64,000 nt of DNA from positions 1,775,650-1,839,649 of the forward strand of contig JANPYM010000008.1 in assembly GCA_025890175.1 (NCBI GenBank), written 5' to 3'. The position numbers and the translations under genes were made by a program. Under the pieces are notes generated by a model. That model saw only the letters and a program-made list of their open reading frames with translations, ran no database searches and had not been told where the DNA came from. How positions within the stretch are numbered: the stretch's first letter is position 1; every line of letters starts with the position of its first letter. This DNA is from Ciborinia camelliae. Its lineage: Eukaryota; Ascomycota; Leotiomycetes; Helotiales; Sclerotiniaceae. Positions 1-64,000 of the stretch are shown here, one piece after another.

Positions 1-684
1 TTAAGATGACATGAAATCAAGCATTTTGGTGTGGAGTACGTACTCCCGCAGAACTATAAAATCAGGAACATTAGGTAAGGACCATTGAAATTTGAAGGAC
101 TGAGGACCCTTCAATTCTCATCACACGGGGCAGTTTCCAATACTGCAATATAATTAATTTTTCTCTGGTTGCTCAGCAATTGGAGAAAAAGTTTGAGATC
201 ATAATCAATTTTCTATCTATGGATTGTTGACTAGAGAAAAGTCAAGGATTTAGATATTATTTAATGGTACATTTGGTTATGATCATGGCCATGATCTCGA
301 AGGTACACTGTGTAGGGTGGATTAAAGTAAAAAAAAAGCAAACGTAATTTTGTTTGACCCCAGTTGTCATGAGAATCAGAAAATTTGACCATAGACGCCA
401 TTGCCAATAGATCAAATCAAGATAACTCGGAAAACTTCAACAAAAGCGTGCGCATCAACCTATGCAATATGCCCACCGTCCATGATACCTATGCAAAGAC
501 GTTAGAGAAATCATTCGAGTTCATATGCAGTCAAAAATAACCCTCCTCCCCCCCGAATATCACAATGTACATGTGAAGGAAGGCTCAAACGCCACGAGAA
601 TACAAGAATGTAAAAATCGAATTTGGGGGTGGCAGATCAATATCAAGAATATTTGTCTCATCTTGAAAGGATAACCGATTTCCC
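1..684. other. intergenic / 3' flank, no gene seen
   Basis: AT-rich sequence downstream of the gene at 685-2028. I see no open frame with coding character and no RNA gene. A short C-run lies near 548-554. Confidence 0.6.
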
Positions 685-2028
685 TCATGAAACCTCCCAC
701 TCTGAGTCCTGTAACTCTCGTTGAACCTCATGAACATTATCATCCTTGTCGACATAGGTGAGATCCGAGGTCCACTTTTGTCCTGGGGCACTTCGTCCAG
801 TCTTTGGTGGAGCGGTGTACTCTTTCTCATCGGTTGAGCTGGCAGTTGTAGCACCCTCTACACCAGTCTGCTCCTTCTTGGTTCTCTTCTTCTGCTTCTT
901 TGAAACTTGCTCCCATTCACGAGAATCTTCGATGACAGTCTTAACACGCTCATCATCATCCCCATAACCTTGCCATTGGCTACCTACAACCTCGCTCTCT
1001 GAGAAGTTCTCAGCTGGAGTGGGAGTGTTGACCTTGTTGGTTTTCTTATCCTCGGCGGTGTCAAGCAAATTGAACTTGTTAGGGTTGGTAGCGGAAGTGT
1101 TTGATCCATTCTTGGCAGGGGAGGCAGTCCAAGCAGATTCGGCAGATTTTTGGGAGGCCATGAATTGACTGCCATCCTTGGCGGCTCTACCCTCGGCTTC
1201 TCTAGCGGTACGACGTTGATTTTCCTCCTTGACCTTGCGTTCCTTTTCCTGTTGCTCTTTTACGAGCTTGGCCCCTTCAACCTTGACGCGATTTTGTCTT
1301 TGCTTCTTTGTTTCGGCCGGTTGAGGAGCAGCCTTATTCTTTTCCTTCTTGGCTGGCTTAGGGTTGGTAGGTTCGGTGACTTTCAAGACAGATGGGCCAG
1401 GAGCAGCAGGTTCAAGCATATCAGCGATACCACTTGCGACAGGAGAAGTGAGGCTAGTTGGGCCGACTTCAGGGGAATCAGTGAAGGATTGATCATCATC
1501 GGCATCGCCAGCAGTGATATTTCCAGAGTCCTTAAGTTTATTCTCTTGGGCACGAGATTGTTTAACAGACTTTTGACGATTGGCAGTTGTAGAAGATTTA
1601 CCAGAGAATTGAGTACCAGCTTGGGTTTTGGCGAATTGAAGAGCAAATTTTCTGTTGCTTTCCGCTTCATGATCATCATCGGAGTCATCGGCGACAGGCT
1701 TGACAGTTTCTTGCTTAGGTTCGGGTTCGGTTTTCGTTTTTTGAGGAGCAGGAGCTTTCTTCTTTTGAGCTTTGGTGGATTTGGTAGAAGACTTGTTATC
1801 CTGATCACCGCTACTCAATCCACCATCTTTCTTGGGTTTCTTGGACTTTGGCTCCTTGCCATCTTCAATAACCTTGTTTGCTTGCTTGGTAGAAGTAGGA
1901 GTAGAAGCTTGAGGTTTAGCATTCTTGAATTTCTTGCTTTTGGTCTTGTTCAAGTAATAATATGCACCTGCCACGCCGACAACAACAGTCCAGCCGATGG
2001 CAGTCTTGACAATCTCGGTGGTCTCCAT
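685..2028 (-). CDS. membrane-anchored lysine/alanine-rich low-complexity protein (447 aa)
   Basis: Single-exon gene. The first ATG is at 2028; the open frame extends a little further upstream only through non-ATG codons. Residues about 8-24 form one hydrophobic segment (WTVVVGVAGAYYYL), so the N-terminus is probably a signal anchor with a short lumenal or external end. The rest is disordered and rich in Lys, Glu, Ser, Thr and Pro. A Lys/Glu/Arg coiled-coil stretch lies around residues 245-300 (KKEKNKAAPQ, KEQQEKERKVKEENQRR). The C-terminus has acidic and Trp-containing patches (SQWQGYGDDDE, SEWEVS). This layout fits conserved but uncharacterised fungal tail/anchor proteins. I do not recognise a function. 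The anchor plus charged coiled coil would suit an organelle-surface tether, which is inference only. Confidence 0.75.
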   Translation of the reverse strand: METTEIVKTAIGWTVVVGVAGAYYYLNKTKSKKFKNAKPQASTPTSTKQANKVIEDGKEPKSKKPKKDGGLSSGDQDNKSSTKSTKAQKKKAPAPQKTKTEPEPKQETVKPVADDSDDDHEAESNRKFALQFAKTQAGTQFSGKSSTTANRQKSVKQSRAQENKLKDSGNITAGDADDDQSFTDSPEVGPTSLTSPVASGIADMLEPAAPGPSVLKVTEPTNPKPAKKEKNKAAPQPAETKKQRQNRVKVEGAKLVKEQQEKERKVKEENQRRTAREAEGRAAKDGSQFMASQKSAESAWTASPAKNGSNTSATNPNKFNLLDTAEDKKTNKVNTPTPAENFSESEVVGSQWQGYGDDDERVKTVIEDSREWEQVSKKQKKRTKKEQTGVEGATTASSTDEKEYTAPPKTGRSAPGQKWTSDLTYVDKDDNVHEVQRELQDSEWEVS

Positions 2029-3357
2029 GATGAATAAAGCGCAGATGTTTAAATTTCCAATTGGTGTCGTAATCAAGCTCTCGAGCTCTCGAATGAGGTA
2101 GGTTGATCTATTGGGACATCCGGGAAAGCTGAATGTATGATTTGTGTCTTTATCGAATTGAATGCAATGAGTTGATTGTCGGAATGAAAGTTTGTGAAGA
2201 AGGTGGAAGGGAAGGATTGAATGTGGAAGGATTTGAAAGAGAGAATGAATATTAAGTATGTGTGTGTGTTCTTAACTTTAGCTTGGAAGAATTTGAAAAG
2301 AAAAGACGGACGGATAGTTAGGTTAAGGTTGCAAACCCTATTGCTGTAAGACTTCCAAGGTTTTGGTTCGAAGGGAAAGTATCGAAAATAGGTAATTATG
2401 TGTTCCAAGGTTGAGAATGTATATCGAGATGTGGCCTTTAACTTAACCTCAAGCTAGGTAGGTGGTATTCCGATCAATCCAGCTCACGTTCTAGCGTCAC
2501 CTTCCGAGCGTACCCAGATATGCAGGGGAACCAATCAGAGGAAGACTATACAAACACTGGCTCCAATTGATTCCGAACCTCCGAACTTCCGATCCCCGTG
2601 CGGGATGATTCTTGTGTGACTCGCGAGTGGCTGGTGGGTCGTGGATGGAATAAACCGACGGGGTGGATGAATCATGCAGTATGATTTTGATGAGGGACCT
2701 TATTGTACGATGATTTCCCGTGATGAGGTGATTCCAGATTATTGTTCAAATGTTGGACCGAAGAGGAAAGACGAACATGGGAGGTATCCATCCATGGATG
2801 GCTCATTGATAAGGACGGGTTGGATTTACCTAATAATATGTGGGGTGAATGAATCACCCATACCTACCTACCTAGGTAAGCTAGGTACGGTACCTTTATA
2901 CCCGTGGACGTAGTAGATAATACGGTGGTGATACATGTACGGATGATTGTTTTGACTGAAGAGGGGAAGGGAAACCTCCAGCTACCTATGTCATGATGAT
3001 TCAGTACCTAGTTTTGAATTCACAACACATACCATCTCATACCTCTCAAACCTTCAATCCAACCAATTTTCTTATTAATCAAAGTCAGCTGATCTGATCT
3101 TCTAGACTTATTATTATATTGGATTAGATTACTGGTATTGCATCATTCATCCCACAGTACCGACAGTTCCTACTGCCTACCTATCTCCTACCTACTCCTA
3201 GATATCATCCTACAATATTTATATCCTCACTCTTTATCTTTATTCTCCTTTCTTCTACTTTGCTCTGCTTCGCTTCTATCTTTGCTTTCCTACCTACCTC
3301 CGGAGTTCCTAGGAGCTAATAAGTAATCTCTACTCGTACAATCAACCCTCACTCAAA
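2029..3357. promoter_or_regulatory. divergent intergenic region (1.3 kb)
   Basis: It separates the minus-strand gene at 685-2028 from the plus-strand nucleoside hydrolase. It includes CCTACC/TAGGTA motifs, a perfect TACCTAGGTA palindrome at 2869-2878, and pyrimidine-rich leader DNA at about 3160-3350 just before the hydrolase ATG. No supported gene inside. Confidence 0.45.
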
Positions 3358-4975
3358 ATGTCTCTTAACCGTGTCATTATTGATACAGATCCTGGTAAGA
3401 TCACAATTGCTTTTTCTTTTAGTTCCTTGGGATCATGAAGCTAATGTAAGACCAAAAAGGAGTTGATGATGTTCTGGCCATTCTATTAGCCTTGGCTGCT
3501 AAGCCAGAGGAGCTTGATGTTATGATGATTTCTATAACCTATGGAAATGTCGAAGTTCAAAGGTATATTCGAAAATCCCGATACCTATTGTTCATCAATA
3601 GCTTTACTGATCAAATGTAAAGTTGTCTGAAAAATTGTGTGGCTTTGTTCCATGTCATTGAACAAGAGTTGAAATGGAGAAAAGAGCGTGGCCAACTTGA
3701 GGGCTTCGATGCAATGAAGAAGTCGAAGCCCATAGTGGCTGTTGGCGCAGACCACCCACTTGAAGATGAAATGCTTATGGCAGACTATTTCCGTAGGAAC
3801 CTCAGCAATAGATTCCTCTGGAGTATCAACTAATTTTGGCAATAGATGGTATCGATGGTCTTGGTGGTGTTCATACCAGTGTAAGATAGCTGTCTCCCCG
3901 TGGTTTATTTCTTGTATGAGACTGCCAACTGACTTATACCCCATAGCATCCACATCTCTCTCCCGCCGATACTTGGAAGACCCTCTTTGACCCTCCAGCT
4001 GCAAATGCTACCCCTGAAGAAGTTGCCGAAGCCCACTTACTCGCTTCCCCATCCCCATCATTCAAAGCTTCGCAAGCTCCTGCTCATCAGGAAATGCTTC
4101 GCTTACTTCGAGAAAATCCTAAGGATACAATTACAATTGTTTGTGTTGGACCTTTAACTAATATTGCTTTGGCTGCCGCGGAAGACCCCGAAACATTTTT
4201 GAGAGTGAAGGAGGTTGTTGTAATGGGTGGCGCGATCGATGTGGAGGGTAACATTACACCTGTCGCCGAATTCAACACTTATGCCGACGCAGTCGCAACA
4301 GCCAGAGTATTCGCTCTTACATCTCCAAACCCTGTCACAACCATGCCCCCCGTACCTTTGAACAAGTCAACTCTTCCACCATATCCAAAAAACCTCTCCA
4401 GGCCACTCAACTTGACGTTATTCCCTCTGGATATTACAACTCCACACAAGTTACACAAATCAGACTTTCAAGCAAAGTTGGACCCTCTAATCAAAGCTGG
4501 AAGTCCCCTCGCAGAGTGGACATCTGTATTCGTACACAAGACCTATGAGAAACTCAATTCTCTTGGTAGAAATGCATCATTAGATCCAGGCCTCGAATTG
4601 CATGACCCTCTTTGTATCTGGTACATGCTAACACGTGCATCCCCCACCTGGATGACTTTCCCAAAGGGTCCCGAGGATATTCGAGTTGAGACGTCTGGTC
4701 AATGGACTCGAGGTATGCATATCGTCGATAGACGAATGAGGAAGAAGGCAGGCGTAGCACAGGTCAAGAGCCCTGGAGCTGTGGATATTATGGATCCAAT
4801 GGAAAGCATTGTTACAGTTGTTCATGTTAATAATGATATCGACATTACAGCTGATGAGCCTGGAGATAATGGTGGCTGGCTTAGTGTTCATAAGGGCAAC
4901 AGAGTCAACAGAATTATTGGCACTCCTGGAGAGGAAGCTTTTGGACCTTATCTTTTGGACAGAGTTTTTGGATAA
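3358..4975 (+). CDS. inosine/uridine-preferring nucleoside hydrolase (457 aa)
   Basis: Five exons: 3358-3394, 3460-3562, 3623-3792, 3846-3880, 3947-4975; all junctions are GT-AG and in phase. The family hydrolyses the N-glycosidic bond of nucleosides (purine or pyrimidine salvage). The N-terminal calcium-binding motif DTDPGVDD is at residues 9-16, and exon 4 completes HGIDGLGG at 104-111; both are hallmarks. The intron falling after Pro12 splits the first motif and confirms the splice model. NVEVQ and VCVGPLTNIA match further family blocks. At 457 aa it is longer than the usual 310-350 aa enzymes, with the extra length in the C-terminal half, as in other filamentous fungal members. Substrate preference (uridine against inosine) cannot be told from sequence. 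Confidence 0.92.
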
Positions 4976-5499
4976 ACTCTAGATTGGATAATCTGGTATT
5001 TTTGGATTACACCACATGTCCTCGCCTTGGTTAAAGGAACTCTAGATTGGATAGCCCGGTGCTTTTGGATTACAGCACACATCCCCACGTTGGTTAAAGA
5101 TACTACACGTTGTACCTAGAGGCTTGGTTTTAGAAAATAAATCTGAGCCATTTGAAAACAGCCTTGACATCCCTCATGATTTGATCTCGAATCTATTAGA
5201 TTTTTGACATGCATTCGCTTGAGCTATCCTCCATAGTCAACTCAAAGTCGAGAAGATGGATATATAAGATCCCTTCTATGACATTCCATCCAACGCCAAA
5301 TAATGCAGCATAAGTATCATTACGCCCATCTCGCGCGCACGCTCATCCACACTTTTATAAATGCCAAATTATGGTATCTCCCCCGCATCTCCCCCCACTC
5401 CTCAATCCCTTGGTCCTCTCCCGTCCCCCATTTAGTCTCTAGCATTCCCTCCATCCAAAATATGCCCCTAACCACGAATGTGCAATCTCGGGCCCTTGA
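4976..5499. other. convergent 3' intergenic region
   Basis: Lies between the 3' ends of the nucleoside hydrolase (+) and LSM8 (-). A diverged direct repeat is visible at 4976-5096: two copies of about 60 bp starting AACTCTAGATTGGATA. No gene seen. Confidence 0.5.
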
Positions 5500-6018
5500 T
5501 CACGAATGTTTCGTCCCTCCAATAACCGCCCCCTTAACCTCAACCCAATTAATACTATCATCCAATTCCTCATCCACCAATCCAACCACTACGACATTGT
5601 CACCGCGGATTAGATAGAGACCGTGCGGGACTTCGCTGGAGGCTTCGGGGTCTTCTGGAGGTCGGATTATGCGCTCGATGGTTTGGGATAGGACCTGCGG
5701 GGTTTGTTAGAGTGTGGAGAGAGGGGTAGAGATGAGGGGGGAGGGGTAGAGAGGAAGATGAGGGAGAACATGGGAGAGAATATATACCAAGTTAGTCTGT
5801 TGATCACAACTCAAAAGAGTGCCGACCAGCGTTCTCGAATCCGCAGTTAAGATCAGAACTTTCTCTAGGGAGCTGTTAGGATTCGGTTGTAAGTCTTGCT
5901 TGCTTTTATAGTTCGTGGAGAAAATATGAGTAACAAATGAAAGAATAAAAGGCCAAATGGATCAAAGAAGGGGTGAAAGGAGGGGAAACTCACTGTTTAC
6001 ATAGCTAGAGAGTGACAT
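5500..6018 (-). CDS. LSM8: U6 snRNA-associated Sm-like protein LSm8 (98 aa)
   Basis: Three exons on the minus strand: 6018-5994, 5864-5788, 5694-5500. The frame is too broken by introns to appear as one long ORF. The spliced product starts MSLSSYVNKKVLILTADSR and has the Sm1 fold (VGTLLSCDQQTNLVLSQ) followed by the Sm2 signature GLYLIRGDNVVVVG, then DEELDDSINW. The C-terminal tail ends GTKHS. LSm8 replaces LSm1 in the nuclear LSm2-8 ring that binds the 3' end of U6 snRNA and acts in splicing. Length fits the family (about 95-100 aa). The start lies next to an A-rich context and the second intron acceptor CTCCCTAG keeps phase. It is divergent from the gene at 6248 with 229 bp between start codons. 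Confidence 0.93.
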
Positions 6019-6247
6019 TTTGTAGCTGTAGCAAGCTGGAGCTGCAGTCGCAACTCTGCTGTGAGGAATGATATCGTGGGTGTGGCTGCGCAGGGAAGTG
6101 GGGCTTGGGGAATCAATTCACTATTGAGAAGGATAATAGAATATGAAGTTTGCTCAGTCTATAAGTCAGACTGGTAAATGTGATTTTTGTTTGAATAATA
6201 TATTCTCAACTCTCAACTTTCAACCTCAATAATCTCAGTCACCAAAA
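6019..6247. promoter_or_regulatory. shared bidirectional promoter LSM8 / 218-aa gene
   Basis: The 229 bp between two divergent start codons must hold promoter elements for both genes. The plus-strand side has a CT-rich leader (TCTCAACTCTCAACTTTCAACC) directly before CACCAAAAATGGC, a good fungal start context. Confidence 0.5.
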
Positions 6248-6904
6248 ATGGCTAACAACCAAAACCCCCAAATGACGGGAGCTCGGACCAATAAACCTCC
6301 GATCACCGACCCATACATGCCTCTTGCCATTCAATACCTTCTTCTCAGAGCAAGCACCCCATCTCCTTCTCCAGCACAACTAAGCAGATTCGCACACTAC
6401 TGCCAAATCAGCGAAGACGAACTAAAAGGACCTGCGATTACTTACACTTCGGACCCCGCGCATAAGATACACCCAAGTAAATTGAAGTTGTATCTCAGTG
6501 AAGTTGATAGCAAGCTCGAAGCTTACGCACTCAGAATCGAAGCTCACGAACACAAATTACGAGTTGATGAATTGATTGCCTCCGAATTACATGATAGATA
6601 CCTTGAGAGAACTGCGGGGAAAATACGAGGATACAAAGTATTTGTCGACGAACTTGCTATCAAACAAGCAAAGCAGAAAAGTCAAGAGGGATTCCGCGCG
6701 GCCTTAGAAGAAGTTCGATCTCACCGCGATAGAAAAGCTCCTGTTACGACAACCCCAGAAGTTCAAGAAATCCAGTCGCCAGAACAAGCAGATCTTGACA
6801 AGAAGAAGCTCATCAATACCGTTGAACTTGGATCAGAGCTTCGGGGAAACTCTTTACAACGATCCGTCAGGTTCGCTACAGACGTTACATACATAAAGAA
6901 TTGA
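6248..6904 (+). CDS. 218-aa helical protein of unknown function, upstream of and abutting VPS26
   Basis: Intronless frame with a strong start context (CACCAAAAATGGC). The N-terminal 45 residues are Pro-rich (NQNPQMTGARTNKPPITD). From about residue 75 to 170 it is strongly helical and charged (LSEVDSKLEAYALRIEAHEHKLRVDELIASE), with coiled-coil character. The C-terminus is polar. I do not recognise a family. The striking feature is position: its TGA (6902-6904) is followed by a single base and then the VPS26 ATG at 6906, in another frame. Either both proteins come from one bicistronic mRNA, or the VPS26 promoter lies inside this reading frame. Codon use and an uninterrupted 218 codons argue that it is real and not a chance upstream ORF. 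Confidence 0.7.
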   Translation: MANNQNPQMTGARTNKPPITDPYMPLAIQYLLLRASTPSPSPAQLSRFAHYCQISEDELKGPAITYTSDPAHKIHPSKLKLYLSEVDSKLEAYALRIEAHEHKLRVDELIASELHDRYLERTAGKIRGYKVFVDELAIKQAKQKSQEGFRAALEEVRSHRDRKAPVTTTPEVQEIQSPEQADLDKKKLINTVELGSELRGNSLQRSVRFATDVTYIKN

Positions 6905-6905
6905 C

Positions 6906-8001
6906 ATGTCGTTCCTCTTTTCCGCCCCAGTCGATATCGATATCGTTCTGGAAGATGGAGATAGTCGGGAGACGGTAGAGGTTAAGAACAAGAGTAGCAA
7001 GGAAAGGGTACCACTTTACAAAGATGGCGAATCTGTGAGAGGAGCTGTCACTATTAGACCTAAGGATGGAAAACGGTTAGAGCACACAGGTATTAAGGTG
7101 CAATTTATTGGAATGATTGGTAAGTCGCATATCCCAGCGCAGATTTGATCTATATCTCAGCTTCGATTTACTAACTTCAGAACTCATAGAAATGTTTTAC
7201 GATCGAGGTAACCACTATGAGTTCTTGTCATTAGGACAAGAGCTTGCTGCCCCAGGCGACTTACAACACCCACAAGCTTACGACTTCAACTTTAAAAATG
7301 TCGAGAAGCAATATGAATCGTACAATGGCATTAATGTCAAGTTACGTTATTTTATTAAGGTCACAGTCTCTAGACGAATGGCCGATGTTATCCGCGAGAA
7401 GGACCTTTGGGTTTTCTCTTATAGAATTCCTCCGGAGATGAACAGTTCTATTAAGATGGATGTTGGTATTGAGGACTGCTTGCATATCGAATTTGAGTAC
7501 TCGAAATCGAAATATCACCTCAAAGATGTTATTGTTGGCCGCATTTATTTCTTGCTGGTTCGTCTCAAGATTAAACATATGGAATTGTCTATTATTCGAC
7601 GCGAGACCACTGGAACACCCCCCAACCAATACAATGAGAGTGAAACCTTGGTACGATTCGAGATTATGGATGGTTCACCATCAAGAGGAGAAACTATTCC
7701 TATTAGACTTTTCCTAGGCGGCTTTGATTTGACCCCTACTTTCCGCGAAGTCAACAAAAAATACTCCACTCGTTACTACTTGAGTTTAGTTCTCATTGAC
7801 GAGGGTAAGTGACCCCCCTGACTCTTCCCCAAAACCCTAACTAACAACCCCGCAGATGCCCGACGTTATTTCAAGCAATCCGAAATAGTTCTCTACCGCC
7901 AACAACCAGAAGATGTTCTGGCCCTCGGCCAACAGACCAAGATCGCTGGTGCACACTCTGCTCCTAATCCCGCGGCCCAGAAACGAATCTCTGCTCAATA
8001 A
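6906..8001 (+). CDS. VPS26: retromer subunit Vps26 (324 aa)
   Basis: Three exons: 6906-7119, 7190-7804, 7856-8001. The product begins MSFLFSAPVDIDIVLEDGD and has the two arrestin-like beta-sandwich lobes of Vps26. Very conserved blocks include EMFYDRGNHYEFLSLGQELA, NVEKQYESYNGINVKLRY, VTVSRRMADVIREKD, NSSIKMDVGIEDCLHIEFEY, and RRETTG..PNQYNESET. The spliced length of 324 aa fits fungal orthologues (yeast Pep8/Vps26). With Vps35 and Vps29 it forms the cargo-selective retromer trimer that recycles receptors from endosome to Golgi. The first in-frame ATG is used; the upstream 218-aa ORF ends one base before it. The final exon encodes DARRYFKQSEIVLYRQ, another retromer hallmark. Confidence 0.97.
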
Positions 8002-8771
8002 ATCGTCTCGCCTCCCCCCTCTCCACCTAATTCCTCTGTTTCTACTCCGTTGATACCTACAGCCCGATTTCTTTTTTTGTTCTCTTTTCTTTTTGCGTGC
8101 GTGGTTATGGGATTTACATATTGGGAAGGATACATGGATCAATCGATTGATTATTTGGAGAAAAGCTATCAGTCCAGTAAAGATACTAAGAATATGAGGA
8201 GAAAGCTACTTGAGGAAGAGAAGAAAGGTTTCAGATACCGGTACCATACCAGAGAAGCCTTTTCATGATTGTACAATATGAATCTCAAGGAGGCTTTGCG
8301 ATAAATAATTCACATGGCGGGTTTTGTTCTACTTGCAGTACCTAGCAGCTTTTGCTTTTAGGAGGAAGGGGGAATTACTGGTAGAATGAAACACCGCGCA
8401 TGCATACCTATTATGAATAAAGATATTTAAGATGCATACTCACTTGTGCATTGAATTCATGTAGTTTCCCTCCCTCGACGCATCGAAATTGAGTTGCACA
8501 GACAATCACACCCGCAGGAAATGGAAAATTCCCCCCATCATCTTCTTGGTAATTTATATCATTTTCATGTAATTTCTATCCTTACAACATTGCCTAAAAG
8601 ATACCTACCATACTTTGAAAGATGTCATCTCATTATGAATCCATCAGAATGCCTGCCAAATCAAAACCATCCGATAATTTGCGCCAGTTGCTTTGCTCGT
8701 CTGTCGCTCGCATACATTACACCTTGATCATTTTTCCTCCTCTCGGTCTCGTTTCTACTGCTTTGTCTGCC
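8002..8771. other. convergent 3' region VPS26 / NUP120
   Basis: Both flanking genes end here, so it should contain their 3' UTRs and poly(A) sites. AATAAA-like sequences occur (for example GAATAAAG near 8414). No gene seen. Confidence 0.5.
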
Positions 8772-11700
8772 TCACATCTCCATCATATCCCCACCGCCAC
8801 CCAAACTAAACCTGCCATTCTCAATCGCGGCCACGCGGTCCAATTCCTCCTGATACCCCCTCCTAACATCCGCCAAGGTAACCACTCTCCTCTTGACCCC
8901 TCCATCTTCTTTCCCACCCTTCGAAATTCCCCTACCTGTTCCTCTCCCCATATTCCCCGCGTCTTTTCCCTTCACCCCCTCGTATAAAATCCACGCCTGT
9001 TTCGGATCCACACAACTCAACGCATTAATAACCGCTACGTATTGTTTCGTGACCAGTGTTTCCCCTTCCTCTCCCAATTCTCCACTTCCTAGTTTACTAT
9101 CGCTTTCCGAGGAAGCTTGGAGACGGTAAAGTCTTTCTAGAGAAATAGCTGCTGCGCCGCGGAAATCAGAATGCTGAATTCGCCATGCGTATAGAATTTT
9201 ATGATATGGAACACCATTTGTAACTTCGACGATATTCGCGCATTTTTGCGCCAGTATTTCATCGACGAGATCTTGGAGTCCGAGGAATGGGAAAGAAATA
9301 AGTTGGGTAGCGTGAGAAGATTCACACATTTTAGTGATAAGTAAACGGAGTGAGGAAGTTTGGAGAGCGGTATTTGTAAAGAGGCAAAGGGCTGAGTAAG
9401 CGAGTTCGTAGAGAGAAGTTTGGAGGGCGGCGTGGAAGAGACGACTGTGCATTTCGGTGCTAAGATGAGGATCATGTTGACCGGGTTTGATGAATTGGAG
9501 GGCTAGGCGAGAGAAATCAATCACGAAAGAGTACATTTTTTCGTTGTCGTATAGAGAGACGATGTGGGAATAATATTCTGGAAGACCTGCGTTCAAAAGA
9601 TTCTTTTCTGTTTCGTCTAGGAGGCCAGCACTGTGTGGGTTTGCCTGTTTGTGATCTGCATATGCTAAGAGAAATATGTCTTAGTTAAATGACCCCTCAA
9701 GTTCAGAGGCTGGAATAACTTACCCATTCCAAAAGCAGCTTTCTTAAAATGTAATGCTGCAGTGCGAGGATCATTAGCAGCTAGGCACGCTCTACCTTGG
9801 ACATATGTAGAGAATGAATCATGTTCGGTGAAGCGTGAAAATTCCATCGCCAATTCAGACTGGCCATGCTTTAACAAGAAACATTGGATGATGGCGGGTG
9901 GAGATTCGTATTTGCTATCAGGTTTGCAAAGTTCTGTGATAAAGTCCGTCAAAGCTGTAGACATCGAAGCTCCTCGTTCGAGTCCGAATAGATGTCTATG
10001 GACACCTTCGAGGACTGTAACAGTCTCATACGATATTGGCTTCTTGGACAAACTAGATGTTGATTCATCTATGGAATTTGAGCGTTCACGAGTTGGAAGA
10101 GGTAAGTCAATCTTGGTTTTGGCCAACCAAGAAACAAGTTCTAGTCTCTTGAGCATAATCAAGAGCTGGGTGAAAACCTCACCAGTCTCAAATTGAATGC
10201 CTTCCTCCCCATGGTTAATTTCAACCTCAATGAGAATCAATAAGAGAAGCTGGTCAAGACAAATGCTTCTGTGTAGCTCAATAGTCTCTTGGACGCCCTT
10301 AACAATAAGCCTATTACCAGTGCTGGCCAGAGGTAATGGGTGTCTCGAGTCACTTCCAATAGATGTTATCATGAAGTCAAGAAGAGCTTCATACACATGA
10401 GATGTGACATCCCTGAATGTGCCACCCAAATTCGCCACTAGTTGATGATACTCTTCATCACCAATCTGATTCGAGTAATCACAACTGTCATATAGTATCT
10501 TCATTCTCGCTGCTGGGAGAAACGTCGGCTCTTCGTAAAGTTGGCCCAATAGGGCAGAGCGGAAGCTATGAAACAGAACATCTGGAACCGCCTCACCAAA
10601 CAAAGATCCAGCAGTGAGAAGTGTAGATACATATTCCGTGCCCGTAGTGGTTTGCTCGGGGTTGTGCCATATGCGCTCTAAACTACTACAACCTCGGACT
10701 GCTGATAATCCATCTGCCGAAACAACCCAAGGCATCGCCCCCATGGGGTCAATGGTCAAAGACAGGGCTTCGCCTCTTTGTTTGTCTAACTCGACAAGCA
10801 GACGATAGAATCGTCTCCATTGTGCATCAGTGGCAAGGCGGAATTGTTCAAAATCGACTCCTCCGCCTGGTGCTTGACCCAATGTGGCGGTAATTCCAAT
10901 ACTTGAACATAACCTCTCAGGTAGCGGTGCGGATCTGCGTGATATATCCTTCGACGTTCCTAGACCTCTTTCATAGATGGCCAGTCCGGTCTCAATGGTT
11001 GCGTGTGTGAATTTACCCGGATATAATATGTATGCTAACCACTTGTCGGTTGAATCTAAGGTGTCGCCAGGATAAACGGTGGGCAAAGGTGTTTGAGCAA
11101 GACTTTCGCTCACCATAGCTTCCCAGCCTTGCACCCACGACTGCTCAACCATCTCTTCAGAGCCACTCTCAAAGTAAAGCTTTTGTACTCGATATGTTGT
11201 ATTATTTTTCCACAAAGTCCACAGACTTAAGGCATTTCTCTTTCTATGCGGGATGACTGAGAAATCTGCCATAGTCCAAAGGTCTGAGGTAGGCGTTTGA
11301 GGGACCAAAGTGTTATTTGGAAAGGAGTCGGACACGACCAGGTTTCCAACGTCATCGGCGGGAGTGATATTCCAGAATTTAAATTGCCCTTCGCCGATTG
11401 GGGAGTATGTGACGCAGAGAGCGCTTTCGTTATTGTGGCCATATACTTTGACCAGTTGTGAATATGAAGGGTCGATCACTGGCTTTCTAGTATTCTTGGT
11501 ATCTATTTCCTGGCCAAGAATATCACCAATATATGCGATTCGTCCATTAGACAAGTTCCAAATTCGAAGATTGTGATCCAAAGAGACAGTGAACGCATAG
11601 GGTTGCCCATCGATACTTGTTGATGGCGAAGATATAGAAGTGACAGTTGATAATTCGACATTATTGTTTCCGTAACGAACAGTATTGCTTCCTTGGAAAG

Positions 11701-12570
11701 ATATTAAATTCTTTAGTCCATCTCTCCATCCTCCAGGATTATAATGTATTTCTTTCCACTCGGAACCTATTTCACATGTCAGTTAACCACACAGCTTCCA
11801 GAGAGTAGCTTTGACATACCATCTCCACCGGACTTCTTGTCAAACTTCAGGAGAGCTCCATCAAAATTCGAAATCAGCAACTCATTTGCACTCAGCGCAA
11901 CCATCCTATGTGGCTTCTTAAAGCTAAAGGCCGTCGATATATATGACTTGCACCAATTTCCGACATTATTTTCCGTGCTCGAAGGGTTGCGAAAGAAGTC
12001 CGGCCAGAGTCTGAAAGTATAAAGATGATGTGTTTCCGTTAACACAAATGCGCTGACATAGTCATGCTCCTTGCAATCCGCGAAAGCAACACATCCCGGT
12101 TTAATGGCACTTGGCAGTTGCAATCTCAAGGTAAGATGTGCGTCTGCACTAATCTGTTGTTTCGATATATCGACCGCCTGGACTGACAGCACTTTTCCAT
12201 CCTCCAGCACCCTCCATAAATAGCTTCGGGGAAAGACATCTTGTGTGCGATGATAGATGGAACCAGCAGTAGCTAAATACTTTTGCTTGAAAGTTCTTTC
12301 GTCCTCCGCAATGGGTAGTTCTGTAACGTGAGATCGCTTTTGTACTATCCTTGAGGCTGGAGTGCCATGTGCAGGTAAACGAATCGCAATGGTAGAATTT
12401 TGGATCGATGATTCGAGGTTTAGTCGAATCTCCTTGTAGGAATAGAAATGCGCTTTATCCGCCATTTTATCTCCATCAATCGCTGGTCTCATGGAGAGTT
12501 TTTGTGAGTGTTCAGAGGTTGTCGCATTTTTGGTTTGTTTAGACGCGGTTCTGGGAATCGCGAGCTTCAC
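8772..12570 (-). CDS. NUP120: nuclear pore outer-ring nucleoporin Nup120/Nup160 (1228 aa)
   Basis: Three exons on the minus strand: 12570-11820, 11766-9724, 9664-8772, all in phase. The N-terminal half reads as a beta-propeller: FDGALLKFDKKSGGDG crosses intron 1, then SEWKEIHYNPGGWRDG and VSLDHNLRIWNLSNGR, which is WD-like and characteristic of the Nup160/Nup120 family. The middle and C-terminal parts are alpha-helical repeats (LLDETEKNLLNAGLPEYYSHI, VINALSCVDPKQAW). The family protein is a scaffold of the Y-shaped Nup84/Nup107 complex needed for pore assembly and mRNA export. Length fits filamentous fungal Nup120. The C-terminus is Gly-rich (SKGGKEDGG..RGYQEELDRV) and ends GGGGDMMEM. Alternative upstream starts cannot be excluded, but the stretch before 12570 (NotI-like GCGGCCGC) is non-coding. 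Confidence 0.9.
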
Positions 12571-12896
12571 TTTTTAGGCGGCCGCTAGCGCGCTTTCCCA
12601 TTCACTGATCTCATTGTAATGACCTTCACAATTCAGTCTTTCACACAACACAACACATGTTTGGAATTTGGACATTGACAATAGGTGGTGAGAATTAATA
12701 TGTACTGCTTATGTACTAAATACAACTAATTCTATTCATAAATATTTCACGATGCTGAAAATGATGAAATCGCTCCCAAAGCTCTCCCCCAGAAGCTCCA
12801 TATGCCCTCCATAACCGCTACCATGCCAGCTAAAAGCAAAAAGAAAACCATCACAGATACCCATCAGAAGTCCATAAAATCTTGATATACAGATAT
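12571..12896. promoter_or_regulatory. NUP120 upstream region / RAD51 3' flank
   Basis: Both neighbours are on the minus strand. This 326-bp gap carries the 3' end of RAD51 and the promoter of NUP120. No gene inside. Confidence 0.45.
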
Positions 12897-14059
12897 CTAA
12901 TCCTTCTCGAGATCCTTTGGACTTGGATCTCCAATGCCATCTTCATTGATAGCGAAAAGGCAGTCACTTTCTGGTAAACACGGGCTGTCATAGATCTTGC
13001 AAATTCTAGTCTCACCACGACCCTTCTTGAGACTCAGTCTAGTCGTACTTGCATGCGCAATAATGTTGCCTCCGATCGGCTTCTTAGGATCCGGATTAAA
13101 CATAGCACTTGGTCCTCCGTCCACTTGCGCAACAACTTGATTTGTAATTACCACGGCAATACCAAACTCATCGGCCAGACGTTGAAGCATACGCATGAAC
13201 TTTGCCAAATGCATTTGTCTGGAAGACAATTCTCCTCTTCCTGTGAAATCAGTACGATAGAGTGCGGTGGCACTGTCGACAATGAGTAGTGAAAATCTAG
13301 TCTCACACATCATTTGTGCTGCTTGATTGAGAAGTTGTAACTGATGGTCGGAGTTGTAGGCTCTTGCGTATGCAACATTATCGAGGACTTCTTCTCCAGA
13401 TAGACCGTATCGATTGGCCACCGCAAGTAAACGTACTGGTCGAAATGTGCCTTCTGTATCAATGTAAAGACATTTACCTTCTCCGCCACCCATATCAAAT
13501 GGCAATTGACAAGTAACTGCTAAAGTGTGGCAAATTTGACTCTTTCCTGTACGAAACTCTCCAAATATTTCAGTGACGGATCCTGTCTCGACTCCTCCTG
13601 CTAGAAGTGTATCCAATTGCTTGGAACCGGTAGTGATCGATATCAGTTCGCTTCTTCGTTGATGCATCTCGGTGGCGGTTGTGAAACCCATGGGCACCAA
13701 TTTTGATGCTGTCTAAATGTTAGAATGATTTCAACACCGTATGAATATATTTATTGACCGACCTTCTGTCAAAATCTTTGTGGCCTTCTGCTCAGAGATA
13801 CCCTTAATTTGCTCCAAAATTCGCCGCGGCGTGTATGCGACAGACTCTACAGTATTGTATCCACCATCGACGATCATTTGAATGTCTCTCTTAGTAAGTC
13901 CTGCGACTCCCTGGTTTGATAATTAGACAACGTGCGAATGTTTGGGAATGAGAATAACTTCAATGTTACCTCTAAAGCAGAGAGTGGCGTTGGTGCACCA
14001 GGACCTCCCATTCCTCCATCGTCCCCAGACTGAGAAGCTTCAATTTCTTCTGAAGTCAT
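12897..14059 (-). CDS. RAD51: DNA strand-exchange recombinase Rad51 (349 aa)
   Basis: Three exons on the minus strand: 14059-13970, 13910-13763, 13708-12897. The N-terminus is acidic ([16 protein letters not shown]), then a helix-hairpin-helix domain ([18 protein letters not shown], residues 31-80). Walker A GEFRTGKS is at 129-136 and Walker B LLIVD at 220-224. The loop region carries [19 protein letters not shown], and the C-terminus [32 protein letters not shown] favours Rad51 over the meiotic paralogue Dmc1. It forms ATP-dependent filaments on single-stranded DNA for homologous recombination repair. Length fits fungal Rad51 (about 340-400 aa). The short intron splitting Ala80 is confirmed by family alignment knowledge ([10 protein letters not shown]). 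Confidence 0.96.
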
Positions 14060-16064
14060 ATTTTATGAGCAAAAGATTCGTGTTATATTAAAGTTGTTTT
14101 GGTGAATTGTCAGAAGTAAGGATTGGGATGAAAGATTGGGTTGGGTGATATGTGAATGTGAAGATTGAAATTCCCGGGAAGGAATGGACGCGTTGTTGAC
14201 GTGCCTCCGAAGATTAAGCAATCGCCAAGTCACATGATCTGATGTTTCTGCTTTGGTCATCAGCTAGCAGCATCGTACTCCCGATCGGCTACCTCGCATA
14301 CCTACGCATGCTCATTCGGTATTTTCGTGCTATCCCTGCAGGCATAAGTACATACTAAATAAGTCGGAACTAATCATTGCTTATCTAACAGAGGAAAAAA
14401 ACTATACCAGGAGTCTTCAGATAAAAAAAAGACCAAGCTCACCGGGAGTTTTCCAAAACAAGAGGGAGACTCACCGGGTGTTTTTTTTCTGCTAGGTTCA
14501 CCGGGAGCTCAACTTTCAACCTCAATGCTGTTGGTATCTCTACTCCTTTATCCAATTCATTTCCTAATTCCCTTCTAAATACTACTATTATCCCATCTCA
14601 AACAATCTCTCTTCAGTTCCAAGAATACCAAAACAAATTATCAGTGCCATCTATCCGTCGATCAAATAAGTTAACAATAATCCATCCAATTCATCTCTCA
14701 TCTCTTTTTCTACTAATTATAAGATACCCCCCTCTCAGCACGATAGATATGATAGATAGATACCCATCCCATCCCATCAACCCCTTCAACAAATTCAATT
14801 TTCAAATCCCTTTCTTATTCCTTAGCCTCATATGAACGCAAACACCTTCTTAGCTCTACCCACCCTGGAGGGTTCTCAACTTACTGGAGAATACCAGGTA
14901 TCTAGATAGCATGTAGACGTGGACCCACCCAACTTCCAAATACCCCTCGCTTAGCATCCACATCATCCACCTCCCCTCCCCTCTCCCTTCTGCTCCTCTA
15001 AATATTCTGTAGAAATACCAGATCGACTAAAGTTAATATCTGCTGATTCCAAAACACCATCAATATTTATCTATATTTTTACCCGTCTGAACCGCGATAT
15101 TCTTTTGAGAAATTTTCCCGCGTGGACGCGAAATAGTAGTCCTATTAGCTGTGTATAGCTTTCGCCTCTTCCACTTTTAGGTAAAAGTAGCCATATAAAG
15201 TTACCTCCTTGCAAGTTGCCACTCCCACCCCATCCACAGCCCCTCAACCATCCCCTATAAACCCCCATCAAATCCCCAACTCCCCCTATCAAGCCATCAA
15301 CCTATCAAGCCATTCTCCTCCTAACCCCCATAAAAACGTCTTCCCTAATTTCAATTTCCCAATCGCCAGATATACCATGCAAGATAACGACCATGCAAGC
15401 ATCATGTCGTAAGTTGTAAATTCCATTTCCCGTGAAATAATACATAGGTACTATAAAGAACAATTTCAAAACACGGATCGAACCAAGGCACTTTGGTAAT
15501 GAAGTCGAAGTGGTAAGTAGGTAGGTAGGTAAGTTGAACTTATTCCCCGATTGGCGAATCACATTAATAATATCTTCTGAAACATTATCATCCATACTCG
15601 AGTAGTTATACTCAACCAAAGCACACCTACCTAGGAAGTCACACCAAATCAAATCCAAGCATCAAGAAATACCCAAGCGACACGCCACCTATCACGACGA
15701 CTATTCAATGATATCGACTACCCGGGTGGATATATGTAATTCTCTTGTATTATTAGACATCGCTTCATCATTCGTTAAGCTAGAACACCTAGGCAACATG
15801 AATAGGTACCTTTTTTCTTTTTTCCAAGTTCATCTTAAAGCAAATTTAATCCCCCCTCCCTTAGACACCACCAATGTTCCGTAGCTATGAGATATTGAAA
15901 ATGGCTATCATACCGACCAGTCATATTTGATGCAACATCGTCTCCATAACATGTAACTCCAATGACGCCTCAATTGATCTGTTAACCCATTACTCCAGGC
16001 CAAAACACGCCATTCATTCGTCAGTAGTAGACTATCAAATAGTATCGCTCACTGCCTTTTGTGA
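14060..16064. other. 2-kb intergenic region with CACCGGGAG repeats
   Basis: AT-rich and pyrimidine-rich DNA with no supported gene. It holds three spaced copies of CTCACCGGGAG-like sequence at 14438, 14470 and 14497, polypyrimidine leader-like DNA around 14560-14835, and TAGGTAGG motifs near 15520. It contains the promoter of RAD51 and the 3' flank of the gene at 16065. Confidence 0.5.
14438..14507 (+). repeat. three spaced CTCACCGGGAG-like repeats
   Basis: CTCACCGGGAG (14438-14448), CTCACCGGGTG (14470-14480) and TTCACCGGGAG (14497-14507), spaced 32 and 27 bp. The same word recurs twice at 30799 and 30828. Confidence 0.6.
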
Positions 16065-17394
16065 CTACTCCATGGTACTTCTACTCGGCATCGAGGCCAT
16101 CGAAAATCGCGCCTTTTTCTGTAACTTGTTTGGTTGTAGCGGTGCAACTTTCGGTGGGCTCCAACTATCGTGACGATTAACACCTTTTCCCTTCATATCT
16201 ACTGGTGGTTGAGTGCCAAATGTGCCTGCTGGTAAAACTTCGAAGCCAGAATTGACCTTCCTGACTGTCTTGTTCTGATGAAGTTCTCCGGGTATGAATT
16301 GGGAAGATGGAGAAGGAGTTTTCAACAGGGGAGCACGGGACTCGACTGTATTGTCCGTGTATCTTTGATCCTCAACCGACGTAAGATTGGAACCAAATGT
16401 TTTATCTGTAGGAATTACATTGGGCGATGCGAATGGATTCGTTTCCTCATCCTCAGAAAACAGTGGAATTGACGAATATTGACCCTTGCCCTTGGTTGTT
16501 GGCTGATGAGAAAATGAAGGGAACGCGGGCTTCAAAATCTCAGGAGAAGGAGTTCGCGTGGGGTAATTGAAGGGACGGTTAGGTTGCGGGTGCTTAACTC
16601 GAGAGAAAGTCTCATCAGAATCATCAGAAGTTCCAGATGAGCGTTCGTTATCGGCAGCAGCAGCGGCATCAGAAACCGACGCATCCGATCCATGACGACC
16701 ACGAGGTCGGTGAGTGTAGACCCTACCAGTCGGTGCATTGCCTTCGAGATGACCAAGTGTCTCTTCATCATATTGATGATCCCCAACTGTTCCAAAACGT
16801 AGTTGTGATGATTTTGTTGGCTTGTAGGTTGCTTGTTGGCGGGACGAGCTACGAGGATCCGAGCTTATAGTATCATCATCACTAACACTTCTGTGGCTTG
16901 AAAGTAGCGCAGACTCGCTATACCGGAAGTTCGGTTGACCATTTTTGGGTGGTGTTGGATGATTGTAACCGTCGGGAGATGTGTGTGCGTTGGAGGACGA
17001 ATCTGGAGAAGAAGGCTCATATGATGAATGACGTTGGAGGTTGATGCTCGGGACAGGAGTATTAGTTCCAGAAATCCAAATTCCGTCGACTTGAATACCA
17101 CTCTGAATGGCCCGAACTCCGAAGGGTATATCAAGATCTTTCCTTGTTTCGACAAATTGTCCACTTCGTCGCAGTTCTTGAATCTTCATGCGTTTTTCCT
17201 CATCAATAATCTCCTGCCTCGCAACTATTCTGTTTGTCCATAATAATTTGATATATCCCACGCAGAAAACTGCCGCAATAGCGCATGCCAAAACCTTATA
17301 TAGATTAGTTGACAGCATGCAGAAGTATGTGAATAGAACTTACAAATGTCATCTGCTCCCACAACTGCCAGGAGGTGAAGAATGATATCGCCAT
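16065..17394 (-). CDS. single-pass membrane protein with long disordered tail (426 aa)
   Basis: Two exons on the minus strand: 17394-17344 and 17294-16065. The first exon adds MAISFFTSWQLWEQMTF, which joins VLACAIAAVFCVGYIKLLW to make a hydrophobic segment at about residues 15-36. After it comes a basic/helical juxtamembrane part (EEKRMKIQELRRSGQFVETRKDLDIPFGVRAI), then about 330 residues of Ser/Pro/Thr-rich disordered sequence. This suggests a signal-anchored protein of an internal membrane with a cytosolic tail and many possible phosphorylation sites. I do not recognise a named family; it is likely a conserved fungal hypothetical. Without exon 1 the frame would start at an internal ATG that lies within the intron, so the spliced start is preferred. 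Confidence 0.8.
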
Positions 17395-18536
17395 GTTGAA
17401 TATCGATTCTTAAATGTACGTGAATTCGGTAGAGTAATGGCAAATCGTGATTGGGAATCCTCTTGAATCCTCCTTTCGATGTTGATACAAATCAAATGCT
17501 TCCTACAAGTAGGTACGTTTCTAAAGACTCTTAAAAGCCCGTATAGAAGGTAGGTAGACAGACACTCCAGTATTTGACGAAGAAAATGAAGAAAGTTGAC
17601 GGGGAAACTTTTGTATGTCCGCGAATTTTTCTATTGCCCGATTGGGAAGTCGCTGTCCGACAAGGTATAATGTATTTTATGATTAGGAAAGAGTGTTTTC
17701 CATCCAAAAAGAATCGTGCTCAGTTCTCAGTGATGGATATTTCGAAATAAATCTCTCGTTGGAGGTAAGAGGTAAGAGGTAATATGTACTCTCAAAGAAT
17801 CAAACTTTCCTTAACATTTGAAAGTTGATGACTTCGACTGTGCCTTTGAGAGTACGCTTCCTTCGTTGCTAAGCCTCCTTTGAGGATTGATATGGAAACG
17901 AACGTGATATTGAAAAGAATATGGTATAGAAACGAATGTGGTATGGCTTGGTGGTGTTGGTGTTAATTCAAGAGGCTTAGAAAACCTGCGGCCGATCAAG
18001 AAAGTGGATGTTTGATGACTGATGACGAGAAGTAAGTGAATATATTCAAATGTTATTATTCAGGAGTCAGGGTTGCGTATCAACCGTTGACGAATCCGAT
18101 ATGAATAATTTGCATGTGTTTCCAGCTGGAGGTTGATGCAACCCAAAATTAAGATAAAATGGTGGATTCGTTTTAGGAAATTCCGGTTGAGAAAGTGAAG
18201 TTGAGTGAATCAACAGTTGGATGTTCTCTTTCTCTCTTTTCTTTCACTTGGGAAAAAGAACACCACACAAAATAGCTGGAGCTTCCAAGTTCCGACATAT
18301 AATTCCTAGTGTGTTGGCTCTTCGGAAACTTGCAGATTGTAACACCCTCTTTTGACTTCGAACCAAAGTACCCAGGTGCTCCAGTGGTTTCTCAATATAA
18401 GGTTTTCGGAGATTTGTGGTACTACCTAGGTATGTATGATCATTCATGCGCAGCGCAGCGCACCGCACACGTTTCGTTTTTGAATGGTAGAAATTATTCC
18501 GAAGGACCCTCGAAAAGCAGTGCAACCACCAGTCCA

Positions 18537-18566
18537 AAATAAATAAATAAATAAATAAATAAATAC
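18537..18566 (+). repeat. (AAAT)n microsatellite
   Basis: Seven consecutive AAAT units in AT-rich intergenic DNA. Confidence 0.8.
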
Positions 18567-19666
18567 CAGAAAACAAATCCAAAGGAGTTATTTTAACGAA
18601 TGTTCAAGGTCACGAAAACGAATGAGGATAGAGAAACCCTTGGTTCTCGGAAAACGAATCAGAAGACGTTTTCTAACATTTGGGCGGAAAAAGAATTCGC
18701 GCCTACCATAACAGTTGGGGATGGAGCTTGATATAAAAACTTACATATACGAGGTTCAATGGATCCGAAACAGGAATACCATCATATTGATTTGAGCATC
18801 TCAAACCCTTGTCGGTGCCTGCAGGTCTTGGTTTCTAGAGCCATGCATACAAGAAAAAAGAAGAAGAAAAATTATTTATAGACGGATAACGCCATGCATA
18901 TTGAAAATGCGTGGATGGCATCGTGTTGGCTGACTCACTGAGATACGATATCCGTTTGCTTCTTTGTCACGGATGCATGCCATGCAGTTGGACCAGAAGG
19001 TCATCAATCAGAAGTCGTCGTTGAGAGATTTTCCCTTGTGGGCTGTATCAGTTAAAGTATATCAGTTAAGCATTAGACATATTTTTTGAACAACTTGTTA
19101 CTTCTGCAGTCAAGCGACACATGAAATGAACACAAGAAGGGTTTCACGTTGAAAGTGGTGCTATGATCCGCTGAATATATTAATGTATCTCCATATTGGG
19201 GATCACCATACCATTGCGCAATGTGGAGAGAAGTTGGGGGGATGAATACGGGGATAGGGCATAAAGTATAAATAAGTTTAAGCCTAGGTAAGGTTCCCCC
19301 CTTTCATTCCAGGTTACCTAGGTAGGTATTGAGATAAGATCTTGAATATTCATTGTCTATATGATACATACTACCTATCCATAATCGAACCCCTTTCTTT
19401 CCTCGATTGAAGCGGGCTGACAGTTAAAAACGCCTCAACCGCTTGCCAAGCCTCAAGACCATATTATAGGCATTCAAAGATTATTATAAGAAAAAAAGAG
19501 AAGAAACCCAGAGGCAGGGAACTTAACTTACGGCACGTCAAAAAAAAAGAAACGGGAAACGGACCCGGTAAGATTGAAGAGAAGAAACCGAAAGGATAAA
19601 CCCTTCAATTTGACGGCCGGGGGCGCTCGGGTCCTCGGGCAGGGAAGGAGGGAAGGGAATACCTAT

Positions 19667-19714
19667 TATCAGGCTGTTATAGGTAATGTTACCTAACATT
19701 ATAACAGCCTGATA
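19667..19714 (+). repeat. 15-bp perfect inverted repeat (hairpin)
   Basis: Left arm TATCAGGCTGTTATA (19667-19681) and its exact reverse complement TATAACAGCCTGATA (19700-19714), separated by 18 bp. The spacer itself contains GGTAATGTTACC and further bases that pair with a three-base bulge, so almost the whole 48 bp can fold. Confidence 0.75.
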
Positions 19715-19734
19715 CAATCGCCTTTACCCGCCAT

Positions 19735-19756
19735 CCATCCATCCATCCATCCATAC
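19735..19756 (+). repeat. (CATC)n microsatellite
   Basis: About five CATC units directly downstream of the 19667-19714 hairpin. Confidence 0.7.
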
Positions 19757-21012
19757 AACCAAAGTTCAATCATCCAAGGCACACCCCGAAAAATAGAAGA
19801 CTGAGAAGAACGAAAAGAAAAAGAAAAACTCAAAAACTCAGCCCCTTCATCCTTCTATTCTTACCTACGGAGTACTCTACCCCTCGATCCAACTACATAC
19901 CTACATACATGGATCATTACGAGAAGAGAGAAGGGAGCAACGTGGGAATCACGACGGGAGTCACGAATCACGATTATCCATAACCTTGGAACTCCCTGTT
20001 TATTCCAATGATACAGTACCTAGGTAGTAGTTGGAAAAATTCATATATAGTTTCCAAGGCTTGTTTCAGCTATTGGATTGGATTGAGTTCGGCTGAGGTT
20101 ACATACATACAGTCTAGGTATATACAGCCTACAGGACTCGAGATTTGATATTACAGTACTCCAGTTCAAGTAGGTAGGTATTCTCGAATCGTTACAGTAA
20201 TAACCTTGACATGAAAAGATAGGACGATCGTATTGTACCTATTGATTGTATTGTATAATAGGTATTCATAGGTAGGTAGACATCTTTCTCTTATGAATCC
20301 TTCGTGATTCTTGTTCATGAATGCTGGGTGGAGAAGAGATACGTTACGTCATACTCCGTTGGTTTGAGACTGGCAATGGAACAATGGAAGTAGGCACAAG
20401 GCCCGGATCGAGTAGGTAAATAAATGCCTTATACTTACACTCCCGCACTCCATCCAATAGGTACCTATCATTCTCATCGACACCAGATATTGTAACAAAT
20501 TCTCAAATATATCCAGTTGCCATATCCACCTGCCCATCCATCATCTACCGTATCTACAAAAGGGACAAGACAAGACTTCAACCATTTCTTCATCAAAATC
20601 TTATTAGCATTTATTGGTAGGGAAGGAAATTATTCCAAATTTTTGATACAGGAGATAAATAATGCCTTGGAGTGATCGCCCTCGGTTCGGGCCCAACGAG
20701 AAATCAAAATACAAACTCTCGTGATCAGCCCAGAAAACGGAGAACTGAGAGTCCGAGTGGCTTAGGGAAAAACTTGTTCCAGATAAAATAACCAATAATC
20801 ATGCGTTTTTTTCTCCAAACGAAAGACGTCAACCCAATCCATCAACCACCAAGCTTTGGAATTTTGAAGTTTAAGTTTAAAGTTTAATCCTCGAAATAGT
20901 CCGGATATCTTCAGTTCCATTTTGTTTCAAGTCTTAAAAGTTGGAAAGACAATTGATTGATTTTATATCTCGTAATTGCTTGATTCTTGCTAGTCAATAT
21001 CCAATATCCAAT

Positions 21013-21917
21013 ATGCCGATTATTCGAAACCCATTTGCAAGGAGGTCGGACGTTCAGACTGGTTTACAGCCATCCCAAGACGATCAGAATGCCCCTTCAC
21101 GCCCTTCTTTCGAACGAGTCAATACAGTGGCCTCTCGAGCGTCTTCGATGAGTATCAAAACAGCAAGGAGTGAAGAGCCCCCGGAATATAAGATGAGTGG
21201 TATGATGCCTTTTTTTTGGATGAAATCGGAGCTACCGGAATCGAGGGGAAACCTTGGCTAACGGGATCATCGGATAGTTGTGAATGATAGCGGCGTATAT
21301 CTACCTGTAAGCATGGGAAAACTCACAATGTGCCAATGTATCTGACCAGTTTCAAAGCCTTCTCCACCCGAAAGGAAAAGCTTTTGGCCTCGCAGCAAGA
21401 GTAATCTTTCTTCAACCTCAATCAATACCCGAACGACTTCACATGATGAGATTGATCCTTTCCCAATTTCAAGGGAATCGTTCGATTCGTATAGAAGATC
21501 ATTTGTAAGTTGATACCCAAAATAATTGCCATTCGAAAACGTCATCTGACTTTCGAAAAGGATATCTCAGCTAGATCGCCCATAAGTCTCATCGATGGAC
21601 ATGGCGGACGACAAAGTCTTGATTCTGCAAGACTACCTCGAATGCAACGATCTGCCATTGGCGATAGACGATTCAACAGACAGCCACCCACGGCCGAAGA
21701 AGGATTTGAGGATGTAGGGTTGAACGATGCCGCCAATGACTCCACAAAACAGATCAAGAAGAAGGGCTTCTTCTCGAAATTTGGCGATGAAGCACTTCCA
21801 TCATTCCATATCCCGGGCAGAAAGCGTGGCCAGAGTGGGACAGGCGAAGAGCTTGGAAATATCTCGAAACCAGACAATATCACTCCAAAGGTCTCGGAGG
21901 TTGATGAGGTTCGCTAA
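21013..21917 (+). CDS. uncharacterised basic, serine-rich fungal protein (239 aa)
   Basis: Four exons: 21013-21199, 21278-21306, 21358-21504, 21561-21917. The 29-bp second exon codes only for VVNDSGVYLP plus part of a codon, and all phases fit. The product begins MPIIRNPFARRSDVQ and is Ser/Arg/Pro-rich with short conserved-looking blocks: GVYLPPSPPERKSFWPR, SRESFDSYRRSFDISARSP, EEGFEDVGLNDAANDSTKQ and KKKGFFSKFGDEALPSFHIPGRKRG. The last block looks like a short amphipathic basic motif. No signal peptide or membrane segment. I do not know the function; the multi-exon preservation of frame shows a real gene, probably conserved among related ascomycetes. Confidence 0.8.
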
Positions 21918-22652
21918 GAGGCATATGATGATATGATGTTTATGAACTTTCAGGATGTGAAATGAAATGCATGGGCGTTTGGTTCGAATCTTCGTACTAT
22001 GTTATACTGGTACCTACAACTATCTAGGTACAACCGTTTGGGAATTGGTCATATAAATGTGACTGAGGGGTCCTGCACAAATCCCAGATGCAGCATAGCT
22101 GCTGCTATAATAATAATAATGTCAAAATGTAATAACACAAAAAGGCTCAGTTTGTAATATCTGATAAGTGCCATTTTCGAAACTCAAGGATCACGGCTTA
22201 TCCAATACAGAAGATATATATTATGAACGTTGGGCGATATCACATTGGGTAGGTACCTAGGTAGGTAGTGAATAAGACAATTGCTCCGTCTTGTCTCTTC
22301 ATATGATAATTACTCGTAATCAAAATTATATAAACAATGAGAGAAATGAGGGAAAACGATTTCAGAACTTGAGTTTGATCTTAATAAAAAAGATGTTCAC
22401 CTAACAGTTTAAAATGCTCAAAAGTAAAAGTTGTAGTAGTTGGCCAAAGGTTCAATAATATGATACCGGACTGGGACTCGTCTGTACCTACCTATGATGG
22501 AATTTGGCGGGGCAGGCTGGAGGATTAGCGTTATCGACTAGCTTATCGTCCAGAAAAAAAGTTATTCTGCCATCCCCAGAACTTTTTTTCTGCCTCACTT
22601 AACGACCCCTCCAACCATACAACTTTCTAACAACACTTTTCCAGTACTTAAC
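21918..22652. promoter_or_regulatory. intergenic region upstream of ACL4
   Basis: Contains 3' flank of the gene at 21013 and the ACL4 promoter, with a TACCTAGGTA palindrome at 22254-22263. No gene seen. Confidence 0.45.
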
Positions 22653-23852
22653 ATGGCAAAGACTAAGCCAGGAAATAAGAAAAATAACAAACGTGAAAAA
22701 GCAGCCGTCAATCGCACCTCCGCAAAACCCACAAAAGTCTCTTCACCGCCCGCATCTCCAATGGATTTACTACTCAAGGCAACGAAATGTTTACAGGAAG
22801 GTGATATTGAAGGTGCTGTCCCATTTGCAAAGAAAGCATTGGAATTGGTGGATGTACAGGCGATTGAAGCACTCCCCGTTTTAAATTTATTGGGGGAAGT
22901 TCATGTGGAATTGGGAGATATCGATTCGGCCAGACAGTATTTTATGCAAGCGGCGGGAATAGATGAGGATGGAGAGTTGGGCGAGGATGTTGGAGGTGGA
23001 GCGGAGAAATTCTTGTGGTTGGCACAGTTGAGCGAGGAGGGCGGAGAGGATAGTGTTGGGTGGTATGAAAAGGGAGCTGTGAGTTTGAAGGCACAGATTG
23101 GGGCTTTGTTGGAGAAGATGGAGAAGAACAAGTTGGATGAGGCCGGACTCGCTACTTTGGAGGAGAAGAGGAGGAAGTTGGCCGTGGCACTTTGTGGGGT
23201 TGTAGAGGTTTATATGACGGATCTATCATGGGAAGAAGATGCGGAACAGAAGTGCGAGGCATTGGTCACAGAAGCTACTATGGTTGCACCGAACTATCCT
23301 GAGCCATGGCAGACATTGGCAAATGTCAGGATATCACAGACGAGGATGGAAGATGCACAAGCGGCATTGAGGAGGAGTTTAGATTTGTGGAAAGATTTAC
23401 CTCCTGAGAATGACATCGTCCCGGATTTCCCTACGAAAGTCAGTCTGGCAAGATTGTTGATGGAGGCGGATATGGATACAGAGGCTATCGAAGTATTGGA
23501 ACGCTTAGTGGGTGAAGATGATACTAGTGTTGAGGTTTGGTACTTGGGTGGTTGGGGATTATACATTATGGGAGAGAAACAAAAGAATGGAGAGAGCGCA
23601 CAGCAAGAAAGCAACGGTGACGGAGAGAGCTGGAAAGTCTCGTGGATTTCAAGTCAACAGTGGCTGAACCATTGTCTCCGACTCTTTGAGCAACAAGATT
23701 ATGAAGATGAACGCCTTGGTGCTCACGCAAAGGAACTTATTTCGATTTTGGACACCGAATTAGGAGAGGAGGCCGCAAACGCTGAAGTTGAAGAGGATGG
23801 AGAAGGTTGGGAGGAGGATAGTGACGAAGACGAAGAAATGACCGAATCATGA
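22653..23852 (+). CDS. ACL4: TPR-type dedicated chaperone of ribosomal protein uL4 (Acl4-like, 399 aa)
   Basis: Intronless. The N-terminus is lysine-rich (MAKTKPGNKKNNKREKA, nuclear-targeting character). Residues about 36-100 contain two TPR-like helix pairs (LLLKATKCLQEGDIEGAVP, LPVLNLLGEVHVELGDI), with more TPR pairs at 200-265 (PEPWQTLANVRISQTRMED). The C-terminus ends in a strongly acidic tail (EEDGEGWEEDSDEDEE). This layout matches Acl4 (yeast YDR161W), which binds newly made Rpl4 and escorts it to pre-60S ribosomes in the nucleus. Length (399 aa) is close to the family. Neighbours GIR2 and PUF6 are also ribosome-linked. Assignment rests on domain layout, not alignment. Confidence 0.8.
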   Translation: MAKTKPGNKKNNKREKAAVNRTSAKPTKVSSPPASPMDLLLKATKCLQEGDIEGAVPFAKKALELVDVQAIEALPVLNLLGEVHVELGDIDSARQYFMQAAGIDEDGELGEDVGGGAEKFLWLAQLSEEGGEDSVGWYEKGAVSLKAQIGALLEKMEKNKLDEAGLATLEEKRRKLAVALCGVVEVYMTDLSWEEDAEQKCEALVTEATMVAPNYPEPWQTLANVRISQTRMEDAQAALRRSLDLWKDLPPENDIVPDFPTKVSLARLLMEADMDTEAIEVLERLVGEDDTSVEVWYLGGWGLYIMGEKQKNGESAQQESNGDGESWKVSWISSQQWLNHCLRLFEQQDYEDERLGAHAKELISILDTELGEEAANAEVEEDGEGWEEDSDEDEEMTES

Positions 23853-24167
23853 AGATAGACTTTGTGGGTGTATGAATCGAAAAGTTTTTTATTTGGAGGG
23901 TGGAATGGAATTATATCATGGCGTTTGTATAGGATGAGCGCAGCAAATGAACTGCTACTGCGACAATAGATAATAAAAAGACTTACGGCAATGATCATTG
24001 ATATATTTGTATTCGATATGAATTGTGTACTCGGGGCATTCTTCTACCCCTTTTCTCGCTCCACCTCGTCTCGGGTGTATTTTTTATGAAGGAAATCTCC
24101 CTGTAGATTTTCCAGAACCAACGCCAGCAATGCAACTCCATACCGGGAATAATTTTTATCCACATAA
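23853..24167. other. convergent 3' region ACL4 / GIR2
   Basis: 315 bp between two converging stop codons; contains both 3' UTRs. No gene seen. Confidence 0.5.
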
Positions 24168-24957
24168 TCATGCCTCAACCTTCAACTTCTCCACGCCCTC
24201 AACAGGCACATCATCATAATCCTCATCCTCCTCGACCTTCCCAACCATACCCCTCTCCCAAAGTTGTCTACCAGTGAGAGCAACAACAGTTTCCTTCCCC
24301 TTATTCTTTTTCTTCTCCGCCGCTTCTTCATCCGCTTCCTCTTTCACCTTGATCTCCTCCATCTCCTTTTGGAACCCCTCTCTCCACTTCATAAAAGACT
24401 CCCTCGTCACCGGCTCTCCGTGAAACTTCTTATTCTCCTCGGCCTCTACTGCTAACAGCTTCTGCTCGTGTTCCTTTTCCTTCGCTTCTTGCCTTTGCGC
24501 AATAAGTTGCTCCGCATTTTCTTTCAAAGTAGATACCAATGTGAACACCATGGCCATCCCCATATTCTCCTCGATCGTCTCAGTCAATCCATCGAGAAGG
24601 ACTTGTCTATCAGCCGCGACGCTAAAATATGGATGAATAGGCGCATTCGGTGTTGGGAGTAAATCTAGAACGGGTGGTTCTTCGGGATATTCTTCCGGAT
24701 ATTTGACTTGCAGGAGCATAGTAGGAGGCTCCGAATCATCCCCATCTTGGTTTATCACATCTAGGAGAATGGAAACTCGATATTCGGTCTCTGATATATC
24801 TGTGAAGAGTGTTAGGGGAGCTTGCTTGCTGCGGGGGATTACCAAGATTGGGAACTCGGGAGCTGAAAATTGTCGCCAGGACAAACATACCATGAATTTC
24901 CTCGGGGAAAATACTATCGAGGACCTCCCTCTCCTCAACTTGTTCTTCTCTTCCCAT
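24168..24957 (-). CDS. GIR2: RWD-domain protein Gir2 / RWDD1 (232 aa)
   Basis: Two exons on the minus strand: 24957-24891 and 24799-24168. Spliced start MGREEQVEEREVLDSIFPEEI joins DISETEYRVSILLDV to give a full RWD domain (about residues 1-115) with the typical YPEEYPEEPPVLDL motif. A helical linker follows (EKEHEQKLLAVEAEENKKF), then VTRESFMKWREGFQKEM, which resembles the DFRP segment that binds DRG/Rbg GTPases, and an acidic C-terminus. Yeast Gir2 binds Gcn1 and Rbg2 and tunes translational stress signalling. The family length is about 240-265 aa. It is divergent from PUF6 with 205 bp between starts. Confidence 0.9.
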
Positions 24958-25162
24958 CTTGTAAACTTGCTTTACCTGGGTACTCTTTTCCTCTAAACAA
25001 AAGGCTTTCGTGGGGTGGTGGGTTGGATGTATGCTACCCCAAGATTGGCCTAGCGCCGATTGGAAAAAGTTTATCTTTTATCTGTCGAAGGCAGAAAAAA
25101 AAGTTCCCAAGTACATCACGAGCCAGCCCATCCGTACAAATAAAATCAACAATTGTACTAAA
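24958..25162. promoter_or_regulatory. bidirectional promoter GIR2 / PUF6
   Basis: 205 bp between two divergent start codons of ribosome-linked genes. An A-run (GCAGAAAAAAAAGTTCC) lies at about 25090-25106. Co-expression of both genes is expected but not shown. Confidence 0.5.
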
Positions 25163-27362
25163 ATGGCTCCAGTAACAACCTCGAAAACCGTGGTGACGGG
25201 TATGAAGAGAAAGTCGGCACCCGTGAAAGATGTTCACGTGAAGGAAAACAAAAAGGCGAAAATCGATTCGGGGAAAAAGGGAAAGGAATCGAAAACTATC
25301 GCGAAGCCTGTAAAGAAGGTCGAACCTGAGAGTGAAGAGGATTCCGACTCGGACGATGGAGGCGCCGCTTTGGAATCTGGGTCTGAAGATGGTTCGGATA
25401 GCGATGCAGAAATAAAAGAAGCTGAGGGCGTACATCCAGACAGAGTTAAGGCTGTTGCCGCAAACAGTAAGCTCTTTTTAAGCATTGCTCAAATTTTCCT
25501 ACTTACACTTTGCAGATCAATCATCGAAAGAGGCACATGCGAAACAAAAGCAATTGGCAAATGAGAGAAAGGCCGCAAAACCTTTGGCAGATCAATTGGC
25601 ACGCACGAAGAAAATTTGGGAACGTCTACGCCGAAAGTCGCATGTTCCTAAGGAAGAGAGAAAACAATTGGTTGGGGAACTTTTCGAGCTCATCACTGGC
25701 AGAATCAAGGACTTTGTTCTCAAACATGACAGTGTAAGAGTCGTCCAGACAGCCGTCAAGTATTCAAATCCGGAGCAGAAACGATTGATCGCAAAGGAGC
25801 TTGCAGGAACATATCGTCAGTTGGCCGAGAGCAGATATGCGAAGTTCTTGATCGGAAAGTTGTTGATTCAGGGAGACGATGAAATTAGAGATCTCATTGT
25901 TCCGGAGTTCTATGGCCATGTTCGTCGACTTATTAAGCACCCCGAAGCTGGATGGATTCTTGATGATATCTACCGTGGAGTAGCTACCAGGCAACAGAAG
26001 GCCATCATCCTTCGAGAATGGTATGGTGCCGAATTCGCCATCATGGAGAGAGACACATCTAAGTTCTTGACTGGGGAACTCTCGGAAATTTTGGCTGCCG
26101 AACCTGGAAAGCGAGCACCGATCATGCGATACCTACAGGAAATGATCAATCATCTCCTGCAGAAGAAGACGAACGGTTTCACCCTCCTCCACGATGCTAT
26201 GTTACAATATTTCCTCAATGCCAAACAAGGAACTGAGGAGATTACTGACTTTATCGAGTTGTTGAAGGGAGATGAAGAGGGTGATTTGATGAAGAACTTG
26301 GCATTCACCAAGTCTGGAGCAAGAGTTGTTTGCCTTGCTCTAGCATACGGAGGTGCCAAGGACCGAAAGCATATCCTTAAGATGTACAAAGATACATTAC
26401 AACTGATGGCAGGAGATCCAAACGGACACATTGTCATCCTTACCGCATACGAAGTCATTGATGACACAGTTCTGACCGCGAAGTCTATTTTCCCAGAATT
26501 GCTAAGCAAGGATGAAGAGAAACAAGCTGAGAATATCGTGTTTTCCGCTAATGACCTCAACGCACGTACTACTCTTCTCTACCTTTTCCAAGGTCGCTCG
26601 AAATCCCTATTCCCAGCAAGTCACAACTCAGATCTCGAAATTCTCTCCGAAATTGACACAATCCGAACCACCACCTCTAAAAAGGATCCCGAAATCCGTC
26701 GCCAAGAATTAATCAAGGCTCTCTCTCCATATCTCTTAAAGGCTATCGCCTCCGCATCCAGAGAACTCATCGCCACATCTTTCGGCTGTCAGTTCATAAC
26801 TGAAGTCCTCTTCCACGCCGAAGGAGACAAATCGGCAGCTCTTGAGGCACTCGCCGAAGCGGTATCCGGAGACCCAACATATATTCAACCTCCTGTCGAA
26901 GAAGGCGCAGTTAGCGAAGAACCACCTTCCCACATCGCAAGCACACCTTTCGGAGGAAAAATGATCAAATCTCTCATTGCAGGTGGTCGTTTCGACCCAG
27001 CTACCAAATCCATCGTCCCCATTGTACCAGCCTTGGATTTTGCGGATATCTTGTATCCACACATCAAGGAGTATATTGTTGAGTGGGCCACTGGCTCCAG
27101 TTCCTTCGTGGTCGTTGCATTGTTGGAATCGGAATCTTTCGCCAAGAAAGATGAGGTGAAGAAGGTCTTGAAGAAGAATAAGAAGAAGTTGGAGAAGGCG
27201 GCCAAGGAAGAGACGCTGGAGCAGAAGGCGAAGAGAGAGGAATTCGAGGCGAAGGAAGCAGAGAAGAAGGCGAGTGGGAAGGGGGCTGCTAAGAAAGGAA
27301 AGGGGCCCAAGGAGAAGGAGGTCGGGAATAAGGGCTCCAGTATGATTTTGGCTATGATCTAA
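25163..27362 (+). CDS. PUF6: Puf6/PUM3-like pumilio-repeat ribosome-biogenesis protein (716 aa)
   Basis: Two exons: 25163-25466 and 25516-27362 (49-nt intron). The N-terminus is Lys-rich and acidic (KRKSAPVKDVHVKENKK; ESEEDSDSDDGG). Pumilio-type repeats start near residue 145 (FVLKHDSVRVVQTAVKYSN, RYAKFLIGKLLIQGD, NGFTLLHDAMLQYF, FTKSGARVVCLALAYGGAKD), followed by a CPL-type region around 430-620 (SFGCQFITEVLFHAEGD, HIASTPFGGKMIKSL). The C-terminus is very basic. Puf6 acts in 60S subunit assembly with Loc1 and Rpl43; yeast Puf6 also represses ASH1 mRNA. Length (716 aa) fits. The start follows AACAATTGTACTAAAATGG, with a good purine context. Confidence 0.93.
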
Positions 27363-27671
27363 GGGTCGTGAGTTAAGAATGTGAGAATGAGGAGATGGGA
27401 GATGGGAGATGGGAGTGATGGATGGGAGGAGGAATCAAGTGGATAGAATACTCGAGAGTGCATTGTAGGAGTTTTAGGCGTTTGTGCGCAAAAAGTCAGT
27501 CGTCGATCCATACCTCGTCTCTAGATGGATAGAATACCGGGATATATAGCATATAGCTTCCTATCCAATGTACTCAATGTAATGTTGCATACCCAACTTT
27601 CGGAAAGATTTCTCTCTTGATTGCTTGCTCTTGACTGCGTGCTCTTGCTTGCTTCTTGCTGGCTTCTTGGA

Positions 27672-27720
27672 TAGGTAGGTAGGTGGGTAGGTGGGTAGGT
27701 AGGTAGGTGGGTGGGTAGAT
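27672..27720 (+). repeat. (TAGGTRGG)n repeat
   Basis: Run of GTAGGTAGGTGGGTAGGTGG-type units, the same 4-bp family (TAGG/TGGG) that recurs across intergenic DNA in this window. Confidence 0.7.
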
Positions 27721-27879
27721 ATTGATTGATAATGCATTCTCATGGATTGGATGGGGGTTGATCTGGTCTTACCTACCTACTCTACGATGTGTGATTTGGT
27801 TTGTTGTTTTCTCGGTACTGATTGCGTAAGTGTGGATTTTGAGGGGTTTTTGGGAGGTTTGTTTTGGGGGGGTTTTGGG

Positions 27880-27980
27880 GAGGAAGGGAAGGGAGAGAGG
27901 GAAGGAAGAGAAGGGAAGGGAAGGAAGGGAAGGGAAGGAAGGGAAGGAAGGGAAGGGAAGGGAAGGGAAGGGGAGGGGGG
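27880..27980 (+). repeat. homopurine (GGAAG/GGGAA) tract
   Basis: About 100 bp of almost pure A/G on the plus strand made of GGAAGGGAAG units ending in G-runs. Confidence 0.8.
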
Positions 27981-28710
27981 ATGGGGGATGGGGGATGGGC
28001 TGGGGAAGGAAATAGGGGGGATGAAGAAGAGATGGGTATTTATTTCTTTAGGTACCTACCTATACACTCACTTCCTGATGACTTCTATTTGTTTTGTTTT
28101 TTTTGTTTTTTTTTGTTTTTTAGAGACTCGAGTGTATGGAGAGTATGGATGGGGACTATGGTGGTGTATTGTATAGTGGGAAGATAATGAGATGATGAGA
28201 TGAGGAGATGACGGCATATTTTTGGAATTAAAATTTGGAATTTGGAATTGAAAGGTACGGGTGTATGTATATGTGGATGGTATCTCAAGAATAAAGATTA
28301 GGGATAGGGATAGTGATGGAGGAGAAGAAGAAGTAGAATTATTGGTGTAATGGGATATTTAGAGGGATATATATTGAAGAGGGGATTTTATACCTATGTA
28401 TGACTCAAGTCTTATTTTTGGGCGTGGAAGTGTGGTTTCGGGAGGGGGAAGTTGGGTGGAGGAGAAAGACGATGATGCTTCGATTAACTGTGTTTTGGTG
28501 TGGAATAATATCATTGTAGCTAGCTAGTACTCTTTCTTTTCTTTGGTATATTTGAATATCCAATCTCTTACAATCCTAGCTGGATATTTAGACTCCATCT
28601 CGCTGTGCATACCATCCTATCTTGATGATATCTCTCGGAATTCCCTATACCCAAGTAACCCCAAACTCCAAGCCAACACCAAAACCACCCTTCTCTCCTC
28701 TCATATTTCC

Positions 28711-30168
28711 CTAACTCTTCACAGCCAAACAAGCCTTCAAACTCCCCACCACCGCAAAACAAATCAGAGGACTAATCGCATACGCCACCGTAATAAATTT
28801 CGCAATCGCCATCTTCTCCTCCTCATCCGCACCACTCACATCCGCCAACGCCGTGAGTTTCGTAGCCGGTGGTCCCGTAGGCATCAACATCAACACAAAC
28901 CACAAGATGGGATCCTCATCCAGCCATCCCGTTTTCCTGGCGATGACATAAATCACCGCGATGCTCACCACGGGCCATAAAATAAATCGGATGAAACATA
29001 TGGTGAGGACAACGGATGAGGGTACCTTTCCACTGGATTCGCCTTTCTTCATACGCATGAGCGAGGAGGAGAGTTTGGCGCCGACGACGACGAGTTGCAG
29101 GGCGGCGAATAGTTCGCCGATGTTTTGGATGGAGGAGGTGAGCCAGGCTTTGAAGATCCCGCCGGATTGAGGGGGGGCGAAGAAGGCGCGGTGGAGAGGG
29201 GGGACCAGACCTAGGAGGGCTCCGAGGAGCGTCCCGAGCAGAGGGGCGTTGATGAAACTATAGAGGGTGGAGATGGTATTGCGGATGGAGAGGGGAATTT
29301 TCTTCCATTCTTTCTTGGATTTTTGGATTGCTGTATTTCCATTTCTAGCGATATTTTGAGGGAGGAGCGTTGATGTTTCATTGTCATGTTCTTCTTCCTC
29401 TTCAGCAGTTCTCCCGTCTGAGTTGATGGGATTTGCATATTCTTCATCGCTTTCGCTACGTAGATGGCCGTTTGAGAAATTGCGGGTATGGTTTGGTTTC
29501 GAGTCTTCATCGGATATGTCGGGTGCTTCTTCGTCGTCCAGGAGTTTGGGGCCAAGGGCAAAGGTAAGACTATTTCCTACCATGGAAGACACGAGGAAAT
29601 AGGATTTTGCGCGGCTCAGGGCTGCAGAGGAAGTGTCGGAATCTGACATTTTGAGGCTGGTGAGGATTCCGGCTGTGTCGAGGGCTTGGATTAGGAGGAG
29701 GGGCAGTGAGGTGGTGTTGTTGAAGCATACTGTGGAATTTTTAGAGTTTGATATCTACGGAGGAGAATAGGGGAGCTTACTGGCTGGTACACACCAGGCA
29801 GGGAATTTAAAAGCTCTTTTGAGGAGCATTCCCAATACCATTGATGATAGAGTGTAGATCAATGCCCATACTTGACCACTATTAGCTCCACATACATAAA
29901 ATCTGGGAGATTCCTACTCACTCAACACTGGAACATATCTATAAGCAGTACCTGGCTTTAATTCCTCTCCGACATTTGTGATCAGAAGCGCCGGGAGGAA
30001 TAACCGAACAGCAGTTTTCGAGATATCCCTTGTAGAAGACTCCTTCAACAAATTAAATCTCGATGCAATAACTCCATAGCTTATCGTCAACAGCACAGTT
30101 AAGGAAGCTTGAAGAGCCCCCAGGAAGACGGGGAGGATGCCATCTGCGGCAGAGTCTGAACCACCCAT
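28711..30168 (-). CDS. auxin-efflux-carrier (AEC) family membrane transporter (451 aa)
   Basis: Three exons on the minus strand: 30168-29922, 29870-29781, 29729-28711. N-terminal helices: VFLGALQASLTVLLTISYGVI, ISKTAVRLFLPALLITNVGEEL, VLIWALIYTLSSMVLGMLL, then the hallmark CFNNTTSLPLLLIQAL. A large acidic loop (about residues 150-240, DEEYANPINSDGRTAEEEEEHD) separates these from C-terminal helices (INAPLLGTLLGALLGLVPPL, QLVVVGAKLSSSLMRM, CFIRFILWPVVSIAVIYVIA, LMLMPTGPPATKLTAL). Two bundles of helices split by a loop is the AEC/PIN-like arrangement, as in yeast Ecm3-type proteins. Substrate is unknown in fungi; location is likely ER or plasma membrane. The start MGGSDSAADG is preferred over further-upstream non-ATG codons. 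Confidence 0.9.
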
Positions 30169-30899
30169 TTTGGAAAAGATTGTTGCTTTTAGCTTGAACA
30201 GAGAAGAAAATGGGAAAAGTAGAAGCAAAGGAAAGTTACATAGAATGAAATATATAAACTTATTCGATTCTCACTAAATATTTTGATACGCGTTCAAGAC
30301 CCCAAGATGTGACTCTGTGGTCCCAAAACCTTGGAGCTGTTAGAGCCATCAATCATGGTCTAAACGTGCGTGTATAACGTCATTGTGACAGGGGCAGTGA
30401 GAAACAGGTAAAACCTAAACTCGTAAAGACGAAGGATACCGGTATCAATCCATGCAATGCAATCCCATCTCAATTGATAAAGGAGGACGAAACAAGCTTT
30501 TCATTTCGATCTTAGATCTTGGATGGATTAATCGACGGTTTTGATGGAGTGCTTGCCAAGACGTTGATGGATCTGTTGGATGCATATATTTCGTCCTATG
30601 TTGCGTGTGGTAAGTAGATGTTGGTTGGAGACTTCTGATGCGCAGTACAATTGTTTGGAATATATCAGTGTAAGGAATTGAAAACTGCCCGTCTGATCAT
30701 GAAATAATGACTTTTCATCTTGAAGGGTAAAGATATCATCATGAGAAAAAAGGGATTCGGAGCTTGGGCCACATATAGGTAGGCTGCCTGAAGTTAAGCT
30801 CACCGGGAGATGCAAATTAGAAGACACCTCACCGGGAGCATGGAAATGAAATGGTCCGTGCAGACGTCTGCCTTCGTTTGCTCTACCTAGTACCTCACA
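30169..30899. other. transporter promoter and gene-poor DNA
   Basis: Contains the promoter of the AEC transporter and two CTCACCGGGAG copies (30799, 30828). A 124-codon open frame on the minus strand (30528-30902) has no coding character that I can support. Confidence 0.45.
30799..30838 (+). repeat. two CTCACCGGGAG repeats
   Basis: Exact copies at 30799-30809 and 30828-30838, 29 bp apart; same word as the cluster at 14438-14507. Confidence 0.6.
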
Positions 30900-31802
30900 C
30901 ATGATCGGACCTCTTTCCCTCAGCCTCTCCTACGATGTGGGATTTTCACTTGATGATTTGAGAGATATCGAGGTCATGAAGCTGTTCAAAGATGGGGATT
31001 TAGCTTTGGAGTGGAGAAGGTTGGTTTTGAATTGATGGAGGAGGGGTGGAATTTGAAGGTTAGTGATCTAGCTCTGTAATTATTTGCGAGGGAGACTCTG
31101 GAGAAGCTTATATCTAAAATATCCAACTTCTATCTTCTCTTTTCTGCGGCTAACATCAAGCCGCTCCCCAGAAAGACTTCTATGCACCTCATCGCAAAGC
31201 CGTCCAAACACGAGCTGCCTCTCTTCGTGCTTGGCTCTATGGACTTGAGGCATAACATGTTGTTCTAGTGACGCATGGAACATTTTTATTCGTTACTTGA
31301 CTGAGAACGGAACCGGTTACAAGAATTGCGAGGTCCGGACGTTCATATTTACCAAGGGCTCGACAACAGAAGAAGCTCACATTGTTGAAGTTGGAAAGGA
31401 TAAGTAAGTACTATCCCTGCAGAGCTAAATGCGGTTAGATGTTTGGAGATTCTAAATATCCGTGGCTCTCGTGAGGTATATTGTCCTTTACTCGAACGGT
31501 GATTATGTTATTCGAAATTTGCATGATGATTTTCTAGTAGAGTAGTTGATGTCGTTACGCTTGGTGCTCCTGGAATTTTTCCCCATATGGTTCTTAATGA
31601 CTATCATGCTGAGGAAAATCAATACACAGGCAGCCAAAAAGGCATACAAAATTCCATACGAAACATCGCAAAACGTGTAGTATACCGCGGAAAAATAGAC
31701 GTCACCTTCCACGATACAACTTCTCCAACGACTATACAGAGTCAGGCGATCAAGACAGAAGGAGACAACACATCCATAAAAATTAGCTGGATCTTCGAAT
31801 AG
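30900..31802 (+). pseudogene. degraded protein-coding gene of unknown family
   Basis: Runs of convincing coding sequence appear in changing frames. From ATG 30900: MIGPLSLSLSYDVGFSLDD..LALEWRR. After a frame change near 31020: GFELMEEGWNLK, then a TAA, then in the same frame LFARETLEKLISKISNFYLL and AANIKPLPRKTSMHLIAKPS up to DLRHNML (about 31265). After another frame change: AWNIFIRYLTENGTGYKNCE up to EVGKDK at about 31403. After a gap with a plausible splice acceptor (31530-31546), a last block VVDVVTLGAPGIFPHMVLND ends KISWIFE before a TAG at 31800-31802. Some breaks might be introns, but at least one stop and two frame changes have no good splice sites. I do not recognise the family. Confidence 0.4.
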
Positions 31803-34800
31803 TTAGGTCTTGAACATGCCATTAGCACTCCAAGCCAAAAGTCAAATGATCACCAACCTAAGTGACAGCAACACGTCCAGGATGCTTGCAAGCGGCAATG
31901 GTAGACAATGATCATGTTTGGATAGCCCAAAACGATACTGTCCTTCCAGGAATTCAGTTTACAAGTGTTCTTAATGAGTTCGGCCTTATTTATGATAGAA
32001 TCGAAGTTGTAGTCATTATAAAGATGACATGGAGACTGGAAGTTTGGGAGAGGAGGAGATTTCATAAGCGGGCTCTTACGAATAAATGCGATATCCGTCA
32101 AGATCATAATCATCGAATTTTCTTTAGGGTGTACTCTGATATTCAGTGTGTGATACCATCCGAAATTGGATCAGTAAAACCGTAGCCATGAGATAGATGG
32201 ATGGATGTATAGATAGGTCAATAAAATTACGAAATCAGATTTTGCGGCTTTTCCCCCACCACTCGAGGCTCCTGTTGATGGACTTTTAAATCAGACGGAA
32301 AGCATCAATAGAGGATGGTTTTGCTTGAACAATTGTGAAGAATTTATCTGTGAATCTTTTTGATTTTCATTCGTTCTTCAAATACAATGTCGTTTTAGCC
32401 CATTAGCTCTGATGCAATGTATATTATGTGGAGCCTCGTAAGCGAGACGAACTGGCAGTCATGGCATTAACGTGGGTTATAAAATATTTGCGACTATAAT
32501 GTGCTGCAGACGGAGCCGAAAGTCTAGAATTGTAATTAAGGCTTTCTCGAAACTTTTGCATTCTTTTTGGTCCTTTCTATAGGCTGGTATGTCTCTCTTT
32601 TGGTTAACTGTTTGATTTTTGGTCGCAAGGTGTGGAGTCTCGTAGGCGAGGAATTATGATGCGGGTGGGTGTTTAGTGAATACCCAGTACCTGGATAGCC
32701 TTCTGGATTAAGCTTGTTGCGATTGCTGATTCTAATTGAATTGAATACTGCAATCTTGGATTGACAATGAATCGGAAGAGATAAATACTACTGCGTTCTG
32801 GCGCTGCAATGGAAAAATTGAGAATTTACCACTTCGGATAGCAGAGACGCGCAATATAGCACATCGGGAATATCATCCTGAAATTTTCACCCACACGTCT
32901 AATAATATGTCTAGGGTGTAAAAGACTTTGCTCTCAATAATTTTGCACAAAATCTCCACCTGTCCGATAGTCAATACGATGAAATGACGGTAAGAAAATA
33001 GAGAGATGAGAGATGATGACAACAAAAATCATCACAGCAACAATCTTTACCAACCCTCTCATCCCCTCTCCTTCAGAGGACTCGGGTTCACAAATGCTTG
33101 AGGGCAAAATGCAAGAAAAATAGTACCTACCTACAAAATGCCTAATTCATTAACACTTCTACAATACAAATACATTCTTGGCCCAGCGATACTCATAATC
33201 GGTTTGGAAGTTGGTGCTGAGAAATACCGGTCTCTTTCTTATTAAAGAAAAGAATTATTTTCAGAAACTGGTTCTTGGAAGGGATTTGACGGAATTATGG
33301 TTTATTCATTTACTTCCAATTTCTCCGGAATTCGTGGTCTGTCGTGTTGCGTTAGGTTGACTTGAGTCACTTGCTTGGGGGAAGGGGGGAGAAGTGAATT
33401 AGATTCTGGAATGGTAAGGTATGAATATAAAAGCCTGTGGTTCATGCTGGTTGGGGGTTTTAATTTATCAAAATAACAGGTTAGATATCAATAGTGGCAT
33501 TATGTGACAAGCTGTGTACACACGTTGTATTCTTGCATTATATAAAAAGACGAGCAGGCAAGTGCAGCTCTTGGAAAAGATACTGACCGACTATATTTCT
33601 AGTCGAAATCTTTATAAGGCAGCGATAATGAAACTTGAGTTATTTCGACAATGCAAACTCTACTTCGGTAACGATTCATCCCATTTTTCTCTCATCTAAC
33701 CACAAACTTTAAGTTCACAACTGCTCCTTTGAAGGAAATAAATCTTGGATGGGAAGCGATACGTCGCTTTGAGCTTGACGCTGGCTTCCATCTTTCTCTC
33801 TTAACTCCTGTAGGTATGGTGCTTTACAGTCTCTCTGTTTGATTGGAGATGCACTTTATATATATGTACGTATCTACCTAGGCACTCATTTATATTTCGA
33901 TACCTCGGCAACCCTCGGCAAGTGCAGGGGATGAGCTGTTCAAGACTCGGGAAGTATAGAGCTAAGTTGTCTGTTCTGTGCATAAAAGAGTGCAAACTTA
34001 TATCGTAGTGCCGCATTTCACTTCTGTGATCGATTTCGATGCCGTCGGGCTCTAGGTATAATGGGTATGCGATGTTGGAAGCAGCGTGCGGAAGGTTTAG
34101 GCTAGCTCTGATCACTTCTATGCCATTATCTCCTTGGTGATATGGGGATTGTGATACTGCAGGTATCTTGCGACTTTTTCTGTCGTCTTTAGTGTATACT
34201 GTTATCATCTTATGGATTTGTTCGTTGAGGAGTATTGTTGTTGGTTTATAGTTGTATGGTGCTGTGCTCTTCTGTGGTACAGGGAAGATTACATGTTGTC
34301 TATGGGAACAAAATAGAACTCAAGTCGCGAAGTATGTATTGCCTTTCATCATAATTTGACAGAGCCATAGATATTTTCTTGGCATCTAAAAGATGGATTT
34401 TGTTTGGTTTATATATGTGACTCCGCATTAGAGATGTAGGATTGTAGAAGTTAATTGCTGGCGGGGGATGGTTGATAATTATGGGGGTATGATTCACTAC
34501 TATTGTAGGTCGAGGGCGCGGGAAATTTGGACCATAAATTACTCGAGGGCCTATAAGTATATCGTGCAGATCATTAGTGACAACTTTCTCTATAGAGGGT
34601 ATAACTAGCAAAGAAGCAAGGTGTGAAGGCTGGTCAACACATCTGTTGTGAATGGAGTTCTGTCACTGAAGGATGAGAAAATGGGATGAAATCGGGGTGA
34701 AATATTCCGTGCTTTGTTTGCCGATTCTTGAGGCAATATCAAATTACGAAAGACTTTTCTGGGAGTTCCCTTGCTTGTGAAAATTGTATCCAGATGTTCT

Positions 34801-36336
34801 GATACAGAAAAAGAAATAGAGCTTGAGAAACACGAAGGGCTTTTATAGTCAAACTCTAGCAATATTGTTCGAAAACTAGAGCTATGCCAGACGATCAGTA
34901 TCAATCTGGCTCCCATTCTCGATGATATCCGGCAATCCTCTCATATTATTATTATTAGGCAATATATTGATTTCACATTTAACGCTTTGTATCCAGCGTG
35001 TTCAGGTGCAGCCTGACACAAAAATTCCTCGGGGATTCCCAAACATAATGTTGTGTGCTTTGACTCCTGGTTTGTGAGGTCGTTGACCTTCCCCCAACTT
35101 TCCTATTCCAAGTAGAAAGAGAAGACGGCGGGCCACCAAAAGGCGGGAAAAGACTCGCAAAAATCCCTGTTGGGGTGCACCAAAATTTATCGGTTCATAG
35201 TTGATGAGGCCAGGAGCCGAAGGAGAAGTGCAGAAGACTTTATGTTTGCAGCCGCCTGTAGAGGCGTGGAGTGAATATATTGCGGGGTGGGCTAATAAGT
35301 ATTGGTTTTATTTGTGAAGTTCATTTAGATGAATCAATGGAAGATCAGTGAATCTTTGAAGGGAATTGTTCCACTGATGATGGTATTCCCGGATCTTGAT
35401 AAGTAGTGGCAAGATATCGAAAAAAAAGAGGCATTGGATGTTCTGCTGGCTTCTGTTGGTCTATTTTCATTGAGAAAAATGGGACTACCTGTTCAAGTGA
35501 TACTTATGCAGGCGAGTTGCGATGTTGCAAATGTTATCGTGGAGAACTATTGTTCGTTATGTCATTTTTAGCATCGTAGTTTAATTTTCACCATCCTGCG
35601 AAATCCTCGGTTGCTGTATGTGTATAAATGCTGAGAACCTTGGGTCAAGTACTTAAGGGTCGAATTAGATTAAAGCAAAGTGTGGATATGCGGAGTCATT
35701 TAGATATACATGATGATCATGTTATAGAATGAAGTAGGAGGGAGAAGGTTATATAAATTAACTCAAGGATTAATCAGGGACTACGGGGTTACTAACGATC
35801 ATCTTCATCTGCGCAGACATCACAGGCTATCTGGGGTTTGAAGTAAAGGACCTTGCCAGGAAAGGTGCGGAGGCCTTTGTATAGTTTGTATACTAGAAAA
35901 CCGTGGCCCTACTGTCGTGAGAACTGTTTTGCATTGTTTTATTTGTCTTGGGGCACTTTTGATTCCGGGAAATTGCATACACGCTCACAACAACCTAATT
36001 TCATTAACCTTATAATCACAGATCAGAATGGCATAGGCTAAATTTATACTGAAATTTTGAAGCAAAAGAATAATTTCAATTTGATAAGTAAGTTAAAGTA
36101 ACTAATTCCACTTGAACCCTGTGAGTCGTGAGTCATAAGTCGCAAGTCATAAGTCATAAGTCGTGACAACCATTCCGCTTCACAAACCAAGTCAAAGAGA
36201 AACTGATAAGGAAACTTCAAATCCTTTCCAAAATCAACCCTAAGAAATACTGACAAGGAGACTTCAAATCCTTTGCAAAATAAACTGAGACTAGCATTAA
36301 AATACCAATAAGCCGAGAAACAGTGACTGGCAAAGT
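31803..36336. other. 4.5-kb AT-rich gene desert
   Basis: Many short open frames on both strands (for example 31862-32185 +, 33801-34208 -) but none with splice context, codon character or motifs I can support. It may contain further decayed genes. Confidence 0.45.
36118..36170 (+). repeat. AAGTCATAAGTC short tandem repeat
   Basis: Five or six imperfect copies of (G/A)AGTC(A/G)(T/C)(A/G), including GTCATAAGTCATAAGTCGTG. Confidence 0.7.
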
Positions 36337-36350
36337 TCAAACCCTTAGAA
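36185..36350 (+). repeat. imperfect ~52-bp tandem repeat running into the 3' end of the Hint gene
   Basis: The words ACTGATAAGGAAACTTCAAA and ACTGACAAGGAGACTTCAAA, each followed by TCCTTT(C/G)CAAAAT, are about 52 bp apart. A third, more diverged copy (GTGACTGGCAAAGTTCAAAC) overlaps the last codons of the gene at 36337-42115. Confidence 0.6.
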
Positions 36351-39300
36351 ACACAAACTCAATCTGGCATGTATCCTTCAGCCCAACCTCAATAACTTCG
36401 ATCCAGCTAGTCGATTTCTCCTTATCATCACCTTTATTATTGATCTTTCCTGTCCAGATTGACTGGAATGCTTCACCAGCCTTTAGAACGAGGTTAGTCA
36501 AACTGCTAGATGTTTCTGCTGGGGGACCGGCTGCTTGGAGATCGTATTCGTAGTAATTCGATTCGGTTCCCAGCTTTGAGGGGTTGGGCAATTGTGAACC
36601 CGCGGTACTCCTGGGAGTGACATACGTATGCCCGTTTTTATCTTTATCGGGATCAGTATCAGCGACCCATACGATTTTATCGGTGTTATCAGCCCCATTT
36701 CGGAAGAGACAGACACCATCATCGCCAGAGTAAAGAGTGATAGTAGTGTGTGATATAGTTACATCACTGGAGGATTTGTTCTCACCAGTGATGGTGATGG
36801 CTTTCACTTCACCTGCAGTGGCTTGAGAAGCAGAAATTGTGTACGTGAGCTGTGGCTGGGGGGCAATATCAAAGGTTGAAATGAGGCTATGTGCCTTATC
36901 TTTGATGAAATCGGCAATTGGGTCTGGAGGCGATTGTTTTTTGACGAAGAGGTTGATGAAGAGCTGGACGATCATGAGAACTATCCCAATCACAGCTAAA
37001 ACAGCGCCGAGTATAGGCAAAGCAGCGCTCAAGGCGCCAGTGACGGCCCACAAGCCTGCTGAAGCACCCACATCAATGATGTCTAGAAAAACAGTCAAGC
37101 CTTGAACGATGATGTTGAGCACCCCTAGAACCTTTTCAGTATCAGACATGGAGCTCCAATTAGTCGCCAATGAAAAAGACATGGCAACGACTAAGCCAAC
37201 TCCAAGAATGGCGTTGAGCATGCGTAGCACGTTGCCAGAAATATTGAACTTCGAGGCCAAGTCTTCATAGCCCGGCGGAATATCGTCGGTCAGGTCTCCA
37301 ATGTCTTCATTCCAGGTTTCCTCTCCAGACTCTGTGGGAACCCCATCGCCATGAATACCGTCTGCAATTGCCACACGATAATCTTCATCGCCTGTAATAT
37401 CTTGGGCTACCTCTTGCAGTTTGTCACTACTCTCCGCAATCTCATCTGCGAGGCCGTCATTGAGAGCCTCCATATTGAAATCGTCGGTGGGCGTAGAGGC
37501 TGGCTTTGACTTGAAGTTTTTGAAAGCATCAATCGCTTTATCGACACCCCCAACTACCATTCGAACTACTTCAATTATCACAACTGCTCGTTGAGGGTTC
37601 GATAGGTCGTTCCAGTTGGTCACCAAGCCCCAAATACTCACTGCGGCGATGGCGAGACTAACGCCAACCTGTCCATTATCTAGATATCAGCTCAATTCTT
37701 GTGTGCGTGGCAGCAGATAAGATGTGGACTGACCATGCATATGCTTGAAATGCCTTTTAACATGCCAACCGCGGGAAGCGATGAGGTAAACTTCTCAGCT
37801 GCTTGATCAAAAGCTTGGCCTACCCACTTCCAGAGTGCAGTACCCCCAAATGCAGTCTGTAGCCCCTTTCCAATGTATGAAAACCATGTTGATAATTCCT
37901 GCACAAATATGGTGCTTTTCTCCAATATTGCAGCTGCTCTAGTCTTCGCGTCAGCCTGCTGATCCAAGTCGTTTTGTTCTTCAAAGTCGGTGATATCTTT
38001 CAGTAGCGCGTCCTGCACAGCTTTGGAGATGGTAGGGTCGTCATTTAGAATAGCCTCGATGAGATCTTTCAAGGAATCATGGAGCCATTGGTATTTTGAG
38101 TCCTGGTCGCCTGGCTCAAGATTTGCAGCCTTCCCGCCATGTTTCAATGCAAAAGTCATGAAAGTAGTGAAGAAGTTCTGAGCCCAATCTGTAGTTTTAG
38201 ATGAATCCAAAGCATCTAGGATATTGCACATCTTGTTGACTACATTGTTACCCTGAGAAAAAAGTTTAATTCAGTTTCGGTTAAGACTTGAAACATAAAA
38301 TCAGATATTATAAACAAAGCGAGGAGATACTCACATCCTGCATTGGAAAATGAGTCCATCTGTTTAAATTACCAGTGTTGGACGAAATCGAATCATAAAG
38401 ATTCGATGCCCAGTCTTGAGTTTGATCGTTCAGATATGGGTCCAATTTGTCTTTGTATGTCTGATACATTGCCACTCGCGAACTAAATCGGTTGATATCA
38501 TTGTATTCTTCACTTTGCGATAGACTGTTCTTGCCATTACCCTGCCACCAGTACCAGAGATTCTTCATCTCTTGATCTGTGAAAGAACTCATGTATTTTT
38601 GAGTTCTGCCAACATAGCGACAAATAAAAGCTGGGCCATACTTTTCTTTGAAGAATGTTTTAAGATTAGATGGCAGGTTGTCCGCCAGATTCGCCGGGAG
38701 ATCATCTGGAACGCTTGGTTTTACTACTTGAAGGATCTTTTCCCGTTGGGTGTCATCCATATGGCAATACATCATTTTATGAATATATCCCTGAGTAACA
38801 TCGTGCAGCTAAGTTCGAGTCAGTTTTTTGTCTGCTCCCAGATTGAGGAAAGATGTTGGTACAACTTACTGATTTTTCATCGTATGTTTCGAAATCAATA
38901 AGATTCTGAACGCTTTTGTCATCATCGCTGAGACCCAATAGACTCTCAGTTACCTTGGCGGGTTGAAGTTTGTTATTCGATAGGTGAGTTTCTCCAGGCT
39001 TCGAGACCAACTCATAGGCACGAGAGATCTTTGAGCGACCAGCAGTAACTGTGGCAGAGCTTATGTTTTTTCCTTTAATGAAATGACTGGTTTCTGCGTT
39101 AGTCTGGTGTTGATGAATTCTTTTTCCGTTACTATGAAGCTTACCGTTCCCCTTTGTATCCTCGTTTTGTAGGATCATATTCGTAAAAGAAGCCCGTGAA
39201 AAAATCGTAGCCACCATCAATTGTTAAAGTCATCTCCGGAAAGAGCGCAGGCAGGGTAATGTCAATATCCAGATTGGATTTGAAGCCAACACTCCATGTT

Positions 39301-42115
39301 TTGTTCACGTCAAGGCCAGTATCAGAAATAAAAGGAACAAGAGTCGCACGGTTGAATTGTACCGAGTGTATCTGGTCACTGCCTTTGAATGTCGACGAGG
39401 CGTCGTAGTAGGAGCCAAGCTGTTGACCAAATTTTTGGTTGATCTGATCTCGCAGCGTATCTAACTGAAGAAGTTTTATCGCGGGAACAACTATTTCGCC
39501 GTCGTAATAGCCATCTTCATAAGTTCCTGCATCTATAGGTTCTTGTGGATCGGTTCGCTGGTCATCGGGAGGGTAAACACTTTTATCCATTGTAACTTGC
39601 CATTGACAAAACGGCTCCCAGTTATCATCATCTCCACTTGAACTTGTATAACTGCCTGCCAATCGATCAAGACTGCATGCTTTGGCTTCGAATGTATGAA
39701 CTTCATCTCGCTGAGGAACTTCCTGGTCCTCTTCTTCGGAAGATAGGTAGATGACTCCTTGTCCTACTATGGCCTTAGGGCAAATCTTAAACACGCCATG
39801 TTCAAAAAGGTTGGTTTGTTCCAGCTCCCTTGTCCATCGAAACTGCCTCTTTCTTGAGTCATATGTGTTTCGAGGATGCACTTCTCCATTTACTAGAAGG
39901 TAGCCATCAATCAGGCTCAAAGTGGGAAGTTCATATCCAGCTGGTAGTCGATCAGGGTGATGAGCTTTGAGGCGGAATCCTCTCGTGAGACGATCAATAG
40001 GAATACCCTTGATAACTTTTAAAGCCTTAATCGTGTTCATATGTTCTGTGATATCGAGAGGATTTGTCGATTTCAAAAAAGTGTGTTCCTTCCCATCTGG
40101 AGAGTTGTATTGTCCAAACAATTCCCAGTTCAGCCGTTGATAAATGGCTTGAACTTCAAACTTTCCGAACATGTTCCTCAACTCCTGACAATGAGACAAA
40201 AGACCTAACCTCTTATCTCCTGGGACTTTGCGAAGCATCTCTACCGTCTCCCTCAATGTGTGATGTGGAGCGTTCGTGTCAACCAAATATCCGTCGGCGT
40301 GGTAGGTCTGGGAATTTCCAGGCAATAAAAGATTGAATGCGCCTTCCAATACACATTGCTTGGTTTTCTCAATTGATTTGATCTCAACAGCTATATATTC
40401 ATTTCCCTGCAGGCGAAATAAAACGTGTCCGGTAGCGAGCTTGCCAATGCGACGATATGGGTTGAAATGCTGTGCTTGTTCTGGGTCAACTGCGCGAAGC
40501 CCTGTGCTTGTATGAAATACTTGTGAGCTAAGGGTCCAAGGCACCTCTCCATCTAAAAAAGTTTACGTCAGTGTGACTTTTCTGATTGCTTTTAACTTTA
40601 AATCTGTACTCACTAAAGCCAACTAGATCTGCCTTTAGAGATTCCCGAACAGGCCTACAAAAGCCCAGGACAGACGAGTTGGATTGTTTGCAAACCAGGA
40701 CTCTATCTCCTGAACTTATGGCTTCAATTGGTCGTGATTCTCCATTGGAAAGGGCAATTGGAGTTCCAGGTAAGACAATGTTCTTTGGGGACTGGTTAAA
40801 TGTCGACAGACCCGGTTCACTGATCACAGGAAGATAATATTGACCCCATTGATAATCGTCTTCTTGTGAAATGTATGCTATATGTGAAAGTTAGAACGAA
40901 AGGTAGGAGTCTCATAATGTGACAGACAGAAGTAACAAATTTGACAGAAAGTTCAAAGGATATATAACATACCCCCGCCTTCCCATTCCTGAATCCAAGC
41001 ATATTCTTGTCCTATAAAAGCGTTGGTCATTCCACTGTGCCAGATTGGAAGGATTTGAGAATCCCAAAGGCTTGCCATGCTTGTACAATATGACTGCCAC
41101 GCATTTACTATATCCTGTTGATTTTTCAGTCGGCTCAGACTGTCTTTCAGCTCTTTAGTGTAATCTTCATCGTCAAATGCACTAACGGCCATGTCGTAGA
41201 ATGTCTTTGTGACATCCCAGGTAGGCGCAGGCTGCTGAATGTTGGTGATATCATTAGGTGGACAGAGTCCAATTGTAGCTATTTGACCACAGAACTTGAC
41301 GATGTTGTCCGTTTCATCTGGATCCCCTTTGGCGTATTCTCCCCATAAAGTGTAAGACCATTGGCTCAAAACATGACAACTGGCCCTTTGTTGATAGTCA
41401 GTGACCAAAGCAGAGGGCGTGGTGCGATAAACATGGTCCCTGTCCTGCATATAGTCTGCTATCATAAGCCACGCAATGCTGAAAAAATGATCGCCCCTGG
41501 CCATGTCGGTCCGTAACTCATTTACAACAAACCTTCTTGAGGTAACTAAGTCATTGCAAGAATCCCGAAAGCCAGGATAATTCCAGAGGTATTCCATGTT
41601 AGGTTTGCTTTGAGAGTCCAGTTCTCGATTGAGGTGTTCTCCAAAACAAAATCCCATGAGATTTGTAACGCATTCAAGGTAGCGAATTTTACTATTGTCC
41701 TATCTCGTAATTTTAGCATGAATATTTAGCAGTTGTTCGGTTTCTATAAAGGTTGAAATAGATTTAATAGTACTTCAAAGCTACTTACATCGCTCACATA
41801 CTGCTTCAAGTGATCACTGTCATCGTATTTGTCCTCAACATTAGCGATTCCGCTAGCGACTGAAGGAATCGAAAGCCTGTTTAGCAAATCAGGGATGTAG
41901 AAAATATCGATATACCCAGTATCGTCATTAGGGTCCTGATCCTCGGGGTATGGAGGAGCAGTTGGAATATAGTCGTAGATATACGGGTTATCTCTCCCAA
42001 ATGTCCCTCGAACCTTGTTATGCAGCCGATTGACATAGTCACTGAAGACCAAGGACTTGGCAGCTTGAACACCTTTAACGGCCTCCTGAAATACTTCGTC
42101 AATATCGCTTGACAT
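36337..42115 (-). CDS. giant protein with internal degenerate Hint domain and hydrophobic C-terminal region (1755 aa)
   Basis: Eight exons on the minus strand: 42115-41789, 41699-40973, 40877-40614, 40552-39145, 39086-38870, 38808-38335, 38252-37734, 37668-36337; every junction is GT-AG and in phase. No signal peptide. Residues about 386-533 resemble a Hint (hedgehog/intein-type) fold: LPGTPIALSNGESRPIEAIS then SGDRVLV, later HTSTGLRAVDP, NPYRRIGKLATGHVLF and TYHADGYLV. The canonical first Cys is missing (Leu387 or neighbour) and the final His-Asn is replaced by DTN, so splicing or cleavage seems lost. Hydrophobic helices lie at about 1460-1482, 1493-1512 and 1515-1555, followed by a beta-rich C-terminal domain. 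Hint domains in other systems often sit in polymorphic-toxin or self-processing proteins; for this protein a role is unknown. No TM-free enzyme motif was recognised. Confidence 0.75.
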
Positions 42116-43173
42116 TGCGATGTATTTAGTAGGATGTTGGTGGAAATGTATTGGGCAGAATGTATATAGGTGGTGGTGTGTGGTGATATATTCTGTAGGT
42201 TGTTGGTGGTAATGTGTTGAAGAGAGGGTATGTGGTCAGGTGAGTAAAATATAGATGATATTGTAGATTTTGGTTGGGTTGTGAAATATAGAGAAGGATG
42301 GGAGATAGTTATTATAGCGAAGAACTTGTCCCTCCACACTTCAACATCTTCCGTTTAAATGATATAGAATTTCACTCGGCCACTTGACCGATTCCTGAAG
42401 AAAGGCTGACTGAGAGGCTCGAACAAGCACGGGGTATTGCCGAATCTTGATCTATTAGGTGATACTCAAAATTGCATTTAAAATATCCGAGAACACAGTG
42501 TTTAATGCATCAAGGTGAACAGAAGATGCATATACGACTTTTGGCGCATTGTACAACATCTATTTGAGTTCATATCCAGTGTTGTGAGGATTGTTTATGC
42601 CTGGCTTCTAAGGCATCAACATATTTGTATTTAGTCGAGAGATTCCATCTCTCGAACACACTAGCCTTCCCATAATACCAATAAGCCTTCTATATAATCC
42701 TTGCCTCAGTGTGGAGTAGGTACGACGGAACAAAAAGAAAGGATTGCATATTCGCTTAACCGCTTAACCCATCGCTGTAACAAATCCAATCTAGTATCTA
42801 CTACTTACTCTATGGATACTCTAAGTCGCATGTGTATCCCCTAATAATTTTTAGTAGATATGGATCTGCTACGATATGTATCAATCAATATATCTCGGGT
42901 TCAGCCAGCCAACAACGCCATTGCCTACAGCTAGGCAGGAAGGAGGTGATTCCGGGGCCGAGCCACATTTCAATTTCAACGATCCGGGCCTTGTAGCACC
43001 TTGGAAGATCCCGAACCAATTGCAAGATAGCTTAGCGACATCATGACATCCCGTCCTGACCATGCGTTTCTGTAGTAGCTCATTAGTGACTCCCGAGGTC
43101 TTCAACGCCTCTTTCTTATGTTTTCAAATGCAGACCACATTGCAGATTTCGCAAATGAAATTTGGTAGACCAC

Positions 43174-43215
43174 ATTGCGGGGTCATTGCGGGGTCGTTGC
43201 GGGGTCGTTGCGGGG
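43174..43215 (+). repeat. 11-bp minisatellite (RTTGCGGGGTC)n
   Basis: Nearly four copies: ATTGCGGGGTC twice, GTTGCGGGGTC once, then GTTGCGGGG. Confidence 0.85.
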
Positions 43216-46200
43216 AAAGCAAGAACACCAATCAGCGTCAGGTAGAGACATTCATCTATCACCCTCTCCCAGCCAGCTATCACATGAAATGAAACATCAC
43301 CAAGGAGAAATGATTGGGAACCAATGATAGCCCCACGGGAGATTCTAGAATATGTTATACAAAAGGTCGAAGCCCAAGATCAAAAGCGACGCATAGTAGC
43401 CAGTTGGAAGATTTTGGGACAGTGGAGATATGCGCAATATCGGTGCCGGTCCATGAATAAGCCACAAATCGAATTTAGCATCCATATCAATCTATTGATA
43501 TCTGCATCGCATCGATGCTTTGCATGATCTCCCCCGGAATACCCTACCGGGCCCGTCATAGAACGCTATTCCGGAGAATATGAACTTTGAAGCTGTATCT
43601 CAAGCGGAAGTTTTCGCCAGATCAAGTCAATCTATTGTTGATATTATTATTGTGTATCGAGCTAGTGTATGTAGAACTATTTTATATCAACACAATCAAT
43701 AGCGTCCTTCGAGCAGCTAAAGGCGCTCGTTCCTCGCACTGTTGTGTCATGTTTGATTATTTCATAACGAGTTTCAGCTGTCAGCTCTCGGGAACTTAAC
43801 TCAAAGGAGATAAGAGAAGCAGATATCCAAGGATGGTTAGAAAATTGCTATGCAGATAATCCGAATCGTCCAGCAATCGTGCCTTGATCTTGTGCGGCGT
43901 GCCCGTAGTTCAATCAGTGAGCGGGACTGATGTCTCTGCAAGCATACCATCAACACCTTGACAGTTTTGAGTCTGCGTCGTGGCTTCTGTTCACGGGCTA
44001 GATACCGTTGGCTGTTTCTCTTCGAGCCATCTTAGCTTGCACAGCCGTCAATTGATGTATGTTTGAGAACTTTGGGTAAGAGGCTTGGATTAAGTACTCA
44101 AGAGTTATAGTAGATGAGAGTATAATTTGGAGCTGCGCAGCATTCAGGCGGACCTCCTGATCATATCATCGGATTAGTGTTTACTTGGTTAATTAATTGC
44201 TTTCAGCTTCCTAATGAAAGTCCATTTGGTATACACTATCATTTGTTGTTGCTCACTAGTTTCACTACATACCATAATGCACCACAACATACCTATTTTT
44301 TCAATCATACATAGACATTCAGAAGTTATGCAGAGTGAGTCGGTGCCGTGTGATCAAAACTTCTAGCTCAAGAAGCAACTATGTGTACAGGATTTGGTAT
44401 GTCGGGCAATATTGGCGCCCAAGATATTCTCCAGGCCTTGAGGTAATTCGTTCTACAAGAACTCATCTAAAGTCATTCAAATCCTTACCAAGTAAACTCA
44501 ATCACGATCACCATACTATACATATATCTCCAAAAGTATCTCCTATCTCCCCAAAAAAAACATATCTCATCCAAACTGCACAATGCGGTCATCAAAGTGA
44601 ATGCCACCAATCAGCAAAAAGGTCAAAAGTTTTGTTGCATATCTAAAGAAAAGTAATCGACAACTTCAAATTTAGCGTCTTTTTGTCAAGATTATGTTTG
44701 CTGGGAATAAGCGCATACTTTATTTTTATTTCCGGTGAAGATTTTGGGTTTCGGTAAACCTTTCGGGAGTGTGTTCGGGCCGAAACTTTCGGGCCGGATC
44801 AAGGATGTCGGGTCATGATGGTAAGCGAAGGGGGTTTTGAGTGGAACATAAAAGCTTGAGGGTCAGTACGAGGATCAATATGATAAAGAACGTGAATACT
44901 CTGTGCACAAAGGTGGAAGAATGATTTAACAGACTAAGAGGCCGGGACTACTTGCTTGAATTCTGCGGGAGGTGGTGATATCTCACGCAGTCTGAAGTTT
45001 ACCCACTTGATGTAGATTTTTGGGACATGGGAACGTAAATCTCGAGATTTGTATCTAGCTCTGGAAACGCCAAGGTATCTAGATCAGATCACTTTAATTC
45101 TCAAGAACATTCTATACTTTACTTGCAGATATTGGGCATTTAGTTTCTGGGAATTAGGATCTCGATGAGTATCTTCATTGTCGGTGTTCACCATCCATTT
45201 ACGCGACAATCTTAGGCAGGATGGATAGAGATGAAATTCAGATGGTGCAAGTGAATCCATGAGCTTGATGTTTGGGAAAAACATCTTCTGGTGTCGTATT
45301 TATCTGAAGATGGCCGACAAGTGGTCTGACTTTATTAAGCTTTATTTGTCAACAGGTTTATTATGTAGGAAATGGTATTGTATGCTTGATGTGAATAATT
45401 GGATGATTCGTATTGTCTTCATATACTCCCCGTGGAAGTTTACACTGGTACCTTCTCATTCAGCTAATGCTCGTACTCTAGGTGGAGAATTGTTTCTAAA
45501 TTAGCTAATGGATGGGATTTCTGTGCGAGGTCATTTGCTCATAGTCATCTAGTCATCTAGTGACCTGAGATATGGATACTACCGGCATAATAAATATTCA
45601 CCTAAAAGAAAAGGATCCAGGATGCAATGAAGTTGGACACATAAAAGCATGTCTACCCACTTCATCTTCTAGATCAATCTACAATACTGAAGAAAGGTTG
45701 GGGCCTGACTGCGGGAAAAAATCGTTGATACTAATCCACTTATGAGGCAGGGTCCACTATGTGTTTCTTGATTTTGACATCCTATCATGATTGGATATGA
45801 TCTCGGATTTGAAGAGTGAAACCAATGACGCTCACTTGCTTCGCATAAACAACAGCGGTCAATCAACTTCTCAATTATATGCGGCACTGTTACATTCATC
45901 TGAACGTTACTTATTGTCGCTGTCACTTTTCAAATATACATAAACCATTTCAAATACACATGAACCAGCTAATTTCTCTCTTTGCGAGCACGTATGCGGC
46001 CCGGGTATGAGATTCAGAAAAAGAAATTCAAACGCACATCTTTTTACTTCGTATACCTTGACTTATCTAGAACGAAGGCTGGAGACTTCAGGAATATTGG
46101 AAGTCAGACCATCTTTTTATGCTACATGCTCAGCAGAGCTTCGTGATACCAAGTCGAACTATCCCTTTCGTGGGCTAGTGCTGGAAATAACGCCTCGGTG

Positions 46201-47072
46201 TCAAGCCTGAAGGTGTGGAAAGTACCTAGGTAGGTAAGCTCATATTGTATAGAAACCCCTTTCTGGATTTGCGGAAGGGAAGTGTTGAGATGTGGTGAGG
46301 GGTAATAAATCAGTGAATGGCTGAGTGTTCACCATAAACTCTACGGTAGCACCTTAGCGTGTATTATTTTGAAGTTACTGGTAATGCATAAAAGGGTTGT
46401 TCGACAAGCTCTTGTAAACATTTATCCACGGGTCGGAAGAAGAATTGAGGGATGAGTTTGCTGAGATATGCGACCCAACCTGGTGGTTACCTATGTGAGA
46501 ATTTTACAGTTCTATGGGATTCGTGGTTGATTTTATCGAACCTGGAACGCTATTTGTTGTCGAGGGGGTTTTGACTGTTATTTTCTCTATAGACGGTGGT
46601 TCAAATTACGAGACAGCGGGAGTGTGAGAAAGGGTAAAGAGACAGTGATAATAGGAAGTTGAGATTGGATGTAACTTTTTGACATAGGATGATTGCTACA
46701 ATTACAGCTCATATTTCAGTTTCCTGTACGCACTATCTGGGTATACGGGACCTCAGTCATGACTACTATGGAAACTTGACGAAGAAAGGTAAATGCTTCA
46801 TTGTTGGTCAAGTTGTCACAAACAGTGGAGTTGCCACGAACCTTGAGGACGGAGGTAAAATATTTATGGGTGAGGCGTAGCCTCCTGGCATGAATGACAC
46901 TTCTACCGTACCTACTTAAGCGCATCTTCCAACGAAGTAAATTTATGGCACGTGCAACCAAATGATCATAATGAAGCTATCCGACCTAGTAGTACTTCTA
47001 GTACCTAAGACCCACCTCCCAGCCAAACATATATATTCCCAAATATGTCGACAAACATTCAAGCACACCTAC

Positions 47073-47092
47073 GCCTCGCTGGCGCAGCGGTA
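47073..47092 (+). other. possible tRNA 5' fragment
   Basis: GCCTCGCTGGCGCAGCGGTA looks like the acceptor and box A part of a fungal elongator tRNA-Met. The sequence after it cannot form D, anticodon or T arms, so there is no intact tRNA. Confidence 0.3.
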
Positions 47093-47733
47093 GAATTCAT
47101 CATTCCCGAAGAATGTTGTCCGCCTTTCTACTTAGCTATTGGAGGTGTTTCGATCGGACAGTGACATTGTTCTGTATATTAACGGTAACGTTCAGGTATA
47201 CAAACAATGGATCATTGGGGCATTAGAGCGTCGCGCTCTTAAGCTTTTGTCATTTTGGATATCGGAATGTGGTTTTTGTGGGGCAACTCCACTTGTTGGA
47301 GGGGAGGAGATGGGGTGGAATGGGGATGGATACTTTTTTATTACTTTGACCATTGATTTTAGAACTGTTTTTTCTTTTGGTTTTGTTTGCTGTGGGTTAG
47401 GTATGTATTGTATTGAATTCTGTTTTTCTCCTGGCTACAGAATATTGGTGTGGGAAATAATATATATGTACATTTGAGATAAGTAGATACCTAGGTATGA
47501 TGAAGTCATTTATGAAGTTGGAGGCACGCAGACATTGTTCCTTCTCTTTTGACCTGCTTCTAATAAAAGCGTGACTACCACTACCACTACCACAACTTTG
47601 GAAGGAGCTGTCACCCAGTATCCTCACCTTCATTCCCTTTCCATCATAACAGAAGTGTAAAAAGACTGTCCTAACCCAAAAGTGGACTCGCACCAAATGG
47701 AATCTGTCAGAATCAGAATTTCACTTTCGCGTT

Positions 47734-47787
47734 TCTCCATTCTCATCTCCATTCTCATCTCCATTCTCATCTCCATTCTCATCTCCG
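47734..47787 (+). repeat. 12-bp tandem repeat (TCTCCATTCTCA)n
   Basis: About 4.5 perfect copies. Confidence 0.85.
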
Positions 47788-47848
47788 ACACAACGAAACA
47801 CGTTCTCCCTCCCACATCAACTCTGAAATCCAACCTTCAGAGCTTGAG

Positions 47849-47872
47849 TATTCGTATTCGTATTCGTATTCA
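47849..47872 (+). repeat. 6-bp tandem repeat (TATTCG)n
   Basis: Four copies about 150 bp before the first member of the coiled-coil gene array. Confidence 0.8.
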
Positions 47873-48027
47873 ATTAAGTAAGGAGATCTTTCATTCATTA
47901 TTTCCATTTTATTCTGTGCGGGTATTTTCGAGGTCGCAAATGTGACCATATTACACACCATCCAGCACTTCAGATTTAACTTGATTTTCAATTCTCTAAT
48001 TTGCTGCAGAACTGCTACATCGCAAAT

Positions 48028-48912
48028 ATGGATGGAGAGTTTGAAAGGTCTTTAATGCTTAGTCATGCCATGGCGTCCGGAAATTCTGTTACTGTAAGCC
48101 ATCAACAACAAGTACCAGTATGTTCCGATGGAAAATTACATCCGCCCAGATTCAATCAGTCATGAACATCACTAACAAATGCATCCATCCACCCATAGCC
48201 CGCACTCGTCAACCAAATCAAGAGCCTAGAACAAGCCATCGAAGGAATGAAAAGCAGGTCTTCGAATCAGGAAAGTAGGATTGCGATTTTAGAAAACACC
48301 CTAAAGGTTCAAACGTCGTATATTCAGGCTTTAGAGCTCAACCAAAGAGCTCAAACGACAAACATCCAGAATTTAGAAGATATCCGAAAGTCTCAAGAAA
48401 AGACGCTTGAGATTCAAGCAGAAGCCATCTAGAGGCTAGAAATCTACCGAATAGCTCAGGTAGCGGACACCAAGACTCTAAATGACCACCGGATGGCTCA
48501 TCTAGAGAACATCAAGACTTTAAATACCTTCCGAGAGACTCAAGCAACAGAAATTCGGGCTCTAGAAAACCACCGAGGTGCTCATGCGAAGACGCTTTAG
48601 AGTCACAAAATTTTCTTTGTAAATAACTTCCCGGAAAAGATTCACTATCTCAATCAGGAGTTGAAATTCCAAAAGGCAAAACTTGAAAATCAAGAGCGCG
48701 AGTTGAACAAGAAACTTGCCTTGTATGAGTCAGACTTATTCCAGAGAGTCAAGCAGATGATTCTCACAGATCTATTGAGTATGGAAGCTCAAACTGCGGA
48801 CTCTGTTGGTGTAAAACCTGAACCACACATCGTAGGTTTTTCCACCTCCATGACTCTAGTAATCCAAGTGCAAGTTGCGCATTCCACTTTGAATCTACTG
48901 ACCCATCAATGA
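48028..48912 (+). pseudogene. coiled-coil array member 1, two in-frame TAG codons
   Basis: Exon 1 at 48028-48117 (MDGEFERSLMLSHAMASGNS..) and exon 2 from 48199, joined at phase 0 by an intron ending CCACCCATAG. Exon 2 keeps one reading frame for 714 nt to TGA 48910-48912, interrupted only by TAG at 48430-48432 and TAG at 48598-48600. Between residues coded by about 48310 and 48600 there are 14-residue repeats: LELNQRAQTTNIQN, LEDIRKSQEKTLEI, LEIYRIAQVADTKT, LNDHRMAHLENIKT, LNTFRETQATEIRA. After the second TAG comes a more typical coiled coil (QKAKLENQERELNKKLALYE). An alternative donor at 48094 would also keep phase. Likely a decaying gene; readthrough or editing of the TAGs is possible but unproven. 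Confidence 0.6.
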
Positions 48913-49714
48913 CTTGATAGAAGAAAGAGCCTAGGGAGAAATAGAATGAGGCAACATGAAATCTTGAGTTTTTGGTGAGGCAGACAAATAACGTACTGTT
49001 TCGATGCAGCAGTTGAGGTACGCCCCACGAATTTCTGCCTTGAAAGGTTACATACATGTCCTGGTCTAAGATTCACATTTTGATTATTCTAGACACTAAA
49101 ATCTAGGTGTTTGTTCAGGATGAAGAGTTTAACGAGAATGCGGTTCTATTTACACATGCTTTGCGTTTGGCTTTTAGCTCCATCGACATGATTCGTCTTT
49201 TAGAGTTAGGGCGGGAAAATGGTCGATAATTTGATACACTGTGATAGCTAGTTGTATAAAGGAAGGCATTTTCCCCTCGTGGTTTTGCCCCTTTTATACA
49301 ATTAGGACTTTGTATTAAAATAAAATCCTTAGCTTAGCACGTCTCTATACCTCTAAGAGGTCTCTTTACGACGAAAACAGAATACTACTACTACTACTAC
49401 TGTGACAAAATAAAGTTTAAAGGTATGGGAAATCAGGAGCTTGGCTATACAGGATCTCGAAGATATCATTTTTCATTTCTTCGGAAATGCAAATGTCAGA
49501 TACCTTTTAATTTAACAAGTATGCCCCAGAAATATCATTCAAGCTCTAGCCTTGATCTTTTACATTGTGCTCCCTATTCCAATGCGGTCCATATTCACTT
49601 ATGTTTGTACGATACCTATGAATCATCTCGAAGAACCCACTACTTTAATTTCTACTCCGGATCCCCAAATCTCAGAATCTACAACCAATACCTCATTCTC
49701 CTGACTGTGCGAAA
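48913..49714. other. spacer between array members 1 and 2
   Basis: No gene. Contains an (ACT)n microsatellite at 49384-49401 and the leader of the next gene. Confidence 0.5.
49384..49401 (+). repeat. (ACT)n microsatellite
   Basis: Six consecutive trinucleotide units. Confidence 0.75.
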
Positions 49715-50113
49715 ATGTCCAAATTGTTGGAGCTTGAAAAGAGTTTGGTAAGTTCAACTCCAACTCTCACATCTCTTCCTCTTTTCTCTCTTATTATCAC
49801 TTAAAGCCAGCTAACCTTCGCATTGTAGCAAACGTCCTGCGCAGATTTCGACCAACAAGTGGACGATACACAGGAGAAGCTTAAGAAACACGAAGAAAAT
49901 ATAGAAAATATAGATGAGGTTCTTAAGAAGAACAAAGAAAAGAACGATGAAAATATTACAGAGTTGGCAAGCATTCAAGGGCGGATCAAGAATCTACAGA
50001 ACAAGGTCGAGGAGATGGCTGCAGAATATAGGGATGGTGGTGGATTGGTTGATTCTGGCCGTGGAGATGGAGATGAGAATGGAGATGAAGGTATAAAAGC
50101 GAAGGAGTCATGA
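49715..50113 (+). CDS. coiled-coil array member 2 (105 aa)
   Basis: Two exons: 49715-49747 and 49829-50113, phase-0 intron. Exon 1 codes MSKLLELEKSL. Exon 2 is a charged coiled coil: QQVDDTQEKLKKHEENIENI then KKNKEKNDENITELASIQGR and IKNLQNKVEEMAAEYRD. The tail is Gly/Asp-rich (GRGDGDENGDEGIKAKES). No signal peptide, membrane segment or enzymatic motif. The gene follows the array pattern of a tiny first exon, one phase-0 intron and a helical second exon. Function unknown. Confidence 0.7.
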
Positions 50114-50558
50114 GAGATATAAGAATATGTGCTGGTTCGGACACCCCACGCTTCTATTGCTTTTCTTGGATTACTCCCTCTGAAGATCACAGCTGATATC
50201 TTTGCTTCAGCTGCCGGACGTCACTCAAGTTGGCATGCGCGGAATGGATTTTGGGGGGTCACAAGCTTGAGCAAACATCATCCATGGGCTGGATAAAGGT
50301 CTTCGTGTTTGATATGGCTTTTCATTATCTTCAAACAACATACACCAAGTTGTTTGCACCCTATCAAAAGATTTCCAGAATGATTGACTACAACCTGTGA
50401 ACATCGTGCTTTTTTTAATCCAATTTTTCTTCCAATAAGTATTTATTAACCAGCTTCCCATCCTTGATTTCTTTCCATGATGAACCAACTCTTCTGTTTT
50501 ACTAACACGCCTTCGCACAACAAACTCCAACTCTGATACGCTGTACAACAGTGAAAAG

Positions 50559-50926
50559 ATGTCTCCAAAGACATTCTCCGATCTTGTAAGAGCAGATCTC
50601 CCCCCCTCTCCCTTTACCCAATTCCAAGCTAACCTCCGGTTCCAAACCAGCTCGGGGAACGCACCGCCCTGCTCGAACGCTCGGTGCTGAATTTCCAAGA
50701 TCTCACGCGCGGCCGCAAAGAAATGTTGGCATGCGAAAAACACATCATGGAGCTCAAGCAGAAACAAGGAGAGCTGGAGGCAAAGCGTGGGGGCTACCTG
50801 GCGGAAGATAGGAAGTTGCTGGTGCAACTTTTGAGATGGTTTATGGATCATCTCGCGGCACATCCGTCTGCAGCACCGGGTTTGCTCAAGGAGCTTAAGG
50901 AACTTGATGGGATGTCGGTGCTATGA
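50559..50926 (+). CDS. coiled-coil array member 3 (100 aa)
   Basis: Two exons: 50559-50585 (MSPKTFSDL) and 50651-50926, phase 0. Exon 2: LGERTALLERSVLNFQDLTR, then MELKQKQGELEAKRGGYLAE and a Leu-rich end (LLVQLLRWFMDHLAAH, APGLLKELKELDGMSVL). The C-terminal part is more hydrophobic than in other members and could form a helical bundle. The acceptor follows TCCAAACCAG. Function unknown. Confidence 0.68.
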
Positions 50927-52575
50927 ATGAAGATTTGGGCGCTTTCGTAGGTTTCGTCGTTGCTCCTCGGTTGTTCTTGCTACGTAGGTATTGAGAATAT
51001 GCCAGTGGCGGGTTTTTTGTTGGGCTCTCGTCTCTTGGTGCTAATACTAATAAACACCTCATTGCTAGATTTGCAAAGTCGGAATATGGAGACGGAGAAT
51101 AAACCTCGGGGTTAAATATGAGGTCATGTATCATAGGTGGAGATTATCAATCACGGCAATGGCAATTGTGCTTTGGGGAGAGGAGTGGGTTTCTGGAGGT
51201 CTGGAGTGCAGGATTATGCATTTAATATGAGATCCCGTTATCCTCCCGGCAAATCGGTGATGAATATCCAATGCTTATATCTTATTCATGTAAATTCTTT
51301 CGTGACCAGGTAGTGACTCCAACCTTGATGAAGTAAAATCCTCCAGCATCTTTAGCGAGACTTCCGCCTCCCCTTTGAGAGGAAAGGGGAGGTCCGTGCA
51401 GCAGATTTAAAGAAACTGGCCGATGCAAATCATATTATCGTTGTTGGAACGAGTCTTGAAATATCAGGGATTCGCTGTCTCGTGCAGGAAATGTGTACCT
51501 TAACTCGAGGTCGGGATCGTAAAGCTGGTTTATCTGCCTAGATACATCTCGATGGATAAATCTCGATGGAGAGTCTGGCGGTGGTGCTTTCAAATGTCAC
51601 ATCTACAGGTTCAAATTTTCAACACTTAAGTTTACCTGAATATTTCATATCGAGACTTAATCAACTCACTGCTGATTCGGATTTACTAATTCTTGAAATT
51701 TTCTTGATAGTGCAATTGATTTTTGTGAGTTATCTCAAACCTTTATCACGAACGTATGGATAGGTATTAAGCTGGTCTGGCCCCGTCCCAAAATACACTC
51801 TGGATCGAATTGATTCTCGCCTGAGGTCTTATTAGGTACTCATAATGGGTATTGTCTAAAGTTACAAAGGCTAACCATGCCATGTAGAAGGTCGTGTAGA
51901 CTTTTATAAGTGTTACTTAGAATATTTATGTATGGATGAATTGGAAAAGGGAGAGGTAAAAAGAAGCAAGAAAATGCATACAGGCTCAAGCAGGCTCCTT
52001 GGGATTATCTGTTACGTAAGATACCTCATTTCTGGTCAAATCTACTCCTTTACATGATTTTGGATAATGGCTTTCCGTAATTATAGGTGAATTTCCATCT
52101 CAATAGAGAACCCTTAAACTCACAATCACACCGGAATATTCCAGATATATCTTATGAGAAACTACATGCATAAAAGGGAATGGAGCATGTGTTTATTCCG
52201 CAGTCAATTACTGGGTAACTATGGAATGGCAATATCGGTATTTGATTAGGTCTCTTGTGTCTTCTGAATGAAGATAGGTATTGGCTGTGCCAAATATTTT
52301 ACTCAAAGAAAAATTCCCCAAGAGCAGAATCCAGCTTTGAATAGTGAATATATTTGTATTCATTCTCTTCCCCACAATACTGTCGTCCATATAATCACCC
52401 CATCCATCTTCCTATTCCCATTTCAATCCTCAACAACCCTCAAATCCCATCAACCTTACTCAGAAAACTCTCCACGTACATCAAAACACAACCGCAAAAC
52501 CCAGCTCTAAAGCTATCAAGACCCCTTCAACCAACTCCAACAATCACCTTTACCCCTTACCTCACCATCACCAAA
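50927..52575. other. 1.6-kb spacer in the array
   Basis: No supported gene; only short frames (for example 51566-51763 +). The leader of the next gene (52400-52575) is very C/T/A-rich. Confidence 0.45.
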
Positions 52576-52846
52576 ATGACGGACCGTATTCGCGCCGATA
52601 TCATCTTCGAACTGGCCGCCCTCGTAAATATCCCCCTCCCAATTTTGACGCTCAAAGCTAACCACGAACTCCTGCCTCTAGGATGTGGAACTCGAAATTA
52701 TATACCGCACGGGAAAATCTAAGTCTGGCATCCCGCAACTGTTGCTTGCACAGGCGAGGTGGCAGGCGCAGAATCGGTTGAATAGGATCGAGGCTTTTCG
52801 CGCAAGTGAGGAGCTGGAGAAATTGAGAAAGAGGAAAGAGGGTTGA
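52576..52846 (+). CDS. array member 4, very small helical protein (70 aa)
   Basis: Two exons: 52576-52623 (MTDRIRADIIFELAAL) and 52682-52846, phase 0, intron of 58 nt starting GTAAAT and ending CTCTAG. Exon 2: DVELEIIYRTGKSKSGIPQL, then an Arg/Gln/Glu-rich helix (QARWQAQNRLNRIEAFRASE, EKLRKRKEG). Too short to show up as an ORF of 60 codons without splicing. It matches the array pattern in strand, exon layout and intron phase, although the coiled coil is short. Function unknown. Confidence 0.55.
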
Positions 52847-54050
52847 GGGTTGAGGAGGAGGGGTTGTGTGGATGGGATGGGTTGGGATTGGGAGAGATGG
52901 GGAGATGAGGGAAGGGAAGGGATTGGAGAGAAAGGGAACTGGTGTGTATGTTCATCTCATGGTTGATTTTCTCTGAGAATACATACTCACCCTTTATTTT
53001 CTGCAGGTGCACAAAGTAAAGGACAGGAATACAGACTGGGTTTTTAGGTTGGGACAAAGATCATGATGTTAGTTAGATATAGCTATGCATAGCAATGAGA
53101 TCTCATTATCTTCCGTTTTTACTTGAGGAAAAGCCATTTTTTCTTGGAAACTAATTGTGACGGGGGTAGATGCGTGAACGAACTATGTGATAGGTGAGAT
53201 CAAATTTAATGAAATGTAATGAGATGTGGTGTAGGAAGATATGTAGTGGAGAATGAAGATGAGGTGATGATATAGATTGCTTTTAAAGGGCTTATACGGC
53301 TTATAGGGCTTACAGTGGTATTATAGGCCTTAACACCCTATAGCAGACGTGCAACAAAAGATTTTGAGTTTCCCTCCTACTTTCAATAGAGTGAATATTT
53401 ATCTTGATTACCGAAATTTACTAACATACCAATGACGTACAACCAATGGCATACATACAACATATAAAGCACCTTTACGACTAACAATCTTTCTAGAAAC
53501 TAATCTCAACTTCTATAGAGTGAACTTCAATCTTAAGCTTTTAGACCCCTAGCACTGAATTCTCGCTTAAAGTACGCGCTAGTGAGCATAGAGTAGTTCA
53601 TACGCATTTTTACGAGTACGAATCTTTCTAGAAACTAATCGCAACTTCCATAGAGTGAGTTAAATGCTTGCTTAAAGTATACTCGTAGGCATAGAGTAGT
53701 TTATACGCACTTTTATCAGTCAGATCCCCACGGGCAATAGCGCTGGTGGACTTACTGCTGAGCATTTTAGCGGAATTTCAGGAATCTTGTGTAAACATGG
53801 CTACCGCAATTACTTTCATCATCTTCTGGATTACAATAGCTTCTGAACAATAAAACATTTCCACAAATATTGATTCAACATTGATCGAGTGAATTTTCTT
53901 TAGTCTATTGTACCTATCATTCTTCAAGATATTCACCTCACTCGGTTGCTGTTTATCCTCATATGAAGTTATTTAGTATCTCAACACCTCTTCTCCAACT
54001 CCGTGAAAACATCCACCCACAACCACAATATCAAACTCCGCACCGCAAAG
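52847..54050. other. 1.2-kb spacer with direct repeats
   Basis: Homopurine-rich start (GGGAAGGGAAGGG near 52910), then a duplicated segment at 53486-53727. No gene seen. Confidence 0.5.
53486..53727 (+). repeat. diverged ~135-bp direct duplication
   Basis: AATCTTTCTAGAAACTAATC at 53486 recurs exactly at 53621. After each copy follow (T/G)CAACTTC(T/C)ATAGAGTGA, GCTTAAAGTA, GCATAGAGTAGTT and ATACGCA in the same order; the second copy is shorter. Confidence 0.75.
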
Positions 54051-54514
54051 ATGGAAAACCAGACCACCTCTCAAGCCTTTCGCGCTGTTGGTAAACTTGA
54101 CCTTACACTCGTAAGTAGATGCGGCACTATTCCACCGATCCGGCCACCCCTCCTTCTCTTCCGGATCTGCTCAAAATCTAATTATTTCCATCCTTCCAGA
54201 CTGAGATACGCGAAGCACTACCCAATTTCAAGGAAACGGTACAACGATCCCACCTAATCGTCAATCAACAAGCGCAATTGATCGAGAGTGTTCTTGAGAC
54301 CAAAAAGATGGCCCAAACATTGGCTGAAAGATGTGGACGCACTCTTCTGGAGATAAAAGAGCTGTTGAAACCACATGAAGCGCGCTTGGTGAATCTCAAA
54401 GAGGTCGAGATGGAAATGGTGGCGCAGAGAGATCTGCTGGTTAATCTTGAAATGGCGATGATGGAGCGATTGAAGGATTTGTCGGAAAAAGAAAAGTCTG
54501 GACCGCGTATTTGA
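54051..54514 (+). CDS. coiled-coil array member 5 (124 aa)
   Basis: Two exons: 54051-54110 (MENQTTSQAFRAVGKLDLTL) and 54200-54514, phase 0. Exon 2: TEIREALPNFKETVQRSHLI then ETKKMAQTLAERCGRTLLEI and PHEARLVNLKEVEMEMVAQR, a clear coiled coil with heptad leucines. Ends EKEKSGPRI. The stop TGA at 54512-54514 is followed two bases later by GTATGT, the start of a likely 3'-UTR intron. Function unknown. Confidence 0.72.
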
Positions 54515-54516
54515 GT

Positions 54517-54607
54517 GTATGTTGTGCGGTGCAATCCTTACTTCCTTTATTCATCACCGTGCCCCTCTGCACTTATAAAATTCAATACTAACTTCCCCTT
54601 TCCATAG
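54517..54607 (+). other. predicted 3'-UTR intron of array member 5
   Basis: GTATGT donor, ATACTAAC branch point and CCATAG acceptor, beginning two bases after the stop codon. Confidence 0.55.
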
Positions 54608-55033
54608 ATCAACCGGGCCAAGGACGGCAAGTTGGGGGCTAGGGATTCAGATGGCATGCAAAGATCATGGGCATTACCGAGGAGGGAGTAGGCCGCTTTG
54701 ATCATAACAATGACTTTCCATCATCTTTCTGGATACTGAGCACTTAGTTGCTTCTAATACAAACAAAGACTCTGATGAACTGCAGGCTCCGATCGTGAAA
54801 GGTGAACTTCGCCCTATAGCCCCGCTTTGTTGACTTGGGATATTCACTTGATTTACTCTCTCCCCATTTACTTCTTCAATACTCCACGAACCTTTTCCCA
54901 ACTTCCTTCAATCCCCAACTACCCAAACTCTTCAAGACCTCGCAATTTATTCAACTTCTCTGACAGCCTCAACCTCAACCTCAACCTCAACCTCAACCTC
55001 AAATCAGAACTCGATATCCTTCACACTGCAAGA
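54608..55033. promoter_or_regulatory. leader/promoter of array member 6
   Basis: Contains TTGGGATATTCACTTGATTT (54834 onward), related to blocks before members 7-9, and a perfect (CCTCAA)n run at 54967-55002 just before the ATG. Confidence 0.5.
54967..55002 (+). repeat. (CCTCAA)n repeat in 5' leader
   Basis: Six consecutive units 32 bp before the start codon. Confidence 0.85.
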
Positions 55034-55525
55034 ATGCCCCCACAGCCCCAAAAAAGAGCTGCTTCCGAAATGACCGGACAATCAGAGGAGAATGATGACA
55101 GTCCAGTTAAAAGAGTTAGCCCTCTTCTCCCCATGTTCATGCCCATACGCAGATCCACTAACATATCTTCTTTTAAGGTAAAAGGAATGCTCGAGGAGAA
55201 TGAAGACAAAATCGCCCTCGACAAAAAGAAAAGCGAAGACTTTCAAAAGTTGAGAGACTCCAGATGCGACCATATTAAACGTTGTAACATGAAGATTAAA
55301 GACTGGGAAACCAAGATCTCAACGTTCAAAAAAATGATTCAAAGTATGGAACAAGAGATTGAACAGTGTGTGGAAGATGCATTGAAATCTATTTTTATGG
55401 TGATGCTGATGGAGGAGGAGGACGAGGAGGACGAGGAGGAGGAGGAGGGCGAGGAGGAGGAGGAGGGCGAGGAGGAGGAGGAGGGCGAGGAGGACGAGAG
55501 AGAAGAGGTCACAGAGGAGAGTTAA
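55034..55525 (+). CDS. coiled-coil array member 6 with poly-Glu tail (142-163 aa)
   Basis: Starts MPPQPQKRAASEM, like members 8 and 9. The frame is open throughout, but by analogy with its paralogues an in-frame 63-nt intron is likely at 55115-55177 (CACTAAC branch point, TTTTAAG acceptor): spliced 142 aa, retained 163 aa. Exon 2: KGMLEENEDKIALDKKKSED then MKIKDWETKISTFKKMIQSM, a coiled coil. The tail is an almost pure Glu/Asp/Gly stretch coded by an 18-bp repeat (GGCGAGGAGGAGGAGGAG-like). Such a tail could mimic histone- or RNA-binding acidic tails, which is only inference. Confidence 0.72.
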   Translation: MPPQPQKRAASEMTGQSEENDDSPVKRVSPLLPMFMPIRRSTNISSFKVKGMLEENEDKIALDKKKSEDFQKLRDSRCDHIKRCNMKIKDWETKISTFKKMIQSMEQEIEQCVEDALKSIFMVMLMEEEDEEDEEEEEGEEEEEGEEEEEGEEDEREEVTEES

Positions 55526-55541
55526 ACTCAAATGTTGTAGG

Positions 55542-55616
55542 GTAAGTAACTGCTCTCCAGATCCAACGTATCATTACCTCTCCCTTCCACCAGAACTAAT
55601 GATATTCTACCTCCAG
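55542..55616 (+). other. predicted 3'-UTR intron of array member 6
   Basis: GTAAGT donor 16 nt after the stop codon, AACTAATG branch point, CTCCAG acceptor; 75 nt. Confidence 0.6.
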
Positions 55617-55655
55617 ATATTGAGATCAAAGCCCAGACAAACGAAATAGGGATTA

Positions 55656-55670
55656 GGGATTCGGCATTCG
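55656..55670 (+). promoter_or_regulatory. shared 3' element GGGATTCGGCATTCG (copy 1)
   Basis: Exact 15-bp match to 60429-60443; a weaker relative (GGGATTCAGATGGCA) follows member 5 near 54643. Confidence 0.5.
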
Positions 55671-55936
55671 GAGAAAGGCGATAGTAATTCAGGAGATATG
55701 ACAACAGCAATGATTTGTCATTATCTGCCATCTACTTCCAAGCACCAGGTTTCTTTCAATACAAAATGAAAAGCTATCATGAATATTGACTCATATCTTG
55801 AAAAGTGAAATCTGTGTCAGCACCATTTTTAAGCTAGCGTTTTCTATTATTCACGTAATCTACCTATTTCCCATTTAAGTTCTACACCACCCGTGATCTC
55901 TTGAGCTTTTCCAAATACCTCAACGTTGAATCCAAG

Positions 55937-55984
55937 TCTCAATATCCTCCAACTCTCAATATCCTCCAAGTCTTAATATCCTCC
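55937..55984 (+). repeat. ~17-bp tandem repeat in 5' leader of member 7
   Basis: Three imperfect copies of TCTCAATATCCTCCAA directly before the ATG at 55985. Confidence 0.8.
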
Positions 55985-56551
55985 ATGTCGCCAAAACGCC
56001 CCCTAATAGAAGAATCTCCAAGACGGCGATTAACTGGTCTAAATCTCCTCCAATGGGTAAGTATACTCAGCCTCTCCTTTCTCCTATGCTGATATTTATA
56101 CCGAAACTGACGATGCTGTCTTTCTTAGATTATCGAGATGCTGGAGGATTGCCAAATTGAAATCATCGTTAAATCAGCATTGATGGAAAACTACCAAAAC
56201 CTCATCGGAAAGAACCAGAGTGCCATTCAAGAGGAAGAAGCAGAAATCCAGAAACGCGAAGAAGAAATTCGAAAACGCAGAGAAAGAATTGAGAGACTCG
56301 AGTCGGAAATCGAACATAGTGGAAGAAAGTTTCAAACCATGGGCGATATAATCGAGAAGTTGAAGAAGCAGGAGAACACGCTTACAGCAATTAAAGATCG
56401 TGGAGAAGAGTTTCAGAGGGAGAGTTCAGAGGCCGGGGAAGAGAAACTCACAGAGGTTATGCAAGAAGCGTATATGAAGGCGGAAGGATTACCGAAGAAG
56501 AAAAAGAGGAAAGTGGAGGGGAAGGAGATAAAAGAAGAAGAGGAGATTTAA
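55985..56551 (+). CDS. coiled-coil array member 7 with SV40-like NLS (164 aa)
   Basis: Two exons: 55985-56056 (MSPKRPLIEESPRRRLTG..) and 56129-56551, phase 0. Exon 2: IIEMLEDCQIEIIVKSALME, then a long coiled coil (AIQEEEAEIQKREEEIRKRR, RIERLESEIEHSGRKFQTMG). The block KDRGEEFQRESSEAGEEKLT recurs in members 8 and 9 and marks the C-terminal family region. Residues 146-153 are PKKKKRKV, a classical monopartite nuclear import signal. Ends in an acidic tail. Probably nuclear; molecular role unknown. Confidence 0.77.
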
Positions 56552-56567
56552 AGCTCCGCGGTACAGT

Positions 56568-56648
56568 GTAAGTCACCATATCCTGATTTTGATACATTAC
56601 TACTTGAATCGCTTTCAAAAATCAATACTGATACCATTCCTTCTTCAG
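56568..56648 (+). other. predicted 3'-UTR intron of array member 7
   Basis: GTAAGT donor 16 nt after the stop (same spacing as member 6), TACTGATAC branch-like sequence, TTCTTCAG acceptor; 81 nt. Confidence 0.6.
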
Positions 56649-56912
56649 ATCTTCAAGAAGTAAAACCAAAGGCAAACTATGCAAATGAAGTGGATGACTG
56701 ATCTCATAACTATTGACTCACCCATTGAGAAGTGAACCATATATGTGGACCTCCAGCTACCTTCTTTCCTTTTTTGATACTCACTAGATCTACCCATTCT
56801 CATCTAACTTCGCTCCATCAGCACCCACGATCTCTTGAACTTTCCCAAACACCTCAAATTCAAATCCAAGACTGATAAGTTAATTAACCTGGACATCCTC
56901 TACACTAAGAAA

Positions 56913-57674
56913 ATGCCCCCGAAGAGAACTGCCTCCGAGATGGCCGGCGAGTCTGGAATGGACGAAAATCCCCTCCAAAAGGTAGATTACCTCTACTTCT
57001 CTTTTAGAACGAAGGGTATACTCAATCTACACCGAAACTGACCATACCGTTTTTCTTAGATTAGAAGGGCCCTCGATGAATGTCAACAATGTATTGCTCA
57101 GAAGGAAAAATCATTGACATGCCTTGAAACCGAAGTCAAAAATATAGAGGGGGCAATTCGAGATTGTAGTGAAGCAGATATTCGAAAGGCCCAAGGCGGA
57201 ATTCTTATAGCCAAAACAGAATATCGAAACATGGAAGGCGAAATTTCTAAAGTCGAAGAAAAAATTGAGACTGCGGAAGAAGAAATGAAAAATGCGAAAG
57301 CTGACATTGAAAATGTGAAAGCTGACATTTGTAAGGTCGAACACGATATACGCATGAACAAAGTAGATATTCAAGGGGCGAAAGAAGAAATCCGAAGTGC
57401 GGAAGGCAAAATCAGTATGACCGAAGAAGAAATTCGGCATACAGAAGATGAAATTCGTATGGCCGAAGACAAACTCCGTATGGCCGAAGACCAAATCCGT
57501 ATGGCCGAAGACGAAATCCCTATGGCCGAAGACGAACTTCGTATAATCGAAGAAGATATTCGAAAGGCGAAAAATGAATTCAAATGCGCGAACGAGAACT
57601 TGGAGGCCACCAAATTGCAATTGGAAGGTCTACAGACGGCATTAGAAGAGAAATCAATGAAATGGAGAAATTGA
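56913..57674 (+). CDS. coiled-coil array member 8, perfect-heptad repeat, frameshifted C-terminus (227 aa)
   Basis: Two exons: 56913-56981 (MPPKRTASEMAGESGMDENP..) and 57060-57674, phase 0. Exon 2 begins IRRALDECQQCIAQKEKSL and continues as an unbroken coiled coil. Around 57440-57540 lies a 21-bp repeat coding for the heptad (R)MAEDEI: MAEDKLR, MAEDQIR, MAEDEIP, MAEDELR. The frame ends KSMKWRN at 57674. In the -1 frame, EINEMEKLKEKKLQLMAARD then RGEKFEKEFL continues the family C-terminus (compare KDRGEEFQ in member 7) to a TAA at 57836-57838. A one-base deletion near 57640-57655 therefore seems to have cut off about 60 residues. Confidence 0.7.
57430..57545 (+). repeat. 21-bp heptad-coding tandem repeat
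   Basis: About five copies of ATGGCCGAAGACGAAATCCG in frame; each unit codes for exactly one coiled-coil heptad. Confidence 0.85.
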
Positions 57675-57838
57675 AAGAAAAGAAGTTGCAACTTATGGCA
57701 GCACGAGACCGAGGAGAGAAGTTTGAGAAGGAGTTTTTGAAGACTGGGGATGAGAAATTTGAGAGGATAATGAGAGAAGAATCGGATGAGATTGATATTT
57801 CAGCTGGAGTGGAGATGAGAAGAAAGGACAGTAATTAA
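57675..57838 (+). pseudogene. out-of-frame C-terminal remnant of array member 8
   Basis: Open in the -1 frame relative to the main CDS and clearly homologous to the C-terminus of member 7 (LKEKKLQLMAARDRGEKFEK). Ends TAA 57836-57838, three bases before a GTAAGT. Confidence 0.65.
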
Positions 57839-57841
57839 TTA

Positions 57842-57917
57842 GTAAGTCACAACTCACAACCATCCAGTTTTGGTATATTATTTGTCTGTCTCACCTTCAT
57901 GATCTAATTCTGCCCAG
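57842..57917 (+). other. predicted 3'-UTR intron of array member 8
   Basis: GTAAGT donor 3 nt after the ancestral stop, GATCTAAT branch point, TGCCCAG acceptor; 76 nt. Confidence 0.55.
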
Positions 57918-58129
57918 GTGATGGCATCCATCCTCCCATTCAGATTATCGTTATCGAAAAAAGAAATACTCTCATAGCTGTCGACTTCAACATTCATACC
58001 TAGGTGAAACTTAAAGAGTGAAACATATCTACGGGCCCATATTCTTTCTTTTGTGATATTCACTCGATCTATCCATCTACCCAATTCCCATTGTGCCTTC
58101 AAACCCTTCCAATATTTTCAACTTCACCG

Positions 58130-58178
58130 TTACATCAACTTCCCCATTACATCAACTTCCCCATTACATCAACTTCAA
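58130..58178 (+). repeat. 17-bp tandem repeat in 5' leader of member 9
   Basis: Nearly three copies of TTACATCAACTTCCCCA, 30 bp before the ATG. Confidence 0.9.
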
Positions 58179-58207
58179 ATCTGAACTTGATCCTCCAAAT
58201 TGCAACT

Positions 58208-58734
58208 ATGCCACCGAAAAGAAGTGCCTCTGAGATGAGTGGAAACTCTGAAGATGCCAAGGTCAGTCGTTTCGAAAAGGCAAGTTGCATAAAGTTCCTT
58301 ATCCTCCCCGAGTATAGATTCTTGAGCCTGAACTAACCATCACAACCCATCTTCAGATCAAAGAGGCCCTCGAGTTGAATAAAAAGTCCATCCAAGAATA
58401 TGAAAAGACCGAGCTTTTAGCAACTAAAGCCTTTTGGGAACACTCTCGGAAAATCGACCAGCAGGAGAATATACTCAAACAACTTAAACGACAGAGTTTA
58501 GAACTCGAAAAGTGTGTTATTCAATGCAACATATCAATCGTCCATCTGAGAAAAGTAGAAACGGATCTGGAGTCCATTGAAGAGCGAGGAGAGAAAGTCA
58601 AGCAGAGGCTGTTTGAGACGGCGAAGAATGGGTTGACGAATACTGTGAATAATATAGATGAGTTGAAGGATTTGCTTGAAAAATCACAAGATAGTGCAAA
58701 TATATTTGCGCAGATGAAGCAAGAGCAAGATTAA
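58208..58734 (+). CDS. coiled-coil array member 9 (143 aa)
   Basis: Two exons: 58208-58261 (MPPKRSASEMSGNSEDAK) and 58357-58734, phase 0, donor GTCAGT, branch AACTAAC. Exon 2: IKEALELNKKSIQEYEKTEL then EHSRKIDQQENILKQLKRQS and LELEKCVIQCNISIVHLRKV. The block ETDLESIEERGEKVKQRLFE corresponds to KDRGEEFQ in member 7. Exon 1 is nearly identical in design to member 8 (MPPKR.ASEM). Stop TAA is followed by a 3'-UTR intron. Function unknown. Confidence 0.77.
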
Positions 58735-58778
58735 AGAGGGATTGGACCACAGGAATACCTAAGGCTATGTGTTTTGGT

Positions 58779-58862
58779 GTAAGTCATTTCCCTTCAGTTT
58801 CACTCCATCGAATCATTATATTCAATTCCCGCGAATCGAGGTTAACGTTTTCCCATTCTCAG
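58779..58862 (+). other. predicted 3'-UTR intron of array member 9
   Basis: GTAAGT donor 44 nt after the stop codon, GTTAACG branch-like site, ATTCTCAG acceptor; 84 nt. Confidence 0.5.
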
Positions 58863-59691
58863 ATCACCTACATCAAACCCAAGGTGTGCAAAATGGCTCG
58901 TAATGTAGTGGTAGTCATGAATACTGGGTCAACAGGAATGCAGTCGGAGGAATGAATTCTCATGACATTTCACCTTGCAAATGATAATATCAAATGGCTT
59001 TCATCTGCGTAAAACTTTCTATGACTTCTGATTTTGATACAGTGATGGCAATATCCTTTCCAAGCTATCATCCAGTAACAATATAGCGGCAAGGCCTTTC
59101 TCCCACATATATATACAAATTACGCGAAGTACCATCACAAAAGCGTTTCTAATGATGTGGGCTGCCAATGCTTCTCGCTCTCCGTTCAGCGTCCATAGGA
59201 TTAGACGCCTGGCTTCATCCATCGAGAGTCCCTCATTGAGGGGATGGTGTCGCTACAACCACCTTTTTGTTTCCATTTTTTGGAGCCTTATTCACTTTTT
59301 TGGTGGTGACTGTGATTTTTTGGTGAATGTGTTGTTGAGTGAGGTTTTGGGAGTATATTTTCACCTCCAGTTAGGTACGTCGCTGTCCTCGCTTAGCCAA
59401 TTAATTTCCAAATGTGGGTCAGAAATTTGCATACTACGGCGGAGAGATCATTCAGTGAGTTGTATCTGTTTACTCCAATCAGAGAAACAGGAGTTTGATT
59501 GGACAACTCCCTCCCCTCGGCCCCCCAAGCTTTTGAGGACATTCACAGCTCCAATAACACCATCTCGACCCCGCACTTCCTCTTCTTTCCCACTTCTCAA
59601 GAACCTCTTTAAAGCTCCAAAACTGCACATATTTGCAAAACATATTTACCCGTCAACCCAGAAACTGAAATCATCTTCAACAACCTTAACA
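58863..59691. other. spacer between array members 9 and 10
   Basis: No supported gene. Short open frames only; the start of the region is the 3' UTR of member 9, the end is the leader of member 10. Confidence 0.45.
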
Positions 59692-60204
59692 ATGGAGTTC
59701 AATATCGATATGACAGGTAAAACTGCCAGTGAAAGTGTAAGCTCAAGACCAACCCCATTTTGCACCTCATTCTCTGGCTCTTCACTTCCTCCCATAACAA
59801 TAGTTCACCTAACTGACAATACTTCACTCTAGTTCGAGTCTATAGTTTTCAAATTTGCGACCCAACAATCTACACAAACCGCAGACAAACTTGCACAAGC
59901 CCAACTCGCCATCGGAGAAAGGCTTACGCAAATCCAACACCAAATCCGCGAACAACAAAAGCAAATTGAAGACTATCAAATTAAGATTCATGAACACGTA
60001 CAACTTCTTGCTACTTTGAGATTGGATGAGAAGATTATCTCAGAAGAGCAGCTGGCTTTGGAGCTTGAAAAGGTCGCTCATGCACTCGTGGCACGTGGCA
60101 ACAAGAGCATGGAAAATGAGATTCTGGCGAAAGAGACGCTTCATAAAGAGATGCCAGCGAAACAGACGCTGGCACAGGGAATATTTTATGAAGCAGAGTT
60201 TTGA
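59692..60204 (+). CDS. coiled-coil array member 10 (138 aa)
   Basis: Two exons: 59692-59736 (MEFNIDMTGKTASES) and 59833-60204, phase 0. Exon 2: FESIVFKFATQQSTQTADKL then QAQLAIGERLTQIQHQIREQ, QKQIEDYQIKIHEHVQLLAT, a Gln-rich coiled coil. The end contains a short repeat (ILAKETLHKEMPAKQTLAQG). Stop TGA is followed after 27 nt by a 3'-UTR intron. The 3' UTR shares GGGATTCGGCATTCG with member 6. Function unknown. Confidence 0.73.
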
Positions 60205-60231
60205 TGAGAGTTAAGTGTATGGTATTAGGGT

Positions 60232-60332
60232 GTAAGTTATCTTTGTGATTTTCTTGCCACTTGCGTCTTATTCCATTCCAAGACCTCGACCTCTCTTTCC
60301 AACTGATAGCTAACCTCTGTATTTTTCTCTAG
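60232..60332 (+). other. predicted 3'-UTR intron of array member 10
   Basis: GTAAGT donor 27 nt after the stop, GCTAACC branch point, TTCTCTAG acceptor; 101 nt. Confidence 0.6.
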
Positions 60333-60428
60333 GATAGGGCAAAGTATAGTGCGAATCTGCCGGTCAGATGCAAGGCAATACTATTGATAGATATGATGAA
60401 CACATCACTATCAGTGCCGTTGGATATT

Positions 60429-60443
60429 GGGATTCGGCATTCG
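60429..60443 (+). promoter_or_regulatory. shared 3' element GGGATTCGGCATTCG (copy 2)
   Basis: Exact 15-bp match to 55656-55670 downstream of member 6; both lie in the exon after the 3'-UTR intron. Confidence 0.5.
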
Positions 60444-60726
60444 ACGGAATCCATGGGTAAATAAGATATTGTTTGAACAATGGATTCCAAGCTACTTTGG
60501 ATTCATTCCGTAGAACTTTATACACGATTCTTGACTTCAAAAATTTGGCTCATCTGCGTCCTTCGTTCTTTCCATTTTTCAGATATCTACTTGTCACACC
60601 TCCATCTTAGATTTCTCAACCTCTACTTCCATGTTAAATCACAAATCAAACCACGTATCACAGCTCGACTTTTGGACATAATAAAATAACGATTACTCGA
60701 GATATATCTGTACATCCCCAAGCAAT

Positions 60727-61810
60727 ATGTCTATTAACGACAGCAATCAGAGCCCATTAGCTTCGCATTCTTCAAGTAAGTGTTATATCTAGACAATCTT
60801 TTTCTGAGTGCCGAAGCTACGGAGTCATTTTGAAGTTTCTTATGGCCTCTCTGTCGACTGGTTCATTATTTAGCGCTTGTTACTTGATATATGCTACTTT
60901 ATGAAGTCGACTTGTCAATGCTAATAATTATCTTCTATGAGGCGATCACGAAATGAAAACTGCGGAACTCAACACTATAGAAGTGACTTCAAAGAAAGCA
61001 GGGTCAAAACCAAGTAAAATCAGCAGAGAAGACCTCAAAGCAATGGACACCTTTAAAAGGAGTAGGATCGCCATGGTAAATTAACCTCAAGCTCAAATCC
61101 CGCTTTTCTGCCATTGACCTATTAACCTAACTTGCTCCAATCAACAGAGCAAGACACACGCAATCATGACCAAACTTTCCGCCAAAAACGAGAAAAAACT
61201 TTTAGAAGTACGACGAGAGATCGAACAGCACAATGTGGAGATTGCAGACCTAAGGGCACAGGAACAAATACTTGAGAAGTTTAACCAGAAGTGCCTTGAT
61301 GTCAAAACCAAATGGGTAGAGGAGAGTTGTGAAATTCTGCGCAAGTATAAGGAGCGCGAGGAATTGGTGATCGATACCAGTGATCAAAATACGGCGGATT
61401 CTTCCCCATTGACCACTCCGGGTCCCTCCCCAGATGGCTCTCCCTCTCCAGAATTCCGAGGTCTTGTTTCTCTTCCAAAAGTCCATCAACCACATTATGT
61501 AAGGGAATATGCTACTTCGGGCAATGATCGAGCAGAACACTTGCAGTATTTACAAAGCGAATTTCTGGCTAAAAGCCATCTCCGCGAGCAAGCAATGGAG
61601 GAAGAGGCGAGGAAAGAAGAGGAGGAGAGGGAAACTATGGCTTCTATCACAAGAGACAAGAAGCGCTGTAAGAAACGAAAGACGCGCATCGCCAAATTTA
61701 TAGCGCGAAAAGCTAGGGAGAGTGCCTGGGATACTGCTTCGTTATCATCGAATGCTGAAGAAGGCGAGGTTCCTCGCACCAGGCATCGAAGAGTAAGGTA
61801 TTGCAGGTAG
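60727..61810 (+). CDS. coiled-coil array member 11, largest intact member (281 aa)
   Basis: Three exons: 60727-60775 (MSINDSNQSPLASHSS), 60942-61075, 61148-61810. The first junction is phase 1 and the second phase 0. Exon 2: DHEMKTAELNTIEVTSKKAG, Lys/Ser-rich. Exon 3 starts with a coiled coil (KNEKKLLEVRREIEQHNVEI, LRAQEQILEKFNQKCLDVKT), then a Ser/Pro linker (TTPGPSPDGSPSPEF) and a second helical region (LREQAMEEEARKEEEERETM) followed by a very basic end (KKRCKKRKTRIAKFIARKAR). It differs from the other members by an extra exon and tail, so it may be an older or fused member. The basic end suggests nuclear or RNA contact. Function unknown. Confidence 0.75.
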
Positions 61811-61843
61811 AGAGAGGGTGTACGGAATGGGGTGGTATATTAA

Positions 61844-61953
61844 GTAAGTCTTTTTGTCGTTGCTTGCGCTTCACCAGCCAATATGAGATTCCGATCCGGT
61901 ATATTTCTTCCGACTTATGGAGTAGGTAGTTACTAACATGATCTCTTCTTCAG
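61844..61953 (+). other. predicted 3'-UTR intron of array member 11
   Basis: GTAAGT donor 33 nt after the stop, perfect TACTAAC branch point, TTCTTCAG acceptor; 110 nt. Confidence 0.65.
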
Positions 61954-63218
61954 ATTCATTGGATTGGCATCACTAGGTATAAATTAACCGGGGAATGGGA
62001 ATTCAATGACCCTTGGAAAGCTATGTGCTGAAAAGAGGGTAGAGGAGGCAATACACAGTGACATTCCAATCAAATAAGTAGTAGCCTTAGATGCAGGAAA
62101 GTCTCAGTCTTCACTGTAACTTCACATACCTTTGTTAATGCTATCAAAGTATTACTAAACTAAACATTCATCAAATCCTGTTCAGAACTGTTGATGTCTG
62201 GTTTGGTAGAGTGTATTACATATAATATTCGACATCTTCCTTAACCAACCACCTTCTAATATTGAAGACCTTTGAGAATACCTAAGAAGATTCCCGGCAC
62301 GATAAATATACATCTATAAATAAAACATACATAGAAATAACACCAAGTACTTGCTTGGATAAACGAAAAATAGATCATCAGACTATGTCCTCTCATCTCC
62401 AAGGAAGAAGATACTTCCACATCACCCCAGTATATGAGGGTTAGACGATAATTAGATTGATGCTGCTGTATTATCCGATATATTTAATTACATCAGGTTG
62501 GCTGTCAGATTAGAGGATCGGGGAAATTCTGAATACATGAATGAGTTCTACTTCTTTCTCCCTTCCATCCTCCCAATCTTTCCCGAGCAAAAAAACTTCG
62601 GTCAAATTAAATCGAGCAACAATTTTTAGGCCATACATATAAGTAGGTAGGTAGGTAATAAAACATAGCAATTAAATACCGATATCGTAGTTTGCCTGCC
62701 ATATAATACCAGATGCCTGGATTCTAGAGACTAGATACGTACCTCACGATATCGGTAATAAGGAAACGAATCCATCTACAGAATTGCAGTTGATAGGTAA
62801 TAATATGAATGCTTGGATAATCAACTTGTTTCACGCACAATGTATCTGTACTAATAAAATAGTATATATGTAGATTGCTTAGTACTCATTGCCGTCTTTT
62901 GTAGCGGGGAGAAAGGATATTGGGTGATTTAGTGGGTAAAATGATGCACTCTTACCCCGCAAAGCCCGCTCGCTTAACATTTATAAATACACAGGACTGA
63001 CACTCTGACCCAACCCAACATCTATGGATGGACCTTTTATCAAACACCCCATTGAGTCGTCTTTGAAAAAAGAAAATACTATTTCAAAGGGATTTTCCTA
63101 TGCTAGTATAAGTATAAATGCATGACATCTAGCTGGGAAGGGAAAACTACAGAAACTTCTCGCTAACGATGCTAATCGATTATAGAGGAGCATGTGAAGA
63201 AATGAGGAGGGGATTATG

Positions 63219-63236
63219 CAAGAGAGAGAGAGAGAG
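63219..63236 (+). repeat. (GA)n microsatellite
   Basis: About nine dinucleotide units. Confidence 0.8.
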
Positions 63237-63773
63237 ACAAAAAGGGAGCTCCGCATATCGTAGGATTTCAGATCAGACTTGCAACAATGCCTTGGTATAT
63301 TTAAACTGACAATGCTACTTCTTAGTACTATCATCCAAAGAGAGAGTTAAATAACTTTGATGGGTCAAACTTTATAGGTAAAAATTCCAAATTGAGAAGT
63401 TTTTGTTGCATATCTGAAAAATGATTTTTTATTGCTTTTCTCATCATCAACCAGGCCCAGGCTCAGGCCCAATTACTCTGTATTACTATCCCCATCGATG
63501 ACAGTCAACTAATTTTACTTCCATCACTATCGACCATGATCAACTTTCAGACCACTTTTATTACCATCGACACCGGTCAGGGTCAGCTACAACTGACCCT
63601 TCAACTTTAATAAGTTAAGGCCAACTACAACCCCTCGGTTTGAACTGACTAGCTTTCGTCTCCACCGGTCCGCTAAAACCACCATCACTCAGTAACAACT
63701 CCAACGGCTCTGAACCTGAACGTTAGCTACCTACCCTTGCTATTGAATAAGTACGGATGATGCCATTGCCACG

Positions 63774-63799
63774 AACCTGAACCTGAACCTGAACCTGAA
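63774..63799 (+). repeat. 6-bp tandem repeat (GAACCT)n
   Basis: About four perfect copies of GAACCT; a related GAACCTGAACG lies at about 63712. Confidence 0.8.
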
Positions 63800-64000
63800 G
63801 GTAGAAATGCAGCAAAAACTCGAACAAAACTTAGAGATACATTGAGTACTATCATCCCAGGAAGGATAAAGCTGTGCAGCAATAGTTCGAGAGTTTCTAC
63901 CCCAAAAGAATTGTTGTATATCAGAATTGGCTGAAATTTGAAAATCTTTGGTAACCTACAGATCCCTCCCTCCAGTTCAGCTATCGATGGAGATCACAGA

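What the first reader, a model, noticed from the sequence alone, without database searches (positions are those of the whole stretch)
48028..61810. Head-to-tail array of eleven small genes, mostly coiled-coil, with a shared architecture
Seen: eleven genes or relics, all on the + strand in about 14 kb, each with a first exon of 9-30 codons and a short intron (phase 0 in all but the last), then an exon coding for a charged, mostly coiled-coil segment. Members 6, 8 and 9 share MPP(K/Q)..K?R(A/S/T)ASEM-type starts, and members 7-9 share the (K)DRGE(E/K)F C-terminal block. Inference: a lineage-specific family that grows by tandem duplication and diverges fast, as expected for effectors, allorecognition factors or nuclear regulators. 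I do not recognise it as a known family.
Basis: partly seen in the sequence, partly recalled or inferred. Interest (0 to 1): 0.85.

Follow-up and report, generated by a model that had tools for sequence, protein, structure and literature searches.

The report
Tandem array of fungal coiled-coil genes
A fungus that blights camellia flowers carries a run of small neighbouring genes, about five of which are copies of one another, whose surrounding DNA stayed more alike than the rod-shaped proteins they encode; what they do is unknown.

Summary
The array is real and lies in Ciborinia camelliae (Sclerotiniaceae): M5 equals predicted protein NHQ30_006876, and M9 equals NHQ30_006880 except for the intron acceptor. 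M5-M9 are tandem duplicates at DNA level: M6-M9 share upstream DNA in all six pairs and the start exon in four; M5 is tied in by DNA downstream of M6. M3, M10 and M11 join by that architecture only. M2 and M4 are weakly supported. M1 is a relic; M6, M7 and M8 show decay or frame change. The start MPP..KRxASEM looks constrained, while the coil exon is more diverged than its flanks. No relative outside C. camelliae was found for the 3 members searched and no further array for the 7 tested in its own genome, but most of these searches could not even see neighbouring members, so distant relatives are not excluded. Most likely a birth-and-death family of intracellular, perhaps nuclear, coiled-coil proteins. 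Function is not shown.

The parts
48028..48912 (+). M1, relic: exon 1 48028-48093, intron 48094-48198 (phase 0), coil exon from 48199, first in-frame stop ends 48432; open pieces continue to about 48900 with a 42-nt (two-heptad) DNA repeat
   Evidence: model, stop; open pieces; 42-nt periodicity, codon-shuffle z 7.1
49715..50113 (+). M2: exon 1 49715-49747, intron 81 nt phase 0, exon 2 49829-50113; 105 aa; no post-stop intron found; weakest member together with M4
50559..51068 (+). M3: exon 1 50559-50585, intron 65 nt phase 0, exon 2 50651-50926; 100 aa; post-stop intron candidate 50947-51068
52576..53006 (+). M4: exon 1 52576-52623, intron 58 nt phase 0, exon 2 52682-52846; 70 aa; possible post-stop intron 52946-53006, 99 nt after the stop (outside the strict rule)
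54051..54607 (+). M5 (= NHQ30_006876): exon 1 54051-54110, intron 89 nt phase 0, exon 2 54200-54514; 124 aa; post-stop intron candidate 54517-54607
   Evidence: identical public protein; one helix, residues 2-119
55034..55616 (+). M6: open frame 55034-55525 (163 aa) running through the place of intron 1; MPP..KRAASEM start; acidic tail from a GGA-rich repeat; post-stop intron candidate 55542-55616
55985..56648 (+). M7: exon 1 55985-56056, intron 72 nt phase 0, exon 2 56129-56551; 164 aa; DRGE block; basic tail PKKKKRKV; post-stop intron candidate 56568-56648
56913..57917 (+). M8: exon 1 56913-56981 (MPPKRTASEM), intron 78 nt phase 0, exon 2 57060-57674 with a 21-nt heptad repeat; the DRGE block (within 57578-57838) lies in another frame; post-stop intron candidate 57842-57917 counted from the stop of that frame
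58208..58862 (+). M9 (= NHQ30_006880): exon 1 58208-58261 (MPPKRSASEM), intron 95 nt phase 0 (public model uses the acceptor before 58318), exon 2 58357-58734; possible post-stop intron 58779-58862 (good donor, failed the branch rule)
   Evidence: (one helix, residues 26-155 of the 156-aa public protein)
59692..60332 (+). M10: exon 1 59692-59736, intron 96 nt phase 0, exon 2 59833-60204; 138 aa; post-stop intron candidate 60232-60332
60727..61953 (+). M11: exons 60727-60775, 60942-61075, 61148-61810; 281 aa; second intron phase 0; strongly basic C-terminal part; post-stop intron candidate 61844-61953
54839..54857 (+). shared upstream element (GATAYTCACTYGATYTAYC type, at most 1 mismatch) before M6; also 56776-56794 before M8 and 58055-58073 before M9; M5 and M7 have only looser forms, more than 3 mismatches

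Best explanation
An apparently lineage-restricted, birth-and-death tandem gene family. The duplicated unit, 0.93-1.3 kb from start to start in M5-M9, carries a promoter, a short start exon, a phase-0 intron, one coil exon and probably an intron just behind the stop codon. Copies arise head to tail by unequal exchange. The start exon (MPP..KRxASEM) appears to be under purifying selection in M6, M8 and M9, while the coil exon changes quickly, partly by gain and loss of 21- or 42-nt pieces (one or two heptads) that keep a coiled coil in register. The products are small intracellular helical rods that most likely work by pairing with themselves, with each other, or with a conserved partner held by the constant N-terminus. 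The basic tails of M7 and M11 point to the nucleus. Shown by sequence: duplication of M5-M9, shared architecture, more synonymous change in the start block than in the DRGE block, a more diverged coil. Inferred: splicing of the post-stop introns, unequal exchange, coiled-coil pairing, nuclear location, and any role.
For: DNA homology outside the coil exon: M7-M8 upstream z 13.9, intron 1 z 8.3; all six M6-M9 pairs upstream z 4.0-13.9; M5-M6 downstream z 8.3, M5-M7 upstream z 3.5. Post-stop intron by a strict rule in 7 of 11 members (M3, M5, M6, M7, M8 in its DRGE frame, M10, M11) against 13 of 1,038 background ORF stops; binomial 1.5e-11, or 1.7e-9 with 6 if M8 is left out. Start pattern only in this array, 3 of 3 hits genome-wide, 0 in the reversed control. 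Start-block codons, synonymous to amino-acid-changing: 6:4, 7:3 and 4:4 over 15 codons; DRGE block 3:16, 2:23 and 4:21 over 28 codons. Coil exon z 1.1-3.8 in the six M6-M9 pairs, below the upstream z of the same pair each time although the exon is longer; at a divergence that gives the M7-M8 flank's z, a simulated M7 coil exon would still score about 16. 21-nt periodicity in M8 (z 11.9), 42-nt in M1 (z 7.1). Public gene models for M5 and M9. Single-sequence models of M5 and M9 are each one long helix, mean pLDDT 91.8 and 89.3.
Against: No transcript data. Codon preference does not separate the frames: for M4, M5, M6, M8, M9 and M11 another frame of the exon scores higher. M1, M6, M7 and M8 show decay or frame change, so several members may be dead. 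M6-M7 coil and upstream z are nearly equal (3.7 and 4.0). M10 lacks clear DNA homology to the core (best z 4.9 for intron 1 with M7 and 3.4 for exon 2 with M5 in a 90-test table); M11 and M1-M4 were not in that test. Of 55 protein pairs only 7 exceed z 2.5, none with M3 or M10. Single-sequence helix models do not prove coiled coils.
Confidence: 0.55

Rival explanations
1. Only M5-M9 are one family; M1-M4, M10 and M11 are unrelated orphan genes that happen to lie beside it on the same strand and share generic features (short first exon, helical protein).
For: Clear DNA homology is confined to M5-M9 among the six members tested. M10 and M11 show no start motif and no clear protein similarity to the core. 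No post-stop intron was found for M1 and M2, and only a distant candidate for M4.
Against: M3, M10 and M11 carry the post-stop intron, which only 13 of 1,038 background stops have, and a phase-0 intron before the coil exon, all on one strand.
Confidence: 0.27
2. Mostly a decaying or never-functional array: duplicated, transcribed DNA whose purine-rich exons happen to give long charged open frames.
For: M1 has stops, M6 lost its splice sites, M7 lost the family start, M8's tail is out of frame. Codon preference is uninformative. No Pfam family passes its cut-off among those listed.
Against: Start-block codons of M6, M8 and M9 show as many or more synonymous than amino-acid-changing differences (15 codons only), which is not expected of untranslated DNA. 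M5, M9, M10 and M11 are fully open with usable splice sites.
Confidence: 0.14
3. A conflict locus (allorecognition, spore killing or another selfish system) in which variable rods recognise or poison each other.
For: Copy-number growth, a constant start and a fast-changing body are what such loci often look like (recalled).
Against: No known killer, NLR, HET or prion-forming domain passes its Pfam cut-off (M7's weak NACHT_N and Goodbye hits are at E 0.19 and 0.77), no membrane-like segment, no population data.
Confidence: 0.08
4. Host-directed effectors.
For: Plant-infecting fungus (abstract of PMC10512376); fast-evolving tandem family.
Against: No secretion-like N-terminus: maximum 11-residue hydropathy of the first 35 residues is -0.55 to 1.61 over the 11 models, against 2.25 for one secretion-like control. 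0 to 6 cysteines per model.
Confidence: 0.04

Closest known systems
Lineage-specific tandem arrays of orphan genes in filamentous fungi (general class, recalled)
   Same: Head-to-tail copies, no outside relatives found, mixture of intact and decayed copies
   Different: Here a post-stop intron and a constrained start exon are kept while the coil exon changes
Xlr/Slx/Sly-type amplified nuclear coiled-coil genes of mouse sex chromosomes (recalled; works-like comparison only)
   Same: Amplified small charged helical proteins, fast evolution
   Different: No Cor1-type domain among the Pfam matches listed; fungus; no expression or drive data
wtf spore-killer genes of fission yeast (recalled; works-like comparison only)
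   Same: Fast-evolving multi-copy fungal genes with short exons
   Different: wtf proteins have several membrane segments; none here (maximum 19-residue hydropathy 1.28)
Tropomyosin / WTAP Pfam families
   Same: Weak coiled-coil similarity of M1 (both) and M2 (tropomyosin)
   Different: Scores far below the curated cut-offs (for example 20.7 against 38.6 bits); generic heptad resemblance

Membership tests
One tandem-duplicated family (M5-M9) | DNA homology in non-coding parts of the unit | tested here: met
   all six M6-M9 pairs upstream z 4.0 or more; M5-M6 downstream z 8.3; M5-M7 upstream z 3.5
One tandem-duplicated family (M5-M9) | Copies confined to one locus | tested here: inconclusive
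   no other array found in G000; M7's only non-self match is in M8; a 48-nt piece of M9 lies alone on C11. But these searches mostly miss even the neighbouring members, except the start-pattern search
Same family, extended to M3, M10, M11 | Phase-0 intron before the coil exon and a post-stop intron | tested here: met
   splice sites predicted, no transcripts
Same family, extended to M3, M10, M11 | DNA or protein homology to the core | tested here: inconclusive
   for M10 (weak); for proteins (M9-M11 score reached by 4 of 100 heptad-preserving shuffles; no pair with M3 or M10 listed)
Same family, extended to M2, M4 | Post-stop intron within 60 nt | tested here: not met
Secreted fungal effectors | N-terminal signal peptide | tested here: not met
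   hydropathy only; no dedicated predictor was available
Known curated protein family | Pfam score above the curated cut-off | tested here: not met
   10 proteins scanned (M11 coil exon only, M8 not included), none of the listed families above cut-off; for M2 25 of 82 sub-threshold families were shown. NCBIfam on 7 members: 19 families, each matched by one member, best E 9.5e-5, many of them long coiled-coil proteins such as SMC and Rad50; cut-offs not shown there
wtf-type killers | Several membrane-spanning segments | tested here: not met
Any functional class | Expression, localisation, partner | not testable with these tools
   no transcript or protein data held

The most novel reading that the evidence does not exclude
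A variable-rod locus: one promoter, start exon and intron cassette is reused in tandem, while a coiled-coil exon is remodelled by heptad-sized DNA repeats, giving a single-locus, species-private set of nuclear rods that pair selectively, as in a self-recognition or genetic-conflict system.
Probability: 0.1. Interest if true: 0.75.

Novelty: new member of a known kind. Interest (0 to 1): 0.42.

Why it matters
It is a compact natural case in which birth, decay and remodelling of copies can be read unit by unit, with better-kept non-coding parts around a fast-changing coding exon. If transcripts confirm the post-stop introns, it also gives several sister genes for asking what such introns do in filamentous fungi. 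The protein family has no named relative among the searches run here, so its role is open.

Tried and rejected
Dispersed arrays: hits of the M1 query on C1 and C11, of the promoter motif on C1, C10 and C12 and of M9 on C11 were followed; other hits were not. A tblastn of the member models against 13 fetched 10-kb loci found only the M9 piece on C11. C1:345-355 kb holds a tandemly duplicated segment. The loose architecture scan gave 5 hits in the array (M5, M7, M9, M10 and, with another start, M11), 2 elsewhere in the window and 7 in the 13 loci (both strands): one each in L029, L032 and L034 and four in L036, of which three appear to be pieces of one multi-exon gene and one lies just upstream of it. 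The scan misses M3, M6 and M8 and is unspecific in intron-rich genes, and 9 of the 13 loci were chosen for, or next to, earlier hits, so it is only supporting evidence. A second upstream motif (TTGARAAGTGAAM) gave 4 window matches, 2 of them in the array, with 0.8 expected: not used. Codon-preference coding test: uninformative. PDB sequence search with M9: two chance-level hits. Fold comparison of the two single-helix models: not run, since a lone helix matches too much. dN/dS over the whole coil exon: not attempted, alignment too uncertain. Papers: listings and passages of PMC10512376 and PMC7746235 were seen; one search found nothing. None of these listings showed a description of this array, which is not proof that none exists. 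The post-stop-intron rule and the promoter pattern were written after seeing the array, so their chance values are descriptive.
Full report
Identity. The genome holding the window has 46.2 Mb in 27 contigs; the window is C26:1775650-1839649. A search with M9 returned one protein, NHQ30_006880 of Ciborinia camelliae. It is identical to the window's translation except for 13 residues that come from an acceptor 39 nt upstream. M5 returned NHQ30_006876, identical over 124 aa. The window is therefore Ciborinia camelliae, or something indistinguishable from it here. The tags leave three numbers between M5 and M9, which fits M6, M7 and M8 (inference).

Gene models. Searches give eleven units. Ten have a short first exon and an intron before the coil exon; M6 is open straight through that place. 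M1-M5 and M7-M10 have a phase-0 first intron. M11 has a phase-1 intron followed by a phase-0 intron, so its coil exon is preceded by a phase-0 intron as well. M1 carries stops. M7's predicted start is not the family start. M8's DRGE block is in another frame.

Just after the stop codon, 2-33 nt away, stands a donor, followed by a branch-like and an acceptor sequence, in M3, M5, M6, M7, M8 (counted from the stop of its DRGE frame), M10 and M11: 7 of 11 by a strict rule, against 13 of 1,038 ORF stops in the rest of the window and in 13 fetched 10-kb loci. M9 has the donor 44 nt after the stop but failed the branch rule; M4 has a candidate 99 nt after; M1 (counted from its first stop) and M2 have none. 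The rule was written after seeing the array. In Neurospora nonsense-mediated decay responds to several mRNA features (passage of PMC7746235, whose reference list names a paper on 3'UTR introns that is not held). I draw no functional conclusion.

Tandem duplication. Segment-wise local alignment (15 pairs of M5-M10, six segments, 90 tests) shows upstream DNA shared by M6-M9 (z 4.0-13.9), intron 1 by M7-M8 (z 8.3), start exons by M6-M8, M6-M9, M7-M8 and M8-M9 (z 5.4-8.7; not M6-M7 or M7-M9), post-stop introns by M6-M8, M6-M9 and M7-M8 (z 4.0-4.7), and downstream DNA by M5-M6 (z 8.3). Direct repeats at one-unit spacing (927-934 nt) appear. An upstream element with at most one mismatch occurs before M6, M8 and M9 and nowhere else in the genome; with up to two mismatches the whole genome has 17 matches against 4 for the reversed control. 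M5 and M7 do not match it within 3 mismatches. M10 does not show clear homology; M11 and M1-M4 were not in the segment test.

Constraint and divergence. In the start block (15 codons) synonymous and amino-acid-changing codons number 6:4 (M6-M8), 7:3 (M6-M9) and 4:4 (M8-M9), leaving out three extra codons of M6. In the DRGE block (28 codons, aligned by eye without gaps) they number 3:16, 2:23 and 4:21. The three comparisons in each set are not independent. The coil exons score z 1.1-3.8 in the M6-M9 pairs, far below what the flank divergence predicts for M7-M8 (about 16). Promoter constraint could explain conserved flanks, but the M7-M8 intron is also better kept. Heptad-sized DNA periodicity is strong in M8 (21 nt, z 11.9) and M1 (42 nt, z 7.1); elsewhere the z at 21 nt is 0.1-3.4. 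Coil exons therefore may change partly by gain and loss of heptads.

Restriction and its limits. Protein searches of about 5.8 billion sequences were run for 3 of 11 members. M9 and M5 found only their own Ciborinia proteins. M11 found only a protein with no named source, encoded by the window. The method needs shared five-residue words, and that Botrytis or Sclerotinia proteomes are in the collection was not checked. Own-genome protein searches were run for M3, M5, M7, M8 (first frame, E up to 0.01), M9, M10 and M11 (others E up to 1): apart from M8 found by M7 (E 0.02), a 19-residue match of M9 on C11 (E 0.08) and a chance-level match of M5 on C24 (E 0.6), only self. Since M9, M8 and M5 did not find their neighbours this way, and a DNA query from the M7-M8 stretch found only itself, these searches exclude close copies only.

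Proteins. Pfam: 10 proteins scanned (M8 not included, M11 coil exon only), none of the listed families above its cut-off; many sub-threshold coiled-coil hits for M2. Of 55 protein pairs 7 exceed z 2.5; M6-M9 and M8-M9 were reached by 0 of 100 heptad-preserving shuffles. AlphaFold without alignment gives one helix of 130 residues for M9 and 118 for M5. N-termini are not secretion-like. M7 ends with PKKKKRKV followed by a charged tail, resembling the SV40-type nuclear signal (recalled), and M11 has a strongly basic C-terminal part.

Neighbourhood. Left of the array lies a minus-strand region of open frames (36-42 kb) without a Pfam match above cut-off; further left are a Rad51-family gene and a CPL/Puf-type gene. 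In the 20 kb right of the window neither the loose scan nor tblastn found a further unit, though the scan also misses some members inside the array.

Verdict. A real tandem family with core M5-M9, probable members M3, M10 and M11, doubtful M2 and M4, and a relic M1. It is new as a family as far as searched, ordinary as a kind. Function is inferred at best.

Noticed in passing
L033 (C11:428000-437999), 5218-5265; window 58605-58652: A 48-nt exact copy of M9 coil-exon DNA lies alone on another contig, outside any array seen, as if inserted during repair.
   Followed up: partly
window 49247-49400; L002 (C1:331937-332085), L003 (C11:166394-166475): DNA behind M1 has 77-78% matches on two other contigs; possibly a small dispersed element.
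   Followed up: partly
window 36337-42235, minus strand: A row of minus-strand open frames, perhaps one multi-exon gene, without a Pfam match above cut-off.
   Followed up: partly
window 53469-53720: Short direct repeats (55 nt, 87%; 39 nt, 82%) between M4 and M5.
   Followed up: no
L029 (C1:345000-354999): A segment of about 1.75 kb duplicated in tandem, with a stretch that reads N.
   Followed up: no
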